Source: Janthinobacterium sp. J1-1
GTDB taxonomy: Bacteria > Pseudomonadota > Gammaproteobacteria > Burkholderiales > Burkholderiaceae_D
Reading direction: 5' to 3'
Assembly: GCF_030944405.1 (NCBI RefSeq)
Contig: NZ_CP132339.1
Location: 3,286,001-3,350,000 of the forward strand
Length of the DNA stretch: 64,000 nucleotides
Below the pieces are notes generated by a model that made no database searches, was not told the DNA's origin, and saw nothing but the letters and a program-made list of their open reading frames with translations. Positions 1-64,000 of this stretch are shown here, in pieces. The position numbers were made by a program, and so were the translations under genes. How positions within the stretch are numbered: the first letter of the stretch is position 1; every line of letters begins with the position of its first letter.

Positions 1-1
1 G

Positions 2-787
2 GCCGTGATCCTCGACGCCGACGGACTCACGGACGCGCAGATGCAAGCGATCGCCCGCTGGACCAACCTGTCGGAAACCACCTTCGTGCTGCCGGCCACC
101 GACCCTGCCGCCGATTACCGCGTGCGCATTTTCACGACCCAGGAGGAATTTCCGTTTGCCGGCCATCCCACCCTGGGCACGGCCCATGCGCTGCTGGAAG
201 CGGGGCTGCGGCCGAAAACGCCCGGCGTGCTGGTGCAGCAGTGCGGCATCGGCCTGGTGCCGGTAAGGATGGGCGCCAATGGTGCGCTGGGATTTGGCGC
301 GCCGCCGGCGCAGCTCGACCCTATGGATAATGAACTATTGCCGCTGCTGCACGCCACCCTCGGACTCGATCGCTTGCCGGCGCGGCATCCTCCGGTGGTG
401 GCCAACATGGGCATCTGCTGGCTGGTGGTGCGCCTCGCCTCGGCGGCGGACTGCCTGGCTGTGGTGCCGAATGCCGTGGCGCTGGCCGAACTGATGCGGC
501 GCAGCGCCAGCAATGGCGTGGCGATCTACGGCGCCCATGCCGCGGGCGGCCCGGCCGATATGGAAGTGCGCGCTTTCACGGTGGAGAATGGCGTGCTGCT
601 GGAAGACCCGGTCACCGGCAGCGCCAACGCCTGCATCGCCCGCTTGATGCCGGGCCACGATTATCGCGTGCGGCAGGGCACGGCAATCGGCCGCGATGGC
701 CGCGTCACCGTGGTCCATGATGCCGATGGGCCGTGGATTTGTGGACGGTCGGTGACCATCATCGACGGCATGCTGAGGACGAAATAA
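2..787 (+). CDS. PhzF-family isomerase/epimerase (5' truncated by window edge)
   Basis: The reading frame is open to the left edge, and the first visible residues (AVILDADGL) lie about 15-30 residues inside a normal PhzF protein, so the true start is outside the window. The visible 261 residues carry the family signatures: the NLSETTFVLP stretch with the conserved glutamate near the start, EEFPFAGHPTLGTAHAL, and a C-terminal GSANACIA segment that matches the usual phosphate/active-site loop. PhzF proteins are two-lobed, cofactor-free isomerases. Only a few make phenazines and most have unknown substrates. No phenazine genes are visible, so the substrate cannot be named. Confidence 0.85.
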   Translation, partial: AVILDADGLTDAQMQAIARWTNLSETTFVLPATDPAADYRVRIFTTQEEFPFAGHPTLGTAHALLEAGLRPKTPGVLVQQCGIGLVPVRMGANGALGFGAPPAQLDPMDNELLPLLHATLGLDRLPARHPPVVANMGICWLVVRLASAADCLAVVPNAVALAELMRRSASNGVAIYGAHAAGGPADMEVRAFTVENGVLLEDPVTGSANACIARLMPGHDYRVRQGTAIGRDGRVTVVHDADGPWICGRSVTIIDGMLRTK

Positions 788-804
788 ATAAAATGAGAAT
801 ACTC

Positions 805-819
805 TAGACGACCGGTCTA
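805..819. promoter_or_regulatory. TetR-type operator, copy 1 (TAGAC-N5-GTCTA)
   Basis: The sequence TAGACGACCGGTCTA is an inverted repeat with 5-base arms and a 5-base centre. It closely resembles the NemR/TetR-family boxes (TAGAC...GTCTA). A -10-like TATAGT lies at 828-833, 18 bases downstream, so the operator would cover the -35 region of a rightward promoter. Confidence 0.6.
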
Positions 820-957
820 ATCGTTGCTATAGTGGTGTCCATGCACAGTGCCTGGCCGTCAAGATGAGGACGACGGCGCGCCAACTGCGGCATCTTTCCC
901 GGCGTCAGGGAGTGCAGTCCGGGCATGTCATTTGATCCGCTTTTTTTACATTATTTG

Positions 958-972
958 TAGACGACCAGTCTA
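958..972. promoter_or_regulatory. TetR-type operator, copy 2 (TAGAC-N5-GTCTA)
   Basis: TAGACGACCAGTCTA repeats copy 1 with one change in the centre. It lies 38 bases before the start of the DJ-1/PfpI gene and overlaps the AT-rich stretch expected to hold its promoter (TAATAT at 971-976). Two copies 153 bases apart suggest control by one repressor, but no TetR gene is visible in the window. Confidence 0.65.
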
Positions 973-1009
973 ATATTTTTTAATTTTTAACTTTCTTTGG
1001 AGTAAAGAC

Positions 1010-1696
1010 ATGAGCATGAAAAAAGTACTGATGGTCCTGACCTCGCATGACACGCTGGGCAACACCGGCCGCAAGACCGGCTTCTGGCTGGAAGAGCTGG
1101 CCGCGCCGTATTACGTGTTCAAGGATGCCGGCATGGACATCGTGCTGGCCTCGCCGGCCGGCGGCCAGCCGCCACTGGACCCGAAAAGCAATGAACCGTC
1201 GTTCCAGACCGAAATGACGCACCGCTTCGAGGCCGACGCGGCAGCGACGGCGCAGCTGGCCTCCACCGTGCGCCTCGATACCGTCGACCAGGCCGACTTC
1301 GACACCGTGTTTTACCCGGGCGGCCACGGCCCGCTGTGGGACCTGGCCGAAGACCGGCATTCGATCGCGCTGATCGAAGCCTTTGTCGCCGCCAACAAGC
1401 CGGTGGCGCTGGTCTGCCACGCACCGGGCGTGCTGCGCCACGTCAAGGCGGCAGATGGCCGGCCGCTGGTCGAAGGCAAGAAGGTGTCGGGCTTTACCAA
1501 TACCGAAGAGGAAGGCGTGGGTTTGACCGACGTGGTGCCGTTCCTGGTCGAAGACGAACTCAGGAAACTGGGCGGCGATTATTCGAAGGGACCGGACTGG
1601 GCTTCCTACGTGGTGCGCGACGGCTTGCTGATCACGGGCCAGAACCCGGGTTCGTCGGCCGCCGCCGCCGCGCTGCTGCTCCAGCAAATCGCCTGA
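1010..1696 (+). CDS. DJ-1/PfpI-superfamily protein, Hsp31-like (type 1 glutamine amidotransferase fold)
   Basis: This 228-residue protein has the Hsp31/DJ-1 fold signatures. The nucleophile Cys136 sits in ALVCHAPGVL followed by His137, the FYPGGHGPLWDL loop is typical of the yeast Hsp31/YDR533C type, and a conserved glutamate lies near residue 28. Members act as glutathione-independent glyoxalases (methylglyoxal to lactate) and/or protein-repair chaperones. TTTGGAG at 996-1002 precedes ATG 1010; ATG 1016 is a possible alternative. The two TetR-type operators upstream resemble boxes of NemR, which responds to electrophiles including methylglyoxal. That fits a detoxification role, but the exact activity is inferred. 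Confidence 0.85.
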   Translation: MSMKKVLMVLTSHDTLGNTGRKTGFWLEELAAPYYVFKDAGMDIVLASPAGGQPPLDPKSNEPSFQTEMTHRFEADAAATAQLASTVRLDTVDQADFDTVFYPGGHGPLWDLAEDRHSIALIEAFVAANKPVALVCHAPGVLRHVKAADGRPLVEGKKVSGFTNTEEEGVGLTDVVPFLVEDELRKLGGDYSKGPDWASYVVRDGLLITGQNPGSSAAAAALLLQQIA

Positions 1697-1730
1697 CCGG
1701 CCTTGCGGGCCAGCTTGCCATGGTCCGGTC

Positions 1731-2426
1731 TCACGGGGTAGCAATCCCCTTGATCACCGCCGGGCGCTCCACGAAGCGCGCCAGCGCCCGCTGCACATTC
1801 GGATAGTGTTCGGTGCCCAGCAACTCGGCCGCTTCGTAATAGCCGCCGAGGATGCGTACCCAGGGAAAAATCGCGATATCGGCGATCGTGTATTGCTCGC
1901 CCATGATCCAGTCGCGGCCCGTCAGGCGCTGTTCCAGCACGGCCAGCAGCCGCTTCGCTTCCGTCACATAGCGCTGCAAGGGACGCTTGTCCTCATACTC
2001 TTTGCCGGCAAAGCGGTGAAAGAATCCCACCTGGCCGAACATCGGCCCCACGCCACCCATCTGGAACATCAGCCACTGGATGGTTTCATAGCGCAGCGCC
2101 GGGTCCGCAGGCAGGAATTGTCCGGTTTTTTCCGCCAGGTACAGCAGGATCGCGCCCGACTCGAACAGCGCCAGCGGCTTTCCGTTGGGGCCTGCCGGGT
2201 CTATGATGGCGGGAATCTTGTTGTTGGGATTGAGTGACAGGAAGGATGGCGACAGCACGCCGTCCTGGTCCAGGGTAATGCGGTGCGCCTCGTAAGGCAG
2301 CCCGGTTTCTTCCAGCATGATGGAGACCTTGACGCCGTTCGGCGTGGCCAGCGAATACAGCTGGATGCGCTCAGGATGGGCTGCTGGCCATTTTTCGGTA
2401 ATGGGGAAGTGGGAGAGGGCGTGCAT
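1731..2426 (-). CDS. glutathione S-transferase, Ure2/YfcG-like (nu class)
   Basis: This 231-residue protein has the N-terminal thioredoxin-like GST domain (QLYSLATPNGVKVSIMLEE, then NPNNKIPAIIDP and the glutathione-binding FESGAILLYLAEK), followed by the alpha-helical domain with a conserved FGQVGFFHRF block. TPNGVKVSI and NPNNKIP are typical of the YghU/YfcG/Ure2 group, which has disulfide-bond reductase activity towards glutathione conjugates. The start at 2426 was chosen because an AAGG precedes it and the family N-terminus begins there; a longer frame to 2525 has no support. It faces a LysR regulator across 129 bases. Confidence 0.88.
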   Translation of the reverse strand: MHALSHFPITEKWPAAHPERIQLYSLATPNGVKVSIMLEETGLPYEAHRITLDQDGVLSPSFLSLNPNNKIPAIIDPAGPNGKPLALFESGAILLYLAEKTGQFLPADPALRYETIQWLMFQMGGVGPMFGQVGFFHRFAGKEYEDKRPLQRYVTEAKRLLAVLEQRLTGRDWIMGEQYTIADIAIFPWVRILGGYYEAAELLGTEHYPNVQRALARFVERPAVIKGIATP

Positions 2427-2555
2427 GGTTGCCTTGATATCGGAAGGAATGGATGAGGTGTTTCCATTCTCGCCGATGCCGGCCGCAGCGTGAAGTACTG
2501 TTCCTGACAAAGTGTTTGAACCCAAGGTAAAGAATCATGACGGCACCGGCAGGCA

Positions 2556-3443
2556 ATGGATAAACTGAAATGCATGGAAGCGCTGGTGAATGTCGTCGAG
2601 GCGGGCAACTTCACACTGGCGGGCAAGAAACTGGGCATCACCACCGTGATGGTCGGCCGGCAGATACGCCAGCTGGAAGAGCTGCTGGGCACGCGTCTGC
2701 TCAAGCGCAATACCCGCAAGCAAAGCCTGACCGACGCCGGCCTGCTATTTTATCGCCGCGCCACGGAAATCCTCGACCAGGTGGCCCGCGCCCAGGAAGC
2801 GGTGCAGGATGTGGATGCGGAACCGAGCGGCAAATTGCGTGTCGCGGCGCCCGTATCGATGGGCGGCACGCTGATTGCGCCGCTGATCGTTGCCTACCAG
2901 CAGCGCTATCCGCAAGTGGAGATCGAACTGGTGCTGGCGCATGCCATGGTCGACCTGATCGAGGAGGGCGTCGACCTGGCGGTGCGCGTGGGCACCTTGC
3001 CCGATTCCGGCCTCGTGGCGCGGCCCTTGCGCCCGTACCAGAACCTTGTCTGCGCCTCGCCCGCCTATCTGGCGCGCCATGGCACGCCGCGCGAGTGGCG
3101 CGATTTGAAAGACCACCGCTGCCTGGTGCATCAGTCCTGGCAGCCCGAATGGATGGCGGCGGATGGCAGCGTGCTGACGTGGCCCAGCCAGCAGGCGTTC
3201 TCGGCCAACGACGGCCAGGCCCTGCGCGCCGCCGCGCTGGCTGGCGCCGGGCTGATACTGCAACCCGAGGTGATGCTGGCCGAGGACATCCGCAGCGGCA
3301 AGCTGGTGGTGGTGCTGGAACACTGCGCGCCGCCGCCGCTGCCGGTGCACCTGCTGTATTTGCAGGACCCGTATCCGCGCCGCCGGCTGGCCAGCCTGGT
3401 CGGTTTCCTGGTGGCGCAGCTGGGTGCCGCAGCAGCGGCGTGA
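2556..3443 (+). CDS. LysR-family transcriptional regulator
   Basis: This 295-residue protein has an N-terminal winged HTH (residues 1-60, MEALVNVVEAGNFTLAGKKLGI, then LEELLGTRLLKRNTR) and a C-terminal periplasmic-binding-like effector domain (about 90-290). The sub-family resembles the PA0477/DsdC-type regulators (LRVAAPVSMGG, EGVDLAVRVG). It is divergent from the glutathione transferase, the classical LysR arrangement, so it probably controls that gene. The effector is unknown. Confidence 0.9.
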   Translation: MDKLKCMEALVNVVEAGNFTLAGKKLGITTVMVGRQIRQLEELLGTRLLKRNTRKQSLTDAGLLFYRRATEILDQVARAQEAVQDVDAEPSGKLRVAAPVSMGGTLIAPLIVAYQQRYPQVEIELVLAHAMVDLIEEGVDLAVRVGTLPDSGLVARPLRPYQNLVCASPAYLARHGTPREWRDLKDHRCLVHQSWQPEWMAADGSVLTWPSQQAFSANDGQALRAAALAGAGLILQPEVMLAEDIRSGKLVVVLEHCAPPPLPVHLLYLQDPYPRRRLASLVGFLVAQLGAAAAA

Positions 3444-3449
3444 TGACTG

Positions 3450-3477
3450 TTGGCGGCCGCAATCGGCTTGCCGCCAA
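3450..3477. terminator. hairpin between convergent genes (possible bidirectional terminator)
   Basis: TTGGCGGC (3450-3457) pairs perfectly with GCCGCCAA (3470-3477) around a 12-base loop, in the 34-base gap between the LysR gene and the oppositely oriented dehydrogenase. There is no T-run, so termination is uncertain. Confidence 0.35.
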
Positions 3478-4875
3478 TCAGCCGACCGTCTTGGCCCACA
3501 CCGTCTGCGCATTGGTAAATTCACGCAAGCCGAAGTGCGACAGTTCGCGCCCGTAGCCGCTCTTCTTGACGCCGCCGACGGGAATGCGGGCGTTGGTGGC
3601 CGGGTAGCCGTTGATAAAGACGCCACCGGTTTCCAGGCGCCGCGCGATGCGCTGGGCACGTTGGACATTGCTGGTCCACAGGCTGCCGCCCAGGCCGTAG
3701 TCGCTGGTATTGGCCAGCTCGATGGCGTGCTCGGCGTTGTCGGCCACCGTAATGGCGGCCACCGGCCCGAAGGTTTCCTCGTCGAAGGCGGCCATGCCGG
3801 GCAGCACGCCGGTCAGCACGGTCGGCGCATAGTAGTTGCCCGGCCCGTTGACCTTGTGACCACCGAGCGCGAGGGTGGCGCCGGCCGCCAGCGTGCGTTC
3901 GACCTGGCCATGTAACTCATCGCGCAGGTCGCCGCGCGCCATCGGGCCGATGGCGGTGGCGGGATCGAACGGATCGCCGGCCCTCACTTGTTGCGCGGCG
4001 GCGATGAATTTGCGCGTGAATTCCTCGGCGATCGGCTGTTCCAGGATAAAACGCTTGGCCGCCAGGCAGACCTGGCCGGCGTTCTGGAAGCGCGCTTCGA
4101 TGCCGGCTTTGACCGCCAGGTCGAGATTGGCGTCGGCCAGCACGATAAAGGCGTCGGCGCCACCCAGTTCCAGCAGGCTTTTCTTGAGCGCCTTGCCGGC
4201 CGTGGCGGCCACGGCGGAACCGGCGCGCATGCTGCCCGTCAAGGTCACGGCCGCGATGCGCGGGTCTTCAATCACGCGCGCCACCGTGTCGTTATCGGCC
4301 ACCAGGTTGGCAAACAGGCCGGGCGGAAAGCCGGCCGCTTCATAAGCTTGCTGCAGCGCATAGGCCGAGCCCATCACATTCGGTGCGTGTTTCAGCAGAA
4401 AGCCATTGCCGGACAACATGATCGGACCCGAGGCGCGCACCACCTGCCACAGCGGGAAATTCCACGGCATCACGCCCAGCACGGTGCCGACCGGCAGATA
4501 CGACACGTAAATCTGGTCGCCGCCGTCGGCCGCCACCGCTTCGTCGGCCAGGATGGCCGGGCCGTTGTCGGCAAGCCAGTCGAGGGTGGCGGCGCATTTC
4601 TCGACCTCGCCGCGTGCCGCCGCAATCGTCTTGCCCATTTCAGTGGTGATCAGCGCGGCCAGCGTTTCCGAACGCTCGCGCAGGATGGCGGACAGGCGGC
4701 GATACGCGGCCACGCGCTCGTGCATCGGCGTGGCGCGCCACAGGCGGAAGGCGGCGGCGTTGGCGTCGAGCAGCAGCTCGATCTGGGCCGGCGTCTGGCT
4801 GGCATAGGTGGCGATCAGCTCGCCGGTGGCGGGGTTGCGTGAAGTGGCGCCGGCAGCGGTGGTCGAAACGGACAT
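3478..4875 (-). CDS. NAD(P)-dependent succinate-semialdehyde-type dehydrogenase
   Basis: This 465-residue protein belongs to the ALDH superfamily. It has MPWNFPLWQ for cofactor binding, the general-base glutamate in LELGGADAF and the catalytic cysteine in NAGQVCLAAKRF. The short N-terminus and the PVGGVKKSGYGRELSHFG ending match the Sad/YneI group, which oxidises succinate semialdehyde and related short aldehydes. The start at 4875 is set by a strong GGAGGT seven bases upstream. The next gene upstream on the same strand, 95 bases away, is an XRE regulator that could govern it. The substrate is a family inference. Confidence 0.85.
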   Translation of the reverse strand: MSVSTTAAGATSRNPATGELIATYASQTPAQIELLLDANAAAFRLWRATPMHERVAAYRRLSAILRERSETLAALITTEMGKTIAAARGEVEKCAATLDWLADNGPAILADEAVAADGGDQIYVSYLPVGTVLGVMPWNFPLWQVVRASGPIMLSGNGFLLKHAPNVMGSAYALQQAYEAAGFPPGLFANLVADNDTVARVIEDPRIAAVTLTGSMRAGSAVAATAGKALKKSLLELGGADAFIVLADANLDLAVKAGIEARFQNAGQVCLAAKRFILEQPIAEEFTRKFIAAAQQVRAGDPFDPATAIGPMARGDLRDELHGQVERTLAAGATLALGGHKVNGPGNYYAPTVLTGVLPGMAAFDEETFGPVAAITVADNAEHAIELANTSDYGLGGSLWTSNVQRAQRIARRLETGGVFINGYPATNARIPVGGVKKSGYGRELSHFGLREFTNAQTVWAKTVG

Positions 4876-4970
4876 AGCAGTACCTCCATGATGGTTGGGC
4901 GGCGCACCGGGCGCCGCGATGAGCATCAGTGTAGGCAGGCCGGGCGGGGCGAAGAAGGCGTGTTGTTATC

Positions 4971-5795
4971 CTATGACCGTGAGTCCCTGGCAGCGGGCCG
5001 CGGAATATACGTGACCAGCGACAGGTCCGGCCGCCCCTGGGGTGTGAGGGAGACATAGGTGAATTCCAGGGTCTGGCCATTCGCGTCGCGCAGGCGCTTG
5101 CGGCCTTCATCGAAGCCCTTGACGTCGCTGCCTTGCCACCAGTCGCGAAATTCCGGGCTCTGCCCGGACAGCTCTTCGACCAGGCTGTCGAAGGGCGCGG
5201 CCTGGTCCTGCCCTTGCGCCTGCGCCTGGGCGCGGTTGGCGCGGAAGGTGCAAAGCATGCCGCGTGCCATTTGATCCCAGTCGAGGATGCGGCTGCGGTA
5301 GGGCTGGTGCAGGAACAGCAGGCGCAAGGTGTTGCGCTCGTGCGGCGCCAGCATGCCGTAATCGATGAACAGCGCGGCAACCGCGTCGTTCCAGGCCAGG
5401 ATGTCGAGGCGGCTGTTGCGCACATAGGCCGGGATCGGATCGATGGCGCGTACCAGCAGTTCGAGGCCGGCGCTGACGGCGCCGCCGGCGGCGATGGCGG
5501 GCGGTTCGAGCGAACTCAGGGCGAACAGGTGGGCCGCCTCCACCCGGTTCAGTTTGAAGACCTTGGCGATGCGTTGCAAGGCCTCGGGCGAGGGCTGGAT
5601 ATCGCGCCCCTGTTCCAGCCAGGTGTACCAGCTGACGCTGACGCCGGCCAGCACGGCCACCTCTTCCCGGCGCAGGCCGGGAGTGCGGCGGGGTCCTTCG
5701 GGCAAGCCGAATTGCTGTGGTTGCAGGCGGGCACGACGGCTGGAGAGAAAGGCGCCAAATTCGCGCCGCTGTTCGGAGGTGGGCCGGCTTGCCAT
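4971..5795 (-). CDS. XRE-family regulator with MmyB-like ligand-binding domain
   Basis: This 274-residue protein has an N-terminal helix-turn-helix (about 10-85) with the hallmark TPGLRREEVAVLAGVS and WYTWLEQGRDI. A C-terminal MmyB-type domain (about 105-265) contains IPAYVRNSRLDILAWNDAVAALF. These regulators are common in proteobacteria and actinobacteria and often control a neighbouring short-chain or aldehyde dehydrogenase; MmyB-type domains are thought to bind small hydrophobic ligands. The dehydrogenase directly downstream on the same strand is the most likely target. Confidence 0.88.
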   Translation of the reverse strand: MASRPTSEQRREFGAFLSSRRARLQPQQFGLPEGPRRTPGLRREEVAVLAGVSVSWYTWLEQGRDIQPSPEALQRIAKVFKLNRVEAAHLFALSSLEPPAIAAGGAVSAGLELLVRAIDPIPAYVRNSRLDILAWNDAVAALFIDYGMLAPHERNTLRLLFLHQPYRSRILDWDQMARGMLCTFRANRAQAQAQGQDQAAPFDSLVEELSGQSPEFRDWWQGSDVKGFDEGRKRLRDANGQTLEFTYVSLTPQGRPDLSLVTYIPRPAARDSRS

Positions 5796-6060
5796 CGATT
5801 TTTCTCTCTTCTAATTAAATGTTTGCCGCTATTGTCGGATATTTTTGACGATGCTGGCTGGGCCGGGCAATCTTGTATAATCCGAAGCTGGCCCAGCAGC
5901 GCCGCCCGGCGCGCGGTTTATCGTCCCATTCCGCCATACCGATGTAGTCATTGACCTTCCAACTGATGCCCACACGCCGGTTTCCCCTGCGAAACTGATG
6001 CCTGCTTGCGCCCGGATGCGCCGCACCAGGCCGCTCTCAATGTTTTAACTGGATGGTTCA

Positions 6061-7548
6061 ATGATCAACGCACCGTTTCGGGCCGAATGGTTCCCGAATA
6101 TACAAAAGAATTTTCTTGCCGGCCTGACTACCTCGTTCGCGCTGGTGCCCGAGTGCATCGCGTTTGCCCTGGTGGCCCAGCTCAATCCGCTGATGGGCCT
6201 GTATGGCGCCTTTATCATCTGCGCCATGACGGCCGTGTTTGGCGGCCGGCCCGGCATGATCTCGGGCGCGGCCGGCTCGATGGCGGTGGTGATCGTGGCG
6301 CTGGTGGCCCAGCATGGCGTGCAATACCTGCTGGCGACCGTGGTGCTGAGCGGCATCATCATGGCGCTGTTCGGTATATTGCGTTTGGGGAAACTCATTC
6401 GCATGGTGCCGCATCCGGTGATGCTGGGCTTTGTGAACGGCCTGGCGATCGTGATCGCCATGGCGCAGCTGGAACACTTTCGCCAGAATACGCCGCAAGG
6501 CCATGGCTGGCTGCAGGGCACGCCGCTGGCCGTGATGTGCGCGCTGGTGGCGCTGACCATGGCCATCGTCTACCTGCTGCCGCGTTTGACAAAGGCCGTG
6601 CCGCCGGCGCTGGTGGCGATACTCGGCGTGGGCGTGCTCAGCTATGCACTGCAACTGCCGACGCGTACCCTGGGCGACCTGGCGCATATCGCCGGCGGCC
6701 TGCCGGCCCTGCATTGGCCCACGGTGCCGTTCAATGGCGAGACCTTGCGCATCATTTTCCCGTATGCGGCGCTGATGGCGATGGTGGGCTTGCTGGAAAC
6801 CTTGCTGACGTTTAACCTGACCGACGAAATGACGGAAACGCGCGGCCAGCCGAATCGCGAATGCGTGGCGCTCGGTGCGTCGAACGTGGTGTCGGGCCTG
6901 TTCGGCGGCATGGGCGGTTGCGCCATGATCGGCCAGACCATGATCAACCTGAGTTCGGGTGGCCGCTCGCGCCTGTCGGGCCTGACCAGCGGCGTGATGA
7001 TTTTATTGTTTATCCTGTTCCTGTCGCCGCTGATCGAGCGCATTCCGCTGGCCGCGCTGGTGGGCGTGATGTTCGTGGTGGCGCAGGAAACGTTTGCCTG
7101 GGGGTCGCTGCGCGTGCTGGGCAAGGTGCCGAAACAGGATGCGCTGGTGATCGTCGCTGTCACCATCATCACCGTATTGACCGACCTGGCAATGGCGGTG
7201 GTGTGCGGCATCATTATCGCGGCGCTGAACTTTGCCTGGCAACATGCGCGCGAGATGCGCGCCGATATCGATGACAGTACGGCCGGCGAGCGTGTGTACC
7301 TGCCGCACGGCACCCTGTTTTTTGCCTCGACCGCGCATTTCCAGGAACTGTTCCAGCCGGCCACCGACCCGGCGCGCGTGGTACTCGATTGCAAGCATCT
7401 GCATATGGCCGACCATTCGGCGATCGCCGCGCTGGAAAGCCTGTATGAACGCTACGACCGGGCCGGCAAGCATCTGCAAGTGCGGCATCTGTCCAAGCGC
7501 AATGAAGCGCTGCTGGCGCGCGCCGGCGTCGATGTAGGCATGGCCTGA
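6061..7548 (+). CDS. SulP-family inorganic anion transporter with STAS domain
   Basis: This 495-residue inner-membrane protein begins with the SulP signature FLAGLTTSFALVPECIAFALVAQLNPLMGLYGAF, followed by about ten to twelve hydrophobic segments to residue 395. A C-terminal STAS domain (about 415-490) contains VVLDCKHLHMADHSAIAAL. SulP proteins move sulfate, bicarbonate or other anions, usually by proton or sodium symport, but the ion cannot be read from sequence. The next gene starts two bases after the stop and is probably co-transcribed. A 265-base gap before it is shared with the divergent XRE gene. Confidence 0.9.
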   Translation: MINAPFRAEWFPNIQKNFLAGLTTSFALVPECIAFALVAQLNPLMGLYGAFIICAMTAVFGGRPGMISGAAGSMAVVIVALVAQHGVQYLLATVVLSGIIMALFGILRLGKLIRMVPHPVMLGFVNGLAIVIAMAQLEHFRQNTPQGHGWLQGTPLAVMCALVALTMAIVYLLPRLTKAVPPALVAILGVGVLSYALQLPTRTLGDLAHIAGGLPALHWPTVPFNGETLRIIFPYAALMAMVGLLETLLTFNLTDEMTETRGQPNRECVALGASNVVSGLFGGMGGCAMIGQTMINLSSGGRSRLSGLTSGVMILLFILFLSPLIERIPLAALVGVMFVVAQETFAWGSLRVLGKVPKQDALVIVAVTIITVLTDLAMAVVCGIIIAALNFAWQHAREMRADIDDSTAGERVYLPHGTLFFASTAHFQELFQPATDPARVVLDCKHLHMADHSAIAALESLYERYDRAGKHLQVRHLSKRNEALLARAGVDVGMA

Positions 7549-7550
7549 AC

Positions 7551-8042
7551 ATGATTAATGTGATTGAAGAAGAGGTGGCGATGCTGTCGCGTGAACAGGA
7601 AGAACAATTGCAACGCAGCCTGGCGGCGTTCGATATCTATTACGACGAGCTGGGCGGTGCGTTGGTCGGCTTTGTCGAGCGCCTGGGCATGCAGCCGGCG
7701 CATGAAGTGCTGGGCAATGCGGCCGAATACCTGCCGTATATCGATGCGGCCATGCGCACGATTGCCATACGCGATGAAAGCTGGCAATGGGTGAAGACCA
7801 TGCTTGGCTACTTTATCGGCGAATATTTCGTGCAGACCCATGCCGGTTGCTGGTACGTGGAAACGCGGCCCCAGTCGCCACATTTCTGCCGCACCATGGT
7901 GGGCGGCTTTGAGACGGGCCTGCCGCTCGACGCCGCCATCGAGCCCGAGGCGCTGGCGCTGGCCTTCCTGGCCCAGCCTTTGCCGCGCGAACTGGCCAGC
8001 CTGGTCAGCGACACCGAAGCGAGCCTGGCCGCTCAACACTGA
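7551..8042 (+). CDS. uncharacterised protein co-transcribed with SulP
   Basis: This 163-residue protein is of no family I recognise. It is acidic and soluble-looking, with no signal peptide or membrane span. The first third is helical and charged (LSREQEEQLQRSLAAFDIYYDELGG); the middle has an aromatic-rich stretch (SWQWVKTMLGYFIGEYFVQTHAGCWYVET). It starts two bases after the SulP stop, which suggests translational coupling and a related role, perhaps regulation of the transporter. A later ATG at 7581 (MLSREQEEQ) is an alternative start. Confidence 0.65.
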   Translation: MINVIEEEVAMLSREQEEQLQRSLAAFDIYYDELGGALVGFVERLGMQPAHEVLGNAAEYLPYIDAAMRTIAIRDESWQWVKTMLGYFIGEYFVQTHAGCWYVETRPQSPHFCRTMVGGFETGLPLDAAIEPEALALAFLAQPLPRELASLVSDTEASLAAQH

Positions 8043-9272
8043 TTATTTGTTCATGACTTTGGTGCCCCATATCTCGTCGTAATCGGCATTGTGCGCCCGG
8101 GTAAAACCTGCTGCGTCGCTGCGGCCTTCGTCGACCTGCTTGCCGTCGCGCGAGATGAGGTAATGGCGGTTGCCCGCATCCTGCTTGCCCTGGTAAGTGA
8201 GCTGCACACGGTATACCGCCTTGCTTTCTTCGGCTACCGGTGCCGGCCTGGCCTGCGTGGCGGCGGTGCGCACGGACTGTATTTGCAACAGCGGCGTACC
8301 CTGCTGCGGCCGCGATGCCAGCCACTGCGTGAAAGCGGCGTCCTGCTCGGTAGTCAAGGTATCGGATTCGGGCCAGACGTACAGGAACGTCACCGGCGTA
8401 GCAGGTGATACGCTGCTGGCCGGCAAGCGCCATTCCACGATGCGCTTGCTGCTGCCTGCCAGCGTGCGCAGGGTCAGCAGGCTGGCGTTCGGATGCAATG
8501 CCTGCTCCGTCAGCGGGCTGCCCGGCGTGCCGCCGGCCAGTTCCGCCAGCACCAGCCGTTGGTTGTCCGCTTCCAGTGCGTTCAGCGACAGCGCGCGCAG
8601 GTAGCGTGTGCGCAGGCTGAAGCGATAAGGAGCTCCTTGCAGCATGAACTTGCCTTCCGTGCGCGTGGCCTCGTGCCAGCCGGGCAGGGGGTACAGCTTG
8701 ACCATGCCGTGCATGACGCAAAAGCCATCCTGTGCCTGCCGTGCCGGAGGGAACGGTGTGCTGCCGACATCGCTGGCCGCCAGGATTTCCCTGGCGCGTT
8801 GTTCCGTCACGTCCTGCAAACGGCTGACAGCGCTCTTCCTGAAGCGCATGGTGGTGCCGTCGCGATGGATAAAGCCGGTGACCTGCACCACGTTCGGATC
8901 GAAGGGCTGCTGGTCTTCTTCGCGCGCGACGATCAATACGCCTTCGTGATGCGGCAATGTTTCCACCGGTTTCAGCAGTTGCCGCACGCGCGCGCCGTCG
9001 ACGCTCGCCTGCGCAGCGAGCACGCGCAGGCGATAGCTGGCTGCGTCTTCGCGCCAGGTGTCGATATCGCCCCAGTAAAATTGCGTGGTGCCACCGAGGA
9101 ACTGCAAGGGCTCTTGTGAGGTAACGGCCAGGCGGCCGATGCAGTAGCCAGGGCCGGTCGACGCAGTTGACGTGGCGTTGCTTTGCTGGCGCGGCGAGGT
9201 GCCGCAACCTTGCAGGATGGCGGCGCCCAGCAGCATCAGTGGCAGGGCCAGGCGGTTGACGGACAGGTGCAC
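8043..9272 (-). CDS. lipoprotein, possibly a Tli4-like T6SS immunity protein
   Basis: This 409-residue protein has a lipoprotein signal peptide ending in LGAAILQGC (lipidated Cys23), so the mature protein sits in the periplasm on a membrane. After the signal come YCIGRLAVTSQEP, several beta-rich repeats, an internal CVMHGMVKLYP segment, and a tail that reads as a small beta domain (YLISRDGKQVDEGRSDAAG). The CxGR-type opening and the two-block architecture recall Tli4-family immunity lipoproteins, which protect the periplasm against type VI lipase effectors. That assignment is tentative. No effector, VgrG or PAAR gene is nearby. Confidence 0.45.
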   Translation of the reverse strand: MHLSVNRLALPLMLLGAAILQGCGTSPRQQSNATSTASTGPGYCIGRLAVTSQEPLQFLGGTTQFYWGDIDTWREDAASYRLRVLAAQASVDGARVRQLLKPVETLPHHEGVLIVAREEDQQPFDPNVVQVTGFIHRDGTTMRFRKSAVSRLQDVTEQRAREILAASDVGSTPFPPARQAQDGFCVMHGMVKLYPLPGWHEATRTEGKFMLQGAPYRFSLRTRYLRALSLNALEADNQRLVLAELAGGTPGSPLTEQALHPNASLLTLRTLAGSSKRIVEWRLPASSVSPATPVTFLYVWPESDTLTTEQDAAFTQWLASRPQQGTPLLQIQSVRTAATQARPAPVAEESKAVYRVQLTYQGKQDAGNRHYLISRDGKQVDEGRSDAAGFTRAHNADYDEIWGTKVMNK

Positions 9273-9380
9273 GGCGCTTCCTTCAAAAAGATCGAAGCGC
9301 GATTGTAGCGGCGACGCTGCCTTTCCCGCTGTTACCCGGATATCGTGGCTTGCGTTGGACAGTGGTCGTGCGCTGGCGCA

Positions 9381-10214
9381 TCATCCGTTCGATTGCAAGT
9401 AGCGCCCCGGCGTTTCGCCCAGAATTTTACGGAACATGAGCACAAAATTACTCGCGTTCTCGTAGCCCAGGCCGTCTGCGACATCCTGTACCGTCGCGCC
9501 CCTGGCCAGCCATTGCAGGGCGAGCAGGATATGAATTTGCCTGCGCCAGCGTCCGAAACTCATGCCGGTTTCTCTGGAGACCAGGCGCGAGAGAGTGCGC
9601 GCACTGATGTCCATCCGGTGTGCCCAGGAGTCGATGCTTCCCGGAGCGGAGGGATTCGCCATGATCCACTCGACCAGTTTGCGCAGCCGCTTGTCTGTCG
9701 GCATGGGCAAATGAATTTGCCCGGGCTGCGCCAACGCCATTTCGTCGAGAAGCAAGGTCATCATGCGTGACGCCATGCCGCCTTCCTCATAGCGCATCGG
9801 CAATGCCGCTGAACGGATGACCAGCTCGCGCAGCAGCGGCGTGGTCGGCAAGGTGCAGCAATATCGCGGCATCGCGTCGCCCACGGAAGGATCGACATAG
9901 ACCACGTAACACTCGACCGTGCCGGCCGTCTCCATGCGATGGAGCACGCCGCCAGGTACCCAGATGGCGCTTCCCGGCGGCACCAGCCAGAAGCCGCCGG
10001 CGACCTCGCAGGTAAGCACCCCACGCAGCCACAGCAGGAACTGACCTTTGCGATGGTGGTGGAAGTGCGCTTCCTTGCCGCTGTCGATCAGGGGCCGGCC
10101 GTCGGGGCCCGTGGCCGCCATGTCCAGGCCGGCGGCGCCGACGGTCATCACGGGCCGCGGCACGGTATCCGGGTCTTCCCAGTCGATGGAGATGGCGTCG
10201 CTGAAAACAGGCAT
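9381..10214 (-). CDS. AraC-family transcriptional regulator (cupin sensor)
   Basis: This 277-residue protein has an N-terminal cupin-like sensor (about 40-125; HHHRKGQFLLWLRG, WVPGGVLHRME) and a C-terminal double HTH (about 175-275; MDISARTLSRLVSRETGMSF, then VADGLGYENASNFVLMFRK), ending in the usual GETPGRYL. It is divergent from the FAD monooxygenase at 10342, with 127 bases between, and is probably its regulator. Confidence 0.88.
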   Translation of the reverse strand: MPVFSDAISIDWEDPDTVPRPVMTVGAAGLDMAATGPDGRPLIDSGKEAHFHHHRKGQFLLWLRGVLTCEVAGGFWLVPPGSAIWVPGGVLHRMETAGTVECYVVYVDPSVGDAMPRYCCTLPTTPLLRELVIRSAALPMRYEEGGMASRMMTLLLDEMALAQPGQIHLPMPTDKRLRKLVEWIMANPSAPGSIDSWAHRMDISARTLSRLVSRETGMSFGRWRRQIHILLALQWLARGATVQDVADGLGYENASNFVLMFRKILGETPGRYLQSNG

Positions 10215-10341
10215 CGGGAACTTTCAAACAGGTCGGATAGGTGTGGCAAGAATTCAATATAACATGGCAAGTCTGCTCCTTGTGGCCAAGACAGTGCCCA
10301 CCTAACATGGATGCTCAATTACAAGCATGAGAGCTGACACG

Positions 10342-11562
10342 ATGGACGCAACGAAGAAAATCCTGATCTGCGGTGGCGGTATCGCCGGCCCGGCATGTGC
10401 ATGGTGGCTGGTCCAGTACGGCTACTCGGTGGTCATTGTCGAAAAGGCCAGTGCCTTCAGGGATGGCGGGCAGAACGTCGATGTGAAGGGCGCCGGGCAA
10501 CAGGTCATCAAGTTGATGGGGTTGACGGAACAGATCGCAGCACGTGACACGCTGGAGTGCGGACAGAAGTGGCTGGACGCGGCCGGCAAGGTGGTGGCCG
10601 TTTTTCCCAAGGGGAGCATCGGTGGCCTGACCAGCGATTTCGAAATCCTGCGCGGCGATTTCGCCCGTGTCTTGTTCGATGCGACGCGCGACAGGTGCGA
10701 ATACCGTTTTGGCACGTCCGTTGATGCCATTGAAGAAATCGAGGATGGCGTGCGCGCAACCTTTGCCGACGGCAGGGCAGAGGAATTCGCGTTCGTGATC
10801 TGCGCCGATGGTCTGGGCTCGTCAACCAGGGACCTGGCGCTGGCGGATGAAACGCGCATGCGCTACCTCGGCGCTTACATGGCGTTTTTCAAGATTCCCC
10901 GGCGTCCGGAAGACGACTTCTGGGCCTGTTCCGTCAACGGCATCGGCGGAACGATGATCAACCTCAGGCCTGGTGGCCCCACGGAGACGACCGTCCTGAT
11001 GACCTTTCCGGCCAGTGAGCCCGACCCGCAGAGACCGCCGCAGCAGTCACGGCGCGACATGCTGCGTGCCGCGTTGGAGGGGCGCGGCACGGTGGCCGAT
11101 CGAATCATCGCCGAACTCGGCGCGGTACAGGACTTCTACTTCGGACCGATGAGCCAGGTGCAGGCATCCGCCTGGTCGAAAGGCAGGCTGGTGTTGCTGG
11201 GCGACGCGGCACATTGCCCCACGCCGTTCACGGGCAAGGGCACGGCCCTGGCGCTGGTGGGCGCCTATGTCCTGGCGGGAGAGATCAAGCAATGCGCGAC
11301 CCACACCCAGGCTTTCCAGGCGTATGAGCGCCTCCTGCGGCCGTATGCCGAGCGTTCACAGCGGGAGCTGAGTCCCCGGCTGATTCGGCTCATGCACGTC
11401 AAGACGCGCTTCGGGATCTCCGTCGCGCGCATCCTGCAACGGTTCTTCGGCAGCTCACGCATCCAGGCGCTGTTGAAACCAGGCGCCGCGGCCAAGGTTC
11501 GCAAGATCGACGAGGACTTCGCGCTGCCGCGCTATGACCTGGACCGGCGGCTGGTGGACTGA
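10342..11562 (+). CDS. FAD-dependent monooxygenase (TetX/PHBH-like)
   Basis: This 406-residue flavoprotein begins with the Rossmann GGGIAGPACAWWL motif and ADP-binding VVIVEKA. It also has the group A monooxygenase DG motif (VICADGLGSSTRDLAL, about residue 155) and the second FAD motif GDAAHCPTPFTGKGTALAL (about 290). Proteins of this set (TetX, MhpA, UbiH relatives) hydroxylate aromatic or polycyclic substrates, including some antibiotics; the substrate is not predictable. ATG 10342 is preferred over 10327 because GAGAG sits eight bases before it. The divergent AraC gene is the likely regulator. Confidence 0.85.
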   Translation: MDATKKILICGGGIAGPACAWWLVQYGYSVVIVEKASAFRDGGQNVDVKGAGQQVIKLMGLTEQIAARDTLECGQKWLDAAGKVVAVFPKGSIGGLTSDFEILRGDFARVLFDATRDRCEYRFGTSVDAIEEIEDGVRATFADGRAEEFAFVICADGLGSSTRDLALADETRMRYLGAYMAFFKIPRRPEDDFWACSVNGIGGTMINLRPGGPTETTVLMTFPASEPDPQRPPQQSRRDMLRAALEGRGTVADRIIAELGAVQDFYFGPMSQVQASAWSKGRLVLLGDAAHCPTPFTGKGTALALVGAYVLAGEIKQCATHTQAFQAYERLLRPYAERSQRELSPRLIRLMHVKTRFGISVARILQRFFGSSRIQALLKPGAAAKVRKIDEDFALPRYDLDRRLVD

Positions 11563-11574
11563 AGATGTAACTTG

Positions 11575-13257
11575 TCAGAACTCTTCCCACTCGCCTTCGC
11601 TGCTGCTGGCCTTCGGCTTGCTGCGCTGTGCCGGCAAGCTCAAGGCAGGGGCAGGGGCTTTCTTCGCTGGCGCTGCGGAAACGGCTGGCCGGCTGGCGCG
11701 TGCCGGCGCCGCTGCACCGGTGTCGAGACGAAATACGCTGACCACCTGCGCCAGTTCGCTGGCCTGTTCCTGCATCGCTTCGGCGGCGGCCGAGGCTTCT
11801 TCCACCAGCGCGGCGTTCTGCTGGGTAACCTGGTCCATTTCGGAAATGGCTTGATTCACCTGCTCGATGCCCGCGCTTTGCTCTTCGCTGGCGTTGCTGA
11901 TTTCGCTCATGATGGAGGTGACAAAGCCGATGCTTTGCACGATTTCTTCCATCGTGCGGCCGGCCTTGTCGACCAGGCGCGTACCGGCGTCGACTTTTTG
12001 CACCGAGTCGTCGATCAGGCCCTTGATCTCCTTGGCGGCTGCGCTGGAACGTTGCGCCAGGTTGCGCACTTCGGTGGCCACCACGGCAAAGCCGCGGCCC
12101 TGCTCGCCGGCGCGCGCCGCTTCCACGGCCGCGTTCAAGGCCAGGATATTGGTCTGGAAGGCGATGCCGTCGATGACGGAAATGATGTCGACGATTTTCT
12201 TCGACGAGGCATTGATGTCGCCCATGGTCAACACCACATCGGCCACCACGGCGCCGCCGCGGCTGGCGATATCGGCCGCGTCGCCGGCCAGCTTGTTGGC
12301 CTGGCGTGCGTTATCGGTATTCTGCTTGACGGTCGAGGTCAGCTCTTCCATCGATGAGGCCGTCTCTTCCAGCGAGCTGGCCTGCTGCTCCGTACGCGAG
12401 GACAGGTCCATATTGCCGGCGGCGATCTCGGACGATGCCGTGGCGATGGTGTCGGTGCCGCTGCGTACTTGGCCGACGATGGCCACCAGGCTGTCGTTCA
12501 TGGTTTTCAGGGCATGCATCAGCTGGCCCGTTTCGTCGCGGCTGGCTACCAGGATAGTGCTGGTCAGGTCGCCGGCGGCCACGGTTTCGGCCACCTTGAC
12601 GGCGGCGCGGATCGGATGCGTGATCGAACGCGTGATGCGCCAGGCAAACACAACGCCCACCACGATGGCCAGCAGGCCCAGTTCGATCAGCAGGGTGCGC
12701 GTGCTGGTGTAGGTGTCCATGATGCTGTTGGCGACGCCATCTGCGGCGGCGATCTGCATCTCGGAAAAGCGTTTCACTTCCGCCAGGTAGGCGGTGGTGA
12801 TCGGCGTGACGTCCTTCTCGAACATCCGCTTGGCGCCGTCGAAATCGCCATCGGCTTTCAGCTGGAAGGCACGGCCGCGCACGGTGACATAGTCGATGCG
12901 CACCTTGCGCACCACCTGGAACTGTTCCTTGACGGCGGGGTTGCGCAGCGATGCGGCGATCTGGTCCTGCAGCTGGCTGGAGCGCTCGGCGTGGACTTTC
13001 AGCTCCTGTTCCATCTTGGCGCGCGCCACCGGATCGCTCATCTCGAACGTGGCGACGCCGCGTACGCTGTTGATCTCGATGATCTTGGCCCATTCGGCCA
13101 CCATGCGCTGGTTCTTGATGCTGGTATGGATCAGGCGATAAGTCAGGTCGCTGGCCGTTTGCATGCGCACGATGGCGGTCACGGTCAAGGCGGTCAGCAA
13201 CAGCAATACAATGGCAAAGCCGACGCCGAGGCGCCCGCCGATGTTCAGGTTTTTCAT
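11575..13257 (-). CDS. methyl-accepting chemotaxis protein
   Basis: This 560-residue chemoreceptor has a transmembrane helix at about 10-30 and a periplasmic four-helix-bundle sensor (about 32-190). A second membrane helix (about 192-212) is followed by a HAMP domain (about 213-265) and a long cytoplasmic signalling hairpin whose tip contains the conserved FQTNILALNAAVEAARAGEQGRGFAVVA. The C-terminus is EWEEF, a CheR/CheB-tethering pentapeptide, preceded by an Ala/Pro-rich linker. The start has AGGA six bases before ATG. The ligand is unknown. Confidence 0.95.
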   Translation of the reverse strand: MKNLNIGGRLGVGFAIVLLLLTALTVTAIVRMQTASDLTYRLIHTSIKNQRMVAEWAKIIEINSVRGVATFEMSDPVARAKMEQELKVHAERSSQLQDQIAASLRNPAVKEQFQVVRKVRIDYVTVRGRAFQLKADGDFDGAKRMFEKDVTPITTAYLAEVKRFSEMQIAAADGVANSIMDTYTSTRTLLIELGLLAIVVGVVFAWRITRSITHPIRAAVKVAETVAAGDLTSTILVASRDETGQLMHALKTMNDSLVAIVGQVRSGTDTIATASSEIAAGNMDLSSRTEQQASSLEETASSMEELTSTVKQNTDNARQANKLAGDAADIASRGGAVVADVVLTMGDINASSKKIVDIISVIDGIAFQTNILALNAAVEAARAGEQGRGFAVVATEVRNLAQRSSAAAKEIKGLIDDSVQKVDAGTRLVDKAGRTMEEIVQSIGFVTSIMSEISNASEEQSAGIEQVNQAISEMDQVTQQNAALVEEASAAAEAMQEQASELAQVVSVFRLDTGAAAPARASRPAVSAAPAKKAPAPALSLPAQRSKPKASSSEGEWEEF

Positions 13258-13636
13258 GGTGGTCCTAACAGTTCAGTAATCATGATCGCCGCCGCCAGCA
13301 AGGGCGGACAGGCGCCGCAAGGCGCAGGGGATCGGGGTCTTCGGGTGCCGCGTGGTTCGTTGCGGCAAGCCACATCATGCGTGGCGATGGAGGTGTAGCC
13401 AAGGGAGCGGCGATCTGATAAATCGTCTCCCGACAAGCGGCGAGTATAGCATTGATGTAGAGAAATAGTTTTTCAAAGCAATTTAAATGGTATTTTGATA
13501 CTGGTTTGCTGTCGTTTATTTACCTCAAGTGGCCTGTCTATAAGTACTGTTACTTACATTTTCCTTACTTTGCAGAACGGCTGCTGTTAATATTGTCTTG
13601 AGAATGCTTCTCATTCAAATAAATAACAGGAAATCT
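13258..13636. other. 379-base non-coding gap between divergent chemoreceptor and siderophore receptor
   Basis: No coding frame is convincing here. The left part is a GC-rich leader for the chemoreceptor, containing a hairpin at 13403-13431 (GGGAG...CTCCC outside, CGAT...ATCG inside) and a small stem at 13312-13325. The right part, from about 13440, is AT-rich promoter DNA: TATACT on the minus strand near 13445 is a possible chemoreceptor -10, and TTACTT (13565-13570) with TAATAT (13588-13593) at 17-base spacing is a likely promoter for the receptor gene. Confidence 0.55.
13600..13618. promoter_or_regulatory. Fur box upstream of TonB receptor
   Basis: GAGAATGCTTCTCATTCAA matches the 19-base Fur consensus at 12 positions and contains a perfect GAGAA-N3-TTCTC palindrome. 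It lies about seven bases after a TAATAT -10 element, at the expected transcription start, so iron-loaded Fur would block initiation. Confidence 0.75.
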
Positions 13637-15787
13637 ATGCAACCGCGCAACAAACCCGTTCTTGCACGCATGACCATCGCCTTGTTGGGCGCATTTGCTG
13701 GCGCGGCATTACCACCACTTAGCTTGGCCCAGGACAGCTTGCCGGCCGTCACGGTCACGGCCGCGAAGGATGGCGCCGGCTACGTTGCGCCCACCTCGGG
13801 CAGCGCCACCAAGACGGAAATGGCCTTGCGCGACGTGCCGCAGACCATCAATGTGGTGCCGGCCGCCGTGATCCGCGACCAGCACGCGCTGTCGATCCAG
13901 GACATCATGAAGAATATTCCGGGCGTCGGGCTGTCCACCGGCGATGGCCAGCGTGACCAGGTCTTCATCCGCGGCTTCACGGCCATCGGCGACCAGTTCG
14001 TCGATGGTTTCCGCGACGATGCGCTGTATTTCCGCGACCTGTCGAATGTGGAGCGGCTCGAGGTGATCAAGGGACCGGCGGCCGTGCTGTATGGCCGTGG
14101 CTCGTCGGGCGGCCTGGTCAACCGCGTCAGCAAGAAGCCGGGCATTGACGTGAGCGACGTGGCGCTGAGCCTGACCAATACGGCGGGGCGCCGGGGCGAG
14201 ATCGATGTGGGCCGCGCCGGTGAAGACGTATCGTGGCGAGTGACGGGTGCGCGTGAACTGGCCGACAGCTACCGCGAGCAGCAGTTCCTGGATCGCACGG
14301 CGCTGGCGCCATCGGTGGCGATCCGCCTGTCCGCCGCCACGCAACTGCTGCTGCAGGGCGACTACCTGGAAGACCGCCGCCTGACCGATTTCGGCATTCC
14401 TTCCTACCAGGGCCGTCCGGTCAGCGTCGATGCCCGCACCTATTATGGCGCGGCCAATGCGCGCGATGCCGATTTCAGCCAGTCTCGCGTGGTATCGACT
14501 TCCGCCACCCTGACGCACAAGTTCAGCGACACGCTGTCGCTGCGCAATGGCTTCCGTTACTACGATTACCACCTCGACCGCAACAACACGAATATCTCGG
14601 GCAACGTCAATGAGGTGCGCGCCACCATGAACCTCGGGCATGCCAAGCTCAACCGAGACGAAAGCGGCTGGTTCAACCAGACCGAGCTGACGCAAAAGCT
14701 GGTCACGGGCAGTGTCCGCCATGAAGTGCTGTACGGCGCGGAATTCGGTACGCAGGGCAAGGATGCCAACAGCTGGGCATCGACCGTGGTGGCGACCAAT
14801 GTGGCTATTGTCCACCCCGTGCTGCCGCGCGTCGATCGCACCAAACTGGGCGTGCGCAGCGACACCTTCGGTACCTATGACACGGCCGCCGCCTATGTGC
14901 AGGATGCGCTGACCTTCAGCGAAGAATGGAAGGCGCTGGCCGGCCTGCGCTACGACCGCTACGGGCAGAAGTCGCGCCTGGTCAATGCGGCCGGCGCCAC
15001 CACAGCGAATTTGCAGCGCACCGATGCCGACTTCAGTCCGCGCGCCGGCCTGGTCTGGCAGCCGGGCGCCACGCAATCCTATTACGCCTCGTGGAGCCGC
15101 TCGTTCCAGCCCAGCGGCGAAAATTTCGCGCTGGCCGCCAACAATGCCGACCTGGCGCCCGAGTCGACGCGCAACACGGAAGTGGGCGCCAAATATGACT
15201 TGCTGGGCGGCCGCGCCAGCGCCACGGTGTCCTTGTTCCGTCTCGAGCGCGACAATATCAAGACCAGCGATCCCATCACCAATCGCATCGTGCCGGTCGG
15301 CACGCAGCGCACGGATGGCCTGGAACTGAGCTTCAATGCCGACCTGCGCGGTGGTTGGCGCATGACGGCCGGCTATGCCTGGTTGGACGCCACCATCACC
15401 GATTCCATCGCCGTCGACCGCAGCGTCAATACGCCGGGCGCCACCACCGCCAGTGCGGTCGCCGTCAAGGGCAAGCGCGCCACCCTGACGTCGCGCCAGA
15501 CAGCCAATTTCTGGCTCACCAAGGATCTCGGTGGCGGCTTCACGGTGGGCGGCGGCGCCAATGCCGTCGGCAGCCGCTTTGCCAATCCGGGCAACACGGT
15601 GGTCTTGCCTGGCTATGTAACGGCCGACGCCATGGCGGCTTACCGTACCGGCAAGTATGAAGTGCAGCTGAACGTCAATAATCTGGGCGACACGCGCTAC
15701 ATCGTTTCAGGTCATGGCAGCAGTCCGAACCTGAGCTTGCCGGGCGCGCCGCGCAATGTGGCGCTGACCTTGCGCTACAGCTTGTAG
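13637..15787 (+). CDS. TonB-dependent siderophore receptor
   Basis: This 716-residue outer-membrane receptor has a signal peptide (cleavage after SLAQ-D, about residue 33), a TonB-box-like LPAVTVTA and a plug domain (TEMALRDVPQTINVVPAAVIRDQ, then VERLEVIKGPAAVLYGRGSSGGLVN). A 22-strand barrel follows, ending in an aromatic-poor but typical NVALTLRYSL. The plug sequence is that of ferric-siderophore receptors such as FhuE/FpvA/PiuA. The ATG at 13637 has AGGAAA upstream and gives a proper signal peptide; an in-frame TTG at 13598 falls inside the promoter and Fur box. The ferri-siderophore is not predictable. Confidence 0.93.
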   Translation: MQPRNKPVLARMTIALLGAFAGAALPPLSLAQDSLPAVTVTAAKDGAGYVAPTSGSATKTEMALRDVPQTINVVPAAVIRDQHALSIQDIMKNIPGVGLSTGDGQRDQVFIRGFTAIGDQFVDGFRDDALYFRDLSNVERLEVIKGPAAVLYGRGSSGGLVNRVSKKPGIDVSDVALSLTNTAGRRGEIDVGRAGEDVSWRVTGARELADSYREQQFLDRTALAPSVAIRLSAATQLLLQGDYLEDRRLTDFGIPSYQGRPVSVDARTYYGAANARDADFSQSRVVSTSATLTHKFSDTLSLRNGFRYYDYHLDRNNTNISGNVNEVRATMNLGHAKLNRDESGWFNQTELTQKLVTGSVRHEVLYGAEFGTQGKDANSWASTVVATNVAIVHPVLPRVDRTKLGVRSDTFGTYDTAAAYVQDALTFSEEWKALAGLRYDRYGQKSRLVNAAGATTANLQRTDADFSPRAGLVWQPGATQSYYASWSRSFQPSGENFALAANNADLAPESTRNTEVGAKYDLLGGRASATVSLFRLERDNIKTSDPITNRIVPVGTQRTDGLELSFNADLRGGWRMTAGYAWLDATITDSIAVDRSVNTPGATTASAVAVKGKRATLTSRQTANFWLTKDLGGGFTVGGGANAVGSRFANPGNTVVLPGYVTADAMAAYRTGKYEVQLNVNNLGDTRYIVSGHGSSPNLSLPGAPRNVALTLRYSL

Positions 15788-15800
15788 TTGTTCATGGGAT

Positions 15801-15821
15801 ACTGGCGTTTTGAACGCCAGT
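15801..15821. promoter_or_regulatory. perfect 9-bp inverted repeat before LysR gene
   Basis: ACTGGCGTT and AACGCCAGT pair perfectly across a three-base loop. It lies 13 bases after the siderophore receptor stop and ends 7 bases before the LysR ATG. It lacks a T-run, so it may be a weak terminator, an operator, or a hairpin limiting LysR translation. Confidence 0.4.
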
Positions 15822-15828
15822 GACCGCC

Positions 15829-16770
15829 ATGGATTCCACCGACCTTGCATTTTTCGCCGCCGTGGCGCACGGCGGCAGCGTCACGCGCGCCGCCGCCCGG
15901 CTGGGCACGGTGCCGTCGAACGTCACCCAGCGCATCCAGCGGCTGGAGCAGCAACTGGGCGTGCCGCTGTTCTACCGCCACGGACGCGGCATGACACTGA
16001 GCGGTGCCGGTGAACGCCTGCTGCCGTATGCCGCGGCCATCGCGCACACCCTGGCCGAGGCGGGCAAGGCGATGCAGGCGGGAGCCGAGCCGGCCGGGCC
16101 GCTGCTGATCGGCGCGATGGAAACCACGGCCGCGCTGCGCCTGCCCGACATGCTGGTGTGCTACGCCGTGGATTTTCCCGAGGTCGACCTGACGTTGCGC
16201 ACCGGGACCTCGCAGCAGATGCGCGACGCCGTACTGGCGCGCAGCCTGGATGCGGCGCTGGTGGCCGCCACCGTGATCGACCTGGCCGCCCAGCCCGAAC
16301 TGCTGGCGGAACCGGTCGGCGTGGAAGAGCTGGTGCTGGTGACGGCACCGTGGGTCAGCGTGTTCGGTCCGGCCAGTATCTGGAGCAATCTGCAGGACAC
16401 CAAGCTGATCGTGTTTCGCGACGGCTGCTCCTACCGCGAACTGCTCGAATCCGTGATGCGGCGCCGTGGCACGGCCCGCTTGCGCGTGATGGAACTCGGT
16501 TCGCTCGACGCCATCCTCGGTTGCGTGCGCGCCGGCATCGGCATCAGCCTGCTGCCGCGCGCGCTGGTCGAACCCTTGCTGCTGGATAACAGCCTGGCCA
16601 TGCATGTGGTGCCCGATGGCGCGGGCACGGTGGAAACCTTGTGCGTGCGCCGCCGCGACGGTTTCGTGTCGGCCGCGCTGGCGGCGTTCCTGCAGCGCGT
16701 GCGCCAGCAGTTCGACCATTCGGTATTGGTGACGCCAGCGTTGCCGCTGGCAGAAAGCCCGCTGGCATAG
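15829..16770 (+). CDS. LysR-family transcriptional regulator
   Basis: This 313-residue protein has an N-terminal HTH (LAFFAAVAHGGSVTRAAARLGTVPSNVTQRIQRLEQQLGVPLFYRHGRG) and a substrate-binding domain (about 90-300) of the CysL/GltC-like type, with QMRDAVLARSLDAALVA. A GTG at 15820 would add three residues but is buried in a 9-bp hairpin, so ATG 15829 is preferred. It is followed 34 bases later by a flavin oxidoreductase on the same strand, a plausible target. Confidence 0.88.
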   Translation: MDSTDLAFFAAVAHGGSVTRAAARLGTVPSNVTQRIQRLEQQLGVPLFYRHGRGMTLSGAGERLLPYAAAIAHTLAEAGKAMQAGAEPAGPLLIGAMETTAALRLPDMLVCYAVDFPEVDLTLRTGTSQQMRDAVLARSLDAALVAATVIDLAAQPELLAEPVGVEELVLVTAPWVSVFGPASIWSNLQDTKLIVFRDGCSYRELLESVMRRRGTARLRVMELGSLDAILGCVRAGIGISLLPRALVEPLLLDNSLAMHVVPDGAGTVETLCVRRRDGFVSAALAAFLQRVRQQFDHSVLVTPALPLAESPLA

Positions 16771-16804
16771 TCTAATGGGGCAGACCCCTGACGAAAGGAC
16801 CGCC

Positions 16805-17875
16805 ATGACGAACACTCTTCCTGACCAACGCATCACCAGTTTGCTGGGGGTGGCACTGCCCGTGATCCAGGCGCCGATGGTGGCGGCCGCCATGCATGAG
16901 GTCGTCATCGCCGTGGCGCAGGCGGGCGGCCTCGGCTCGCTCGCCTGCGCCGGACTCGACGCGCAGCAGATCCGCGCCGAGATGCAGGCGATTCGCGCCG
17001 CGACCGACAAGCCCGTCAACCTGAACTTCTTTTGCCACGTGCAGCCTGAAGTGGACGCCGCACGCGAAGCGGCCTGGCGCGCGCACCTGGCGCCCTATTA
17101 TGGCGAGCTGGCCATCGATCCGGCGCTGCCCATCCCCACCTCGGTGCGACATCCGTTTGGCGAGGAAATGTGCGCGCTGGTGGAAGAGCTGCGCCCCGGC
17201 GTGGTCAGCTTTCACTTCGGCCTGCCGGCGCCCGCACTGCTGGCGCGGGTCAAGGCGAGCGGCGCGGTGATCCTGTCGTCGGCCACCACCGTGGCGGAAG
17301 CCGTATGGCTGGAGCACCACGGTTGCGACGCCATCATCGCCCAGGGCTGGGAAGCGGGTGGCCACCGCGGCATGTTTTTGACAGACGATATCGATGCGCA
17401 AGTCGGCACCTTCGCCCTGGTGCCGCAGATTGCCGACGCCGTCAGGCTGCCCGTGATCGCGGCCGGCGGCATTGCGGACGCGCGTGGCGTGCGTGCGGCG
17501 CTGGCGCTGGGAGCCTCGGCGGTGCAGGTGGGCACGGCTTATCTGCTGTGTCCGGAAGCGCGCACCTCGGCCATCCATCGCGCCGCGCTGGCGCAGGCGC
17601 GCGACGACCAGACGCGGCTCACCAATGTGTTTACGGGGCGGCCCGCGCGTGGGATCGCCAACCGGCTGGTGACGGAGAGGGGGCCGATGAGTTCGCTGGC
17701 GCCGGCCTTTCCGCTGGCCGGCGGCGCCTCGTTGCTGCTCAAGCAAAAGGCCGAGGCGCAGGGCAATGGCGACTTCAGCCTGCTGTGGTCGGGCCAGGCG
17801 GTGCGTCTGGCGCCCATCTTGCCGGCCGGCGGATTGACCTTGCAACTGGCGGCGGCGGCGGGGTTTATTGCTTAA
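16805..17875 (+). CDS. NAD(P)H-dependent flavin oxidoreductase / nitronate monooxygenase family
   Basis: This 356-residue FMN-binding TIM barrel of the 2-nitropropane dioxygenase family has an N-terminal VIQAPMVAAAMHEVVIAVAQAGGLGSL, a central GWEAGGHRGMF and the phosphate-binding AAGGIADARGVRAALALGASAVQVGTAYL. Members oxidise toxic alkyl nitronates such as propionate-3-nitronate or reduce quinones using NADH. AAAGGA precedes ATG 16805; an in-frame upstream ATG at 16775 overlaps the gap after LysR and has no ribosome site. Confidence 0.85.
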   Translation: MTNTLPDQRITSLLGVALPVIQAPMVAAAMHEVVIAVAQAGGLGSLACAGLDAQQIRAEMQAIRAATDKPVNLNFFCHVQPEVDAAREAAWRAHLAPYYGELAIDPALPIPTSVRHPFGEEMCALVEELRPGVVSFHFGLPAPALLARVKASGAVILSSATTVAEAVWLEHHGCDAIIAQGWEAGGHRGMFLTDDIDAQVGTFALVPQIADAVRLPVIAAGGIADARGVRAALALGASAVQVGTAYLLCPEARTSAIHRAALAQARDDQTRLTNVFTGRPARGIANRLVTERGPMSSLAPAFPLAGGASLLLKQKAEAQGNGDFSLLWSGQAVRLAPILPAGGLTLQLAAAAGFIA

Positions 17876-18053
17876 AAGAAACCATAATTTAATGTGAAGA
17901 AATATTGTCTATCAGTAATCTTGATCTCTTGATGCAGCCCCATCGGTGATTGAGGCGTAAAATACAGTCATATGGCACAAGCATGTTGCTTATATCTTAT
18001 CAATATGAAGCTGCCATGATCTTTTTATTTTACTCACCTCATAGAGGCCTGAT

Positions 18054-21000
18054 ATGGTTCAGATGTCAAGGCGCCAGTTCCTCAGGGTAACTGGCGCGAC
18101 CATTGCCGGCTCCAGCCTCGCCATGCTCGGTTTTGCACCGGGCCAGGCGCTGGCGGAAGTGCGGCAATACAAGCTGTCCCGGACCACCGAGACACGCAAT
18201 ACCTGTCCTTACTGTTCGGTAGGATGCGGGGTCCTGTTGTACGGGCTGGGCGATGGCGCGAAAAACGCCGTCTCCAGCATCATTCACGTGGAAGGCGATG
18301 CCGATCACCCCGTCAATCGCGGCACCTTGTGCCCGAAAGGCGCCAGCCTGATCGACTTCATCCACAGCCCCAATCGCTTGAAAGTGCCCGAGTACCGCGC
18401 ACCGGGTGGCACCGAATGGCAACCGATCTCCTGGGATGTGGCGCTCGACAAGATCGCGCGCCTGATGAAGGATGACCGCGACGCCAACCTGATCGAAAAG
18501 AATGCCGACGGCAAGACCGTCAACCGCTGGCTTTCCACCGGCATGCTGGCCGCGTCCGCCGGCAGCAACGAAGTAGGGTATTTGACCCACAAGACAGTGC
18601 GCAGCATGGGGATGCTGACCTTTGATAATCAGGCGCGTGTATGACACGGACCGACGGTGGCAGGTCTTGCCCCGACGTTTGGCCGTGGCGCGATGACGAA
18701 TCATTGGGTCGATATCAAGAATGCCGATGTGATCCTGGTCATGGGCGGCAATGCAGCAGAAGCACATCCTTGCGGATTCAAATGGGTCACGGAAGCGAAG
18801 GCGCATAACAAGGCCAAGCTGATCGTGGTCGATCCGCGTTTTACCCGTACCGCATCCGTGGCAGATTACTACTGCGCCACGCGTACCGGCACGGACATCG
18901 TCTTCCTCGGCGCGATCATCAACTATCTGCTGACGAACGACAAGATCCAGCATGAGTACGTGCGCAACTACACGGACATGCCGTTTATCGTGCGCGAAGA
19001 CTATGCCTTCGAAGATGGCCTGTTTTCGGGTTTCGACAAGGAAAAAGGCAAGTACACCGACAAGGCCACCTGGGACTACGAAATCGGCGACGATGGTTAC
19101 GCCAAGGTCGACCCGACCCTGGAACACCCGCGCTGCGTCTACCAGATGATGAAGAAGCACTACGCGCGCTACACGACCGAAATGGTCGAACGCACGTGCG
19201 GCGTGTCGCCTGAGAAATTCCACAAAGTGGCGGAAGCACTGGCCTCGACCGCCGTGCCCGGCCGCGCCGGCACCATCCTGTATGCGCTGGGCTGGACCCA
19301 CCATTCGACCGGTGCGCAGACCATCCGCACGGGCGCCATGGTGCAGCTGTTGCTGGGCAATATGGGCATCGCCGGCGGCGGCATGAACGCCTTGCGCGGC
19401 CACTCGAACATCCAGGGCCTGACCGACCTGGGCCTGATGTCGAACCTGCTGCCGGGCTACATGACCCTGCCGAACGAGTCCGAACAAGACTTCGATGGCT
19501 ATATCGCCGCGCGCGCCACCAAGCCGCTGCGGCCGAACCAGCTCAGCTACTGGAGCAATTACCGCAAATTCCACGTCAGCTTTATGAAGACGTGGTGGGG
19601 CGACTTTGCCACGGCGGAAAACAATTACGCCTTCGACTACCTGCCGAAACTCGACAAGCCGTACGACCTGATGCAGGCCATCGAGCTGATGCACCAAGGC
19701 AAGATGACCGGCTATATCTGCCAGGGTTTCAATGTGCTGGCGTCCGCGCCGAACAAGCAGAAGGTCACCGAGGCGCTGTCGAAACTGAAGTTCCTCGTGA
19801 TCATGGACCCGCTGGCGGTGGAAACGGGCGAATTCTGGAAGCCGCACGGCCAGTACCACGAAGTCGATCCGAGCAAGATCATGACCGAGGTGTTCCGCTT
19901 GCCGACCAGCTGCTTCGCCGAAGAGCGCGGTTCGCTGGTCAGCTCCTCGCGCGTGCTGCAGTGGCACTGGCAGGCGGCCGAACCGCCGGGCCAGGCGCGC
20001 AGCGACCTGGAGATCATGTCGGGCCTGTTCCTGCGCATGCGCACCATGTACCAGAAAGAGGGCGGCAAGTTCCCGGACCCTATCGTCAACCTGACGTGGA
20101 ATTATGCGCAGCCGCATAACCCGCAGCCGGAAGAGATCGCTCGTGAATTCAACGGCAAGGCGCTGGCCGACCTGTACGATCCGAAGGACGCCACCAAATT
20201 GTTGGTGAAAAAGGGCGAGCAGCTGGCTTCGTTTGCGCAGCTGCGCGACGATGGCACGACCTCCAGCGGTTGCTGGATTTTCGCCGGCAGCTGGACGCAG
20301 GCGGGCAACCAGATGGGACGGCGCGACAACAGCGACCCGACCGGCATCGGCCAGACTTTGGGCTGGGCCTGGGCGTGGCCGGCCAACCGCCGCGTGCTGT
20401 ACAACCGCGCTTCCTGCGACCTGAAGGGCAAGGCCTTCGACCCGACCCGCAAGTTGATCGAGTGGAACGGCACCAACTGGAGCGGGGCCGATATTCCCGA
20501 CTTCAAGGTCGACGAACCGCCGGAAAACGGCATGGGGCCGTTCATCATGCTGGGCGAGGGCGTGGCGCGTTTCTTTGCGCGCGGCGCCATGGCCGAAGGG
20601 CCGTTCCCCGAACATTACGAGCCGTTTGAAAATCCGCTCGGCTACAACCCGATGCATCCGAAAAACCCGCAGGCGACCAGCAATCCGGCCGCGCGCGTGT
20701 TCGCCGATGACCGGAAAATGTTCGGCACCCATGAGGAATATCCGCATGTGGCGACCAGCTACCGCCTGACCGAGCATTTCCATTACTGGACCAAGCATGC
20801 ACGCCTGAACGCCATTATCCAGCCGCAGCAATTCGTTGAAATCGGCGAAGAGCTGGCGAAAAGCATCGGCGTGGTGGCCGGTGGCGAGGTCCGCGTCAGT
20901 TCCAAGCGCGGCCATATCATCGCCAAGGCCGTCGTCACCAAGCGCATCAAGGCTTTGATGATCGAGGGCAAGCAGGTGCATACCGTTGGTCTGCCGTTGC

Positions 21001-21125
21001 ACTGGGGCTTCACGGGCGTGGCCAAGCCGGGGTATCTGATCAATACCCTGACACCGGGCGTGGGGGATGCGAATTCGCAAACGCCGGAATTCAAGTCCTT
21101 CCTGGTGAAGGTGGAAAAAGCATGA
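18054..21125 (+). CDS. fdnG: formate dehydrogenase (FDH-N/O type) catalytic subunit, selenocysteine-containing
   Basis: The frame runs 1023 residues if the in-frame TGA at 18642-18644 (codon 197) is read as selenocysteine. The junction [23 protein letters not shown] matches the active site of E. coli FdnG/FdoG (Sec196). A SECIS hairpin follows the UGA, and selA, selB and tRNA-Sec lie downstream. The N-terminus has a twin-arginine signal (SRRQFLR, 5-11), then a [4Fe-4S] ligand set, Cys51, Cys54, Cys58 and Cys93. The rest is the molybdopterin-binding DMSO-reductase fold. It oxidises periplasmic formate to CO2. AGAGG six bases before ATG supports the start. Confidence 0.96.
18655..18674 (+). promoter_or_regulatory. 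bacterial SECIS element
   Basis: CGG (18655-18657) pairs with CCG (18672-18674) and GGCA (18659-18662) with TGCC (18668-18671), with one bulged T and an apical loop GGTCT. The loop is identical to that of the E. coli fdnG SECIS, and the stem begins 11 bases after the UGA, as needed for SelB binding. Confidence 0.85.
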
Positions 21126-21138
21126 TGGGAGCTCAATA

Positions 21139-22065
21139 ATGGCACTGCAATCCTTAGATATCCGGCGCCTGTCCGCCACCACCGTTACCCCGCCGCAGGC
21201 GAGGACGCCGGTGACGGGCACGGTCGCCAAGCTGATCGATGTGTCGAAGTGCATCGGCTGCAAGGCTTGCCAGACGGCGTGCATGGAATGGAACGACTTG
21301 CGCGATGAAGTCGGCGAAAACCATGGCACCTACGACAATCCGACCGACCTGACGCCGCAATCGTGGACGGTGATGCGTTTTGCCGAACACGAAAGCAACG
21401 ACGGCAACCTGGAATGGCTGATCCGCAAGGACGGCTGCATGCACTGCGAAGACCCGGGCTGTTTGAAAGCCTGCCCGGCGCCGGGCGCCATCGTGCAGTA
21501 CACCAACGGCATTGTGGATTTCCACCAAGAAAACTGCATCGGCTGCGGCTACTGCGTGGCCGGCTGTCCTTTCGACGTGCCCCGCATTTCGAAAAAGGAC
21601 GACCGCGCCTACAAGTGCACCTTGTGTTCGGACCGCGTGGCCGTCGGCCAGGAACCGGCCTGCGTGAAGACCTGTCCGACCGGCGCCATCGTGTTCGGCA
21701 CCAAGGAGGACATGAAGGTGCATGCGGAAGAGCGCATCGTCGACCTGAAGTCGCGCGGCTTTGAAAACGCCGGCCTGTACGATCCGCTGGGCGTGGGCGG
21801 CACGCATGTGATGTATGTGCTGCACCATGCCGACAAGCCGCGCCTGTACTCCAACCTGCCGGACCGGCCGCGGATCAGTCCGATGGTCGGCTTCTGGAAG
21901 GGCTGGTCCAAGCCGCTGGCGGTGGCCGGCATGGCCGCGACGGCGCTGGCCGGCTTCTTCCACTACACGCGTGTCGGTCCGAACGAGGTGAGCAAAGACG
22001 AAGAGCACGAGGCACTGGAAGAGGCCAACCGCATCCGGGAGGAGGAACAGCATGAGCCACGTTGA
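21139..22065 (+). CDS. fdnH: formate dehydrogenase iron-sulfur (beta) subunit
   Basis: This 308-residue protein has four [4Fe-4S] motifs in the standard FDH-N order: [44 protein letters not shown], and CTLCSDR...[11 protein letters not shown]-terminal membrane helix ([19 protein letters not shown], about 260-280) anchors it to the periplasmic face of the membrane. It carries electrons from the selenoprotein to the cytochrome b subunit. GGGAGC lies before the ATG, 13 bases after the fdnG stop, and the gene overlaps the next by 14 bases. Confidence 0.95.
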
Positions 22066-22723
22066 ACATCATGATGACAAGCTTCGCGACAAGGACGGCA
22101 ATCCGCTGATACAGCGCTACAACCCCAATGAGCGCACGAATCACTGGATCACGGCGATTACCTTCGTGATGCTGGCCTTGTCGGGCCTGGCCATGTTCCA
22201 TCCGTCGATGGCGTGGCTGGCGCTGCTGTTCGGCGGCGGGCAATGGACGCGCATCCTGCATCCGTTTGCCGGTCTGGTGATGTTTGTCTCGTTCGCGATC
22301 CTGGTGGTGCGTTTCTGGCACCACAACAAGTTCGAGGACGGCGACAAGCAGTGGCTCAAGCAGATCGATGACGTGCTCAACAACCGCGAAGAAAAGCTGC
22401 CGAAGATCGGCAAGTACAACGCCGGCCAGAAGATCCTGTTCTTCGTGCTGCTGTTCTGCATGTGCGGTCTGCTGCTGTCGGGCATCGTGATCTGGCGCGC
22501 GTATTTCGCGTTCTATTTCCCGATTCCCGTCATCCGCGCCGCTGCCTTGCTGCACTCGGTCTGCGCGTTCGGCATTATCTGCTCGATCATCGTGCATATC
22601 TATGCCGCCCTGTGGGTCAAGGGCTCGATCGGCGCCATGGTGCGCGGCACCGTCACGTATGGCTGGGCGCGCAAGCACCATCCTAAGTGGTTCGAGGCGG
22701 TGATACGCAACGACAAACACTAG
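22052..22723 (+). CDS. fdnI: formate dehydrogenase cytochrome b556 (gamma) subunit
   Basis: This 223-residue protein has four membrane helices. Conserved heme-ligand histidines lie in [44 protein letters not shown] and [22 protein letters not shown]. It passes electrons to the quinone pool and completes the formate dehydrogenase complex. It begins inside the end of the iron-sulfur subunit gene and is followed by a strong intrinsic terminator. Confidence 0.95.
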
Positions 22724-22747
22724 GGTTTGCCGCTTTAACCCGAGTGC

Positions 22748-22789
22748 AAGAACTGGGGTCAGTCGCAACGGACTGGCCCCGTTCTTTTT
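22748..22789 (+). terminator. intrinsic terminator after formate dehydrogenase genes
   Basis: GGGGTCAGTC (22755-22764) pairs with GACTGGCCCC (22771-22780) with one G-U pair, and the flanking AAGAAC (22748-22753) pairs with GTTCTT (22781-22786) across a single bulge. A T-rich run follows. The 16-bp stem lies between fdnI and fdhE. Confidence 0.75.
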
Positions 22790-22860
22790 ATCGATTAAAA
22801 TACTTTACGGCATAGCCGCCATTCGCTGGCTCTGCCTTGCTTTTTTTGATGGGAACTCCA

Positions 22861-23907
22861 TTGGTACAACGAATTCTTCAGCCAGGCGAAATCGAAGGCC
22901 TGGACCACAACGCGATTCCGCGCCTGCTGCTGCCGCAGCCCACCAGCCTGTTTACGGCGCGCGCCCTGCGCTTGCGCGAACTGGCGCAGGGAAACATCAA
23001 GGGCATACCGGTCGACGCCGGCATGCAGGGTTACCTGGTGCTGATGGCCGCGCTGGCCGATGCGCAGGCGGCGGTGGTGGCCAAACTGGCGCCCGACGCC
23101 GTGCCGGTGGCCGACGCCGATGCGCTGCGCCGCGCGGTCCAGCACCGCATGCCGGTGCTGCCCGTCAGCGGCGCCCGTCCGCCCGTCTGGCGCACGATCT
23201 TCCATGACCTGTTGACGGAACTGGCCGCCACGGCCGCATTGCAGCCGGCGCTGGCCACGGGCCTGACGCAAGTGCTGGCGCAGCTGCGCGCGCTGGACGA
23301 CGCGGCGCTGGACGCCTGCGCCGATGCCGTGCTCGATGAAAACGGCGACAACCTGAACCCCATGCATGCGCCGTTTGTCGCCGCCGCGCTGCAGATCCTG
23401 TGGTCCAGTTCGGCCAGCCAGCTGCGCGCCGCGCGCGTGCCCGACCTGGAGACGGGCGCGCTGTGCCCCGTCTGCGGTTCGCATCCGGTCGCCAGCGTGA
23501 TCCGCATCGGCGGCCAGTCGCAGGGCTACCGCTATCTGCACTGCGGCATCTGCGAAAGCGAATGGCATATGGTGCGCGTGAAATGCTCGACCTGCGAGCA
23601 GAACGGCAAGATCGCTTACCAGGGCCTGGACGCCAACGACGCGGCGCCATTCGATCCGGTCACGGCCAAGGACGACAAGCTGCCCAACAAGGCGAATGAC
23701 CCGAAAAAAGTGGCGCGCGCGGAAACCTGCGACGACTGCCATACCTACCGCAAGGTCTTCAACCAGGAGCACGATTACAACGTCGAGCCGCTGGCCGACG
23801 ACCTGGCCAGCCTGATGCTGGATCTGCTGGTGGGCGAGGCGGGCTACCAGCGCGCCAGCGGCAATCCGCTGCTGTGGCTCGGAAAAAGCGAGGGCCAGCA
23901 GTCATGA
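22861..23907 (+). CDS. fdhE: formate dehydrogenase accessory protein FdhE
   Basis: This 348-residue cytoplasmic protein has four CxxC pairs in its C-terminal half ([31 protein letters not shown]), as in FdhE, a rubredoxin-like factor needed for assembly or redox handling of respiratory formate dehydrogenases. A TTG start at 22861 is preferred because the family begins VQRILxPGEIE and TGGGAA lies five bases upstream; ATG 22849 and TTG 22837 are in-frame alternatives. The stop overlaps the selA start (ATGA). Confidence 0.92.
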
Positions 23908-25313
23908 CGACCGGGCAAACCGTGCGCCTGCCATCGGTCGACCGCATCCTGGGCGACACGGCTTGCCTGGAACTGATTGCGCAATACGGCCGCGTGCAGA
24001 CGCTGGCCGTCGCGCGCGCCGTGCTGGCCGAATTGCGTGCCGCCATGCTGGCTGGCGCAGTCTGCGAAGAGGGGGCGACAATCGCCGCCATTGCCGCGCA
24101 GATGGCCGAACGGCTGCAGGCGCAATCGCGCTCGCAGCTGCGCGCCGTCTTCAACCTGACCGGCACCGTCCTGCACACGAACCTGGGCCGCGCCCTGCTG
24201 CCCGACGCGGCTGTGCAGGCCGTGGTGGAAGCGCTGCAGTGGCCGATGAACCTGGAATTCGACCTGGAGACGGGCAAGCGCGGCGACCGCGACGACCTGG
24301 TCGAGGAACTGCTGCGCGAACTGACGGGCGCCGAAGCGGCCACCATCGTCAACAACAATGCGGCCGCCGTGCTGCTGATGTTGAATACCCTGGCGCAGGG
24401 AAAAGAGGTCATCGTCTCGCGCGGCGAGCTGGTGGAAATCGGCGGCGCCTTCCGCATTCCCGACGTGATGACGCGCGCCGGCGCCGTGCTGCGCGAAGTG
24501 GGCAGCACCAATCGCACCCATCCCCACGATTACGCCAATGGCGTCAATGAAGACACGGCCTTGCTGATGAAGGTCCATTGCAGCAATTACGCGATCACCG
24601 GATTCACCAAAAGCGTGGAGCTCGACGAACTGGTGCCGCTGGCGGCCATGCACGCGCTTCCAACCGCCGTCGACCTGGGCAGCGGCACCCTGGTCGACCT
24701 GGCGCAATATGGCTTGCCGCATGAAACCACGGTGCGCGAAACGATAGAGGCGGGCGCCGACCTGGTCACCTTCAGCGGCGATAAATTGCTCGGTGGCCCG
24801 CAATGCGGCGTGATCGTCGGCCGTGCCGATTTGATCGCGAAGATCAAGCGCAATCCGTTAAAACGCGCGCTGCGCGTGGGGAAACTGACGCTGGCGGCTC
24901 TGGAACCCGTGCTGCAGCTGTACCGCGCGCCCGACCTGCTGGCCGAACGCCTGACCACGCTGCGTTTGCTGACGCGCCCTGCGGCCGCCATGTGCGCCCA
25001 GGCGGACACCCTGCTGCCGTTGCTGCAAGCCGTGCTGGGCTCCGCCTATGTGGTCGCGTCGGAAGCGATGAAAAGCCAGATCGGCAGCGGCGCCTTGCCG
25101 GTCGACCAGTTGCCCAGCTTCGGCCTGGCGATCCGCAGCGCGCCCGGTTCGCGCCTGAGCAATCCCCTGGGCACGCTGGAGCAGCGCCTGCGTGGCCTGC
25201 CTTGCCCCGTAATCGGGCGCATCGCGCAGGACACCCTGTGGCTGGACCTGCGCTGCCTGGAAGCGTCGCATCAGGCGGCATTCGTGGCGCAACTCGGTGA
25301 GCTGAGCGCATGA
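23904..25313 (+). CDS. selA: L-seryl-tRNA(Sec) selenium transferase
   Basis: This 469-residue PLP enzyme converts Ser-tRNA(Sec) to Sec-tRNA(Sec) using selenophosphate. It has the N-terminal LPSVDRILG domain, [17 protein letters not shown], the [13 protein letters not shown] cofactor region and the PLP lysine in [19 protein letters not shown] (about residue 297). The length matches the family (463 in E. coli). It starts inside the fdhE stop and overlaps selB by four bases, so the three genes are translationally coupled. Confidence 0.97.
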
Positions 25314-27265
25314 TCGTCGGCACCGCAGGCCATATCGACCATGGCAAGACCACCCTCACGCGCGCGCTGACGGGGGTGCACACGGATCGCCTGAAGGAAG
25401 AGCAGGCGCGCGGTATCTCGATTGAACTCGGCTACGCCTATCTGCCGCTGGCGGACGGCACGGTGCTGGGCGTGATCGACGTGCCGGGCCACGAAAAATT
25501 CATTCGCACCATGGCCTCTGGTATCACCGGCATCGACTTCGCGCTGCTGGTGGTGGCGGCCGACGATGGCGTGATGCCGCAAACGCGCGAGCACCTGGCG
25601 ATTCTGCAGCTGCTGGGCGTGACGCGCGGCGCCGTGGCACTGACCAAGATCGACCGCGTTGATGCGGCCCGCATCGCGCAGGTGGAGCGTGAGATCACCG
25701 CGCTGCTGGCGGCCACGCCGCTGGCCGGCAGCCCGTTGTTTCCCACTGCCGCCAGCGTTGACAACGATCCCGGCGTGGCGGCGCTGCTGGCGCACCTGGC
25801 GCAGGTGGCGCGCAGCCTGCCGCAGCGCGATGAACGGCGTCTGTTCCGCCTGGGCGTGGATCGCGTGTTTACCTTGTCGGGGCAGGGCACGGTGATTACC
25901 GGCACGGCGCTGGCAGGCACGGCGACAGTGGGCGACACCCTGCAGCTGGCGCCAGCAGGCTTGGAGACGCGCGTGCGCAGCATCCATGCGCAGAACCGCG
26001 CGGCTGACGCCGGCGTGGCGGGCCAGCGCCTGGCGCTGAACCTGGCCGGCATCGGCCGCGACGCCATCGAGCGCGGCAGCTGGATCGTCGCGCCCGAGCT
26101 GGCCCAGTGTTCCGAGCGCATCGACGTGGAACTGAGCCTGCTGCCCGACAGCGGCGTGCACCTGAAAGCCTGGTCGCCGCTGCATGTGCACCTGGGCGCG
26201 GCGCACCAGCTGGCGCGCGCCGTGGTGCTCGATGGCGATACCTTGTCACCCGGCCAGACGGCCCGCGTGCAGCTGGTGTTCGAGGCACCCATGCATGCCG
26301 TGCCCGGCGACCGTTTCGTGGTGCGCAATGCGCAGGCCACGCAGACGGTGGGCGGTGGCATGGTGCTCGACCCGTTCGGGCCCGCGCGCAAGCGGCGCAG
26401 CCCGGCCCGGCTGGCCTGGCTCGACGCGCTGACTGCCTTTGTCGCGCATGGCAACTACGCGTCGCTGCTGGGGCAAAGCCCGCTGGGGCTGAGGGAGTCC
26501 CTGCTGGTGCGGCTGTCGCTGCTGCCTGCCGCCGTGATCGCCCTGCCGGACGACACCCGCCGCATCGCCCTGCGCGGCGGCGACGCCCTGCTGCTGGCGC
26601 CGCAAGCGCTGGCGGCATTGGACGAGCGCGTGCTGGCGGCCCTGGCGACCTTCCATGCGCGCGCCCCCGATGAGGCGGGACCGGAACTGTGGCGCCTGAA
26701 ACGCATCGTCGACGCCGAGATGGAAGACGCCTTGTGGAGTTTCCTGGTCGACGGCTTGCTGGCCGGCGGCGCCGTCATGGCGCGCGGCGCGCACCTGCAC
26801 CTGCCCGATCATAGCGTCGAGCTGACGACGGCAGAGCAGGCCATGGCCGAGCCGATGCTGGCGGCGCTGGAGCAGGGCCGTTTCGAGCCGCCATGGACAC
26901 GCGATTTGTCGCGTACATTCGGCGTGGAAGAAGAGGCAACGCGCAGGCTGTTGCGCAAACTGGCCAAGGCGGGCCAGATCAACCAGGTGGTGCACGACCT
27001 GTTCTATCATCCGGCCGCACTGGCCGAGCTGGCGCTGCTGGTGCGCCAGCTGGCGCAACAGGCGGAAGCGCAAGGAGGCTTGCCGGAAGGGTCAGGATCC
27101 GTGGGCGCCGCCACCTTCCGCGACGCCAGCGGCCTGGGCCGCAAGCGGGCGATCCAGGTCTTGGAATATTTCGACCGGGTCGGTTATACTCGACGGGTTG
27201 GCAATGGGCATCTATTACGCCCGAACGCGCAGTGGTCTTATGCCACCGCTCCAGCCAGCAATTAG
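25310..27265 (+). CDS. selB: selenocysteine-specific elongation factor
   Basis: This 651-residue GTPase delivers Sec-tRNA(Sec) to UGA codons that carry a SECIS. The N-terminal EF-Tu-like part has the G1 motif [14 protein letters not shown]3 DVPGHEKF and G4 TKID, then domains II-III. The C-terminal third (about 400-651) is made of winged-helix modules, the last of which binds the SECIS loop ([26 protein letters not shown]). It overlaps selA by ATGA and ends 12 bases before the tRNA-Sec gene. Confidence 0.97.
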
Positions 27266-27277
27266 TACCAGCACCGC

Positions 27278-27373
27278 GGAAAGCACACTCATCCGGTGAT
27301 GTGGCCGGGCTTCAAACCCGGTGGAGGGCGTCAGACGTTCTCCCGTAGGTTCGACTCCTACTGTTTTCCGCCA
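27278..27373 (+). tRNA. selC: selenocysteine tRNA (anticodon TCA)
   Basis: This 96-base gene has all marks of a bacterial tRNA-Sec. There is an 8-bp acceptor stem (GGAAAGCA with TGTTTTCC, one G-U), discriminator G, and encoded CCA at 27371-27373. The anticodon arm is CCGGG-CTTCAAA-CCCGG with TCA at 27312-27314. It also has a long variable arm (GGAGGGCGTCAGACGTTCTCC) and the T loop GGTTCGACTCC. It closely follows selB, so the whole decoding set except selD is in one place. Confidence 0.96.
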
Positions 27374-27455
27374 TTCATTTGATTCGATCATCGTACACGG
27401 TGCAGTTTGCATCATGCATGGCGTCAGCTTGCGGATGCCACCTGTTGTGCTACTC

Positions 27456-27471
27456 TGTAATGACGTTGTAA
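27456..27471. promoter_or_regulatory. possible antitoxin operator (direct repeat)
   Basis: Two TGTAA repeats 11 bases apart (27456-27460 and 27467-27471) lie just before the antitoxin ribosome site. Ribbon-helix-helix antitoxins bind such one-turn direct repeats to autoregulate. This is only a pattern match. Confidence 0.3.
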
Positions 27472-27489
27472 CACATCAGGAACATGACC

Positions 27490-27777
27490 ATGAGCGAAGC
27501 AACCTTTACTTTCCGGGTCGATGAGAGCCTGAAAGAACAATTCACCACAGCCGCCAAGGGCCGCGACCGTACCGGGGCCCAGCTACTGCGCGACTTCATG
27601 CGTGACTTTGTTCGGCAGCAGCAGGAAGCGGCAGAACACGACGCCTGGTTCCGTCGCCAGGTGCAGGGCGGCCTGGACTCGGCCAATTCCGGAGACCTCA
27701 TCCCGGCTGCCGAGGTTGAAGCCAGGTTCGCTGCCAGGCGCGCCGCCACACGTCGCCGGCTGGGAGCGACCGAGTGA
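27490..27777 (+). CDS. ParD/RHH-type antitoxin
   Basis: This 95-residue protein has an N-terminal ribbon-helix-helix (TFTFRVDESLKEQFTTAAKGRDRTGAQLLRDFMRDFV), followed by an extended charged toxin-binding tail ending RRLGATE. RHH antitoxins bind their own promoter and neutralise a ParE/RelE toxin. AGGA is eight bases before ATG 27490; an in-frame ATG at 27484 is too close to it. The next gene is a toxin of the matching family, overlapping by one base. Confidence 0.85.
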   Translation: MSEATFTFRVDESLKEQFTTAAKGRDRTGAQLLRDFMRDFVRQQQEAAEHDAWFRRQVQGGLDSANSGDLIPAAEVEARFAARRAATRRRLGATE

Positions 27778-28066
27778 TGGAGTTGTCTGGACGCCAGAGG
27801 CGATCCAGGACCGCAGCGACATCTACGACCACATCGAAGCCGACAACCCGGCCGCCGCGCTCGCCCTCGATGAGCTGTTTGCGGAAAAGGCGGGCCGTCT
27901 GGCCGATCATCCAGGCCTGGGCAAACCTGGCCGTGTAGCGGGTACCCGTGAGCTGGTAGCGCACCAGAATTACATCCTTGTCTATGACACTTCCGGCGGC
28001 TTGATAAGGATACTGCGTGTGCTGCATGCCGCCCGCCAGTGGCCACCTTCCCGCGTTGGCACTTGA
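27777..28066 (+). pseudogene. RelE/ParE-family toxin, frameshifted at its start codon
   Basis: A complete ParE-like sequence is readable from 27782 (VVWTPEAIQDRSDIYDHIEADN, then VAGTRELVAHQNYILVYD and ILRVLHAARQWPPSR). The expected ATG at 27777, overlapping the antitoxin TGA, is in another frame. ATG GA followed by GTT GTC TGG lacks one base for M-E-V-V-W. The ATG frame instead ends at a TAG after about 53 codons, and the toxin frame has no ATG, GTG or TTG near its beginning. Either the toxin is inactivated by a one-base deletion or the read has an error. The antitoxin is intact. Confidence 0.7.
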
Positions 28067-28099
28067 TCTCTCTTGCTTGCCACGGTTTGCCCAGCAGCT

Positions 28100-29143
28100 T
28101 TACGACGACCGCTTGCTCGCAAACACCGCCCCCGCCAGCACGATAAAGGTACCGACAATCACCTTCTGCCAGGTGCTCGGCACGCCGGCCAGGATCAGCA
28201 CGTTGTTGATCAGGGTGACCAGCAGCACGCCCAGCAAAGTGCCGCTGACGCTGCCGCTGCCGCCCGTGATGCGCGCGCCGCCGAGGATCACGGCGGCGAT
28301 CACGTCGAGCTCCATGCCGACCAGGTCGAACGGGTTGGCCAGGCGCGTGCTCGACACATGCACGATACCCGCCAGGCCGGCCAGGAAGCCCGCGTAGCCG
28401 AACACGAACAGGTGCACGGTGCGCAGCTTGTAGCCCAGGCGTTCGGCGATCGGCAGGCTGCCGCCGATGGCGTACACGGCGCGGCCCATCAGGGTGCGGT
28501 TCAGCAGCCACCAGGTCAGGCCGGCGGCAGCGACCAGCACCAGCACGGTGGCCGGCAGCACCGCGTGCACGCCGGTGGCCGTGTCGTGGCGCCAGACGGC
28601 CAGCTTGCCAAAGGCATCCATCGAATGGGGCACGTTCATGAAGAACACGGTGCCGATAAAGGTCAGCAGAATGCCGCGGTACAGGTACTGCGTGCCGATG
28701 GTGACGATCAGCGACGGGGCTTTCAGCCAGTCGACCAGCAGGCCGTTGAGCACGCCCAGCAGCGTACCGCCGGCGGCGCCGGCGACCAGGATCACCACCA
28801 TGCTGGTTTCGGGGAACTGCGTCATCACCAGCTTGGTGATGCCGTACATGGTCAGCGCCGCGATGGCCGCGAACGACACGTCGATGCCGCCGGCGGCCAG
28901 CACGATCATCACGCCCAGCGCGAACAGGCCCAGCACCGTACAGGCGCGCACGATGTCGAACACCATCGCCAGCTGGAAGAACTCGGGATTGATCGCGCCC
29001 ACCACCAGACAGACGGCGACGATCAGGGCCAGGGTGAACAGCTGCGGATGGCGCGCCAGGCGCTGGCGCAGCGTGATTTTCGGTGCGCCCAGGTCGGCTG
29101 CCGCCAGGGTCACGCTGCTGTTTTTCATGGTTGTGGTATTCAT
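28100..29143 (-). CDS. ribose-type sugar ABC transporter permease (RbsC-like)
   Basis: This 347-residue inner-membrane protein has about eight to ten hydrophobic helices and the family motifs GGIDVSFAAIAAL and GGARITGGSGSVSGTLLGVLL. It forms the channel of a carbohydrate-uptake-2 (CUT2) importer. Its start overlaps the ATPase stop (ATGA) and it is the last gene of the deoxyribose locus. The importer has two different permeases (here and 32017-33006), as in some autoinducer-2, rhamnose and other CUT2 systems. Confidence 0.92.
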   Translation of the reverse strand: MNTTTMKNSSVTLAAADLGAPKITLRQRLARHPQLFTLALIVAVCLVVGAINPEFFQLAMVFDIVRACTVLGLFALGVMIVLAAGGIDVSFAAIAALTMYGITKLVMTQFPETSMVVILVAGAAGGTLLGVLNGLLVDWLKAPSLIVTIGTQYLYRGILLTFIGTVFFMNVPHSMDAFGKLAVWRHDTATGVHAVLPATVLVLVAAAGLTWWLLNRTLMGRAVYAIGGSLPIAERLGYKLRTVHLFVFGYAGFLAGLAGIVHVSSTRLANPFDLVGMELDVIAAVILGGARITGGSGSVSGTLLGVLLVTLINNVLILAGVPSTWQKVIVGTFIVLAGAVFASKRSS

Positions 29144-30705
29144 GCTGCCACCTTGCTGTCGGAAATAAGGGCGTGGTACAGGGTTTCTTCGGCCAGGCCG
29201 TCGGCGTCGAAGGTATTGGCGATCTGGCCCTTGCGCATCATCAGGATGCGGTCGCAGTTCTGCAGCAGCTCGGGCAGGTCGTCGCTGACCAGCACCACCG
29301 CCAGGCCGTCTTCGGCCAAACGCTGGATGATGCGGTAGATGATGTCCTTCGAGCCGACATCGACGCCGACCGTCGGGCCGTGCAAAATCAGCACGCGCGG
29401 ATGGATCGCCAGCCAGCGGCCGATCAGCACGCGCTGCTGGTTGCCGCCCGACAGCGACTGCACCGGGCGGTCGACGTCGGGCGTGGCGATCTGCAGGTCC
29501 TTCACGGTGGCCAGCGCCAGCGCCTGCGCGCGGCCGGCGTCGAGCGCGCCGAAGCGGCTGCGCAAGGTATTCAAGACCGTGGTGATGATGTTTTCGCGGA
29601 TCGATTTGTCGAGGAACAGGCCTTCGCTCAAACGGTCTTCCGGCACATAGCCGATGCGGTGGGCGATCGCGTCGCCCGGATTGCGCAAGGTGACCTCTTT
29701 GCCGTCGAGGAAAATCGATCCGCTGTCCGCGCCCTGCACACCGACCAGGGCCAGCGCCAGTTCATTGCGGCCCGAATCGAGCAGGCCCGTGATGCCGAGG
29801 ATTTCGCCCTTGTGCAGGGTCAGGTCGACGCCGGAAAAATAGCCGCGCCGGCCCAGGCCCCGCACGCGCAGCAGTTCGCCTTCGCCATCGACATGCAGGC
29901 GGCTGCTGCGGTAACGGCCGCCATCGAGCTGCTTGCCCGTCATGGCGTGCGTCAGTTCGGCCTTGGTGAAGTTGGCGATCGGCCCTTGCACGACTTTGGC
30001 GCCGTCGCGGAAGACGATGGCCTGGCCGCCGATGGCGTAGCATTCATCGAGCTTGTGGCTGACGAACAGCACCGCCACGCCTTGTGCGCGCAAGCCTTCG
30101 ATGACGGATACCAGGTTGTCGACTTCCTTTTGCGTCAGCGAGGTGGTCGGTTCATCCATGATCACCATCTTGGCGCTGGTGGCCACCGCGCGCGCGATCG
30201 CCAGCAGCTGGCGCGTGGCGATCGGCAGTTCATCCGCGCGGGTGGAAAGGAAATGGGGATCGGACGGCAGGCCGACGGCGGCCAGCGCGCGTGCGGCGGT
30301 GGCGTCGACGGCGCGGCGGTCGAAGCGGCGCGCCAGGCGGCCATTGCCGGCCACCAGCTGCTCGCTCAGGGCCACGTTTTCGGCCACGCTCATGTTCGGC
30401 AGCAGCGACAGATCCTGGTACACGGTCTCGATGCCGAGCGCCAGCGACTGCAGCGGCGTCAGCGCCTCATGCGGCTGGCCATTGATGGTGATGCGCCCTT
30501 CGCTGGGAGGATGGGCGCCGGAGATGATCTTGATCAGGGTGCTCTTGCCGCAGCCGTTTTCGCCCAGCAAGTGATAAATTTCGCCGGCTTCGATGGTCAG
30601 ATCGACGCCGCGCAGCGCATGCACGCCGGCATAGCGCTTGTGGATGCCTTCGAGCTGCAAAAATGTCTTCGACGTGGCCGCCGGAATTGGGGTGGTACTG
30701 GTCAT
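29140..30705 (-). CDS. ribose-type sugar ABC transporter ATP-binding protein (RbsA-like)
   Basis: This 521-residue double ATPase has a complete first cassette (Walker A GENGCGKST about residue 53, Walker B MVIMDEPTTSLT) with a degenerate signature, PIATRQLLAIARAV. In the second cassette the Walker A is replaced by LDSGRNELA but the signature SLSGGNQQRVLIGRWL is intact. This asymmetry is normal for CUT2 transporters. It powers import of the sugar bound by the periplasmic protein encoded just upstream. A strong hairpin lies between the two genes. Confidence 0.93.
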   Translation of the reverse strand: MTSTTPIPAATSKTFLQLEGIHKRYAGVHALRGVDLTIEAGEIYHLLGENGCGKSTLIKIISGAHPPSEGRITINGQPHEALTPLQSLALGIETVYQDLSLLPNMSVAENVALSEQLVAGNGRLARRFDRRAVDATAARALAAVGLPSDPHFLSTRADELPIATRQLLAIARAVATSAKMVIMDEPTTSLTQKEVDNLVSVIEGLRAQGVAVLFVSHKLDECYAIGGQAIVFRDGAKVVQGPIANFTKAELTHAMTGKQLDGGRYRSSRLHVDGEGELLRVRGLGRRGYFSGVDLTLHKGEILGITGLLDSGRNELALALVGVQGADSGSIFLDGKEVTLRNPGDAIAHRIGYVPEDRLSEGLFLDKSIRENIITTVLNTLRSRFGALDAGRAQALALATVKDLQIATPDVDRPVQSLSGGNQQRVLIGRWLAIHPRVLILHGPTVGVDVGSKDIIYRIIQRLAEDGLAVVLVSDDLPELLQNCDRILMMRKGQIANTFDADGLAEETLYHALISDSKVAA

Positions 30706-30737
30706 GAATCGATTCTTTCTGCGATAGGCGTTGCCAG

Positions 30738-30770
30738 CATCGGCCTGGCACGCAGGGTGCCAGGCCGATG
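30738..30770 (-). terminator. 14-bp perfect hairpin between binding-protein and ATPase genes
   Basis: CATCGGCCTGGCAC (30738-30751) pairs perfectly with GTGCCAGGCCGATG (30757-30770) around a five-base loop. It follows the binding-protein stop by 14 bases, with no long T-run. Such hairpins in ABC operons usually block 3' decay or give partial termination, so the binding protein is made in excess over membrane parts. Confidence 0.6.
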
Positions 30771-30784
30771 GTCAGGGCGCCGTT

Positions 30785-31795
30785 TTAGAATGCGTATTTC
30801 TTGTAGTTGGATTTATCCACTTCCACCCAGGCCTTGCCGGTGACGATAATGCCCACGCCAGGACCTTTTTTCACGGTGACCGCGTTATAGCCCGGTACGC
30901 CCATGTCCATGCCGTTGGTGATGGTCTTGCCCTGCACCAGCATCAGCGCCGCCTTGTTCATCATGATGCCGGCGTCTTTCGGATCCCAGAAGGCGATGCC
31001 GCCGACCGCACCCGATTCCAGGAACTTGGCCGCTTCGCTTGGCAGGCCGGTACCGTACACGCAGATCTTGCCGGTCAGGCCAGCTTCTTCGATGGCGCGG
31101 CCGATGCCCAGCACGTCCAGCGAGGACGAACCCTGGAAGCCCTTGATGTCCGGATGCTTGCGCAGGATTTCCTTCGCCTTGCCGTAGGCTTTCTCGGCGT
31201 CGTTGGCGGTTTCGTTCTTGGCGTCGACCAGGGTCATCTTCGGATACTTCTTGGCATTGTTGGCGCCGCCGTCGGCCCATTGCACCTGCGACTGGCTGCC
31301 CAGGGAGCCCAGCAGGGACGACCATTTGCCGGTCTTGCCCATGCACTCGGCCAGGCGCTCGTTCAGGCGCGCGCCGTAGGCCGTGTTGTCGAACGCTTCG
31401 ATGTCGACCAGGGTGTTCTTCTGGTTGTCCGCTTCATGCGTGACGACCTTGATGCCGCGGTCCAGTGCGCGTTTGAGCACCGGTTCCAGGGTCAGCGGGT
31501 CCATCGAGACGACGGCGATCGCATCGACCTTTTTCGCCACCAGGTCTTCCACCAGGCGTTGCTGCTGGGCGGCGTCGGACTGGGCCGGGCCGATCTGACG
31601 CGCATTGACCACGCCCACATTGGCGGCGCCGAATTCCTTGACGCCCACTTCCATGCGGTTGAACCAGCTCATGCCGGTGATTTTGACGACGGTGACGATA
31701 TCGACCGGCTTTTTATTCTGTGCGTGCAGCACGCCGGCAACGGACAGGGTGCCCAGGGCGATGATGGCGGCGGCGCATTTTGTTTTCGTAAGCAT
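30785..31795 (-). CDS. periplasmic sugar-binding protein of CUT2 ABC transporter (RhaS/LsrB-like)
   Basis: This 336-residue protein has a Sec signal peptide (cleavage after GVLHA, about residue 25) and the two-lobed type I periplasmic-binding fold. Features include ARQIGPAQSDAAQQQRLVEDLVAKKVDAIAVV, DRGIKVVTHEADNQ and FWDPKDAGIMMNKAALMLVQGK. The sequence is nearer to the rhamnose/AI-2 binding proteins than to RbsB. The neighbours (deoC, kinase, mutarotase, DeoR) suggest 2-deoxyribose or a deoxynucleoside-derived sugar, but this is context only. A 221-base gap separates it from the permease gene upstream. Confidence 0.88.
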   Translation of the reverse strand: MLTKTKCAAAIIALGTLSVAGVLHAQNKKPVDIVTVVKITGMSWFNRMEVGVKEFGAANVGVVNARQIGPAQSDAAQQQRLVEDLVAKKVDAIAVVSMDPLTLEPVLKRALDRGIKVVTHEADNQKNTLVDIEAFDNTAYGARLNERLAECMGKTGKWSSLLGSLGSQSQVQWADGGANNAKKYPKMTLVDAKNETANDAEKAYGKAKEILRKHPDIKGFQGSSSLDVLGIGRAIEEAGLTGKICVYGTGLPSEAAKFLESGAVGGIAFWDPKDAGIMMNKAALMLVQGKTITNGMDMGVPGYNAVTVKKGPGVGIIVTGKAWVEVDKSNYKKYAF

Positions 31796-32016
31796 GTTGT
31801 CTCCAAACCCTCGTTATTTATGCGTTGAACCAGGAGGGGACTGGGTCAGCGTCGCGCAAAGTGTTCCGAGTTCGAAATTCGTTGAATGAAGATGTCGAGA
31901 ATCACTCCGATACTGCGTCACAAATGCGCGCCAGGCACCAGCCTGGCTGTGCTTTGTTCCTTGTCTCAAAGCGATTTCGACACATTCAATCATCAACAAA
32001 TTTCTAACCCTGAACA

Positions 32017-33006
32017 CTAGCGCCTTGAGAAAAAACGGTAATCGGCGAGATTGATGCGGGCCGAAGCCAGGAAGCACAGCAGCAGCAGGCCCCATGCACA
32101 ATCGCGGAAGAAGTTCGAGATATCGAGCAGGTTGAAGGTGCTCGACAGCAGTTGCAGGGCGGTGGCCGAGAAGAACAGGCACACCATGCGGCCATAGCCG
32201 CCTTGCGGACGCACGCCGGCCATCACCGCCACCAGGATGGCGATCAGCAGGTAGGAGCTGCCGTAGTCGGCCTTCACGCTGGCGGTGCGCGCGGCGATGA
32301 TCACGCCGGCCAGGCTGGCCAGCACGCCGCATAGCGCGTAGGTGGTGACCAGCATGCGCGTGCCGGGAATGCCGGCGTAGCGCGCGGCCTTGGCGTTGGT
32401 GCCCAATAAAAACAGGCGGATGCCGAAAGGGCTGTAGCGCAGCAGCCAGCCGATCGCCAGCAGCACCACCATGAAGATGATGAAGGGGATCGGTACGCCG
32501 AACAGGTTTTCATTGCCGATCATCGACATCGGCTCGGCACTGGCCAGGCGTACGCTGGAACCCTTGCTCAAGACCACGGCGGCACCGGTGAAGATCAGCT
32601 GCGTGCCCAGGGTGCACAGGATGGGCGTCAGGCCCACGCCGGCGATCAGCCAGCCGTTGAGCAGGCCGCCGAGCAGGCCCGTGACCAGCGCGACCAGCAC
32701 GAACATGCCCGTATAGCCCCACGGCGTGGCGTCCGCGTCGACCAGCAGCGGCACCACGGTGGCGGCCACCACGCCGGCCAGGTTGGCCATGCCGAGACCG
32801 GACAAATCGATGCCGCCGTTCCCGGCGATCATGGCCAGCGAGACGCCGATGGCCAAGAGGGCCAGCTCGGGCAGCTGGCTGGCCATCGACTGGAAGTTGT
32901 ACACGTCGAGGAAGTCGCCATGCGACAGCACGGTCGCGGCAACCAGGATCAGGACGTTAATGCCCACCAAAAAATTCAGCTGTGGGTCGGAAAACTGGCG
33001 CTTCAT
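32017..33006 (-). CDS. ribose-type sugar ABC transporter permease (second permease)
   Basis: This 329-residue membrane protein is of the RbsC family, with AGNGGIDLSGLGMANLAGVV near residue 60, PILCTLGTQLIFTGAAVVLSKGS and a late VMAGVRPQGGYGRM. It differs clearly from the other permease of the locus, so the channel is probably a heterodimer. It lies 45 bases downstream of the kinase gene on the same strand. Confidence 0.9.
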   Translation of the reverse strand: MKRQFSDPQLNFLVGINVLILVAATVLSHGDFLDVYNFQSMASQLPELALLAIGVSLAMIAGNGGIDLSGLGMANLAGVVAATVVPLLVDADATPWGYTGMFVLVALVTGLLGGLLNGWLIAGVGLTPILCTLGTQLIFTGAAVVLSKGSSVRLASAEPMSMIGNENLFGVPIPFIIFMVVLLAIGWLLRYSPFGIRLFLLGTNAKAARYAGIPGTRMLVTTYALCGVLASLAGVIIAARTASVKADYGSSYLLIAILVAVMAGVRPQGGYGRMVCLFFSATALQLLSSTFNLLDISNFFRDCAWGLLLLCFLASARINLADYRFFSRR

Positions 33007-33051
33007 GGCGACTCCAAAAGGTGTTCAGAAAACGAAAACTCGGCGTGAAAA

Positions 33052-33990
33052 TCAGGCCTTTGCCAGCAGCGCAACGACATCGGCGCGCTGCGGCATCGAC
33101 GGCGCCGTGCCGGCGCGCGTGACCGAAATGGCGGCCAGCGCCGCGGCGAAGCGGGCAGCTTCCTTCGGCGTGGCGCCTTCGGCCAGCGCGGCCGCAAAGC
33201 CGCCATTGAAGGCGTCGCCGGCGCCGGTCGTTTCCAGCACGGGACCGGCGTTGAATGGCGCGATCAGGACCGATTCGGTGGCGCTGTGCAGCAGGGCGCC
33301 TTGCGAACCGAGCGTGATCAGGGCGCAGCCGACGCCACGCGCCAGGAAGGCATCGCCGGCGGCGCGCGCTTCGTCCAGGTTCGTCACGGGCAGGCCGGTC
33401 AGGATCGCGGCTTCGTGTTCGTTCGGGGTGATGAAGTCGCACAGCGGATAGACGGCGTCGTCAAACGGCAGCGCGGGGGCGGGATTGAAGACGGTGAGAG
33501 TGCCGGCGGCGCGGGCGATCTGCAGGCCGCGCAGGGCGGCATCGGCCGGTTGTTCGAGCTGGGTCACAAACACGCGCGCGGCGGCGATATCGTCTGCCGC
33601 CGCGTCCACATCGGCCACGCCGATCAGGCTGGCCGCACCGGATACCACGATGATGGCGTTGTCACCGTTCTTCTCGTTCAGATAGATAAAGGCGGCGCCG
33701 GTCGGATGCGTGTCGACCTGTTTCACGCGCGGCGTGATGCCGTCGCCGCGCCACAGGGCCAGCGCATTGTCGCCGAACGAGTCGCGCCCGAGGGTGCTGA
33801 TAAAGGTGACGTCGGCGCCGGCGCGTGCGGCGGCGACGGCCTGGTTCGAGCCCTTGCCGCCGGGGCCCATGGCAAAGCCGGAGCCGGCGATGGTCTGGCC
33901 CACGTCGGGCATATGGGCGGCGCGGAACGCCAGGTCGGCGACATAGATGCCGAGGATGGCGACGCCACGCTTGTCATGAACGGCGCTCAT
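33052..33990 (-). CDS. ribokinase-family sugar kinase (probable deoxyribokinase)
   Basis: This 312-residue PfkB-family kinase has the N-terminal GPGGKGSNQAVAAARAGADV and the C-terminal catalytic ETTGAGDAFNGGFAAAL, whose aspartate (about residue 261) is the base. The family phosphorylates ribose or deoxyribose at O5. Next to deoC and under a DeoR-type regulator, 2-deoxyribose is the likely substrate (as for DeoK), giving the DeoC substrate deoxyribose 5-phosphate. Ribose cannot be excluded. Its start lies one base after the stop of the mutarotase gene. Confidence 0.88.
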   Translation of the reverse strand: MSAVHDKRGVAILGIYVADLAFRAAHMPDVGQTIAGSGFAMGPGGKGSNQAVAAARAGADVTFISTLGRDSFGDNALALWRGDGITPRVKQVDTHPTGAAFIYLNEKNGDNAIIVVSGAASLIGVADVDAAADDIAAARVFVTQLEQPADAALRGLQIARAAGTLTVFNPAPALPFDDAVYPLCDFITPNEHEAAILTGLPVTNLDEARAAGDAFLARGVGCALITLGSQGALLHSATESVLIAPFNAGPVLETTGAGDAFNGGFAAALAEGATPKEAARFAAALAAISVTRAGTAPSMPQRADVVALLAKA

Positions 33991-33991
33991 C

Positions 33992-34444
33992 TTATGCCTC
34001 CGGGGCGATCACGCCCTTTTTGAACACGAAGCAGCCGTAGAAGCGGCGCTCGCCGGTGGCGATCACGCAGTAGGCGGTGCGCGCCACGTCGTAGAAGGCA
34101 AAGCGCTCGATCGAGCCCATGATGCGCTCGCGCCCTTCGGCATGATTGATTTCCAGCTGGACTTCCTGCTGCACCGGCAGCACGTTGTCAGGCTCGCCGA
34201 CCACTTCCATGCGGTGGGCTGCCACCTCGACGGCGGTGTCGAGCGCCATTACGGACAAGATGGCGCGCGCGGCCTCTTTGGTGCCGACGCCGTCGATGCG
34301 CAGCACCTTGCCCAGCACCGTCTGGCGGGCCACCGAATCGGCGGGGAAATTGGCGTCGCACAGGACCAGTTCATCACCGTGGCCCATGGCGCGCAAGGCT
34401 TGCAGCACGTCCGCATTCAACAGCGGGTCGATATTCTTTAACAT
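33992..34444 (-). CDS. RbsD/FucU-family sugar mutarotase
   Basis: This 150-residue protein has the FucU-like N-terminus (MLKNIDPLLNADVLQALRAMGHGDELVLCDANFPADS), whose histidine near 22 is catalytic, and the C-terminal FAFYDVARTAYCVIATGERRFYGCFVFKKGV with the second active-site tyrosine. It interconverts sugar anomers so that the kinase receives the right form. GGAGACAAG precedes the ATG. It is FucU-like rather than RbsD-like, but no fucose genes are present. Confidence 0.9.
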   Translation of the reverse strand: MLKNIDPLLNADVLQALRAMGHGDELVLCDANFPADSVARQTVLGKVLRIDGVGTKEAARAILSVMALDTAVEVAAHRMEVVGEPDNVLPVQQEVQLEINHAEGRERIMGSIERFAFYDVARTAYCVIATGERRFYGCFVFKKGVIAPEA

Positions 34445-34563
34445 CTTGTCTCCAGATTGTTATTCAATTTTTTTGCAGTGGTCAGGCCAGGTTGCCACTC
34501 TTTGGTGGCTAGTCTGGCGCTGCGGTTACAGTTTGCGGTGGTGTCGTTGGCTTCGGTGGTGGT

Positions 34564-34595
34564 GTCGGATTACGCGCCGATGGCGCTAATCCGAC
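34564..34595. repeat. dispersed intergenic palindrome (GTCGGATTA...TAATCCGAC, REP-like)
   Basis: GTCGGATTA (34564-34572) pairs with TAATCCGAC (34587-34595), with an inner GCGCC/GGCGC stem, one bulged C and a GAT loop. From memory, GTCGGATTA...TAATCCGACCTACG is a widespread intergenic repeat in beta- and gammaproteobacteria. It sits in the 178-base gap between the aldehyde dehydrogenase and mutarotase genes and could also weaken read-through. Confidence 0.65.
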
Positions 34596-34622
34596 CTACG
34601 CCGACCGGCGCCGATACGAGCA

Positions 34623-37016
34623 TTACTCTCCGTAAGGCACCCACACATTCTTGATCTGCGTGGCGTGGCGCAGCCATACCGGGCTTTCGGCCGAGAGGGC
34701 GTCGTTCCAGTCGGTAGCCAGGCCGTAGTCGACCAGGGTGCGTTTCAGGTTGCCCGTCGACAGGCGCTCGGTGGTGGCCGACAGGGCCGCGTCGCCAAAC
34801 GTCCAGACGGCGTCGACATCGTCGTGCTCGGCCAGGGTCGGCAGCAGGGTCGCGGCCGCGCCGGTGACGATATTGATCACGCCGCCCGGCAGGTCCGAGG
34901 TTTCCAGCACCTGGTAGAAATCGGTGGCGATCAGCGCATGGCGCGAACTCGGCACGATCACCACGCGGTTGCCCATCGCCAGCAATGGCGCGACCAGGCT
35001 GACAAAGGCCAGCAATGGCGACTCGTCCGGGCAGACCACGCCCACCACGCCGATCGGTTCGACCATGGCCAGTGCCACGCCGCGCATCGGCGGCACGTGC
35101 ACCGCGCCTTCGTATTTGTCGGCCCAGGCGCCATACGCGAACAGGCGGCTGATCGATTGCTCGACTTCGTTGCTGGCCGCGTCCGCGCTGACGCCGGTCA
35201 GTTCGACCAGGCGCGCGGCAAATTCTTCGGCGCGTGCCGACAGGTTCTCGGCCAGGTAATACAAGGCTTGCGCGCGGCGGTGCGGCGTGGTGGCCGACCA
35301 CGATGCGGCGGCGTGGGCGGCGGCGACGGCGTTGCGGATATCCTTGCGGTTACCCAGGCCCACTTCGCCGGCCAGCTTGCCGTTGGCGCCGAACACGCCC
35401 AGGGATTGCTCGCCGTCGGAACGGGCCTGCTTGCCGCCGACGAACAGCTTGGCGGTGCGGTCGACCAGCGGCAAACGTGCCGCTGCGGCCACGCTGTCAA
35501 CGATGGCGGCCACCGGTTTCACGGCTGCGCTGCGCGCCACGCGCCTGGCCCAGGCACGCGGCTTCAGGTATTCATAGCAGCCTTCGCGGCCGCCTTCACG
35601 GCCGAAGCCCGATTCGCGCACGCCGCCAAAACCGACGCCGGCGTCGAACAGGTTGGTCGAATTGATCCACACCACACCGGCCTTCAGGGCAGGGGCCACG
35701 GCCAGCGCCAGGCCGATGGTTTCGCTCCACACGCTGGCGGCCAGGCCGTAGCGCGAGTTGTTGGCGATCGTCAGTGCTTCATCGTGGGTGCGGAAGGTCA
35801 TCGCGACCAGTACCGGTCCGAAGATCTCTTCGCTGGCCACGGTGCTGGCCGGATGCACATTGGTCAGCAGGGTAGGCGGGAAGTAGCTGCCGCCCACCGG
35901 CATCGAGATATCGGGCTGGTAGCAGGTGGCGCCTTCCTTGACGCCGATCTCGACCAGTTTGCGCACGCGTTCATGCTGCGACGGCGCGATCAGCGAGCCG
36001 ATGTCGATGGTTTTATCCAGCGGCGTGCCGGCGCGCAGCTTGCCCATGCGGCGTTTCAGGCGCGCATAGAAGTCCTGCGCGATGCCTTCCTGTACCAGCA
36101 GGCGGGCGCCGGCGCAGCAGACCTGGCCCTGGTTGAACCAGATGGCGTCGACCACGCCTTCGATGGCGGCGTCGATATCGGCGTCGTCAAACACGATGAA
36201 CGGCGACTTGCCGCCCAGTTCCAGGGTCAGCGACTTGCCGCTGCCGGCGGTTTTTTCGCGGATCAGACGGCCGACGTCGGTCGAGCCGGTAAACGCGATC
36301 TTGTTGACATCCGGGTGCGCCACGATGGCAGCGCCCGTGGCGCCGTCGCCGGTGACCACGTTCAGCACGCCGGCGGGCAGGCCCGCCTGGGCGGCCAGTT
36401 CGGCGAACAGCAGGGCCGACAATGGCGTGAATTCGGCCGGTTTGAGTACCACGGTATTGCCGAGCGCCAGCGCCGGGGCGATTTTCCACGCCAGCATCAG
36501 CAGCGGAAAGTTCCACGGCACGATCTGGCCGATCACGCCGACCGGCACCTGGTCGGCGAATTCGCGTTCCTGCAGTTGCGCCCAGCCGGCATGGTGATAG
36601 AAGTGGCGGGCCACCAGCGGCACGTCGATATCGCGCGTTTCGCGGATTGGCTTGCCGTTGTCGAGGGCTTCGACGACGGCGAACAGGCGGGCGTGGCGTT
36701 GCACCATGCGCGCCAGGGCGTACAGGTGGCGGGCGCGGGCATGGCCGCCGATGGCGAACCAGTTTTCCTGGGCGGCGCGCGCGGCGGCGACCGCAGAGTC
36801 CACGTCGGCTTGCGTGCCTTGCGCGATGCGCGCCAGCGGCTTGCCGGTGGCCGGTTCATTGGTATCGAACAGCGAGCCTGCGCTGGCGGCGGTGAATGCG
36901 CCATTGATGAAATGGCCGAAGCCGTCGCTGTGGCGCGCCAGCCAGGCGCGCGCGTCGGTGTCGCTTTCAGGGGCAGGGCCGTAGTCCATGGTGTCGAAGT
37001 AGTGTGAAACGCTCAT
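34623..37016 (-). CDS. two-domain aldehyde dehydrogenase (ALDH16-like)
   Basis: This 797-residue protein is two ALDH units in tandem. The first (about 40-500) is complete: IVPWNFPLLMLAWK, the glutamate in LELGGKSPF and the nucleophile cysteine in NQGQVCCAGARLL. The second (about 530-790) has the cofactor-fold pattern (VVCPDESPLLAFVSLVAPLLAMGNRVV) but no catalytic Cys segment. This is the layout of ALDH16 enzymes, about 780 residues long in bacteria. After deoC, the likely substrate is acetaldehyde released from deoxyribose 5-phosphate. The start at 37016, five bases after the deoC stop, has GGA upstream; a longer frame overlaps deoC. Confidence 0.88.
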   Translation of the reverse strand: MSVSHYFDTMDYGPAPESDTDARAWLARHSDGFGHFINGAFTAASAGSLFDTNEPATGKPLARIAQGTQADVDSAVAAARAAQENWFAIGGHARARHLYALARMVQRHARLFAVVEALDNGKPIRETRDIDVPLVARHFYHHAGWAQLQEREFADQVPVGVIGQIVPWNFPLLMLAWKIAPALALGNTVVLKPAEFTPLSALLFAELAAQAGLPAGVLNVVTGDGATGAAIVAHPDVNKIAFTGSTDVGRLIREKTAGSGKSLTLELGGKSPFIVFDDADIDAAIEGVVDAIWFNQGQVCCAGARLLVQEGIAQDFYARLKRRMGKLRAGTPLDKTIDIGSLIAPSQHERVRKLVEIGVKEGATCYQPDISMPVGGSYFPPTLLTNVHPASTVASEEIFGPVLVAMTFRTHDEALTIANNSRYGLAASVWSETIGLALAVAPALKAGVVWINSTNLFDAGVGFGGVRESGFGREGGREGCYEYLKPRAWARRVARSAAVKPVAAIVDSVAAAARLPLVDRTAKLFVGGKQARSDGEQSLGVFGANGKLAGEVGLGNRKDIRNAVAAAHAAASWSATTPHRRAQALYYLAENLSARAEEFAARLVELTGVSADAASNEVEQSISRLFAYGAWADKYEGAVHVPPMRGVALAMVEPIGVVGVVCPDESPLLAFVSLVAPLLAMGNRVVIVPSSRHALIATDFYQVLETSDLPGGVINIVTGAAATLLPTLAEHDDVDAVWTFGDAALSATTERLSTGNLKRTLVDYGLATDWNDALSAESPVWLRHATQIKNVWVPYGE

Positions 37017-37021
37017 ATGAA

Positions 37022-38101
37022 TTATCCGATCGCGTGGCGGTGGAAAGCCGAGTAACGGCCGGTAACGTGGTGTTCGAGCTGGCGTTCGATATCGGCCAGC
37101 AAGGAGGAGGCGCCGATGCGGAACAGGTCCGGCTCCAGCCACTCGCGTCCCAGTTCTTCCTTCATCAGGATCTGGTAGTTGAGGATGTCCTTGGCGGCGG
37201 AGACGCCGCCGGCCGGCTTGTAGCCCACCTTGTAGCCGGTACGCTCTTGGTAGTCGCGGATCATGCGCAGCATGATCAGGCTTACCAGCAGGGTGGCGTT
37301 GGTCGCTTCCTTGCCGGTCGAGGTCTTGATGAAATCGGCGCCGGCCATCATGCAGATCATCGAGGCCTTGGCCACGTTGCGCATGGTTTTCAGTTCGCCG
37401 GTGGCCAGGATGGCTTTCACGTGCGCGTCGCCGCAGGCTTCGCGGAAGTCGCGCATCTCGGCATACAGCGCTTTCCAGTTACCGGTCAGCACGTGTTCGC
37501 GGGTGATGACGATATCGATCTCGGAGGCGCCATCGCGCACCGACGCTTCGATTTCCTTCAGCTTCAGGTCGTGCGGTATCAGGCCGGCGGGGAAGCCGGT
37601 CGATACGGCGGGCACCGGAATGCCGCTGCCGTCCAGCGCTTCGACGGCGGTCGCCACGTAGCGGTGATACACGCAGATGGCGCCCGTGTGCAGCTGGCGG
37701 TCGCCAAAGCCGATCGCGTCGAGCAGGTCCTGGCGCACCGGCGTGATGGCCTTGGCGCACAGGCGCTTGACGCGTTCGGTGGTGTCGTCTCCGGACAGGG
37801 TGGTCAGGTCGATGCAGCTGATGGCTTTCAGCAGCCAGCCGGCCTGCGCGTCTTTCTTGACGGAGCGGCGGCCGGGCAGGGTGGCGATGCGGCGTTCGGC
37901 GGCCGACAGGTTGACGCGGATGTCGTCGAACCAGCTGCTGTCGAAAGGCACGCCGGGATTGCGCGCATGGCCGTGGGTGCCGGCCGGCACGATCGCTGGC
38001 GTACTGGCCGGGACGATCACTGGTGCCGCTGCAGCTTTGGCGGCTTCTGTGCGGGCGCCGGCTGCCGGAGCGACGCGCGGTGATTTGGAGGTAGTTGTCA
38101 T
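37022..38101 (-). CDS. deoC: deoxyribose-phosphate aldolase, human-DERA type
   Basis: This 359-residue enzyme splits 2-deoxyribose 5-phosphate into acetaldehyde and glyceraldehyde 3-phosphate. The Schiff-base lysine is in GADFIKTSTGKEATNATL and the second lysine in VGYKPAGGVS. It is longer than E. coli DeoC (259) and resembles animal DERA, sharing VLTGNWKALY, ATGELKTMRNVAKASMI and the C-terminal DIERQLEHHVTGRYSAFH. An Ala/Pro-rich N-terminus of about 40 residues is extra. It is the first gene of the minus-strand operon; the DeoR-type operator lies 150 bases upstream. Confidence 0.94.
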   Translation of the reverse strand: MTTTSKSPRVAPAAGARTEAAKAAAAPVIVPASTPAIVPAGTHGHARNPGVPFDSSWFDDIRVNLSAAERRIATLPGRRSVKKDAQAGWLLKAISCIDLTTLSGDDTTERVKRLCAKAITPVRQDLLDAIGFGDRQLHTGAICVYHRYVATAVEALDGSGIPVPAVSTGFPAGLIPHDLKLKEIEASVRDGASEIDIVITREHVLTGNWKALYAEMRDFREACGDAHVKAILATGELKTMRNVAKASMICMMAGADFIKTSTGKEATNATLLVSLIMLRMIRDYQERTGYKVGYKPAGGVSAAKDILNYQILMKEELGREWLEPDLFRIGASSLLADIERQLEHHVTGRYSAFHRHAIG

Positions 38102-38251
38102 GGTTGTGGCGACGCCGCGCAGTGGTGCACAGGCCGGTCCGATTGATGGTGGGCGGTGGGCATAGCTATTAATCTCCGTGAACGCACTGGGCGCGTTTCA
38201 TTATTGTTACGGTGGTTGGGCGAACTGAACATAATTCGCGCCACAGATTTA

Positions 38252-38267
38252 TGTTACGCCAATAACA
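38252..38267. promoter_or_regulatory. DeoR-type operator (TGTTA-N6-TAACA)
   Basis: TGTTACGCCAATAACA has the same arms and spacing as the E. coli DeoR operator TGTTAGAATTCTAACA; the inverted repeat extends one base each side (ATGTTA...TAACAT). Half-sites occur at 38205-38209 (TGTTA) and 38295-38299 (TAACA). It lies between the divergent deoC operon and the deoR-like gene, so it can control both. Confidence 0.75.
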
Positions 38268-38357
38268 TTTAGTTGTGCAACCACTTTTTTCTAATAACAT
38301 GAAGAATAGTTGCTGATACAATCCGCACTCACCGTGATGACGAACGAAAGTATTACC

Positions 38358-39140
38358 ATGCGACAAACTGCAGGCGCCAAGGCGCGCCAACTGCGGCTGG
38401 AACGGATGCAGGCCCTGGTCAAGAGCTCGGGCCCCGCACTGTTGAGCCGGGTTGCCGAATTGCTGGGCGTGACCGAAATGACCATCCGCCGCGACCTGGC
38501 GGCATCCGACTGCGCGCTGTCCTGTCTCGGTGGATATGTTCTGGAAGCAACATTGCCGGCAGCGGGAGAAAAATATGTGCTGGCCGAAGAGCTGGACCAG
38601 CATACCGTGCGCAAGCGCCTGGCCTGCCAGCGCGCCGCCACCTTTGTCGAGGACGGCGACATGCTGTTCATCGACTGCGGCACCACGATGGTCCACTTCG
38701 CGTCAGCCTTGCCGGCCGATATCGCCCTGACCGTGGTGTGTTACTCCATGAACATTGCCGACATCCTCAGCAAGCGCCCCAACACGCAGCTGATCCTGCT
38801 CGGTGGCCTGTACCAGCCATCCTCGGCGACGTTTTATTCGGAAGAGGCGGTGCAGTACCTGGGCCGGCTGGGCGTCAACAAGGCCTTTATTTCGGCCGGC
38901 GGCGCCGACCCGGTGCGCGGCGTCAGCTGTTCCAATTTTCATGAGGTCGCCATCAAGCAGGCCGCCATTCGCAGCGCCAGCGAGCGTTTCCTGGTGGTCG
39001 ACGAGAGCAAGCTGGGCAGGGTGCGTACGGCGTTTTTCAGTCCGCTCGACGTGTTTTCGAAAATCGTCGTCGGCGGCGAACCGGAGCCGGTGCTGCGCGG
39101 CCAGTTCCAGGGCTGGCCGCTGGAGATCGCGGCAGCGTAG
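38358..39140 (+). CDS. deoR: DeoR-type transcriptional repressor
   Basis: This 260-residue protein has an N-terminal HTH (LLSRVAELLGVTEMTIRRDLA) and a sugar-isomerase-like effector domain. The latter carries FIDCGTTMVHFASAL, VVCYSMNIADIL and ISAGGADPVRGVSCSNFHEVAIKQAAI, close to E. coli DeoR itself rather than to the wider family. E. coli DeoR is released by deoxyribose 5-phosphate, the substrate of the adjacent DeoC. The start is uncertain: ATG 38358 has purine-rich GAACGAAAG upstream, while ATG 38337 and TTG 38310 are alternatives. Confidence 0.88.
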   Translation: MRQTAGAKARQLRLERMQALVKSSGPALLSRVAELLGVTEMTIRRDLAASDCALSCLGGYVLEATLPAAGEKYVLAEELDQHTVRKRLACQRAATFVEDGDMLFIDCGTTMVHFASALPADIALTVVCYSMNIADILSKRPNTQLILLGGLYQPSSATFYSEEAVQYLGRLGVNKAFISAGGADPVRGVSCSNFHEVAIKQAAIRSASERFLVVDESKLGRVRTAFFSPLDVFSKIVVGGEPEPVLRGQFQGWPLEIAAA

Positions 39141-39265
39141 ACGGCTGGCAAAGCCGCGTTGTTTGTTTGCTACCATGCAAAAGAGATTCCATTACGTCAA
39201 GCTGGCGACAGTGTTACCATCAGGTCGATGGCGGGCATGGCGCCACGCAGCGCAAGAAGGCAAGC

Positions 39266-39991
39266 ATGAAGCAACGATCAATCGCATGGCTGTTCGCCGC
39301 CGCATTCGCCGCCGCGCTGGCGCCCGGCATGGCGGCGGCGCAAATGCTGCGCATGGTCAGCGAATTCCTGCCGCCGTCGAGCATGATGGAAAATAATGTC
39401 GTCGTCGGCCGCGAAACGGCCAAGGTGCGCGACCTGCTGGCGCGCGCCGGCATCCCCTATACCATCGAATTGCTGCCCTGGAAGCGCGCCTATGCGCAAG
39501 CCTTGCGCGAGGCCGACACCTGTGTCTACTCCACCACCCGCACGCCCGAGCGCGAAGCGTTGTTTCGCTGGATCGGCCCGCTGAACGAGGCGGAATGGGT
39601 GTTGTACGGGCTGGCCAGCCGCCATTTCAGCTTGCGTAGCCTGGACGATGCGCGCGGCCTCGTGATCGGCACCGTGCTGGGCGATGCGCGCGATGAATAT
39701 CTGCGTTTGCGCGGGCTGGAAGTGGCGCCCGTCACGCAGGAATGGCTCAATCCGCAAAAGCTGCTGCTGGGCCGCATTGACCTGTGGGCGGTCGGCATGG
39801 CGGTCGGCAGCCGGCCATTCGCCGGCAAGGAGTGGGAAGGGATGGTGGTGCCGCTCCTGACTTTCAACCGCGTGCAGACTTACCTTGCCTGCAACAGGCA
39901 ACTGCCGGAAAGCCAATACGCCGCCATGCAGCGCGCCGTGACGGCCATGCGCCGCGACGGCGCCATGGCGCGCCACGATCTACTCAAGTAA
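39266..39991 (+). CDS. periplasmic substrate-binding-like protein (SBP_bac_3 fold)
   Basis: This 241-residue protein has a Sec signal peptide ending GMAAAQ (about 24) and the fold of amino-acid-type solute-binding proteins: MVSEFLPPSSMMENN, then LPWKRAYAQALREADTCVYSTTRTPEREALFRWIGP. Stand-alone members without transport genes are common in Oxalobacteraceae and often lie near c-di-GMP genes. It has no ABC partner here and is convergent with the Sia-like operon. AAGAAGG precedes ATG 39266. The ligand is unknown. Confidence 0.75.
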   Translation: MKQRSIAWLFAAAFAAALAPGMAAAQMLRMVSEFLPPSSMMENNVVVGRETAKVRDLLARAGIPYTIELLPWKRAYAQALREADTCVYSTTRTPEREALFRWIGPLNEAEWVLYGLASRHFSLRSLDDARGLVIGTVLGDARDEYLRLRGLEVAPVTQEWLNPQKLLLGRIDLWAVGMAVGSRPFAGKEWEGMVVPLLTFNRVQTYLACNRQLPESQYAAMQRAVTAMRRDGAMARHDLLK

Positions 39992-40004
39992 GCCGCTCAA
40001 TTCA

Positions 40005-40742
40005 TCAATCCTGCCACACGCGCACGCAATTGCGGCCGTCGCGCTTGGCCTGGTACAGCGCCTGGTCGGCATGGCTGTAGGCGTTTTCAAAGGCGGTGCC
40101 GGCGCGGTTCCAGCTGACACCGACGCTGACGGTGACCGGGCGCGTGATGGGCGCCGCCTGGCGCCGGGCGGCGATGGCGTCGCAAATGCGCTGCGCCACC
40201 TGCTGCGCTTCCTCGCGCGAGGAGGTGGGCCAGACCACCGAAAATTCTTCGCCGCCGACCCTGCCGATCGGCGTGTCCTGTCCCAGCAGGTCCTGCAGGG
40301 AGTCGACCACGGCGCGGATCACGCCATCGCCGGCCGGGTGGCCGAAGTCGTCGTTAACTTGCTTGAACAGGTCGATGTCGAGCACGATCAGCGCCATGTC
40401 GCCTTGCGCCAGGCAGCTTGACGCCTGTTCGATCACGGCGCCGCGGTTGAGCGCGCCGGTCAGCGGATCGTGGGTGGCGCGGTATTCCAGCTGGCCGGCC
40501 AGCGCCTGCAGTTCACGGTTGAGCACATGCATGTCGCGTTCGGCGCGGTCGCTGCGGCGGATCAGGCGCCGCGTCTCGCGCATCAGGCGCTCGTAATGGA
40601 CGATCAGCTCACCGAGCATGCGGCGCTGCTCGTCGCCGCTGGCGCCATCGTCGGCGTGCAGCTGGCGCGCGGCCGCCAGGGCCGCCGCCTCCTCGGTAAA
40701 CAGATCGGGTTCCATACCCGAGCCGGACATCTGCGCGCCCAT
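40005..40742 (-). CDS. diguanylate cyclase, SiaD-like
   Basis: This 245-residue protein has no membrane span. A helical stalk (about 35-85; EQRRMLGELIVHYERLMRETRRLIRRSDRAERDMHVLNRELQAL) leads into a GGDEF domain with DPLTGALNRG, DIDLFKQVNDDFGHPAGD and the active-site GGEEF. No RxxD inhibitory site precedes GGEEF. In the Pseudomonas SiaABCD system the stalk of SiaD binds SiaC, which switches on c-di-GMP synthesis. Its place as last gene after SiaA-, SiaB- and SiaC-like genes supports the same role. Confidence 0.9.
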   Translation of the reverse strand: MGAQMSGSGMEPDLFTEEAAALAAARQLHADDGASGDEQRRMLGELIVHYERLMRETRRLIRRSDRAERDMHVLNRELQALAGQLEYRATHDPLTGALNRGAVIEQASSCLAQGDMALIVLDIDLFKQVNDDFGHPAGDGVIRAVVDSLQDLLGQDTPIGRVGGEEFSVVWPTSSREEAQQVAQRICDAIAARRQAAPITRPVTVSVGVSWNRAGTAFENAYSHADQALYQAKRDGRNCVRVWQD

Positions 40743-40745
40743 GTG

Positions 40746-41150
40746 CTAGCCGCCCACGGCGTGGTCGTGGAAGTCCAGCGCCGTGAAGTCCTGCTGCAGT
40801 TCCTGGCCGAATTCCAGGATGGTGTCGTCGTCTTCGTCGTGGTACCAGTTCAGGCGCACGCGGTTGCCGTCGATGGCCGCCTGGTTCAGGATGTCGAACA
40901 GGGTGAACAGCATCTTGGTGCTGGAGCTGTTGAAGTAGGCCAGCGAGACGTGCACGGTAATCTGCGCGTCGTGGCAGGTCTCGCAGTAGTTGCGCACGGC
41001 GGCGTTCAGCGGGCCGTAAAAGGCGGCCGCGTTTTCGGGATACGACTCACCCTTGATCGACAGGGTGTGCTGTTCGAAGCGGAAATCGATTTCGGGCGAA
41101 CTCGGCGTCGCGGCGAGGAACAACGGTGGCAAAGGGGACGGTGATTGCAT
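40746..41150 (-). CDS. SiaC-like regulatory phosphoprotein (DUF1987)
   Basis: This 134-residue protein has the family pattern ISF-type core: LSIKGESYPENAAAFYGPLNAAVRNYC, then VHVSLAYFNSSSTKMLFTLFDILNQAAIDG and LNWYHDEDDDTILEFGQELQQDF. SiaC is phosphorylated by SiaB and dephosphorylated by SiaA, and the unmodified form activates SiaD. The acceptor region reads NSSSTK here. It lies three bases upstream of the cyclase gene, so the two are coupled. Confidence 0.9.
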   Translation of the reverse strand: MQSPSPLPPLFLAATPSSPEIDFRFEQHTLSIKGESYPENAAAFYGPLNAAVRNYCETCHDAQITVHVSLAYFNSSSTKMLFTLFDILNQAAIDGNRVRLNWYHDEDDDTILEFGQELQQDFTALDFHDHAVGG

Positions 41151-41172
41151 ATGCTTTCCTGGGTCGGCTCTT

Positions 41173-41730
41173 TCAGATGATGGCTTTGATGCAGAAGATG
41201 GTGCTGCCCGGTTCCTGCGGGTCCTGGGCGAATTCGAATTCCAGCGGTTCGCTGGCGTCGCGCGCCAGGGTCAGGAAACCCAGGCCGGCACCCTTGCTGT
41301 CGGCCGGCGCTTCCTCGCGCAGGGCCTTCTTGTAGGCCAGGCGGATTTCTTCCATCGTCATCGTGTGCAGCGGTTCGAGCCGGCTGCGGATCTGCGCCAC
41401 GTTTTCGGTCGAGACGGGATTGGCGCACAACAGGAAAAAGCTGTCGCCGCGGGTGCCGATGCAGAACGAGCCGCGCCGCATCTGCTGGTCCAGCTGGGCG
41501 TTCGGCGTCAGGCTGTCGGACGAATAATGCATGACGTTCTGCGACATTTCGATAAACGAGGAAAAGATGCGCCGGCGCGTCGGGCCGGCCGCGCCGGCCG
41601 TGTCCAGGCGCGCCTTGATGGTCTCGGAAATGGCGCTGACCACGTGCTGTGAAAAGTAGCCAGTGTAGAAAAAGATGATATTGCGCTTGCGCGCCACATC
41701 CCAAAACTCGTTGAATTCTTGATACAGCAC
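41173..41730 (-). CDS. SiaB-like protein kinase
   Basis: This 185-residue protein matches SiaB: YQEFNEFWDVARKRNIIFFYTGYFSQHVVSAISETIK, then RRRIFSSFIEMSQNVMHYSSD and GAGLGFLTLARDAS, the last two being the N-box-like and G-box-like parts of a GHKL ATPase fold. It would phosphorylate the SiaC-like partner encoded next. The start is GTG at 41730 with GGAG seven bases upstream. Confidence 0.88.
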   Translation of the reverse strand: MLYQEFNEFWDVARKRNIIFFYTGYFSQHVVSAISETIKARLDTAGAAGPTRRRIFSSFIEMSQNVMHYSSDSLTPNAQLDQQMRRGSFCIGTRGDSFFLLCANPVSTENVAQIRSRLEPLHTMTMEEIRLAYKKALREEAPADSKGAGLGFLTLARDASEPLEFEFAQDPQEPGSTIFCIKAII

Positions 41731-41785
41731 GTCAGTGCTCCTGGAGGGTGATCGCTGCGTTGAGTGAAAGTGAAAGCGCCGCCGG

Positions 41786-43021
41786 CTACAGGCGGAAACA
41801 GAAAAAGGTCAGGTCGTCGCGCCGCGGCTGCGCGCCTTGCCACGCGCCGAAGTCGTGCAGCAGCGCCGCCGCCACCTCGCCGGCCGGCGCGGCGCGGCGC
41901 GCCAGCAGCTGCTCGCGCATGCGCCGCTTGCCGTAGGCGATGTCGCGCGCGCCGCCGATCTGGTCGAGCAGGCCGTCGGTGGTGAGGAACAGCAGGCTGC
42001 CCGGTGCCACCGCGAGCACGTGGTTTTGCCAGGCGTGGCCCACCGGCGTATCGACATAGCCGACGCCCATGCGCGCGCCGTCCAGGCATTGCACCTCGTC
42101 CTGGCCCGGCGCCACCAGGTATAGCGACTGTTTCGCGCCGGCGAAATGCAGTTCGCCGCTGGCCGCGTCGTAGCACAGGAACGCGCAATCCATGCCGTCG
42201 TTCGAACCGGCGCCATGGCTGCCATCCGGCGTGGCGTCGTCCTGGCCCAGCAAGGTCTTGATGGCGCGGCTGACGGCGCCGATCAGGGCGGCCGGATCAT
42301 GCGGACCCAGGTCGCGCAGCGCCTGGCTCAGGGCCGAGGAAGCGATCAGGGTCATGAAGGCGCCCGGCACGCCGTGGCCGGTGCAGTCGGCCAGCGCCGC
42401 GAACCAGCCGCCCGCATGGCGTTCGAACAGGTAGAAGTCGCCACCGACGACGTCGCGCGGCTGCCATTCCAGGTGGGCGTCCGGCAGCGCCGCGCGCAGC
42501 TCGGCCGAGGACGAGCGCAGCAGGGCGCGCTGGATCACGCTGGCGTAATCGATGCTGTGCATGATCTGGCGGTTTTTTTCGGCCTGCAGGGTGGCCACCA
42601 CGTTCATCAGTTGCAGGCCAAAGCCGACTCCGGCCAGCACGCCGTCTTCGGTGATGATGAAGCCGTCGGCCAGCGCCTTTTCGCCCGCCTCGACGGCGCG
42701 GAAGGTCAGGTCTTCGATGCTCATGGCGGCATCGACGATCAGCGGTTCCTTGTCCATGAAGGCGATGCAGCTCTTCTTGCCATACACCTCATGATAGAAG
42801 GGCTTGGACATCTGCGACATGAAGATATTGCGGCTGATCAGGCCGATCGGGCGGTCCTGTTCGGTCACGGGCAGGCTCATCATGTCGCGCCGTTCGGTGA
42901 ACAGTTCGAGCACGGCGAAGTTGTTGGCGTCGGCCTGCACCGACTCGGTGGCGATGCACAGGTCGGCCGCAACGGAAGAGCGATAACGGGGAAGATGCAA
43001 TCGAGAGGCGTTGAACTCCAC
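41786..43021 (-). CDS. SpoIIE/PP2C phosphatase with CBS-type input domain (SiaA-like)
   Basis: This 411-residue soluble protein has an N-terminal module (about 15-140) that reads as a CBS pair (NNFAVLELFTERRDMMSLPVTEQDRPIGLISRNIF, then MSIEDLTFRAVEAGEKALADGFIITEDGVLAGVG). A short helix and a PP2C-type phosphatase follow (about 170-411; DVVGGDFYLFERH, DCTGHGVPGAFMTLIA, LLFLTTDGLLDQIGG, RRDDLTFFCFRL). In Pseudomonas SiaA the input is a membrane sensor with HAMP; here it is cytoplasmic. It would dephosphorylate the SiaC-like protein. GTG start at 43021 with AAAGG upstream. Confidence 0.87.
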   Translation of the reverse strand: MEFNASRLHLPRYRSSVAADLCIATESVQADANNFAVLELFTERRDMMSLPVTEQDRPIGLISRNIFMSQMSKPFYHEVYGKKSCIAFMDKEPLIVDAAMSIEDLTFRAVEAGEKALADGFIITEDGVLAGVGFGLQLMNVVATLQAEKNRQIMHSIDYASVIQRALLRSSSAELRAALPDAHLEWQPRDVVGGDFYLFERHAGGWFAALADCTGHGVPGAFMTLIASSALSQALRDLGPHDPAALIGAVSRAIKTLLGQDDATPDGSHGAGSNDGMDCAFLCYDAASGELHFAGAKQSLYLVAPGQDEVQCLDGARMGVGYVDTPVGHAWQNHVLAVAPGSLLFLTTDGLLDQIGGARDIAYGKRRMREQLLARRAAPAGEVAAALLHDFGAWQGAQPRRDDLTFFCFRL

Positions 43022-43178
43022 GGGCGGCTACCTTTACATGACGATCGGCACCTGCTTGCCACGGCGGCAAGGCGGCTGGCAAAAAGGCAATGTCGACATG
43101 ATAGCCGTCGAATATGACAAGATGATTACCAGCTTGCCAAACGCGTATGAAATATAGCTATATGGCAAGCCTTGTGGT

Positions 43179-43760
43179 TCAGGCCAGCCTGGCGGCCAGC
43201 GCGCTTGCCTGTGCCCGCCAGCGTGCGCGCTGCTGCTCTGTCGAGTTCAGGATGGGGCCGAAACTGGCCACTTTCACCGGCTTGATGCCGCAAAATTCCA
43301 GGGTCGTCTTGCGCAGTTGATGGATGCCCGGCATGCGGTACACCCAGCGGAAGTACCACGGCGGCGTATCCATCGTCACCAGCAGCTGGGCCGTGCGTCC
43401 CGTCAGCAGCTGCGCCGGGAAGGCCTTGCCGGGACGGTATTGGAAGGCATAGCCGGGCAGGAACACGCGGTCGACAAAGCCCTTCAGCAGGGCCGGCGCG
43501 CCGCCCCACCAGATCGGATAAACGAAGACCAGGTGCCCGGCCCAGCTGATTGCTTCCTGCGCGGCCAGCAGGTCCGCTTCCAGCGGCTGCACCTGGCGGT
43601 AGCCCTGGTGCAGGATGGGGTCAAAATCCAGCTGGCCCAGGCGCAGTTCGCGCACCTCGTGGCCGGCCGCCCGGGCGGTGTCGAGATAGGCGTCGGCCAG
43701 GGCGGCGCAGAAACTGTCGTTCGATGGGTGGCCGAGGATGACCAGGATACGTGTGCGCAT
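43179..43760 (-). CDS. NAD(P)H-dependent flavoprotein oxidoreductase (flavodoxin-like fold, KefF/NQO type)
   Basis: This 193-residue protein has the flavodoxin-like fold of quinone reductases: ILVILGHPSNDSFCAAL binds FMN/FAD phosphate, followed by HLVFVYPIWWGGAPALLKGFVDRVFLPGYAFQY and a late ILNSTEQQRARWRAQA. Such enzymes reduce quinones or azo compounds by two electrons. An in-frame ATG at 43775 is an equally possible start; ATGs further upstream overlap the promoter -10. A MerR-type promoter lies directly before it, at the end of the MerR gene. Confidence 0.85.
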   Translation of the reverse strand: MRTRILVILGHPSNDSFCAALADAYLDTARAAGHEVRELRLGQLDFDPILHQGYRQVQPLEADLLAAQEAISWAGHLVFVYPIWWGGAPALLKGFVDRVFLPGYAFQYRPGKAFPAQLLTGRTAQLLVTMDTPPWYFRWVYRMPGIHQLRKTTLEFCGIKPVKVASFGPILNSTEQQRARWRAQASALAARLA

Positions 43761-43791
43761 GAGGGCGGCTTTCATGAAATGAGCAGTGCCC

Positions 43792-43823
43792 ATCATGAGG
43801 CCTGCCCCTGGGGGCAGAGTCAA
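43792..43823 (-). promoter_or_regulatory. MerR-style promoter with long spacer and central palindrome
   Basis: On the minus strand TTGACT (43823-43818) and CATGAT (43797-43792) are 20 bases apart (19 if TCATGA is used). The spacer holds a palindrome, TGCCCC-CA-GGGGCA (43816-43803). A 19-20 base spacer with a central dyad is the mark of MerR-activated promoters. It spans the MerR gene stop codon. Confidence 0.65.
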
Positions 43824-44167
43824 GCGCGCTGCAGGCAATCCTTGATTTCCCCATCGATGGCCTGCAAGCGCGCATCGAGTGCTTGCAGCCGGGCGATTTC
43901 TTCATGCAGTTGCAAGCGCTTGGCGGCGATATGCCGGCCCAGCGCGGCCCAGTCGGTGTCAATGCCGGCCAGGATGGGCAGCAGTTCGGCCAGCCGGAAG
44001 CCCAGCGCCTGCGCCTGGCGGATCAGGGTCACCTGCGCCAGGTCCTGCTGCGAGTAGCGGCGGTAGGCGCCGGCCCGCCGCACTTCACCCAGCAGGCCCA
44101 GCGCTTCGTAGTGGCGCAGGGCCTTGGGGGTGGCGCCCGTCAGGCGCGCCAGTTCTCCGATATACAT
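43820..44167 (-). CDS. MerR-family transcriptional regulator
   Basis: This 115-residue protein has the winged HTH at its start (MYIGELARLTGATPKALRHYEALGLLGEVRRAGAYRRYSQQDL) and a dimerisation coiled coil (about 75-112; RLQLHEEIARLQALDARLQAIDGEI). There is no cysteine in the C-terminal part, so it is not a metal or SoxR-like iron-sulfur sensor. AAAGGA is seven bases before ATG. A MerR-type promoter at its 3' end suggests it activates the reductase gene directly downstream. Confidence 0.9.
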   Translation of the reverse strand: MYIGELARLTGATPKALRHYEALGLLGEVRRAGAYRRYSQQDLAQVTLIRQAQALGFRLAELLPILAGIDTDWAALGRHIAAKRLQLHEEIARLQALDARLQAIDGEIKDCLQRA

Positions 44168-44219
44168 GCGGCATCCTTTCAACGTTGCCGCATTGTATAG
44201 CCTGGCCGCGAGGCCGCCT

Positions 44220-44666
44220 TCAGGGCTTGCGTGGAGGAACTTTTTTTGCCGTGCAGTCGGCGCAGGTGCCGTACAGCGACAAGGCGTGCTCATGCAGCAC
44301 GAAGCCGCGCTCGGTGGCAATTTCGTGCTGGCGCAATTCGATGCCCTCGTCGACGAATTCATCGACCTTGCCGCAGCCGGTGCAGACCAGGTGGTCATGG
44401 TGCTGGCCTTGGTTCAGTTCGAATACGGCATGGCCCGATTCGAAATGGCGGCGAAACAGAATGCCCGCTTCGGCAAATTGCATCAGCACCCGGTAGATGG
44501 TGGCTAGGCCCACATCGATCTTTTCAGCCAGCAAGAGTTTATAGACATCGTCCGCACTCAGGTGCTTGATTGTTCCTTCTTGAAACAGCTGCAGAATCCG
44601 CAGGCGCGGTATCGTTACTTTCAGCCCCGATTCACGCAGTTCCCTCAATATATCCATGTCTCCCAT
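44220..44666 (-). CDS. fur: ferric uptake regulator family protein
   Basis: This 148-residue protein aligns well with Fur: GLKVTIPRLRILQLF, DVYKLLLAEKIDVGLATIYRVLMQFAEAGIL, then the metal-binding HHDHLVC and the zinc pairs CTGCGK and CADC. The HHDH, VFEL and IELRQHEIA features favour Fur over Zur. ATG 44657 (MDILREL) is an alternative start. A Fur box lies upstream, which suggests autoregulation, and another lies before the siderophore receptor in this window. Confidence 0.88.
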   Translation of the reverse strand: MGDMDILRELRESGLKVTIPRLRILQLFQEGTIKHLSADDVYKLLLAEKIDVGLATIYRVLMQFAEAGILFRRHFESGHAVFELNQGQHHDHLVCTGCGKVDEFVDEGIELRQHEIATERGFVLHEHALSLYGTCADCTAKKVPPRKP

Positions 44667-44702
44667 CCCTTATATGAACGCCAGGTAAGGGCATATTATA
44701 TC

Positions 44703-44721
44703 GCAAATGATAATCATTACT
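44703..44721. promoter_or_regulatory. Fur box upstream of fur
   Basis: GCAAATGATAATCATTACT matches the 19-base Fur consensus at 15 positions, including the unbroken AATGATAATCATTA core. A second, overlapping half (CATTACTATTCTCATTTG) extends to about 44732, so two dimers may bind. It is 37 bases before the fur start. Confidence 0.85.
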
Positions 44722-44824
44722 ATTCTCATTTGTTGAGTGCGCCGGCTTGACCTTACCTTGCGACGCATCATTTTTTTGACCTGTGCAAGGAAAACTGGGG
44801 CCATTTTCTGCCTTCCGGCACTAT

Positions 44825-44838
44825 TTGATGTGGATCAA
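44825..44838. promoter_or_regulatory. FNR/ANR box upstream of ompW
   Basis: TTGATGTGGATCAA is a perfect TTGAT-N4-ATCAA site. Its centre is about 41.5 bases before a likely transcription start near 44873, with a weak -10 (TAGACT, 44861-44866) in between: the class II activator arrangement. ompW follows 66 bases later. Confidence 0.85.
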
Positions 44839-44904
44839 AGTTTTTGCTGCACCGCACTCTTAGACTTCGCTGCGTTACTTAACGACAAAAAAGAGGGAAA
44901 CAGA

Positions 44905-45522
44905 ATGAAAAAGTCCGCAACTAAAGCAGCAATCGTTTTGGCCGCCATCGGCGCATTCGCCGGCAACGCAATGGCACAGGAAAGCCCATGGCTGGTCCGC
45001 GCCCGTGTGGTGCAAATCGATACGGCCAACAAATCTGCTCCTGTTGGTGGCGTCGGTGCATCCGACCGTATTCACGTCAGCGACAAAACGATCCCTGAAA
45101 TCGATATCTCGTATTTCTTTACCCCCAATATCGCTGCTGAACTGATCCTGACCTACCCGCAAAAACACGACGTCAAACTTGACGGCGCCAAGATCGGCAC
45201 CTTCAAGCACTTGCCGCCGACCCTGTCGCTGCAATACCACTTCATGCCCGAGAAACAATTCAGCCCGTATGTGGGCGCCGGCGTGAACTACACCAATATC
45301 TCCGACGTGAAACTGCTGGGTGGCGCCGGCCGCCTGGAACACGACAGCTGGGGTTACTCGCTGCGAGCCGGTGTCGACTACAAACTCGACAAAAACTGGT
45401 CGCTGAACTTCGACGTCAAGAAAGTGCAGATCCAGAGCGACGTGTTCATCAGCGGCGCGAAAGTCAGCAAAGTCAAGGTTGATCCATATCTGTTCGGCGT
45501 TGGCGTGGGGTATCGTTTCTAA
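44905..45522 (+). CDS. ompW: OmpW-family outer-membrane protein
   Basis: This 205-residue protein has a signal peptide ending GNAMAQ (about 24) and the eight-stranded OmpW barrel: SPWLVRARVVQID, IPEIDISYFFTPNIAAELILTYPQKHD, PPTLSLQYHFM, FSPYVGAGVNYTNI and the C-terminal VDPYLFGVGVGYRF with terminal Phe. OmpW forms a narrow hydrophobic channel and is raised under low oxygen in several proteobacteria. AGAGGGAAA precedes ATG. An FNR box upstream and a strong terminator downstream define a single-gene unit. Confidence 0.94.
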   Translation: MKKSATKAAIVLAAIGAFAGNAMAQESPWLVRARVVQIDTANKSAPVGGVGASDRIHVSDKTIPEIDISYFFTPNIAAELILTYPQKHDVKLDGAKIGTFKHLPPTLSLQYHFMPEKQFSPYVGAGVNYTNISDVKLLGGAGRLEHDSWGYSLRAGVDYKLDKNWSLNFDVKKVQIQSDVFISGAKVSKVKVDPYLFGVGVGYRF

Positions 45523-45540
45523 GCTTTACCGTCTCGTCAC

Positions 45541-45570
45541 AATCCGGCTGCTATCAGCCGGATTTTTTTT
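45541..45570 (+). terminator. intrinsic terminator after ompW
   Basis: AATCCGGCTG (45541-45550) pairs perfectly with CAGCCGGATT (45555-45564) over a CTAT loop, followed by a run of T to 45570. This is a textbook rho-independent terminator, 18 bases after the ompW stop. Confidence 0.93.
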
Positions 45571-45626
45571 GCCCGTTTTTTCTTGCCGCCGCATACAATT
45601 TACATTTGTGATCAAACGAGACCACC

Positions 45627-46169
45627 ATGCCTTTGAGTTCCTACCTGAATACCCGCCCAGTTCTCGGTGAGCGCGTCTACCTGCACGACACGGCCCAGGT
45701 GATCGGCGATGTACGGATCGGCGACGACTGTTCGATCTGGTGCAACAGCGTGCTGCGCGGCGACGTCAACCGCATCGTGATCGGCGAGGGCAGCAATATC
45801 CAGGATTTTTCCATGGGCCATGTGTCGCATAAAAATGCCGCCAAGCCCGACGGCTCGCCCTTGACCATCGGCAAATACGTGACCATCGGCCACTCGGTGA
45901 TCCTGCACGGCTGCACCATCGGCGACGAATGCCTGATCGGCATGGGCAGCATCGTGATGGATGACGTGGTGGTGGAGAAAAACGTGATGCTGGGCGCCGG
46001 CAGCCTGGTGTCGCCGGGCAAGGTGCTGGAAAGCGGCCACCTGTACGTGGGCCGGCCGGCCGTCAAGGTGCGCGCGTTGACCGAGGCCGAGATCGCCTAC
46101 CTGGGCTACTCGGCCGAGCACTATGTGCGCGTGAAGAACAATTACCTGGCGGGCAGGGACGACGCCTGA
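45627..46169 (+). CDS. gamma-carbonic anhydrase family protein
   Basis: This 180-residue protein is built of left-handed beta-helix hexapeptide repeats (VIGDVRIGDDCSIWCNSVLRGDVN, IVIGEGSNIQ, TIGKYVTIGHSVILHGCTIGDECLIGMGSIVMDD). The three zinc histidines expected for the family are in SMGHVSHKN and GHSVILHGC. YrdA/PaaY/CaiE relatives are trimeric; activity as carbonic anhydrase or thioesterase varies and is not certain here. Confidence 0.9.
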   Translation: MPLSSYLNTRPVLGERVYLHDTAQVIGDVRIGDDCSIWCNSVLRGDVNRIVIGEGSNIQDFSMGHVSHKNAAKPDGSPLTIGKYVTIGHSVILHGCTIGDECLIGMGSIVMDDVVVEKNVMLGAGSLVSPGKVLESGHLYVGRPAVKVRALTEAEIAYLGYSAEHYVRVKNNYLAGRDDA

Positions 46170-46191
46170 CGGCCGCCGTCCGCTGCCATCA

Positions 46192-46509
46192 TCAAGCCTG
46201 CGGTGCTGCCGCAGGCTGCGTGTACTTGTCGAAGTTGGCGATATAGTCGTTGAAGTTATCGGTCAGCATGCGTTTATATTGTTCCGTGAAAAAGGCGACG
46301 GCGTCGTCTTTTTCCAGCTGCATCTTGCTGACATCGTTGGTCTTGCTGGCCACCAGGAAGGCGTTGAAGCGGGCTGCCGCGTACAGCAGCGAGGTCGCCA
46401 CTTCGTTGGCCGGGCTGTGCATGCATTGCTCGTTGGCCAGGGCGATGGCCTGGTCGGCGCGTTCCCAGAACTCGGGGCCTGGCGTGGGTTTGGTGGTCGG
46501 TGCGTTCAT
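46192..46509 (-). CDS. DUF3144 domain-containing protein
   Basis: This 105-residue helical cytoplasmic protein has the DUF3144 pattern: PEFWERADQAIALANEQ, SLLYAAARFNAFLVASK, FFTEQYKRMLTDNFNDYIANFDKY. Function is unknown; it is a common short gene in gamma- and betaproteobacteria. The start at 46509 drops an unsupported N-terminal extension. Confidence 0.85.
   Translation of the reverse strand: MNAPTTKPTPGPEFWERADQAIALANEQCMHSPANEVATSLLYAAARFNAFLVASKTNDVSKMQLEKDDAVAFFTEQYKRMLTDNFNDYIANFDKYTQPAAAPQA
46195..46217. terminator. hairpin at the convergent 3' ends (weak terminator)
   Basis: AGCCTGCGG (46195-46203) pairs perfectly with CCGCAGGCT (46209-46217) around a five-base loop. It lies within the last codons of the DUF3144 gene, facing the gamma-carbonic anhydrase gene. 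No T-run is present. Confidence 0.3.
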
Positions 46510-46578
46510 GGAATTCCTTATCAAAGTGCGCGCCAGTCTACACAGGGCACCGGCCACTGTCCAGCCAGTTGCGCGGCC

Positions 46579-47106
46579 TCAGGCGGCCTGCGCGATCTGC
46601 TGCACCAGCGTGGCGAGCGGCTGGCGGATATCGAGCACCATGCCGGCCTCGTCTGCCTGCAGCGGCTGCAGCGTGGCCAGCTGGCTGTCGAGCAGGCTGG
46701 CCGGCATAAAGTGGCCGGGCCGGTCCCGCACGCGGCTTTCCAGCACCGTGCGCGGGCCGTGCAGATGGGCAAAGCGCAGGGTTGGATCGCCTTCGCGCAA
46801 CAGGTCGCGATAGCGGCGCTTCAGCGCCGAACACGACACCACCAGGCCCAGGCCATTCTGGCGCGCCACGGCGATACGCTCGCGCAGGGCGGCCAGCCAG
46901 CCGGCGCGGTCTTCATCGCCGAGCGGCTGGCCGGCGGCCATTTTGGCCACATTGTCAGGCGGGTGCAGCGCGTCGCCCTCGATATATTCGATGTGCAGCT
47001 GGGCGGCCAGGCGGCTGCCGACGGCGCTCTTGCCGCAGCCCGAGACGCCCATCACGACCCAGCGCACGGCGGCGCCAGGGTGGCTGATTGCGGCAGAGAC
47101 GGCCAT
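46579..47106 (-). CDS. gntK: gluconokinase
   Basis: This 175-residue P-loop kinase has Walker A GVSGCGKSAVGS at residues 20-31, then EGDALHPPDNVAKMAAGQPLGDEDRAGWL, VVSCSALKRRYRDLLR and GHFMPASLLDSQLATLQPL, all typical of GntK. It phosphorylates gluconate to 6-phosphogluconate for the Entner-Doudoroff or pentose phosphate route. It starts two bases after the stop of the antiporter gene, so the two are probably co-transcribed. Confidence 0.92.
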   Translation of the reverse strand: MAVSAAISHPGAAVRWVVMGVSGCGKSAVGSRLAAQLHIEYIEGDALHPPDNVAKMAAGQPLGDEDRAGWLAALRERIAVARQNGLGLVVSCSALKRRYRDLLREGDPTLRFAHLHGPRTVLESRVRDRPGHFMPASLLDSQLATLQPLQADEAGMVLDIRQPLATLVQQIAQAA

Positions 47107-47108
47107 CG

Positions 47109-48776
47109 CTATTCCTCCAGCGTCGCTTCCAGCAGATCGATCTCGCGCAGCAGGCGCAGGTGGATGGCGTCGTCCAGCTCGCCCGAGATGCGGCGGCGGA
47201 ACAGTTCGTCGCGCTCGGCATTGAGCGCTTCCAGGCGCAGCGAGCGCTCGGCCCTGGCCAGCTCCTGCATGCGGGCCGCCTCATCGTTGCTGCTTTCGCC
47301 ATACGCCATGCGGCGCCGGTAGGCTTCGATCAGGCGGTTGGCGGCTTCGGTGACGACTTGCTCCTTGCCATCGGTACCGATGCCGGCGCAGACTTTTTCC
47401 AGCCGCGCCACGGCCGCTTCGGCGGCGGCCGAACGGGCGTTGCGCTCTTCGCTCGAGCGGCGCGCGGGCGGCGCGAACACCAGGCCTTTCGTCAAGAGCG
47501 GCAGGGTGACGCTGGCCAGTATCAGGGACAGCAAAATCACGCCCATGGCCAGGAAAATCACCAGGTCGCGCGCGGGAAAGCGCGTGCCGTCCGGCAGGAA
47601 CAAGGGTAGTGTCAGGATGCCGGCCAGGGTCAGGGCGCCGCGCACGCCGGCAAACGAAGCCACCAGCAGCAGGCGCAGGCTGGGGCGTGCCAGCGAGCCG
47701 CCGTCCTTGCCTTCCAGCGAGGTGCCATTCCTGGCGGCTTTCTTCTGGCGCTTGAACAGGGTCAGCTTCATCGAGATGGCGACCCAGATAAAGCGCATGA
47801 AGGTCAGGCCCACCGTGATGGCCACCACGTACAGCGGCAGCTTCCAGGCGCTGCCGGCGCCTACTTCGGCCGAGGCCGCCTGCAGGCTGGCGATGGTGGT
47901 GGGGAGCTGCGCGCCCAGCATGACGAAGATCACGCCGTTCAGCACCAGTTGCACGGTGTCCCAGACGGCCTTGCGCTGGGTGCGCGTGGCGGCCAGCGGA
48001 CGGCCGATCAGGTCGGCGTAATGCATGGACACGCCGGCCGTGGCGGCGGCCAGGATGCCCGAGCCGTGGATCTGCTCGGCGCCCAGATAGGCCGCAAACG
48101 GAATCAATATGCTGATCAGGATTTGCAGGCCCGGCTCTTCGCCGACCTTGCTGACCAGCCATTTGTTGGCCAGGCCCACGCCCCAGGAAATCGCCAGGCC
48201 GATCAGGATGCCGCCGCCCGCTTCCTGCAGGAAGCTCAAGGACGCCGCGCCGATGGAAAAGCCGCCCGTCATCATGGCGCCCACGGCAAACGTGAAGCAC
48301 ACCAGGCCGGAGGCGTCATTCAACAGCGACTCGCCTTCGAGTATGTGCATCAGGCGCGGCGGAATCGGATTGCCGGCCGCAATCGCCGACACGGCCACCG
48401 GATCGGTCGGCGACAGGATGGCGCCCAGCGCAAAGGCGACCGCCAGCGGCACGGTGGGGATCAGCCAGTCGATAAAGAAGCCCATGCCCAGCACGGTAAA
48501 CAGCACCAGGCCGATGGCCAGCATCAGGATCGAGCGCGCATCGGAAAAAAAAGCGCCCTTGGGGATGCGCCAGCCATCGAGGAACAGCAGCGGCGGAATG
48601 AACAGCAAAAAGAAAATATCGGGATCGAGCGGCAACTGCAGGCCGAACAGGGCCAGGCCCGTGCCGCCGGCGATCTGGATCAGGGGCAGCGGCAGCTTGA
48701 CCCAGCGCGAGCGGGCGATAAAGCCGCACAGGACGACGGTCAGGACCAGGACGAGGATGATGGTAACGGTATGCAT
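47109..48776 (-). CDS. Na+/H+ antiporter, CPA1 family (YjcE-like)
   Basis: This 555-residue inner-membrane protein has about twelve hydrophobic helices (1-420). The CPA1 motif SPTDPVAVSAIA and GESLLNDASGLVCFTFAVGAMM provide the paired aspartates for ion exchange, and FAGVRGALTLAG is conserved. A cytoplasmic tail of about 120 charged helical residues follows. The length and tail match YjcE. It exchanges cytoplasmic Na+ (or K+) for H+. Confidence 0.92.
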   Translation of the reverse strand: MHTVTIILVLVLTVVLCGFIARSRWVKLPLPLIQIAGGTGLALFGLQLPLDPDIFFLLFIPPLLFLDGWRIPKGAFFSDARSILMLAIGLVLFTVLGMGFFIDWLIPTVPLAVAFALGAILSPTDPVAVSAIAAGNPIPPRLMHILEGESLLNDASGLVCFTFAVGAMMTGGFSIGAASLSFLQEAGGGILIGLAISWGVGLANKWLVSKVGEEPGLQILISILIPFAAYLGAEQIHGSGILAAATAGVSMHYADLIGRPLAATRTQRKAVWDTVQLVLNGVIFVMLGAQLPTTIASLQAASAEVGAGSAWKLPLYVVAITVGLTFMRFIWVAISMKLTLFKRQKKAARNGTSLEGKDGGSLARPSLRLLLVASFAGVRGALTLAGILTLPLFLPDGTRFPARDLVIFLAMGVILLSLILASVTLPLLTKGLVFAPPARRSSEERNARSAAAEAAVARLEKVCAGIGTDGKEQVVTEAANRLIEAYRRRMAYGESSNDEAARMQELARAERSLRLEALNAERDELFRRRISGELDDAIHLRLLREIDLLEATLEE

Positions 48777-48955
48777 GAAGGGAAGATGGCCGTGCTGAAA
48801 CGACGATTATAAGTCGCCGCGCCCGCTTGCCGCTGTGCGCTTGCTGACACAGGGCGGCGCTAGGTAACTTTGCTTACATACAACAAGTCGCAATCCGCGT
48901 AAAATTCTGCCATGAAGCGCACGGCCTGTGCGCTAGTTTTTATTATCGGAAAGTC

Positions 48956-50263
48956 TTGTTCAAGAAAATCTGTACCGGCCTGCTTATATTGCTGGGCCTG
49001 CTTGTGGTCGCCGCCGGCGCCATCTACGCCGCTTACTGGCGTCCCGCGCTGGCACCCATCGCCACGCCACCATCCACCGCGTTTTCCGCCCAGGCGATCG
49101 AACAGGGCCGCATCCTGGCCGGCATGGGCAATTGCGCCGCCTGCCATACGGTCAAGGGCGGCGCCGACTATGCGGGCGGGCGCGGCATGGCCACGCCGTT
49201 CGGCACCATCCACGCCACCAATATCACGCCCGACCCGCAGACGGGTATCGGCCGCTGGTCGCTGGCGGCGTTCCAGCGCGCCATGCGCGAAGGCATGGGG
49301 CGCGACGGCGAACACCTGTTTCCCGTGTTTCCCTACACGCACTTCGCACTGGCCAGCGATGCCGATATTGCCGCCCTGTACGCTTATTTCATGACGCGCC
49401 CGCCCGTGTATGCGGTCACTCCCGCCAATACCGTGCCGTTTCCCTTGAACCAGCGCGCCCTGCAGGCCGGCTGGAAATTGCTGTTTTTTAAACCCGGCAG
49501 CTTGCCGCGCAATGCCGCGCAAGGCGCGGACTGGAACCGGGGCCGCTACCTGGCCGAAGGCCTGGCCCATTGCGCCGCCTGCCATACGCCGCGCAATGCG
49601 CTCGGTGCGGAGGTGGCCGGCTCGGCCTACCAGGGCGCGGCCATCGACCACTGGTATGCGCCGCCATTGACAGCTGCCAACACGGCGCCGCTGCCGTGGA
49701 CGAAGGACGAGCTGTACGCCTTCCTGCGTACCGGCGCCACCGCCCTGCACGGGGTGGCGGCCGGGCCCATGTCGGAAGTGGTGCACGAGGGCATGGATGC
49801 TTCGCCCGACGCCGATATCCGCGCGCTGGCCGCCTATTTTGCCGACCTGGCCAAGCCGCAGGACCAGGTCGTGCCACCGGTCGATGCGGCCTCGGTGATC
49901 GCGGCCGGCATCAAGCGCTCGCAGAAGGTCGGCATGATCGATAACGACCGTGGCGCCAGCCTGTACGTGGCCGCCTGCGCATCGTGCCACTCGAACAGCG
50001 ACGGCCAGCCCTCGCTGCTGCGGCCGGAACTGAGCCTGAACAGCGCCGTCAGCGCGCCCGACCCGTCCAACCTGATCCAGGTGATCCTGCACGGCGTGGG
50101 CAAGGACGAGGGCCTGCGCGGCGTGCTGATGCCGGCCTTTGCCCAGTCGCTGACGGATGCCGACATTGCCCAACTGGCGGCGTATTTGCGCCGCAGCCGC
50201 AGCCACCAGCCGGCCTGGAGCAACCTGGAAGCGACGGTGGCGCGCGTGCGTGCCGGCAAGTAA
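48956..50263 (+). CDS. membrane-anchored triheme cytochrome c
   Basis: This 435-residue protein has an N-terminal membrane anchor/signal ([24 protein letters not shown]) and three heme-binding CxxCH motifs: [20 protein letters not shown] and [11 protein letters not shown]. It is like the cytochrome subunit of periplasmic alcohol, gluconate and aldehyde dehydrogenases. The next two genes encode a [2Fe-2S] and a molybdenum subunit, so it probably takes their electrons to the respiratory chain. The start is TTG 48956 with GGAAAG just before it. An ATG at 48912 opens a different, non-matching frame. Confidence 0.9.
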
Positions 50264-50283
50264 ATCCCCAAGAAAGCAAGCTC

Positions 50284-50751
50284 ATGCATCATTTGACCAT
50301 TAATGGAAAACCGTTTTCCGCCGATGTGGACGCCGAGACACCCCTGCTGTGGGTGCTGCGCGACGACGCCAGATTAAAAGGTACCAAGTTTGGCTGCGGC
50401 ATCGGCCTGTGCGGCGCCTGCACCGTGCATGTCGACGGCCGCGCCGTGCGCTCCTGCATCATGCCCGTGTCCGCCGTGTCCGGCTCTGCCGTCACCACCA
50501 TCGAAGGGCTGTCGCCGGACGGCAAGCATCCCTTGCAGCAAGCCTGGATCGCCACCCAGGCGCCCCAGTGCGGCTATTGCCAGTCTGGCCAGATCATGCA
50601 GGCGGCCACCTTGCTGCGCGACTACCCGCAGCCGACCGACGCCAATATCGACGCCGTAATGAGCGGCAACCTGTGCCGCTGCATGGCCTATGTGCGCATC
50701 CGCAAGGCGATCAAGCTGGCGGCCGGCATGCAGGAGAAGGCCGATGCTTAA
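50284..50751 (+). CDS. [2Fe-2S] subunit of periplasmic molybdenum hydroxylase (IorA/AldF-like)
   Basis: This 155-residue protein carries two [2Fe-2S] clusters: the plant-ferredoxin type [17 protein letters not shown] plus a later Cys, and the C-terminal pair [10 protein letters not shown] and CRCMAYVRI. It is the small subunit of xanthine-oxidase-family enzymes such as isoquinoline 1-oxidoreductase and acetic-acid-bacterial aldehyde dehydrogenase. It lacks a signal peptide, as expected if carried out with its Tat-exported partner. It lies 20 bases after the cytochrome gene and overlaps the next gene. Confidence 0.93.
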
Positions 50752-53074
50752 GCTGCCGAAAGAACATGCCGCATCGCAGCCCAGCTCGCTGGGTCGGCGC
50801 GGCTTCCTGATCGCCGCCGCCGGCACCGGTTTTACCCTGGCCTTCCTGCGCGCCGACAGTTCCATGGCGGCCGGCAAGGCGGCAAGCGTGCCTGCCGCGG
50901 CGCCCGCCGCACCCGTGTTTGATCCCACCATCTGGTTCGGGATCGACCGCGACGGCATCGTGACCGTGAATATCGCCAAGGCGGAAATGGGCCAGCATAT
51001 CGGTACGGCGTTGGCGCGCATCGTGGCCGACGAGCTGGAGGCGGACTGGAGCAAGGTCAAGCTGCGTTACGTGGACAGCGACCCGAAATGGGGGCTGATG
51101 GTGACGGGCGGCAGCTGGTCGGTGTGGCAGAATTTCGAGCCGCTGAGCCGCGCCGGCGCGGCCGGGCGCTTGGCCCTGCTCGAAGAAGGCGCGCGGCTGC
51201 TGCGCGTGCCGGTCTCGGCCTGTACGGCCAGGCTGGGCGTGGTGCACGGACGTGGCCGCTCGATCAGCTATGGCGAGATCGTGCGGCGCGGCAAGCTGGG
51301 GCGGCACTATACGCCGGAGCAGTTGAAAGCCATCGTGCTGAAGACGCCGCAGCAGCGCCGTCTGGTGGGGCAGGCGGTGCAGGCGCTGGACGTGCCGTCG
51401 AAAACCGATGGCACGGCCATGTACGGTATCGATGCGGGTATCGATGTGGAAATCGACGGCATGGTATATGCGAGGCCGAAGATCCCGCCCACACGCTACG
51501 GTTGCAAAGTGCTGTCGATCGACGACACGGCGGCGAAGAAGATCAAGGGCTACCTGAAATCGGAAGCTCTGAATGACCCCAGCGGCACGGTGCCGGGCTG
51601 GGTCATGGTGTATGCGGAAAGCTATGCGGCGGCCAGCCGCGCGGCCGACCTGGTGCAGGTCAAATGGCGGGCCGGCGCGGCAGCCCATGTGTCCGAGCAG
51701 GACATCCTGCATTACGGCAGCAAGCAGATCGCCGACCCCACCCTGGGCGCGCGCGTGGTCGATGACGAGGGCGTGGAGCAGGCGTTCGCCGACGCCGGCC
51801 TGACGTTGGCGCGCCAGTACACGACGGCCACGGTGCTGCATTTCCAGCTCGAACCGGTGAACGCCACGGCGCAGGAAATCGATGGCGTCTGGCATATCCA
51901 TGCCGGCACGCAATGGCAATCGCTGACCTTGCCGGTGCTGGCCAAGGCGCTGCAGGTGCCCGAAAGCCAGGTGGTGCTGCATACCTATCTGCTGGGCGGC
52001 GGCTTTGGCCGGCGCCTCAACGGCGATTATTGCATCCCGGCCGCGCTGGGCGCGAAAGCGCTGGGGCGGCCCGTGAAAATGATCTGTTCGCGGGCCGACG
52101 ACGCGCGCTTCGATTCGCCCCGTTCGCCTTCGATGCAGCATCTGCGCATGGCCTTCGATGCCAATGGCAAGGTCACCGCCATGCAGCATGAGGCGAGCGC
52201 CGGCTGGCCGACCCAGGCCCTGGCGCCGGCCTTTTTGTCCAAGGACAAGCAAGGCCATCCTTACGATCCGTTCGCGATCGCCGGCGCCGATCACTGGTAC
52301 ACGGTGGGCGCGCAGCGCGTGCGCGCGATTTCCAACGACCTGGCCAACAGCACCTTCCGGCCGGGCTGGCTGCGTTCGGTGGGGCCGGGCTGGACCAACT
52401 GGGCGGTGGAAAGTTTTATCGATGAGGCGGCGCAGGCGGCCAAGGTCAATCCCTTGGACTTCCGCCTGTCGCTGCTGCAGGCCACGGGCCGCAATGCGGG
52501 CAGCGCGCCGAACGCCGTCGGCGGCGCGCAACGCCTGGTGCAGGTGTTGCTGCGCGCGGCGGAAAAAGCCGGCTGGGGCAAGGCCATGCCGAAAGACACG
52601 GGCCTGGGCATCGCCGCCACCTTTGGCCAGGAGCGCGATATGCCGACCTGGACCGCCTGCGTGGCGCGGGTGCGGGTTGACCGCAATACTTGCATGGTGC
52701 AAGTCGAAAAACTGACCATGGTGATCGACGCCGGCACCATCGTCGACCCCGACGGCGCGCTGGCGCAGGCCGAAGGCGGCGCGCTGTGGGGCGTGAGCAT
52801 GGCGATCCACGAAGGCACGGCGTTTTTGAACGGCCAGGTGCGCGACACCAACCTCTCCAGCTATACGCCGCTGCGGATTGCCGACGTGCCCGAGCTCGAT
52901 ATCGAGTTTGTCCAGAGTAAGGAAGCCGCGACCGGCATGGGCGAGCCGCCGACCACGGTGGTGGCGCCGGCGATCGCCAACGCCATCTTTGCCGCCGTCG
53001 GCGCGCGCGTGCGCCACTTGCCGATACGCCCGGAAGCCGTGCTGAAGGGACTGGACCGCTACGGCGCGGTTTGA
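50744..53074 (+). CDS. molybdopterin-binding subunit of aldehyde/isoquinoline oxidoreductase (IorB/AldH-like)
   Basis: This 776-residue protein has a twin-arginine-type N-terminus ([21 protein letters not shown]), then the xanthine-dehydrogenase family molybdopterin domains ([42 protein letters not shown], the C-terminal [19 protein letters not shown] with the catalytic glutamate). With the [2Fe-2S] and cytochrome c genes it forms a complete periplasmic hydroxylase; aldehydes or N-heterocycles are likely substrates. The start (ATGCTTAA) overlaps the previous stop. Confidence 0.92.
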
Positions 53075-53166
53075 ACATGGTGGCAAGTTTGCTACACTGA
53101 GCATGCGGCCAGGCTCCCGCCTTGGTGCCGCCCGGGAAGTCCAAACCGTACCTCAGGGAGGCAAGC

Positions 53167-53832
53167 ATGCAAGAACAATTTGTCAGCATTACGGCCGATG
53201 AACTGCAGCTCGACGGGGTATTGATGCTGCCGGAACGACCGGTGGGCGTGGTGCTGTTTGCGCATGGGGCCAGCGCCGATGGCGGCTACCGCAATGCCGC
53301 CACGCAGGCGACCGCCAGCGACTTCGTGCGCGCCGGCCTGGCCACCCTGTGCTTCGACCAGGCCGGCATCGCTCCCGGCGGCGGCGATGGCGGACACCGC
53401 TATTTCGTGCATGCCGATGTCGTGCTGCTGGCGCGCCAGCTGGAAAAGGCGCTGGGCTGGCTGCGCATCGATGCCACCACGCGCAAGCTGCCTTGCGGCC
53501 TGTATGGCCAGGGCGCCAGCGCGGCGGCGGTGATGCAAGTGGCGGCCTGGCGCGGCAGCGAACTGGCCGCCCTGGCCGTCTGCGATGCACAAGTGGAACT
53601 GGCCGGCAAGGCCGCGCTGGACAATGTGCGCGTGCCCTCGCTGTTGATCGTGGCCGGGCGCGATCCCGATGTCGCCGGCCTGAACCGCATGGCGTTTGCC
53701 GCGCTGCGCTGCGACAAGCAACTGGAACAGATCGCCGCACCGGGCAGCGCGGAGGCGCGCCACCAGGCGGCCTTGCTGGCCTGCGACTGGTACACCCGCC
53801 ATTTCAACGGGCATGCCAGTGGCGATTTCTAA
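53167..53832 (+). CDS. dienelactone-hydrolase-like alpha/beta hydrolase
   Basis: This 221-residue alpha/beta-hydrolase has VGVVLFAHGASADGG, ATLCFDQAG, a nucleophile elbow GLYGQGASAAAVM, and VPSLLIVAGRDPDV for the acid. The elbow has G-A-S-A-A rather than the canonical GxSxG, as in the phosphoribosyltransferase-associated branch. There is no signal peptide. It follows the molybdenum enzyme by 92 bases on the same strand; any link is uncertain. AGGGAGG precedes ATG. Confidence 0.75.
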   Translation: MQEQFVSITADELQLDGVLMLPERPVGVVLFAHGASADGGYRNAATQATASDFVRAGLATLCFDQAGIAPGGGDGGHRYFVHADVVLLARQLEKALGWLRIDATTRKLPCGLYGQGASAAAVMQVAAWRGSELAALAVCDAQVELAGKAALDNVRVPSLLIVAGRDPDVAGLNRMAFAALRCDKQLEQIAAPGSAEARHQAALLACDWYTRHFNGHASGDF

Positions 53833-53838
53833 AACTGC

Positions 53839-54702
53839 TTAGCCTTTGCTGCCCAGATTGCGCGCATGGAAGCGCAGATGGTCTTCCACGAAGGTGGAAA
53901 TGAAGTAATAGCCATGGTCGTAGCCTTCGTGGCGGCGCAGTGTCAGGGGCTGGCCGGCATTGCGGCAGGCCGCTTCGAATACTTCCGGGAACAGTTGGTC
54001 CGGCAGGAATTTGTCGGCCAGGCCCTGGTCGATCAATATGCCATCAGGAAACGGTACGGCTTGTCCTTGCAACGCGGTCATCAGCGCGCTGGCGTCGTAC
54101 TGTTGCCAGCCGCTCTCGTCGCTGCCGAGGTAGCCCGTGAAGGCCTTTTTGCCCCATGGACATTGCGAGGGCGCGGCGATGGGGGCAAAGGCCGACACCG
54201 AGTGGAACAGCCCGGGATTGCGCAGGGCCAATACCAGCGCGCCATGGCCGCCCATCGAGTGGCCGAAGATGCCGGTACGCTGCGGGTCGATGTGCAATGC
54301 CTGCTCCAGCAGCGCCCGCAGTTCCAGGATATAGCTGTACATGCGGTAATGCGTGCTCCATGGCGCTTCGGTGGCGTCGACATAGAAGCCGGCGCCGGCA
54401 CCGAAGTCCCAGGCGTCGGTCTCGCCGGCGATATTGGCGCCGCGCGGGCTGGTATCGGGGGTGATCAGGATCAGGCCTTCCTCGGCCGCCACGCGCTGGG
54501 CGCCGCCCTTGATCATGAAGGTTTCTTCGGTGCAGGTCAGCCCGGCCAGGTAAAACAGGGCAGGGTGTTTGCCTGCCTTGTCCGCCGCGCTGGCCGGGAT
54601 AAACACCGAGAAACGCATCGGCAAGCCGGTCGCTTGCGCATCGTGGCGATAAAAGCGTTGTACGCCGCCAAAGCAGGCATGTTCACTCAACAGTTCCAGC
54701 AT
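53839..54702 (-). CDS. fghA: S-formylglutathione hydrolase
   Basis: This 287-residue enzyme hydrolyses S-formylglutathione to formate and glutathione, the second step of glutathione-dependent formaldehyde removal. It shows PALFYLAGLTCTEETFMIKGG, TPDTSPRGANIAGETDAWDFGAGAGFYVDAT and the nucleophile Ser149 in GHSMGGHGAL, with the acid and His in LIDQGLADKFL and RRHEGYDHGYYFI. The partner alcohol dehydrogenase (frmA/adhC) is not in the window. The formate made could feed the formate dehydrogenase. Confidence 0.95.
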   Translation of the reverse strand: MLELLSEHACFGGVQRFYRHDAQATGLPMRFSVFIPASAADKAGKHPALFYLAGLTCTEETFMIKGGAQRVAAEEGLILITPDTSPRGANIAGETDAWDFGAGAGFYVDATEAPWSTHYRMYSYILELRALLEQALHIDPQRTGIFGHSMGGHGALVLALRNPGLFHSVSAFAPIAAPSQCPWGKKAFTGYLGSDESGWQQYDASALMTALQGQAVPFPDGILIDQGLADKFLPDQLFPEVFEAACRNAGQPLTLRRHEGYDHGYYFISTFVEDHLRFHARNLGSKG

Positions 54703-54855
54703 GAATTCTCCTTGTGAATTGCATAGTATAGCCAGAGTGGCGGCAGCTCGTAATTTGCCCTTTTAAATTATGATCGACATTTATGCAAAAGTGTCCTATG
54801 CTTCGAACATGACGATCATCATTTAATCGCGGCGCAGCCGCATTCAGGAGAAATC

Positions 54856-55920
54856 ATGTCCATGCACTACACAACATTTGGCCGCTGCACCGGTGTGCGC
54901 GTGTCGCAACTGGCTTTGGGTACCGGTAACTTCGGCACGGGCTGGGGTTATGGTTCCGAACGCGAGGAGGCGAAAAGCGTGTTCGACGGCTATGTGGCCG
55001 CAGGCGGCAACTTCATCGATACGGCCGATACCTACCAGGTGGGACAGTCCGAGCAACTGGTGGGCGACTTTATCGCCGCCGACCGCGACCACTTCGTGCT
55101 GGCCAGCAAATACACCTTGGGTGGCCAGCCGAATGCCGGCCTGTCGCGCACGGGCAATAGCCGCAAGACCATGATACAGTCCGTCGAAGCGAGCCTGAAG
55201 CGCCTGAATACCGACCGCATCGACCTGTATTGGGCGCATTTCAGCGATGACGCCACGCCGATGGACGAGATCATGCGCGCCTTCGACGACTTGGTGCGTT
55301 CCGGCAAGATCCTGTATGCGGGCCCGTCGAACTTTCCCGCCTGGCGCGTGGCGCGCGCCGACATGATGGCCGAGCTGCGTGGCTGGGCGCCCCTGATCGG
55401 CGTGCAGACCGAATACAGCCTGGCCGAGCGCAGCGCCGACCGCGACTTGCTGCCGATGGCCGAGGCGCTGGGGCTGGGTGCGGCGCTATGGTCGCCACTG
55501 GGCGGTGGTTTGCTGACCGGCAAATACCGCGACAGCCGCGAAGGCCGCCTGACGGGCTTTGGCGGCGTGCTGGTGCGTACTGAACAGGGCGCGCGCGAAA
55601 CGGCGACGGTCGACGCCGTGCTGGCGATTGCCGGCGAGCATGAGGTGGCGCCGGTGCAGGTGGCGATTGCCTGGCTGCTGGCCAAGGCAAACAAATCCAG
55701 CACGGCGCTGGTGCCCATCCTCGGTTCGCGCACGCTGGCCCAGCTGGACGCCACCCTCGGCGCGCTGGCGCTGGTCTTGACGCCGGAACAGCTGCAGCGC
55801 CTGGACTCGGCCAGCGCGATCGCGCTTGGCGCACCGCTGGAAGCGATCGCCAACAGCGCGGCCGGCATCACCGGCGGCCAGGGCCAGCTGTTGCGCGCGC
55901 CGCTCCTGCCGGTGGCCTGA
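54856..55920 (+). CDS. aldo/keto reductase
   Basis: This 354-residue TIM barrel has the AKR features: LALGTGNFGTGWGYGSEREEAKSVFDGYVAAGGNFIDTADTYQVGQSE (catalytic Asp/Tyr), ASKY with the lysine, and the histidine in RIDLYWAHF. NADPH binding is by LVPILGSRTLAQLD. It belongs to the YajO/Tas-like group; the physiological carbonyl is unknown. AGGAG precedes the ATG, and it is divergent from fghA with 153 bases between. Confidence 0.9.
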   Translation: MSMHYTTFGRCTGVRVSQLALGTGNFGTGWGYGSEREEAKSVFDGYVAAGGNFIDTADTYQVGQSEQLVGDFIAADRDHFVLASKYTLGGQPNAGLSRTGNSRKTMIQSVEASLKRLNTDRIDLYWAHFSDDATPMDEIMRAFDDLVRSGKILYAGPSNFPAWRVARADMMAELRGWAPLIGVQTEYSLAERSADRDLLPMAEALGLGAALWSPLGGGLLTGKYRDSREGRLTGFGGVLVRTEQGARETATVDAVLAIAGEHEVAPVQVAIAWLLAKANKSSTALVPILGSRTLAQLDATLGALALVLTPEQLQRLDSASAIALGAPLEAIANSAAGITGGQGQLLRAPLLPVA

Positions 55921-55932
55921 GGCGAGTAGCGT

Positions 55933-56805
55933 TCAAGCCAGCAAGGCGGCGACAAACGGCAGGATGTCCTGCGCCGGCGTTTCGATCTTGAACGCCAGCA
56001 GCTCATCGGCGCGCGTCTTGCCCAGGTTGATGGCGGCCACCGGCTTGCCGCTTTCCGCCGCCATGCGGCACAGGCGAAAGCTGGAATACACCATCACCGA
56101 CGAGCCGATCACCAGCAGCGCGCTGGCGTCCTGCATCTTTTGCGCCGCTTCGGTGGCGCAGGCGGCCGGCACGCCATCGCCGAAAAACACCACGTCGGGT
56201 TTCAGGGTGCCGCCGCAATGCAGGCAGCGCGGCACGACGAAGCTGGCCAGTTGGGACGGTTCGAGCAGGGCGTCGCCATCGGGCGCCGGCGTGGCGGTGG
56301 CGCCGACCATGTGCGGGTTGTCGTAGTCGAGCATGTCCTGCACCGTGCGGCGCGCATAGTGCGCGTGGCAATCGAGGCACACCACCTCGTGTATGCTGCC
56401 GTGCAATTCGGTGACGCCCGTGCTGCCGGCCCGCTGGTGCAGGCCATCGACATTTTGCGTGACCAGGCTGCCGACGTTGCCCTGCAACGCCATTTGCGCG
56501 ATGGCCAGGTGGCCGGGATTGGGCGCGGCGCGCGACAGCGCCGGATAACCGACCATGCTGCGTGCCCAGTAGCGCCGCTGCACGGCTGGCTGGCGCCGAA
56601 AGTCGGGTCCCTGCACGGGTGCATTGCCGCGCCGCACGCCATCGGTGTCGCGGTAGTCGGGGATGCCGGACGCCGTGCTGATGCCGGCGCCCGTCAACAG
56701 CAGCACGTCGGGATGGCGTTGCAGGAACTGCGCCAGCTGTTCGGGGGCCTCGCCGTGGCTGGCCAATGGCGGGCTGGAGGGAAGAAGTGTATGCATGATG
56801 GTCAC
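55933..56805 (-). CDS. SIR2-family NAD-dependent protein deacylase (SIRT4-like, class II)
   Basis: This 290-residue sirtuin has LLTGAGISTASGIPDYRDTDG, the QRRYWARSMVGYP segment typical of class II (SIRT4) proteins, VTQNVDGLHQRAGS and the catalytic His in TELHGSIH. Zinc cysteines are in CLDC and CLHC, and LLVIGSSVMVYSSFRLC follows. It removes acyl groups from lysines using NAD. Mammalian SIRT4 acts as an ADP-ribosyltransferase and lipoamidase, so simple deacetylation should not be assumed. Internal ATG 56796 (MHTLLP) is an alternative start. Confidence 0.92.
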   Translation of the reverse strand: MTIMHTLLPSSPPLASHGEAPEQLAQFLQRHPDVLLLTGAGISTASGIPDYRDTDGVRRGNAPVQGPDFRRQPAVQRRYWARSMVGYPALSRAAPNPGHLAIAQMALQGNVGSLVTQNVDGLHQRAGSTGVTELHGSIHEVVCLDCHAHYARRTVQDMLDYDNPHMVGATATPAPDGDALLEPSQLASFVVPRCLHCGGTLKPDVVFFGDGVPAACATEAAQKMQDASALLVIGSSVMVYSSFRLCRMAAESGKPVAAINLGKTRADELLAFKIETPAQDILPFVAALLA

Positions 56806-56843
56806 ATGCTACGCGAAAAATCCCTTGCCCATGCGTGTCGCTG

Positions 56844-57524
56844 TTACTGCAATGGCATGCCGAAACGATCGAATCGCGGCTGCCAGGCATCCTGGATATC
56901 GGCCGACACCAGGATGCGCTCGGCCTTGCCGATCAACAGTTCGCGTGGCACGAAGCCGAAATAGCGCGAGTCGGCGCTGTTGTCGCGGTTATCGCCCAGC
57001 ATCATGTAGTGGCCGGCGGGCACGGTGACGGTGGCAAAATTGCGCCGCGCCGGCAATTGCGGCAGCAGCTGGATGCGGTGCGCCTGCGCCTGCCCGACGC
57101 CCTGTTCGCTGACCCGCTGTGCCTGCAACTGGCCGACGGCAGCGATGGTTTCGGCGACCGTATCGAGCGCGCTGTACTGTGCGGCACGGCCATTGATGAC
57201 CAGTTGTTCGTTGCGCATTGCCACCGTATCGCCTGGCAGGGCGATGATGCGCTTGATCAGCCGCGTGCCGTCAAGCGGCGAGGAAAAGGTGACGATGTCG
57301 CCGCGCTGCGGTTCGCCCGTATGTTGCAGCACGATGTCGGTCAGCGGCACTTTCAGGTTGTAGGCCAGTCGGTTGACGAAGACCACGTCGCCTTCGACCA
57401 GGTTGGGCCGCATCGACGCCGAGGGGATGGGATTCCAGTCCGCCACGGCCGTGCGGAACACGCCGAACAGCATCAGGAACAGGATAAAACCTTTGTTGGC
57501 GCGTAGCCAGGTGCTGATCCGCAT
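56844..57524 (-). CDS. lepB: signal peptidase I
   Basis: This 226-residue membrane serine protease cleaves Sec and Tat signal peptides. It has one N-terminal membrane helix (about 12-28), the nucleophile Ser37 in PSASMRP, the general-base Lys91 in LIKRIIALPGD, and the late GDNRDNSADSRYFGFVPRELL box. It is shorter than E. coli LepB (324, two helices). The usual lepA and rnc neighbours are missing, so it may be a second copy rather than the main enzyme. Confidence 0.93.
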   Translation of the reverse strand: MRISTWLRANKGFILFLMLFGVFRTAVADWNPIPSASMRPNLVEGDVVFVNRLAYNLKVPLTDIVLQHTGEPQRGDIVTFSSPLDGTRLIKRIIALPGDTVAMRNEQLVINGRAAQYSALDTVAETIAAVGQLQAQRVSEQGVGQAQAHRIQLLPQLPARRNFATVTVPAGHYMMLGDNRDNSADSRYFGFVPRELLIGKAERILVSADIQDAWQPRFDRFGMPLQ

Positions 57525-57678
57525 GGTGAGTCTTTCTCGTCAGGGTTGCACAGTGGGAGTGCTGTCTTGTTTGCAGCACATGTCCACCATGCCCGGCGAG
57601 ACTGAAGCCATTCTTAAATCGCTCGCTTGCCGCTGTACCTTGCCGCACAGTGTTGCGTGCCAGCCTCATGAGCGCGCA

Positions 57679-57918
57679 TCAAGGCCGCCGGCAAGGCGTG
57701 GCTTGATCGTTGCCCGGCAACGACTTGCCGTGCAGCTCTTCCCACAGCTCGCCCATGGCCACCAGCAAGCCACCGAGGACGAGGGGAATCGTCACCAGCC
57801 ATGGCGAGCTGTCGAGCCATGGCGCCAGCACGATGGCGCAGAGGAAGGCGATGGCGAGCGAGGTCAGCCAGAAACGGCGTGGGTGGCGCAGCGTGAACAG
57901 GGCATGCAGCGTATTCAT
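57679..57918 (-). CDS. small membrane protein of unknown function
   Basis: This 79-residue protein has two predicted membrane helices (FWLTSLAIAFLCAIVLAPWL and WLVTIPLVLGGLLVAMGEL) and a polar tail. No family is recognised. A strong GGGAGG precedes ATG 57918, and the ATGA start overlaps the stop of another tiny membrane protein gene upstream, indicating coupled translation of a pair. Confidence 0.65.
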   Translation of the reverse strand: MNTLHALFTLRHPRRFWLTSLAIAFLCAIVLAPWLDSSPWLVTIPLVLGGLLVAMGELWEELHGKSLPGNDQATPCRRP

Positions 57919-58167
57919 ATGTCCTCCCTGGACAGGAATTGGTACAGGCGGGCAGCGAGGATGCTGCTGGCCGCAACCACGACGCAGCCGTCGAGAAAGA
58001 ACAGCACCATGCCGATCAAATGCATGCCGTAGACCAGGTAAGTTGGCAGTTGCAGCGTTTCCGCCCACTGTGCCATCCAGGCCAGCACGATGGCGGCACA
58101 GAAAATGGCAAGGGGCCAACAGCAGCATCAGCAACACGTGTTCAAACAGGCGGTGGCGCAGTTTCAT
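57915..58167 (-). pseudogene. small membrane protein, frameshifted (partner of the downstream gene)
   Basis: ATG 58167 begins MKLRHRLFEHVLLMLLLA in one frame. The continuing membrane-protein sequence (LAIFCAAIVLAWMAQWAETLQLP, then GMVLFFLDGCVVVAASSILAARLYQFLSREDI) is in another, joining at the GGCCCC run around 58113-58118. One base fewer there would give an intact protein of about 83 residues with two helices, ending in the ATGA overlap with the next gene. The break may be a real mutation or an error in the short homopolymer. No family is recognised. Confidence 0.55.
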
Positions 58168-58292
58168 GTTTGACTCGTCAAGGTTGGGAAGATTCCCGAA
58201 CCTCGAGTCTGTCAGCCAAACGAGTCCGCGCTTTGTCCTGGCGCAAAGTCGTCAGCGCCTGAGATAAAACAGCATTCATGCCAGGAAACTGT

Positions 58293-58844
58293 TTATTTGC
58301 CCTGATCCTGGGCGACGTCGTGCTTGCGGCGTTCGAAATACAGCAAGTCGCGCCAGGCGCCGTCGAAATACATGGCTTGCTCGGACATGCCATATTGATG
58401 AAAACCGTTGCGTTGCAATACCTTCGCCGACGCCAGGTTGGGGAGCCGCACGATCGATTCCAGGCGCCACAGTTCCAGCGGCCCGAACGCCTGTTCCAGC
58501 AGCAGCGCCACCAGGCGGCTGGCATAGCCGCGGCCGCCAAACTGCGCGCCGATGCGGTAGCCCAGCTGCGCCTTGTTGAAATACGGCCGCGTGACACCGG
58601 TCAGGTTGACCCTGCCGACGATCTGGCCATCGAGCTTGGCCAGGAACTGGTAGGACTGGTCCTGCTCGCGTTCGCGCTGCGCCTGTTCGATCATGGCGGC
58701 AATCGCGTCCAGCTTGTAATACGACTGCGCGCGCGCCGTGACCCAGGTTTCGAAGTGGGCGCGGTTGTCCAGTTCGAACGCCAGCAGATCATGCGTATCG
58801 GCGGTGGTCGGAAGATGCAATGCGAGGCGGTGGGTGTCGGTCAT
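58293..58844 (-). CDS. GNAT-family N-acetyltransferase (RimJ/RimL-like)
   Basis: This 183-residue acyltransferase has the acetyl-CoA signature in LGYRIGAQFGGRGYASRLVALLLEQAF and the later ESIVRLPNLASAKVLQRNGF. The N-terminal RLALHLPTTADTHDLLAFELDNRAHFETW resembles RimJ/RimL ribosomal-protein acetyltransferases, but many paralogues act on other amines. The substrate is unknown. Confidence 0.88.
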   Translation of the reverse strand: MTDTHRLALHLPTTADTHDLLAFELDNRAHFETWVTARAQSYYKLDAIAAMIEQAQREREQDQSYQFLAKLDGQIVGRVNLTGVTRPYFNKAQLGYRIGAQFGGRGYASRLVALLLEQAFGPLELWRLESIVRLPNLASAKVLQRNGFHQYGMSEQAMYFDGAWRDLLYFERRKHDVAQDQGK

Positions 58845-58926
58845 GGCGGCGTATCAAAAAGAGATGCGCCATTATAATCAGGCCAGGGTTTGACCGTTCG
58901 CACCACCGCCTGTTGAAAGGAACCGC

Positions 58927-59319
58927 ATGCTGTCCCATCTCTGTCTCGGCACCAATGATTTTGCACGCGCTTACGCGTTTTATACCGACCTGCTCGGTGA
59001 ACTGGGCCTGGTGCAGAAGTTTCACGATCCCGCCAAGCCCTGGGCGGGCTGGATGATGCCTGGCGTGCCGCGTCCGCTGTTCGTGCTGGGCGCGCCGCAC
59101 GATGGCCAGGCGGCGTCGCCCGGCAATGGCCAGATGACGGCGCTGCTGGCCGGCAGCCGCGCGCAGGTGGACCGCAGCTACCAGGCGGCGCTGGCGCAAG
59201 GCGCCGTGTGCGAAGGCCCGCCCGGCTTGCGGCCGCATTACCACGCGAATTATTACGGCGCCTACTTTCGCGACCTCGATGGCAACAAGCTGTGCGTGTG
59301 CTGTCACGAGGCCGAGTAG
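58927..59319 (+). CDS. VOC-family (glyoxalase/bleomycin-resistance fold) protein
   Basis: This 130-residue protein is made of two beta-alpha-beta-beta-beta modules. Candidate metal ligands are His5 (LSHLCLGTNDFARAYAFYTDLLGEL), His80-region residues in RPHYHANYYGAYFRDLDGNKLCVCCHE, and the late glutamate. This is a typical small VOC dioxygenase/lyase-like member of unknown substrate. It is convergent with the DinB gene, whose stop begins one base after its own. Confidence 0.87.
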   Translation: MLSHLCLGTNDFARAYAFYTDLLGELGLVQKFHDPAKPWAGWMMPGVPRPLFVLGAPHDGQAASPGNGQMTALLAGSRAQVDRSYQAALAQGAVCEGPPGLRPHYHANYYGAYFRDLDGNKLCVCCHEAE

Positions 59320-59320
59320 C

Positions 59321-59905
59321 TCAGCGTTCGCCCCATACCTCCGGCTCGGTCCAGCCCAGGTCGGCAAAATCCTGCGCCCGCAGGTCCGCCTCGCCGGCGC
59401 AGTAAAATTCGTCGAGCTGCGGCGGTTCGATGCGCGTGCCGGCCAGCATGGCGTGCACCTGGCCCCGGTGGTGCAGCTGGTGCTGGAACAGATGCGCCAG
59501 CAGGCGCATGCGCGTGTCGACCTGCGGCGTGTCGCGCAGGATGGTGACGGGGCGCGCCAGGTCGGCGTCGCTCAACTGCCGGCAATGCGCGATCAGGCGC
59601 TGGTCCGAGGCCCGCTGCGCCGCATGCAGGTCCAGGCAGTTGTCGAACGGTTCGTCCTGCTCAAAAAAGACGTAGCAGTCGGGATGCGGCGGCTCGCCGC
59701 GCAATTCGCGCTCGAGCGCATCGAGATAAAACCAGTCGCACGTCAGGATATGGTTCAGCGTGGCCCCGATGGTGGGAAAAAAGCTGGTGCGCACCGCCTG
59801 GAACTCGGCCTGCGACAACTGTGCGCAGGCCTGGTACAAGCGGTGATTGGCCCAGGCGTTGTTATATGCCTGGGTACGGATGTAATGCGCAAGACTGTTG
59901 TTCAT
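59321..59905 (-). CDS. DinB-family protein
   Basis: This 194-residue four-helix-bundle protein has the three-histidine metal site of the family spread over LNHILTCDWFYLD (first His) and HLFQHQLHHRGQVHAML (others). DinB relatives include thiol-dependent transferases and hydrolases, but the damage-inducible prototype has no proven reaction. ATG 59905 has GGAG six bases upstream; a longer frame to 60154 runs into the divergent HDOD gene. Confidence 0.87.
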   Translation of the reverse strand: MNNSLAHYIRTQAYNNAWANHRLYQACAQLSQAEFQAVRTSFFPTIGATLNHILTCDWFYLDALERELRGEPPHPDCYVFFEQDEPFDNCLDLHAAQRASDQRLIAHCRQLSDADLARPVTILRDTPQVDTRMRLLAHLFQHQLHHRGQVHAMLAGTRIEPPQLDEFYCAGEADLRAQDFADLGWTEPEVWGER

Positions 59906-60035
59906 GATGAGCTCCATGCCATGCCCGGGACCGGCCCCGGGCGCTTTCCATGCAGGCGCCACTGTAGCACTTCGCATCAGGTAAAATCGCGGTTCGGATT
60001 TCCCGATAGTGAAGCAATGAGAGCGTGGACGGCAT

Positions 60036-61016
60036 ATGGGTTGGATAGGAAAACTACTGAACGGCGGCGACGACAAAAAGCCTGCACCAGTCACGACAGC
60101 GGCGGCGCCGGAGGTCGAGCACGAGCCCGCCACTATCGCCGAAATCGATGCCATCTACTATCGCTGGCTGGCGGCCGTGGGGTCGACGCAGGCGCCAGCG
60201 CAGACCGAACAGCGCATCCTGGATGAATTGACGCGCCTGGCCCGCGAACCGGTCGCCGGCGCCGCGCTGGTGCCGCGCATTCCGGCCATCATTCCGCAGT
60301 TGATGCGTACCCTGCAAGAAGAAAACATGAGCGCCGCCGAGCTGTCGCGCCAGTTGGCGCAGGACGTGGTGCTGGTGGCCGAGGTCTATCGGGAAGCGAA
60401 CCGGCCCTGCTACCATTCGCGCTACAACGCCAGCCCGTCGATCAGCACCATGGAAGGCGCCATCATGCTGCTCGGGCAAAACAATATGCGCATGCTGCTG
60501 GCCCGCGTTGCCTTCCGTCCCATCGTCAGCATGAAAAGCGGTGGCCTGACCGTGCGCACGGCGCCGCTGATCTGGCGCCAGTCCGAAAAATGCGCGCTGG
60601 CGGCCAGCCTGCTGGCCCCCGGCATGCAGGCGAACGCCTTCGACGCCTACCTGGCGGGCCTGATGACCAATGTCGGCCTGGTGGTGGCGTTCCGGCTGAT
60701 CGACCAGCTGCATGCGCCCGAAGCGTTTCCACAGTCAAGCGCCTTTATTGCCCAGGTATTTGCGCAGGCGCGCATCTTGTCGGTCAAGATCGCCGAATTA
60801 TGGGAGTTTCCCGAGTCCGTCACCCGCGCCATCGCGCAGGCCGGGCAAGTGGATGCCGAGCCGCAGGCGCAAGCGCTGGCGCTGGGCGAACGCTTGAGCA
60901 AGCTGCGCATGCTGGTCGACGCCGCCCAGTTCGATGCCGACGACCCGCTCGTGGTGACCGGGCTCGGCAAAAGCGCGCTGGGGGTGTTCGACAAGCTGGC
61001 CGACGAGGAGGAGTAA
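60036..61016 (+). CDS. HDOD-domain protein
   Basis: This 326-residue cytoplasmic protein has a short variable N-terminus and an HDOD domain (about 80-290): IPAIIPQLMRTLQEENMSAAELSRQLAQDVVLVAEVYREANRP, MEGAIMLLGQNNMRMLL, FDAYLAGLMTNVGLVVAFRL and a late YxxxxLWEFPESVTRAI-type helix. HDOD proteins are HD-GYP relatives that lack the catalytic metal site and act in signalling. It ends six bases from livF on the other strand. Confidence 0.88.
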   Translation: MGWIGKLLNGGDDKKPAPVTTAAAPEVEHEPATIAEIDAIYYRWLAAVGSTQAPAQTEQRILDELTRLAREPVAGAALVPRIPAIIPQLMRTLQEENMSAAELSRQLAQDVVLVAEVYREANRPCYHSRYNASPSISTMEGAIMLLGQNNMRMLLARVAFRPIVSMKSGGLTVRTAPLIWRQSEKCALAASLLAPGMQANAFDAYLAGLMTNVGLVVAFRLIDQLHAPEAFPQSSAFIAQVFAQARILSVKIAELWEFPESVTRAIAQAGQVDAEPQAQALALGERLSKLRMLVDAAQFDADDPLVVTGLGKSALGVFDKLADEEE

Positions 61017-61021
61017 GGATA

Positions 61022-61726
61022 CTAGCGGGAAAAATACAGCTCGTGCAGATGCTCCAGGTCCACTTCGCTGGCCTTTTGCGACAGCGCCACTTTCCCGCTT
61101 TGCATCAGGTAGACGTGGTCCGCCACTTTCACCGCGCGCGCCGTGTTCTGCTCGACCAGCACGATGGTGCGCTGGCCGTCATTGAGCCGCGCCAGGATCT
61201 CGAACAGTTCGCCCACCACCAGCGGCGCCAGGCCCAGCGACGGTTCGTCGATGATCAACAGCGACGGGTCCGACATCAGGCCGCGCGCCATCGCCAGCAT
61301 CTGCGCTTCGCCGCCGGACAGCGAACCGGCCAGCTGCCTGCGCCGCTCGCGCAGGCGCGGGAACATGGCGTACGACTCTTCCAGCCGCGCGCGCATATGG
61401 GCCCGGTGCGCCTTCGGAAACGCACCCATGATCAGGTTTTCTTCCACGCTCATGTCGCGAAACGTCATGCGCCCTTCCGGTATCATGGTCACGCTGGCAT
61501 CGCTCATCTTCCAGGTCGGCGTGCCGTTCAGGACCTTGCCGTCCAGGCTGATGCTGCCCGCGCTGGACGGCACCAGGCCCATGATGGCGCGCAAGAGCGT
61601 CGTCTTGCCGGCGCCGTTCGGGCCGATGATCGTCGTCAGCTGGCCCTTGGCCACGCTCAAGGACACATCCCACAGCACATTGATGGCGCCGTAGCCGGCG
61701 CGCAGTTTATCCACTTCAAGCATCAA
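61022..61726 (-). CDS. livF: branched-chain amino-acid ABC transporter ATP-binding protein LivF
   Basis: This 234-residue ATPase has Walker A GPNGAGKTTLLRAIMG, the signature SLSGGEAQMLAMARGLM and Walker B LLIIDEPSLGLAPLVV, with the short LivF-type end. It starts inside the end of livG (11-base overlap). With livG, livM and livH it forms a hydrophobic amino-acid (leucine/isoleucine/valine or amide) importer. The binding protein is not in the window. Confidence 0.94.
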   Translation of the reverse strand: MMLEVDKLRAGYGAINVLWDVSLSVAKGQLTTIIGPNGAGKTTLLRAIMGLVPSSAGSISLDGKVLNGTPTWKMSDASVTMIPEGRMTFRDMSVEENLIMGAFPKAHRAHMRARLEESYAMFPRLRERRRQLAGSLSGGEAQMLAMARGLMSDPSLLIIDEPSLGLAPLVVGELFEILARLNDGQRTIVLVEQNTARAVKVADHVYLMQSGKVALSQKASEVDLEHLHELYFSR

Positions 61727-62429
61727 AGGCTCCCGTATAACTTTTGATGACGGCCGGATCGCGGAACACCGCGTCCGGCGTGCCGTCGGCGATCAGCTGG
61801 CCGAAATTGAGCACCGCCACGCGCGGGCACAGATTGCTGATGGTCTCGATATCGTGCTCGATCATCACGATCCCCACCCCAAACTTGGCATGGAGGTCCT
61901 TCAGCATGCCCATGAAGCGGCGCTTGCCCGTGGTTTCCAGGCCGGCCAGCACTTCGTCGAGCAGCAGCAGTTTCGGATCGGTGGCCAGCGCCTTGGCCAC
62001 TTCCAGCGCCTTCAATTCCGTCAGCGCCAGCTCGCTGGCCGCGTCGCGCCCGGCCTTGGCGGATAAACTGGTGAAGTCGAGGATCTCGTCGATCTTTTTA
62101 TGATCGACCTTGCCGGTGCCAAAGCGCTGCGCGACGATCAGGTTTTCGCGCACCGTCAGTTCGTGCATCGGTTGCGGTATCTGGAAGGTGCGGCCGATGC
62201 CCAGGCGCGCGCGCTGGTACATCGGCGTGGCCATCACGTCGCGCCCTTCGAAGCGGATCGCGCCGCCGGTCGGGCGCACCAGGCCCGAGATCGCATTGAA
62301 CAGGGTGGTCTTGCCGGCGCCGTTCGAGCCCACCAGGCCGATCACGTCATTGCTGGCGATGGACAGGGTGACCGCATCGACGGCCGTCAGGCCGCCGAAG
62401 CGCACCGAGACATTATCAAGTTCAAGCAT
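61716..62429 (-). CDS. livG: branched-chain amino-acid ABC transporter ATP-binding protein LivG
   Basis: This 237-residue ATPase has Walker A GSNGAGKTTLFNAISG, ARLGIGRTFQIPQPMHELTVRENLIV (LivG-specific), Walker B KLLLLDEVLAGLE and MIEHDIETISNLCPRVAVLNFGQLIADGTP. The signature loop is degenerate (ASELALTELKALEVAKAL, where LSYGQQRRLEIARAL is usual). It overlaps livM by eight bases. Confidence 0.93.
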   Translation of the reverse strand: MLELDNVSVRFGGLTAVDAVTLSIASNDVIGLVGSNGAGKTTLFNAISGLVRPTGGAIRFEGRDVMATPMYQRARLGIGRTFQIPQPMHELTVRENLIVAQRFGTGKVDHKKIDEILDFTSLSAKAGRDAASELALTELKALEVAKALATDPKLLLLDEVLAGLETTGKRRFMGMLKDLHAKFGVGIVMIEHDIETISNLCPRVAVLNFGQLIADGTPDAVFRDPAVIKSYTGAFDA

Positions 62430-63384
62430 GCGTCTTCTCCTTTCCCTTGAATAATTTTTTCAGCAGCGGCAGCAAGCCGTTCGGGCTGAAGACGATCATC
62501 GCCACCAGCAGCACGCCCAGCACCAGCTGGTGGCCGGTCGGGATCAGCGACTTGAAGATCAGCTGGTCGACCAGGTACACCACCACGGCACCGAGCACGG
62601 GGCCGAGGATGGTGCGGTAGCCGCCGAAGATCGCCGCGACGATGGGCAAGGTGACCCACAGGCTGTTGAAGGCGTAATCGGGTTCCAGGAAGTTGATATA
62701 GTGGGCGTTGAAGGCGCCGAACAGGCCCGCCATAAAGGCCGACACCAGCAGCATCGCGCCTTTCAGCAAGGTGCTGTTGACGCCGACCACGCGCGTCGCA
62801 TCCTCGCTGTCGTGCATGGCGCGCAGGGCGATGCCGTAGTGGCTGGAGCGGATGCGGCTGTAGGCAAACGCGCACGCCACCACCAGCGTCAGCACCACCA
62901 GATAGGCGCCGGTCTTGCTGGACAGATCGAAGCCGAATACGGTGGGCAAGGTCGGGATATTGGCCACGCCGCCCGAGCCGCCGGTCAGCGAACTCCATTC
63001 GGTGGCCACGATGCGGAAGATATGCGCGTAGGCCAGGATCGCCAGCGCAAAATACGGCCCGCGCAGGCGCAGCACGGGCAGCATGATGACGGCGGAAACC
63101 GTCGCGCCGACGCCGCCCAGCAGCATGGCGGCAAACACGGGCAGGCCCAGTTTCACGGTGGTGAGCGCCGATACATACGCGCCGACGCCGAAGAACGCCG
63201 CATGGCCGAAGCTGACCATGCCGCCCAGGTTGCCCAGCAAGGCCCAGGACAGGGCCACGCCGCCGATGATCAGGGCCGCCACCACCATGCTCATCACATA
63301 CTGGTTGCTGCCGAGGACCAGCGGTACCGCCACATAGGCGGCCAGCAGCAGAGCCATGGTGGAAATGAGGGAAGAAGATTTCAT
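62422..63384 (-). CDS. livM: branched-chain amino-acid ABC transporter permease LivM
   Basis: This 320-residue membrane protein has about eight helices and the family features GMVSFGHAAFFGVGAYVSAL, LRLRGPYFALAILAYAHIFRIV and YGIALRAMHDSEDATRVVGVN. The start (ATGA) overlaps the livH stop. There are no large soluble domains. The transported amino acid cannot be deduced. Confidence 0.94.
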   Translation of the reverse strand: MKSSSLISTMALLLAAYVAVPLVLGSNQYVMSMVVAALIIGGVALSWALLGNLGGMVSFGHAAFFGVGAYVSALTTVKLGLPVFAAMLLGGVGATVSAVIMLPVLRLRGPYFALAILAYAHIFRIVATEWSSLTGGSGGVANIPTLPTVFGFDLSSKTGAYLVVLTLVVACAFAYSRIRSSHYGIALRAMHDSEDATRVVGVNSTLLKGAMLLVSAFMAGLFGAFNAHYINFLEPDYAFNSLWVTLPIVAAIFGGYRTILGPVLGAVVVYLVDQLIFKSLIPTGHQLVLGVLLVAMIVFSPNGLLPLLKKLFKGKEKTHA

Positions 63385-64000
63385 CCGCGCCTCCGTACCG
63401 CGCCGAACAGGCCGTTCGGCATAATGAACAGCACCAGCAGGAACAGGACCATGCCGGACAATTCCTGCAGCGCAGAACTGGCCAGCGTCACCGTCAGTGC
63501 TTCGGCCACGCCCAGCAGCACGGCGGCGATCAGCACGCCGGGGATCGAACCGATGCCGGCCAGCACCGTGATAATGAAGGCTTTCACCGTCAGCGCGCCG
63601 CCGTAGGCCGGCTGGATCACGCCATAGCTGAATAAGGCGACGCCTGCAAACGCGGCCAGGATGCCCGCCACCAGGAACGACACCATCTCGGTGCGGCCCG
63701 GGTCGATGCCCATCAGCTTGGCCGCGTCGCGGTTGCTGGAGACGGCGCGCACGGCGCGGCCATACCAGCTGGTCGACAGCCAGCGCCACAGCGCCGCCAT
63801 CAGCACCAGGCTGACGCCGAAGAAAATCACTTCGCTGCGCATGCTGAAAAACGGCCCGATTTCAATGCCTTCCTGCAGCCAGCTCGACGAGGTCGAGCGG
63901 ATGTCGGCCTTCCATACCAGCAAAATGAAATTGGTGAGAATGACGCCGATGCCGTAGGTAAGGATCAGCGAATTGATTTCGCGGTCTTTCTTGATGCGGC
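63381..64000 (-). CDS. livH: branched-chain amino-acid ABC transporter permease LivH (5' end outside window)
   Basis: The frame is open to the right edge (first visible residues IKKDREINSLILTYGIGVILTNFIL), so about 80-90 N-terminal residues are missing. Visible features are several membrane helices, YGRAVRAVSSNRDAAKLMGIDPGRTEMVSFLVAGILAAFAGVALF and the EAA-like loop KAFIITVLAGIGSIPGVLIAAVLLGVAEAL, all typical of LivH. It is upstream of livM in the same operon. Confidence 0.93.
   Translation of the reverse strand, partial: RIKKDREINSLILTYGIGVILTNFILLVWKADIRSTSSSWLQEGIEIGPFFSMRSEVIFFGVSLVLMAALWRWLSTSWYGRAVRAVSSNRDAAKLMGIDPGRTEMVSFLVAGILAAFAGVALFSYGVIQPAYGGALTVKAFIITVLAGIGSIPGVLIAAVLLGVAEALTVTLASSALQELSGMVLFLLVLFIMPNGLFGAVRRRG

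Follow-up and report, generated by a model that had tools for sequence, protein, structure and literature searches.

The region from 18054 to 27373 of the window, the stretch of 64,000 nucleotides from a Janthinobacterium chromosome analysed here, raises the question whether selenocysteine (Sec) decoding is encoded in one compact block together with its client protein, and whether such a block is inherited, lost or acquired as a whole. Seven genes are arranged on one strand (+) in the order fdnG, fdnH, fdnI, fdhE, selA, selB, and selC. All three subunits of formate dehydrogenase-N score over the curated cut-offs: the alpha subunit FdnG (18054-21125, +), a selenoprotein, reaches 1479 bits against TIGR01553 (cut-off 814) with the in-frame TGA at codon 197 read through, the iron-sulfur beta subunit FdnH (21139-22065, +) 464 bits against TIGR01582 (cut-off 335), and the cytochrome b gamma subunit FdnI (22052-22723, +) 202 bits against TIGR01583 (cut-off 116). 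Like FdnH and FdnI, the products of the three following genes exceed the cut-offs of their own NCBIfam families. These are fdhE (22837-23907, +; TIGR01562, 252 bits, cut-off 188) for the formate dehydrogenase accessory protein, selA (23874-25313, +; TIGR00474, 590 bits, cut-off 268) for L-seryl-tRNA(Sec) selenium transferase, and selB (25310-27265, +; TIGR00475, 447 bits, cut-off 242) for the selenocysteine-specific elongation factor. The start codons of fdhE and selA are uncertain; the selA ORF as listed overlaps fdhE, and the ATG of selB overlaps the stop of selA. Together with the Rfam matches to a SECIS element and a tRNA-Sec given below, these assignments bear out the earlier note, which had described a UGA-containing formate dehydrogenase gene compactly joined to fdhE-selA-selB-selC. 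In E. coli, fdnGHI, selAB, selC, and selD are found at separate loci. The window resembles E. coli fdnGHI in the subunits of the enzyme and in having UGA and SECIS inside the coding sequence, but differs in that fdnGHI, selA, selB, and selC lie together.

An internal TGA could also have arisen by faulty sequencing or could genuinely end translation, fdnG then being a pseudogene or two genes. The fdnG frame consists of 1023 codons including the TGA, and codon 197 (18642-18644) is its sole internal stop. Among 80 related fdnG matches covering this codon, a set which counts strain FT58W twice (L024, L096) and leaves aside 3 further matches missing codon 197, TGA is present in 77 and a Cys codon in three, a pattern that is not due to chance. 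The SECIS element (18639-18697, +), which includes the TGA, is recognized by Rfam RF01989 (SECIS_3) with 81.2 bits (gathering 63). Its apical loop GGTCT, the loop sequence also of E. coli fdnG, is conserved in all 78 TGA rows, counting that of the window, and in none of the three Cys rows. Within the genus, 33 of 34 fdnG matches contain exactly one TGA and no other stop, the remaining one being the Cys copy of genome G002. Nothing was found in favor of an error, a true stop or a pseudogene, and the recurrence of TGA at the same codon, the conserved SECIS loop, and the otherwise open frames in the genus make these alternatives exceedingly improbable. The last gene, selC (27278-27373, +), specifies a tRNA-Sec (Rfam RF01852, 69.9 bits, gathering 47; ARAGORN tRNA-SeC). 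Written out, it comprises 96 bases including GCCA, with an 8-bp acceptor stem containing one G-U pair as judged by eye; the Rfam match spans 27278-27369, and ARAGORN trims the gene to 27281-27369 with anticodon TCA. Length, anticodon, and stem are those proposed before.

From the block alone, selD is absent, and it had been regarded as the only missing piece. A search of the whole genome, as suggested in the earlier note, detected selD 1.29 Mb away, next to mnmH (TIGR00476, 428 bits, G000:C1:4600654-4601583), and the idea of a missing selD was thus dismissed. The bacterial Sec-decoding set is complete in this genome, comprising selA, selB, selC, selD, and a UGA gene with a downstream SECIS. 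Judged from the sequence, the block very probably represents a complete selenocysteine-decoding unit carrying its own client, the UGA-containing fdnG. SelA would convert Ser-tRNA(Sec), the selC product, to Sec-tRNA(Sec) with selenophosphate provided by the distantly encoded SelD; SelB would bind Sec-tRNA(Sec), GTP, and the hairpin just 3' of codon 197, and deliver Sec at UGA in place of termination. FdnG, FdnH, and FdnI, matured with FdhE, would form a membrane formate dehydrogenase-N passing electrons from formate to quinone. The block is predicted to be co-transcribed.

The position of selD outside the block may be explained by MnmH, since this enzyme, too, requires selD for tRNA selenouridine. 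Genes selD and mnmH were detected in all 37 genus genomes of good quality (completeness of at least 90%, contamination of at most 5%). From four of these, selC, selA, and UGA-fdnG are missing, and selD is probably retained there for tRNA selenouridine. According to the part of Romero et al. 2005 (PMC1273633) considered, the selenium traits are Sec decoding (selABC) and selenouridine (ybbB, i.e. mnmH), with selD common to both. The Janthinobacterium data agree with this scheme, as genomes without Sec decoding keep selD and mnmH. The two genes are adjacent in the genome of the window, in contrast to G002, G003, G011, G022, and G023, in which mnmH is distant from selD or on a different contig.

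The three markers searched in the genus, selC, selA, and UGA-fdnG, coincide completely, all of them being detected in the same 33 of the 40 genomes and none in the other seven. A tRNA-Sec match was counted as selC from 67.9 bits upward, and weaker ones (about 40-52 bits) were left out; the match in G029 (52 bits, over cut-off) was dropped because G029 has no selA match, which changed the raw tally from 34 to 33 of 40. In the wider family, selA was detected in 61 of 195 genomes, in line with the patchy distribution of Sec users assumed beforehand. Genomes of the family sample with UGA-fdnG invariably possess selA (49 of 49), in 48 cases on the same strand and within 4 kb downstream, and both genomes with Cys-fdnG only lack it. 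Twelve of the 195 genomes harbor selA without an fdnG match at E<=1e-200; across the family as a whole, Sec decoding is therefore not bound to this client. The gene order of the block recurs in further Burkholderiales families. The co-occurrence of the markers, and the persistence of selD and mnmH without them, indicate that the Sec-specific genes come and go together with one detected client, while selD stays. As the block contains the parts needed for Sec decoding alone, gain or loss as a unit would be possible.

How the present distribution arose was approached at the G002 site. Genomes G003, G011, and G023, which are without the markers, show collinear flanks but nothing of the block at the place where G002 has a stretch of 29-30 kb holding it. 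This pattern, which concerns the G002 site, fits an insertion into G002, and perhaps earlier into the lineage of the window, of a movable island from a related donor. In the three Sec-less genomes, however, the empty junction agrees to a few bases on its left side and to 0.8 kb on its right. This argues for a single deletion of the block in a common ancestor of the Janthinobacterium group without Sec, the block of the window being simply inherited. As had been expected for the edges of the block, its flanks are not the same in all lineages: those in G002 differ from those in the group of the window, and the single-loss history therefore needs an additional move. Neither context is found in the flanks of the other genera examined, leaving aside probable, generic chemotaxis-receptor matches, a result compatible with insertion; among the flank comparisons, three Cupriavidus loci gave a match near 44 kb of the window. 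Since the other genera match neither context, outgroup flanks were rejected as evidence for polarity. Transfers of such blocks have been published (Zhang et al. 2006, PMC1794560, as far as the sections used here go), but no integrase, transposase or flanking tRNA was present among ten proteins scanned with Pfam in or beside the G002 stretch, and its GC content per 2 kb is 0.56-0.70, highest in the sel part, with 0.55-0.65 around it. By eye, no mobility genes were noticed among the ORFs listed for 1-46 kb of the window (size limits 100 or 250 aa).

Trees of individual genes gave a mixed picture. The FdnG tree and the SelA+SelB tree each unite the Janthinobacterium blocks in one group, with the UGA block of G002 as the sister of the others and not associated with another genus; this supports loss and speaks against insertion. 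In the rpoBC tree, rooted on G068, G003, G011, and G022 constitute one group (97/99), G002 is placed beside Sec users (85/100), and Sec-using Duganella-type genomes are found next to both the Sec-less group and G002 with the Sec users. These positions favor a single loss, but the branching order of Sec-less group, Sec users, and Duganella-type genomes is weak (63/84), and 8 of 16 rows, including G003, G011, and G009, were flagged for odd base composition; this tree takes in 16 of the 20 genomes asked, G023, G032, G029, and G037 being without match. In the mnmH tree, too, four Sec-less genomes stand apart from G002 (96/87). In the selD tree, which comprises 36 of 38 genomes with selD (G004 and G016 left out), G002 is nested among Sec-less genomes, as insertion would predict and contrary to a single loss. 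Being at odds with the rpoBC and mnmH trees, the selD tree was discarded as a guide to species relations; the long branches of G002 and G022 are perhaps responsible for the conflict. Overall, a single loss appears rather likely and an insertion into G002 possible, though unlikely. In the selD tree, the group to which the genome of the window belongs comprises 30 genomes, all of which keep the markers; given this and the single Janthinobacterium group in the FdnG and SelA+SelB trees, an island in the sense of a recent mobile insertion finds no support at the site of the window. Of the earlier proposal, inheritance or loss as one block is supported by the three shared markers and the empty site.

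Several variants of the arrangement were encountered. In strain FT58W, selC is about 16 kb from selB, and the block is thus not compact in every genome. A duplication of selC around a deoxyribose operon was considered and rejected, as no selC remnant was detected at 39080-39420 of the window or behind selB in FT58W; a second selC was not found in the G009 stretch either. Behind selC, a RelB-like / RelE-ParE-like toxin-antitoxin pair (27484-28066, +) is a neighbour outside the trait. The toxin, whose start codon is uncertain, matches ParE_toxin PF05016 (68.7 bits) and TIGR02385 (40.2 bits, above cut-off), and the antitoxin a RelB model with 27 bits, below its cut-off of 50. About 0.6 kb is missing at the same spot in G009/L005. 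Three genomes, those of G002, Duganella levis, and D. guangzhouensis, have a Cys-containing formate dehydrogenase-N operon next to the Sec block. In G002 it lies beyond selC and points back to it, in D. levis it follows fdnI and precedes fdhE in a tandem arrangement, and in D. guangzhouensis Cys and UGA forms are both present; no Cys fdnG copy was detected in the genome of the window at E<=1e-100. Decay of selC beside a sense-codon fdnG, looked for as a sign against the trait, was not seen and was dropped as an explanation, since each of the three Cys copies stands next to a UGA copy. It is a speculative and rather doubtful suggestion that the Oxalobacteraceae Sec block is a relocatable cassette, kept whole, changing sites, and repeatedly drawing the Cys operon of one separate lineage, which may act as a backup independent of selenium and could permit dropping of the Sec trait.

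Blocks of this kind are already published. The sections of Zhang et al. 2006 (PMC1794560) considered describe selA-selB-selC operons with neighbouring fdhA in Alpha- and Betaproteobacteria and Pseudomonadales, an evolution of selD apart from selABC, and clustering as enabling transfer. Measured against these sections, nothing essential differs in gene content, clustering, formate dehydrogenase client, and separate selD; presence and absence resolved inside one genus and the empty site are added here. Methanococcus maripaludis, according to the part of the source considered (PMC11097638), uses Cys or Sec isoforms depending on selenium supply. G002, D. levis, and D. guangzhouensis are similar in having both forms in one genome, but here Cys and Sec formate dehydrogenase-N are encoded next to each other at the Sec block. 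Janthinobacterium thus provides a within-genus case in which the markers of the 21st amino acid occur or are missing jointly with one detected client, and the shared selenium donor gene stays. With G002 versus G003 and G011, and with Duganella strains carrying adjacent Sec and Cys copies, the question why bacteria drop or keep selenocysteine becomes directly testable.

The formate dehydrogenase gene fdnG (18054-21125) carries one in-frame TGA, codon 197 at 18642-18644, and no second one. Read through this codon, the product is a formate dehydrogenase-N alpha subunit (TIGR01553, 1479 bits versus a cut-off of 814), and the SECIS element in the gene scored 81.2 bits (Rfam). Downstream on the same strand are fdnH, fdnI, fdhE, selA, and selB, each exceeding the cut-off of its own NCBIfam family, and the tRNA-Sec gene selC (27278-27373). 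The listed selA ORF overlaps both fdhE before it and selB after it, and 12 bases separate the selB stop from selC, which suggests that the block may be transcribed as a single unit. Its nearest named relatives place the window in Janthinobacterium.

To compare codon 197, 84 loci were used, 80 from a scan of named genomes and four stretches of the Janthinobacterium genome G002, which carries a UGA block, and of G024. Among the 80 fdnG matches covering the codon, strain FT58W being counted twice (L024, L096), 77 have TGA, two TGC, and one TGT; three further matches leave it uncovered. The GGTCT loop is retained in all 78 TGA rows, the window included, with few changes in the hairpin, and in none of the three Cys rows. 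The in-frame TGA read in the earlier note is therefore genuine, and the contrast in loop retention is the one expected of a working SECIS. An additional fdnG, which has a Cys codon in place of the TGA at position 197, lies beside the UGA block in G002, Duganella levis, and D. guangzhouensis (loci L093/L094, L154, and L051); none was seen in the remaining loci of the comparison. The three Cys genes form one group (SH-aLRT 100), a separate branch inside the Oxalobacteraceae part of the FdnG tree. In G002 the Cys operon converges on selC, while D. levis has the order fdnGHI(UGA)-fdnGHI(Cys)-fdhE-selA-selB. When selenium is scarce, the Cys operon could serve as a backup. A gene for an AbiEii-type nucleotidyltransferase (L094:4678-5727) is located about 0.9 kb away from the Cys gene of G002, in a stretch confined to this genome.

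The 80 loci from named genomes were found by SelA, and their carriers include Oxalobacteraceae, Alcaligenaceae, Burkholderiaceae, and Comamonadaceae. The order fdnG-H-I-fdhE-selA-selB is retained wherever a locus spans it, with an additional fdn copy in L045 and L051. A tRNA-Sec gene was detected behind selB in 76 loci; the exceptions are three loci truncated by contig ends (L012, L068, L074) and FT58W. In a sample of 195 genomes from the window's family, UGA-fdnG (E<=1e-200) was detected in 49, a Cys copy alone in two, and selA in 61, so the trait is patchy, as had been proposed. All 49 UGA-fdnG genomes have selA, in 48 on the same strand less than 4 kb downstream and in G065 on the opposite side of fdnG; the two Cys-only genomes have none. 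Twelve genomes (G055, G056, G061, G071, G074, G094, G097, G103, G116, G134, G151, G194) harbor selA without an fdnG match at this threshold. They may use another selenoprotein client, and fdnG is thus not the sole arrangement in the family. G097 gave two selA matches.

Comparison of the block borders, as the earlier note had advised, revealed flanks varying between genera and also inside the window's group. A homologue of the region from 39347 onward lies directly behind selC in 16 of 20 named Janthinobacterium loci. In the window and G009 (L005) a deoxyribose-type catabolic operon intervenes (28100-39140 in the window; ABC transporter, PfkB-type kinase, aldehyde dehydrogenase, deoC, DeoR regulator); its first genes are visible in L006, and L012 ends before this position. 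A RelB-like/RelE-ParE-like toxin-antitoxin pair (27484-28066), 110 bases behind selC, is absent at the corresponding spot in L005 and L006. In FT58W the operon is located between selB and selC, placing selC about 16 kb from selB (L095:6833-6936; L096:4618); this selC is 99% identical to that of the window across 104 bases. Upstream of it are 12 bases, GTCGGTTATACT, found by eye also within the window's selB and perhaps a candidate promoter.

Janthinobacterium blocks form one group (99) in the FdnG (87 rows) and SelA+SelB (82 rows) trees, with the UGA block of G002 as first branch in both. Outside the genus these trees match taxonomy only loosely; sequences from Massilia, Duganella, Rugamonas, and Pseudoduganella intermingle, and Burkholderiaceae are split. 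In G002 the block and the second fdn operon lie within a 29-30 kb stretch, whose flanks are about 115 bases apart in G011 and 77 in G003, two genomes without selC, selA, and UGA-fdnG. The flanks are also joined in G023 (83% complete), which retains 0.7 kb from the right edge of the stretch. The gene pair that opens the stretch has homologues (72-73% identity) elsewhere in G003 and G011. In an rpoBC tree of 16 genomes rooted with G068, in which 8 of the 16 sequences were flagged for unusual base composition, G003, G011, and G022 form one group (97/99) and G002 is placed with the selenocysteine users (85/100); the mnmH tree agrees with this placement, but the selD tree does not. The simplest reading of these data is a single loss of the trait as a whole block; a gain of the block by G002 is a less likely alternative.

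Zhang et al. (2006, PMC1794560) describe selA-selB-selC operons with adjacent fdhA as common to selenocysteine users of Alpha- and Betaproteobacteria and Pseudomonadales, argue that clustering is required for trait transfer, and regard selD as evolving separately; Romero et al. (2005, PMC1273633) explain selD without selenocysteine by ybbB, and PMC5029168 adds transfers with FDH as the sole selenoprotein gene. Titles and abstract openings on Janthinobacterium and selenocysteine revealed nothing on the present block. The gene selD, called the only missing piece, is indeed absent from the block but not from the genome, where it directly follows mnmH 1.29 Mb away (G000:C1:4600654-4601583). The two genes are adjacent in all 30 examined genomes of the window's group and separated in G002, G003, G011, G022, and G023. 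Both occur in all 37 genus genomes of adequate quality (completeness >=90%, contamination <=5%; 40 in the sample), whereas selC (matches of at least 67.9 bits), selA, and UGA-fdnG, the three block genes searched, are found in the same 33 of 40. Of the genomes without them, G003, G011, G022, and G032 are 98-100% complete and G023, G029, and G037 82-88%. Judged from these gene distributions, selenocysteine is optional within the genus and selenouridine is general, selD going with the general trait.
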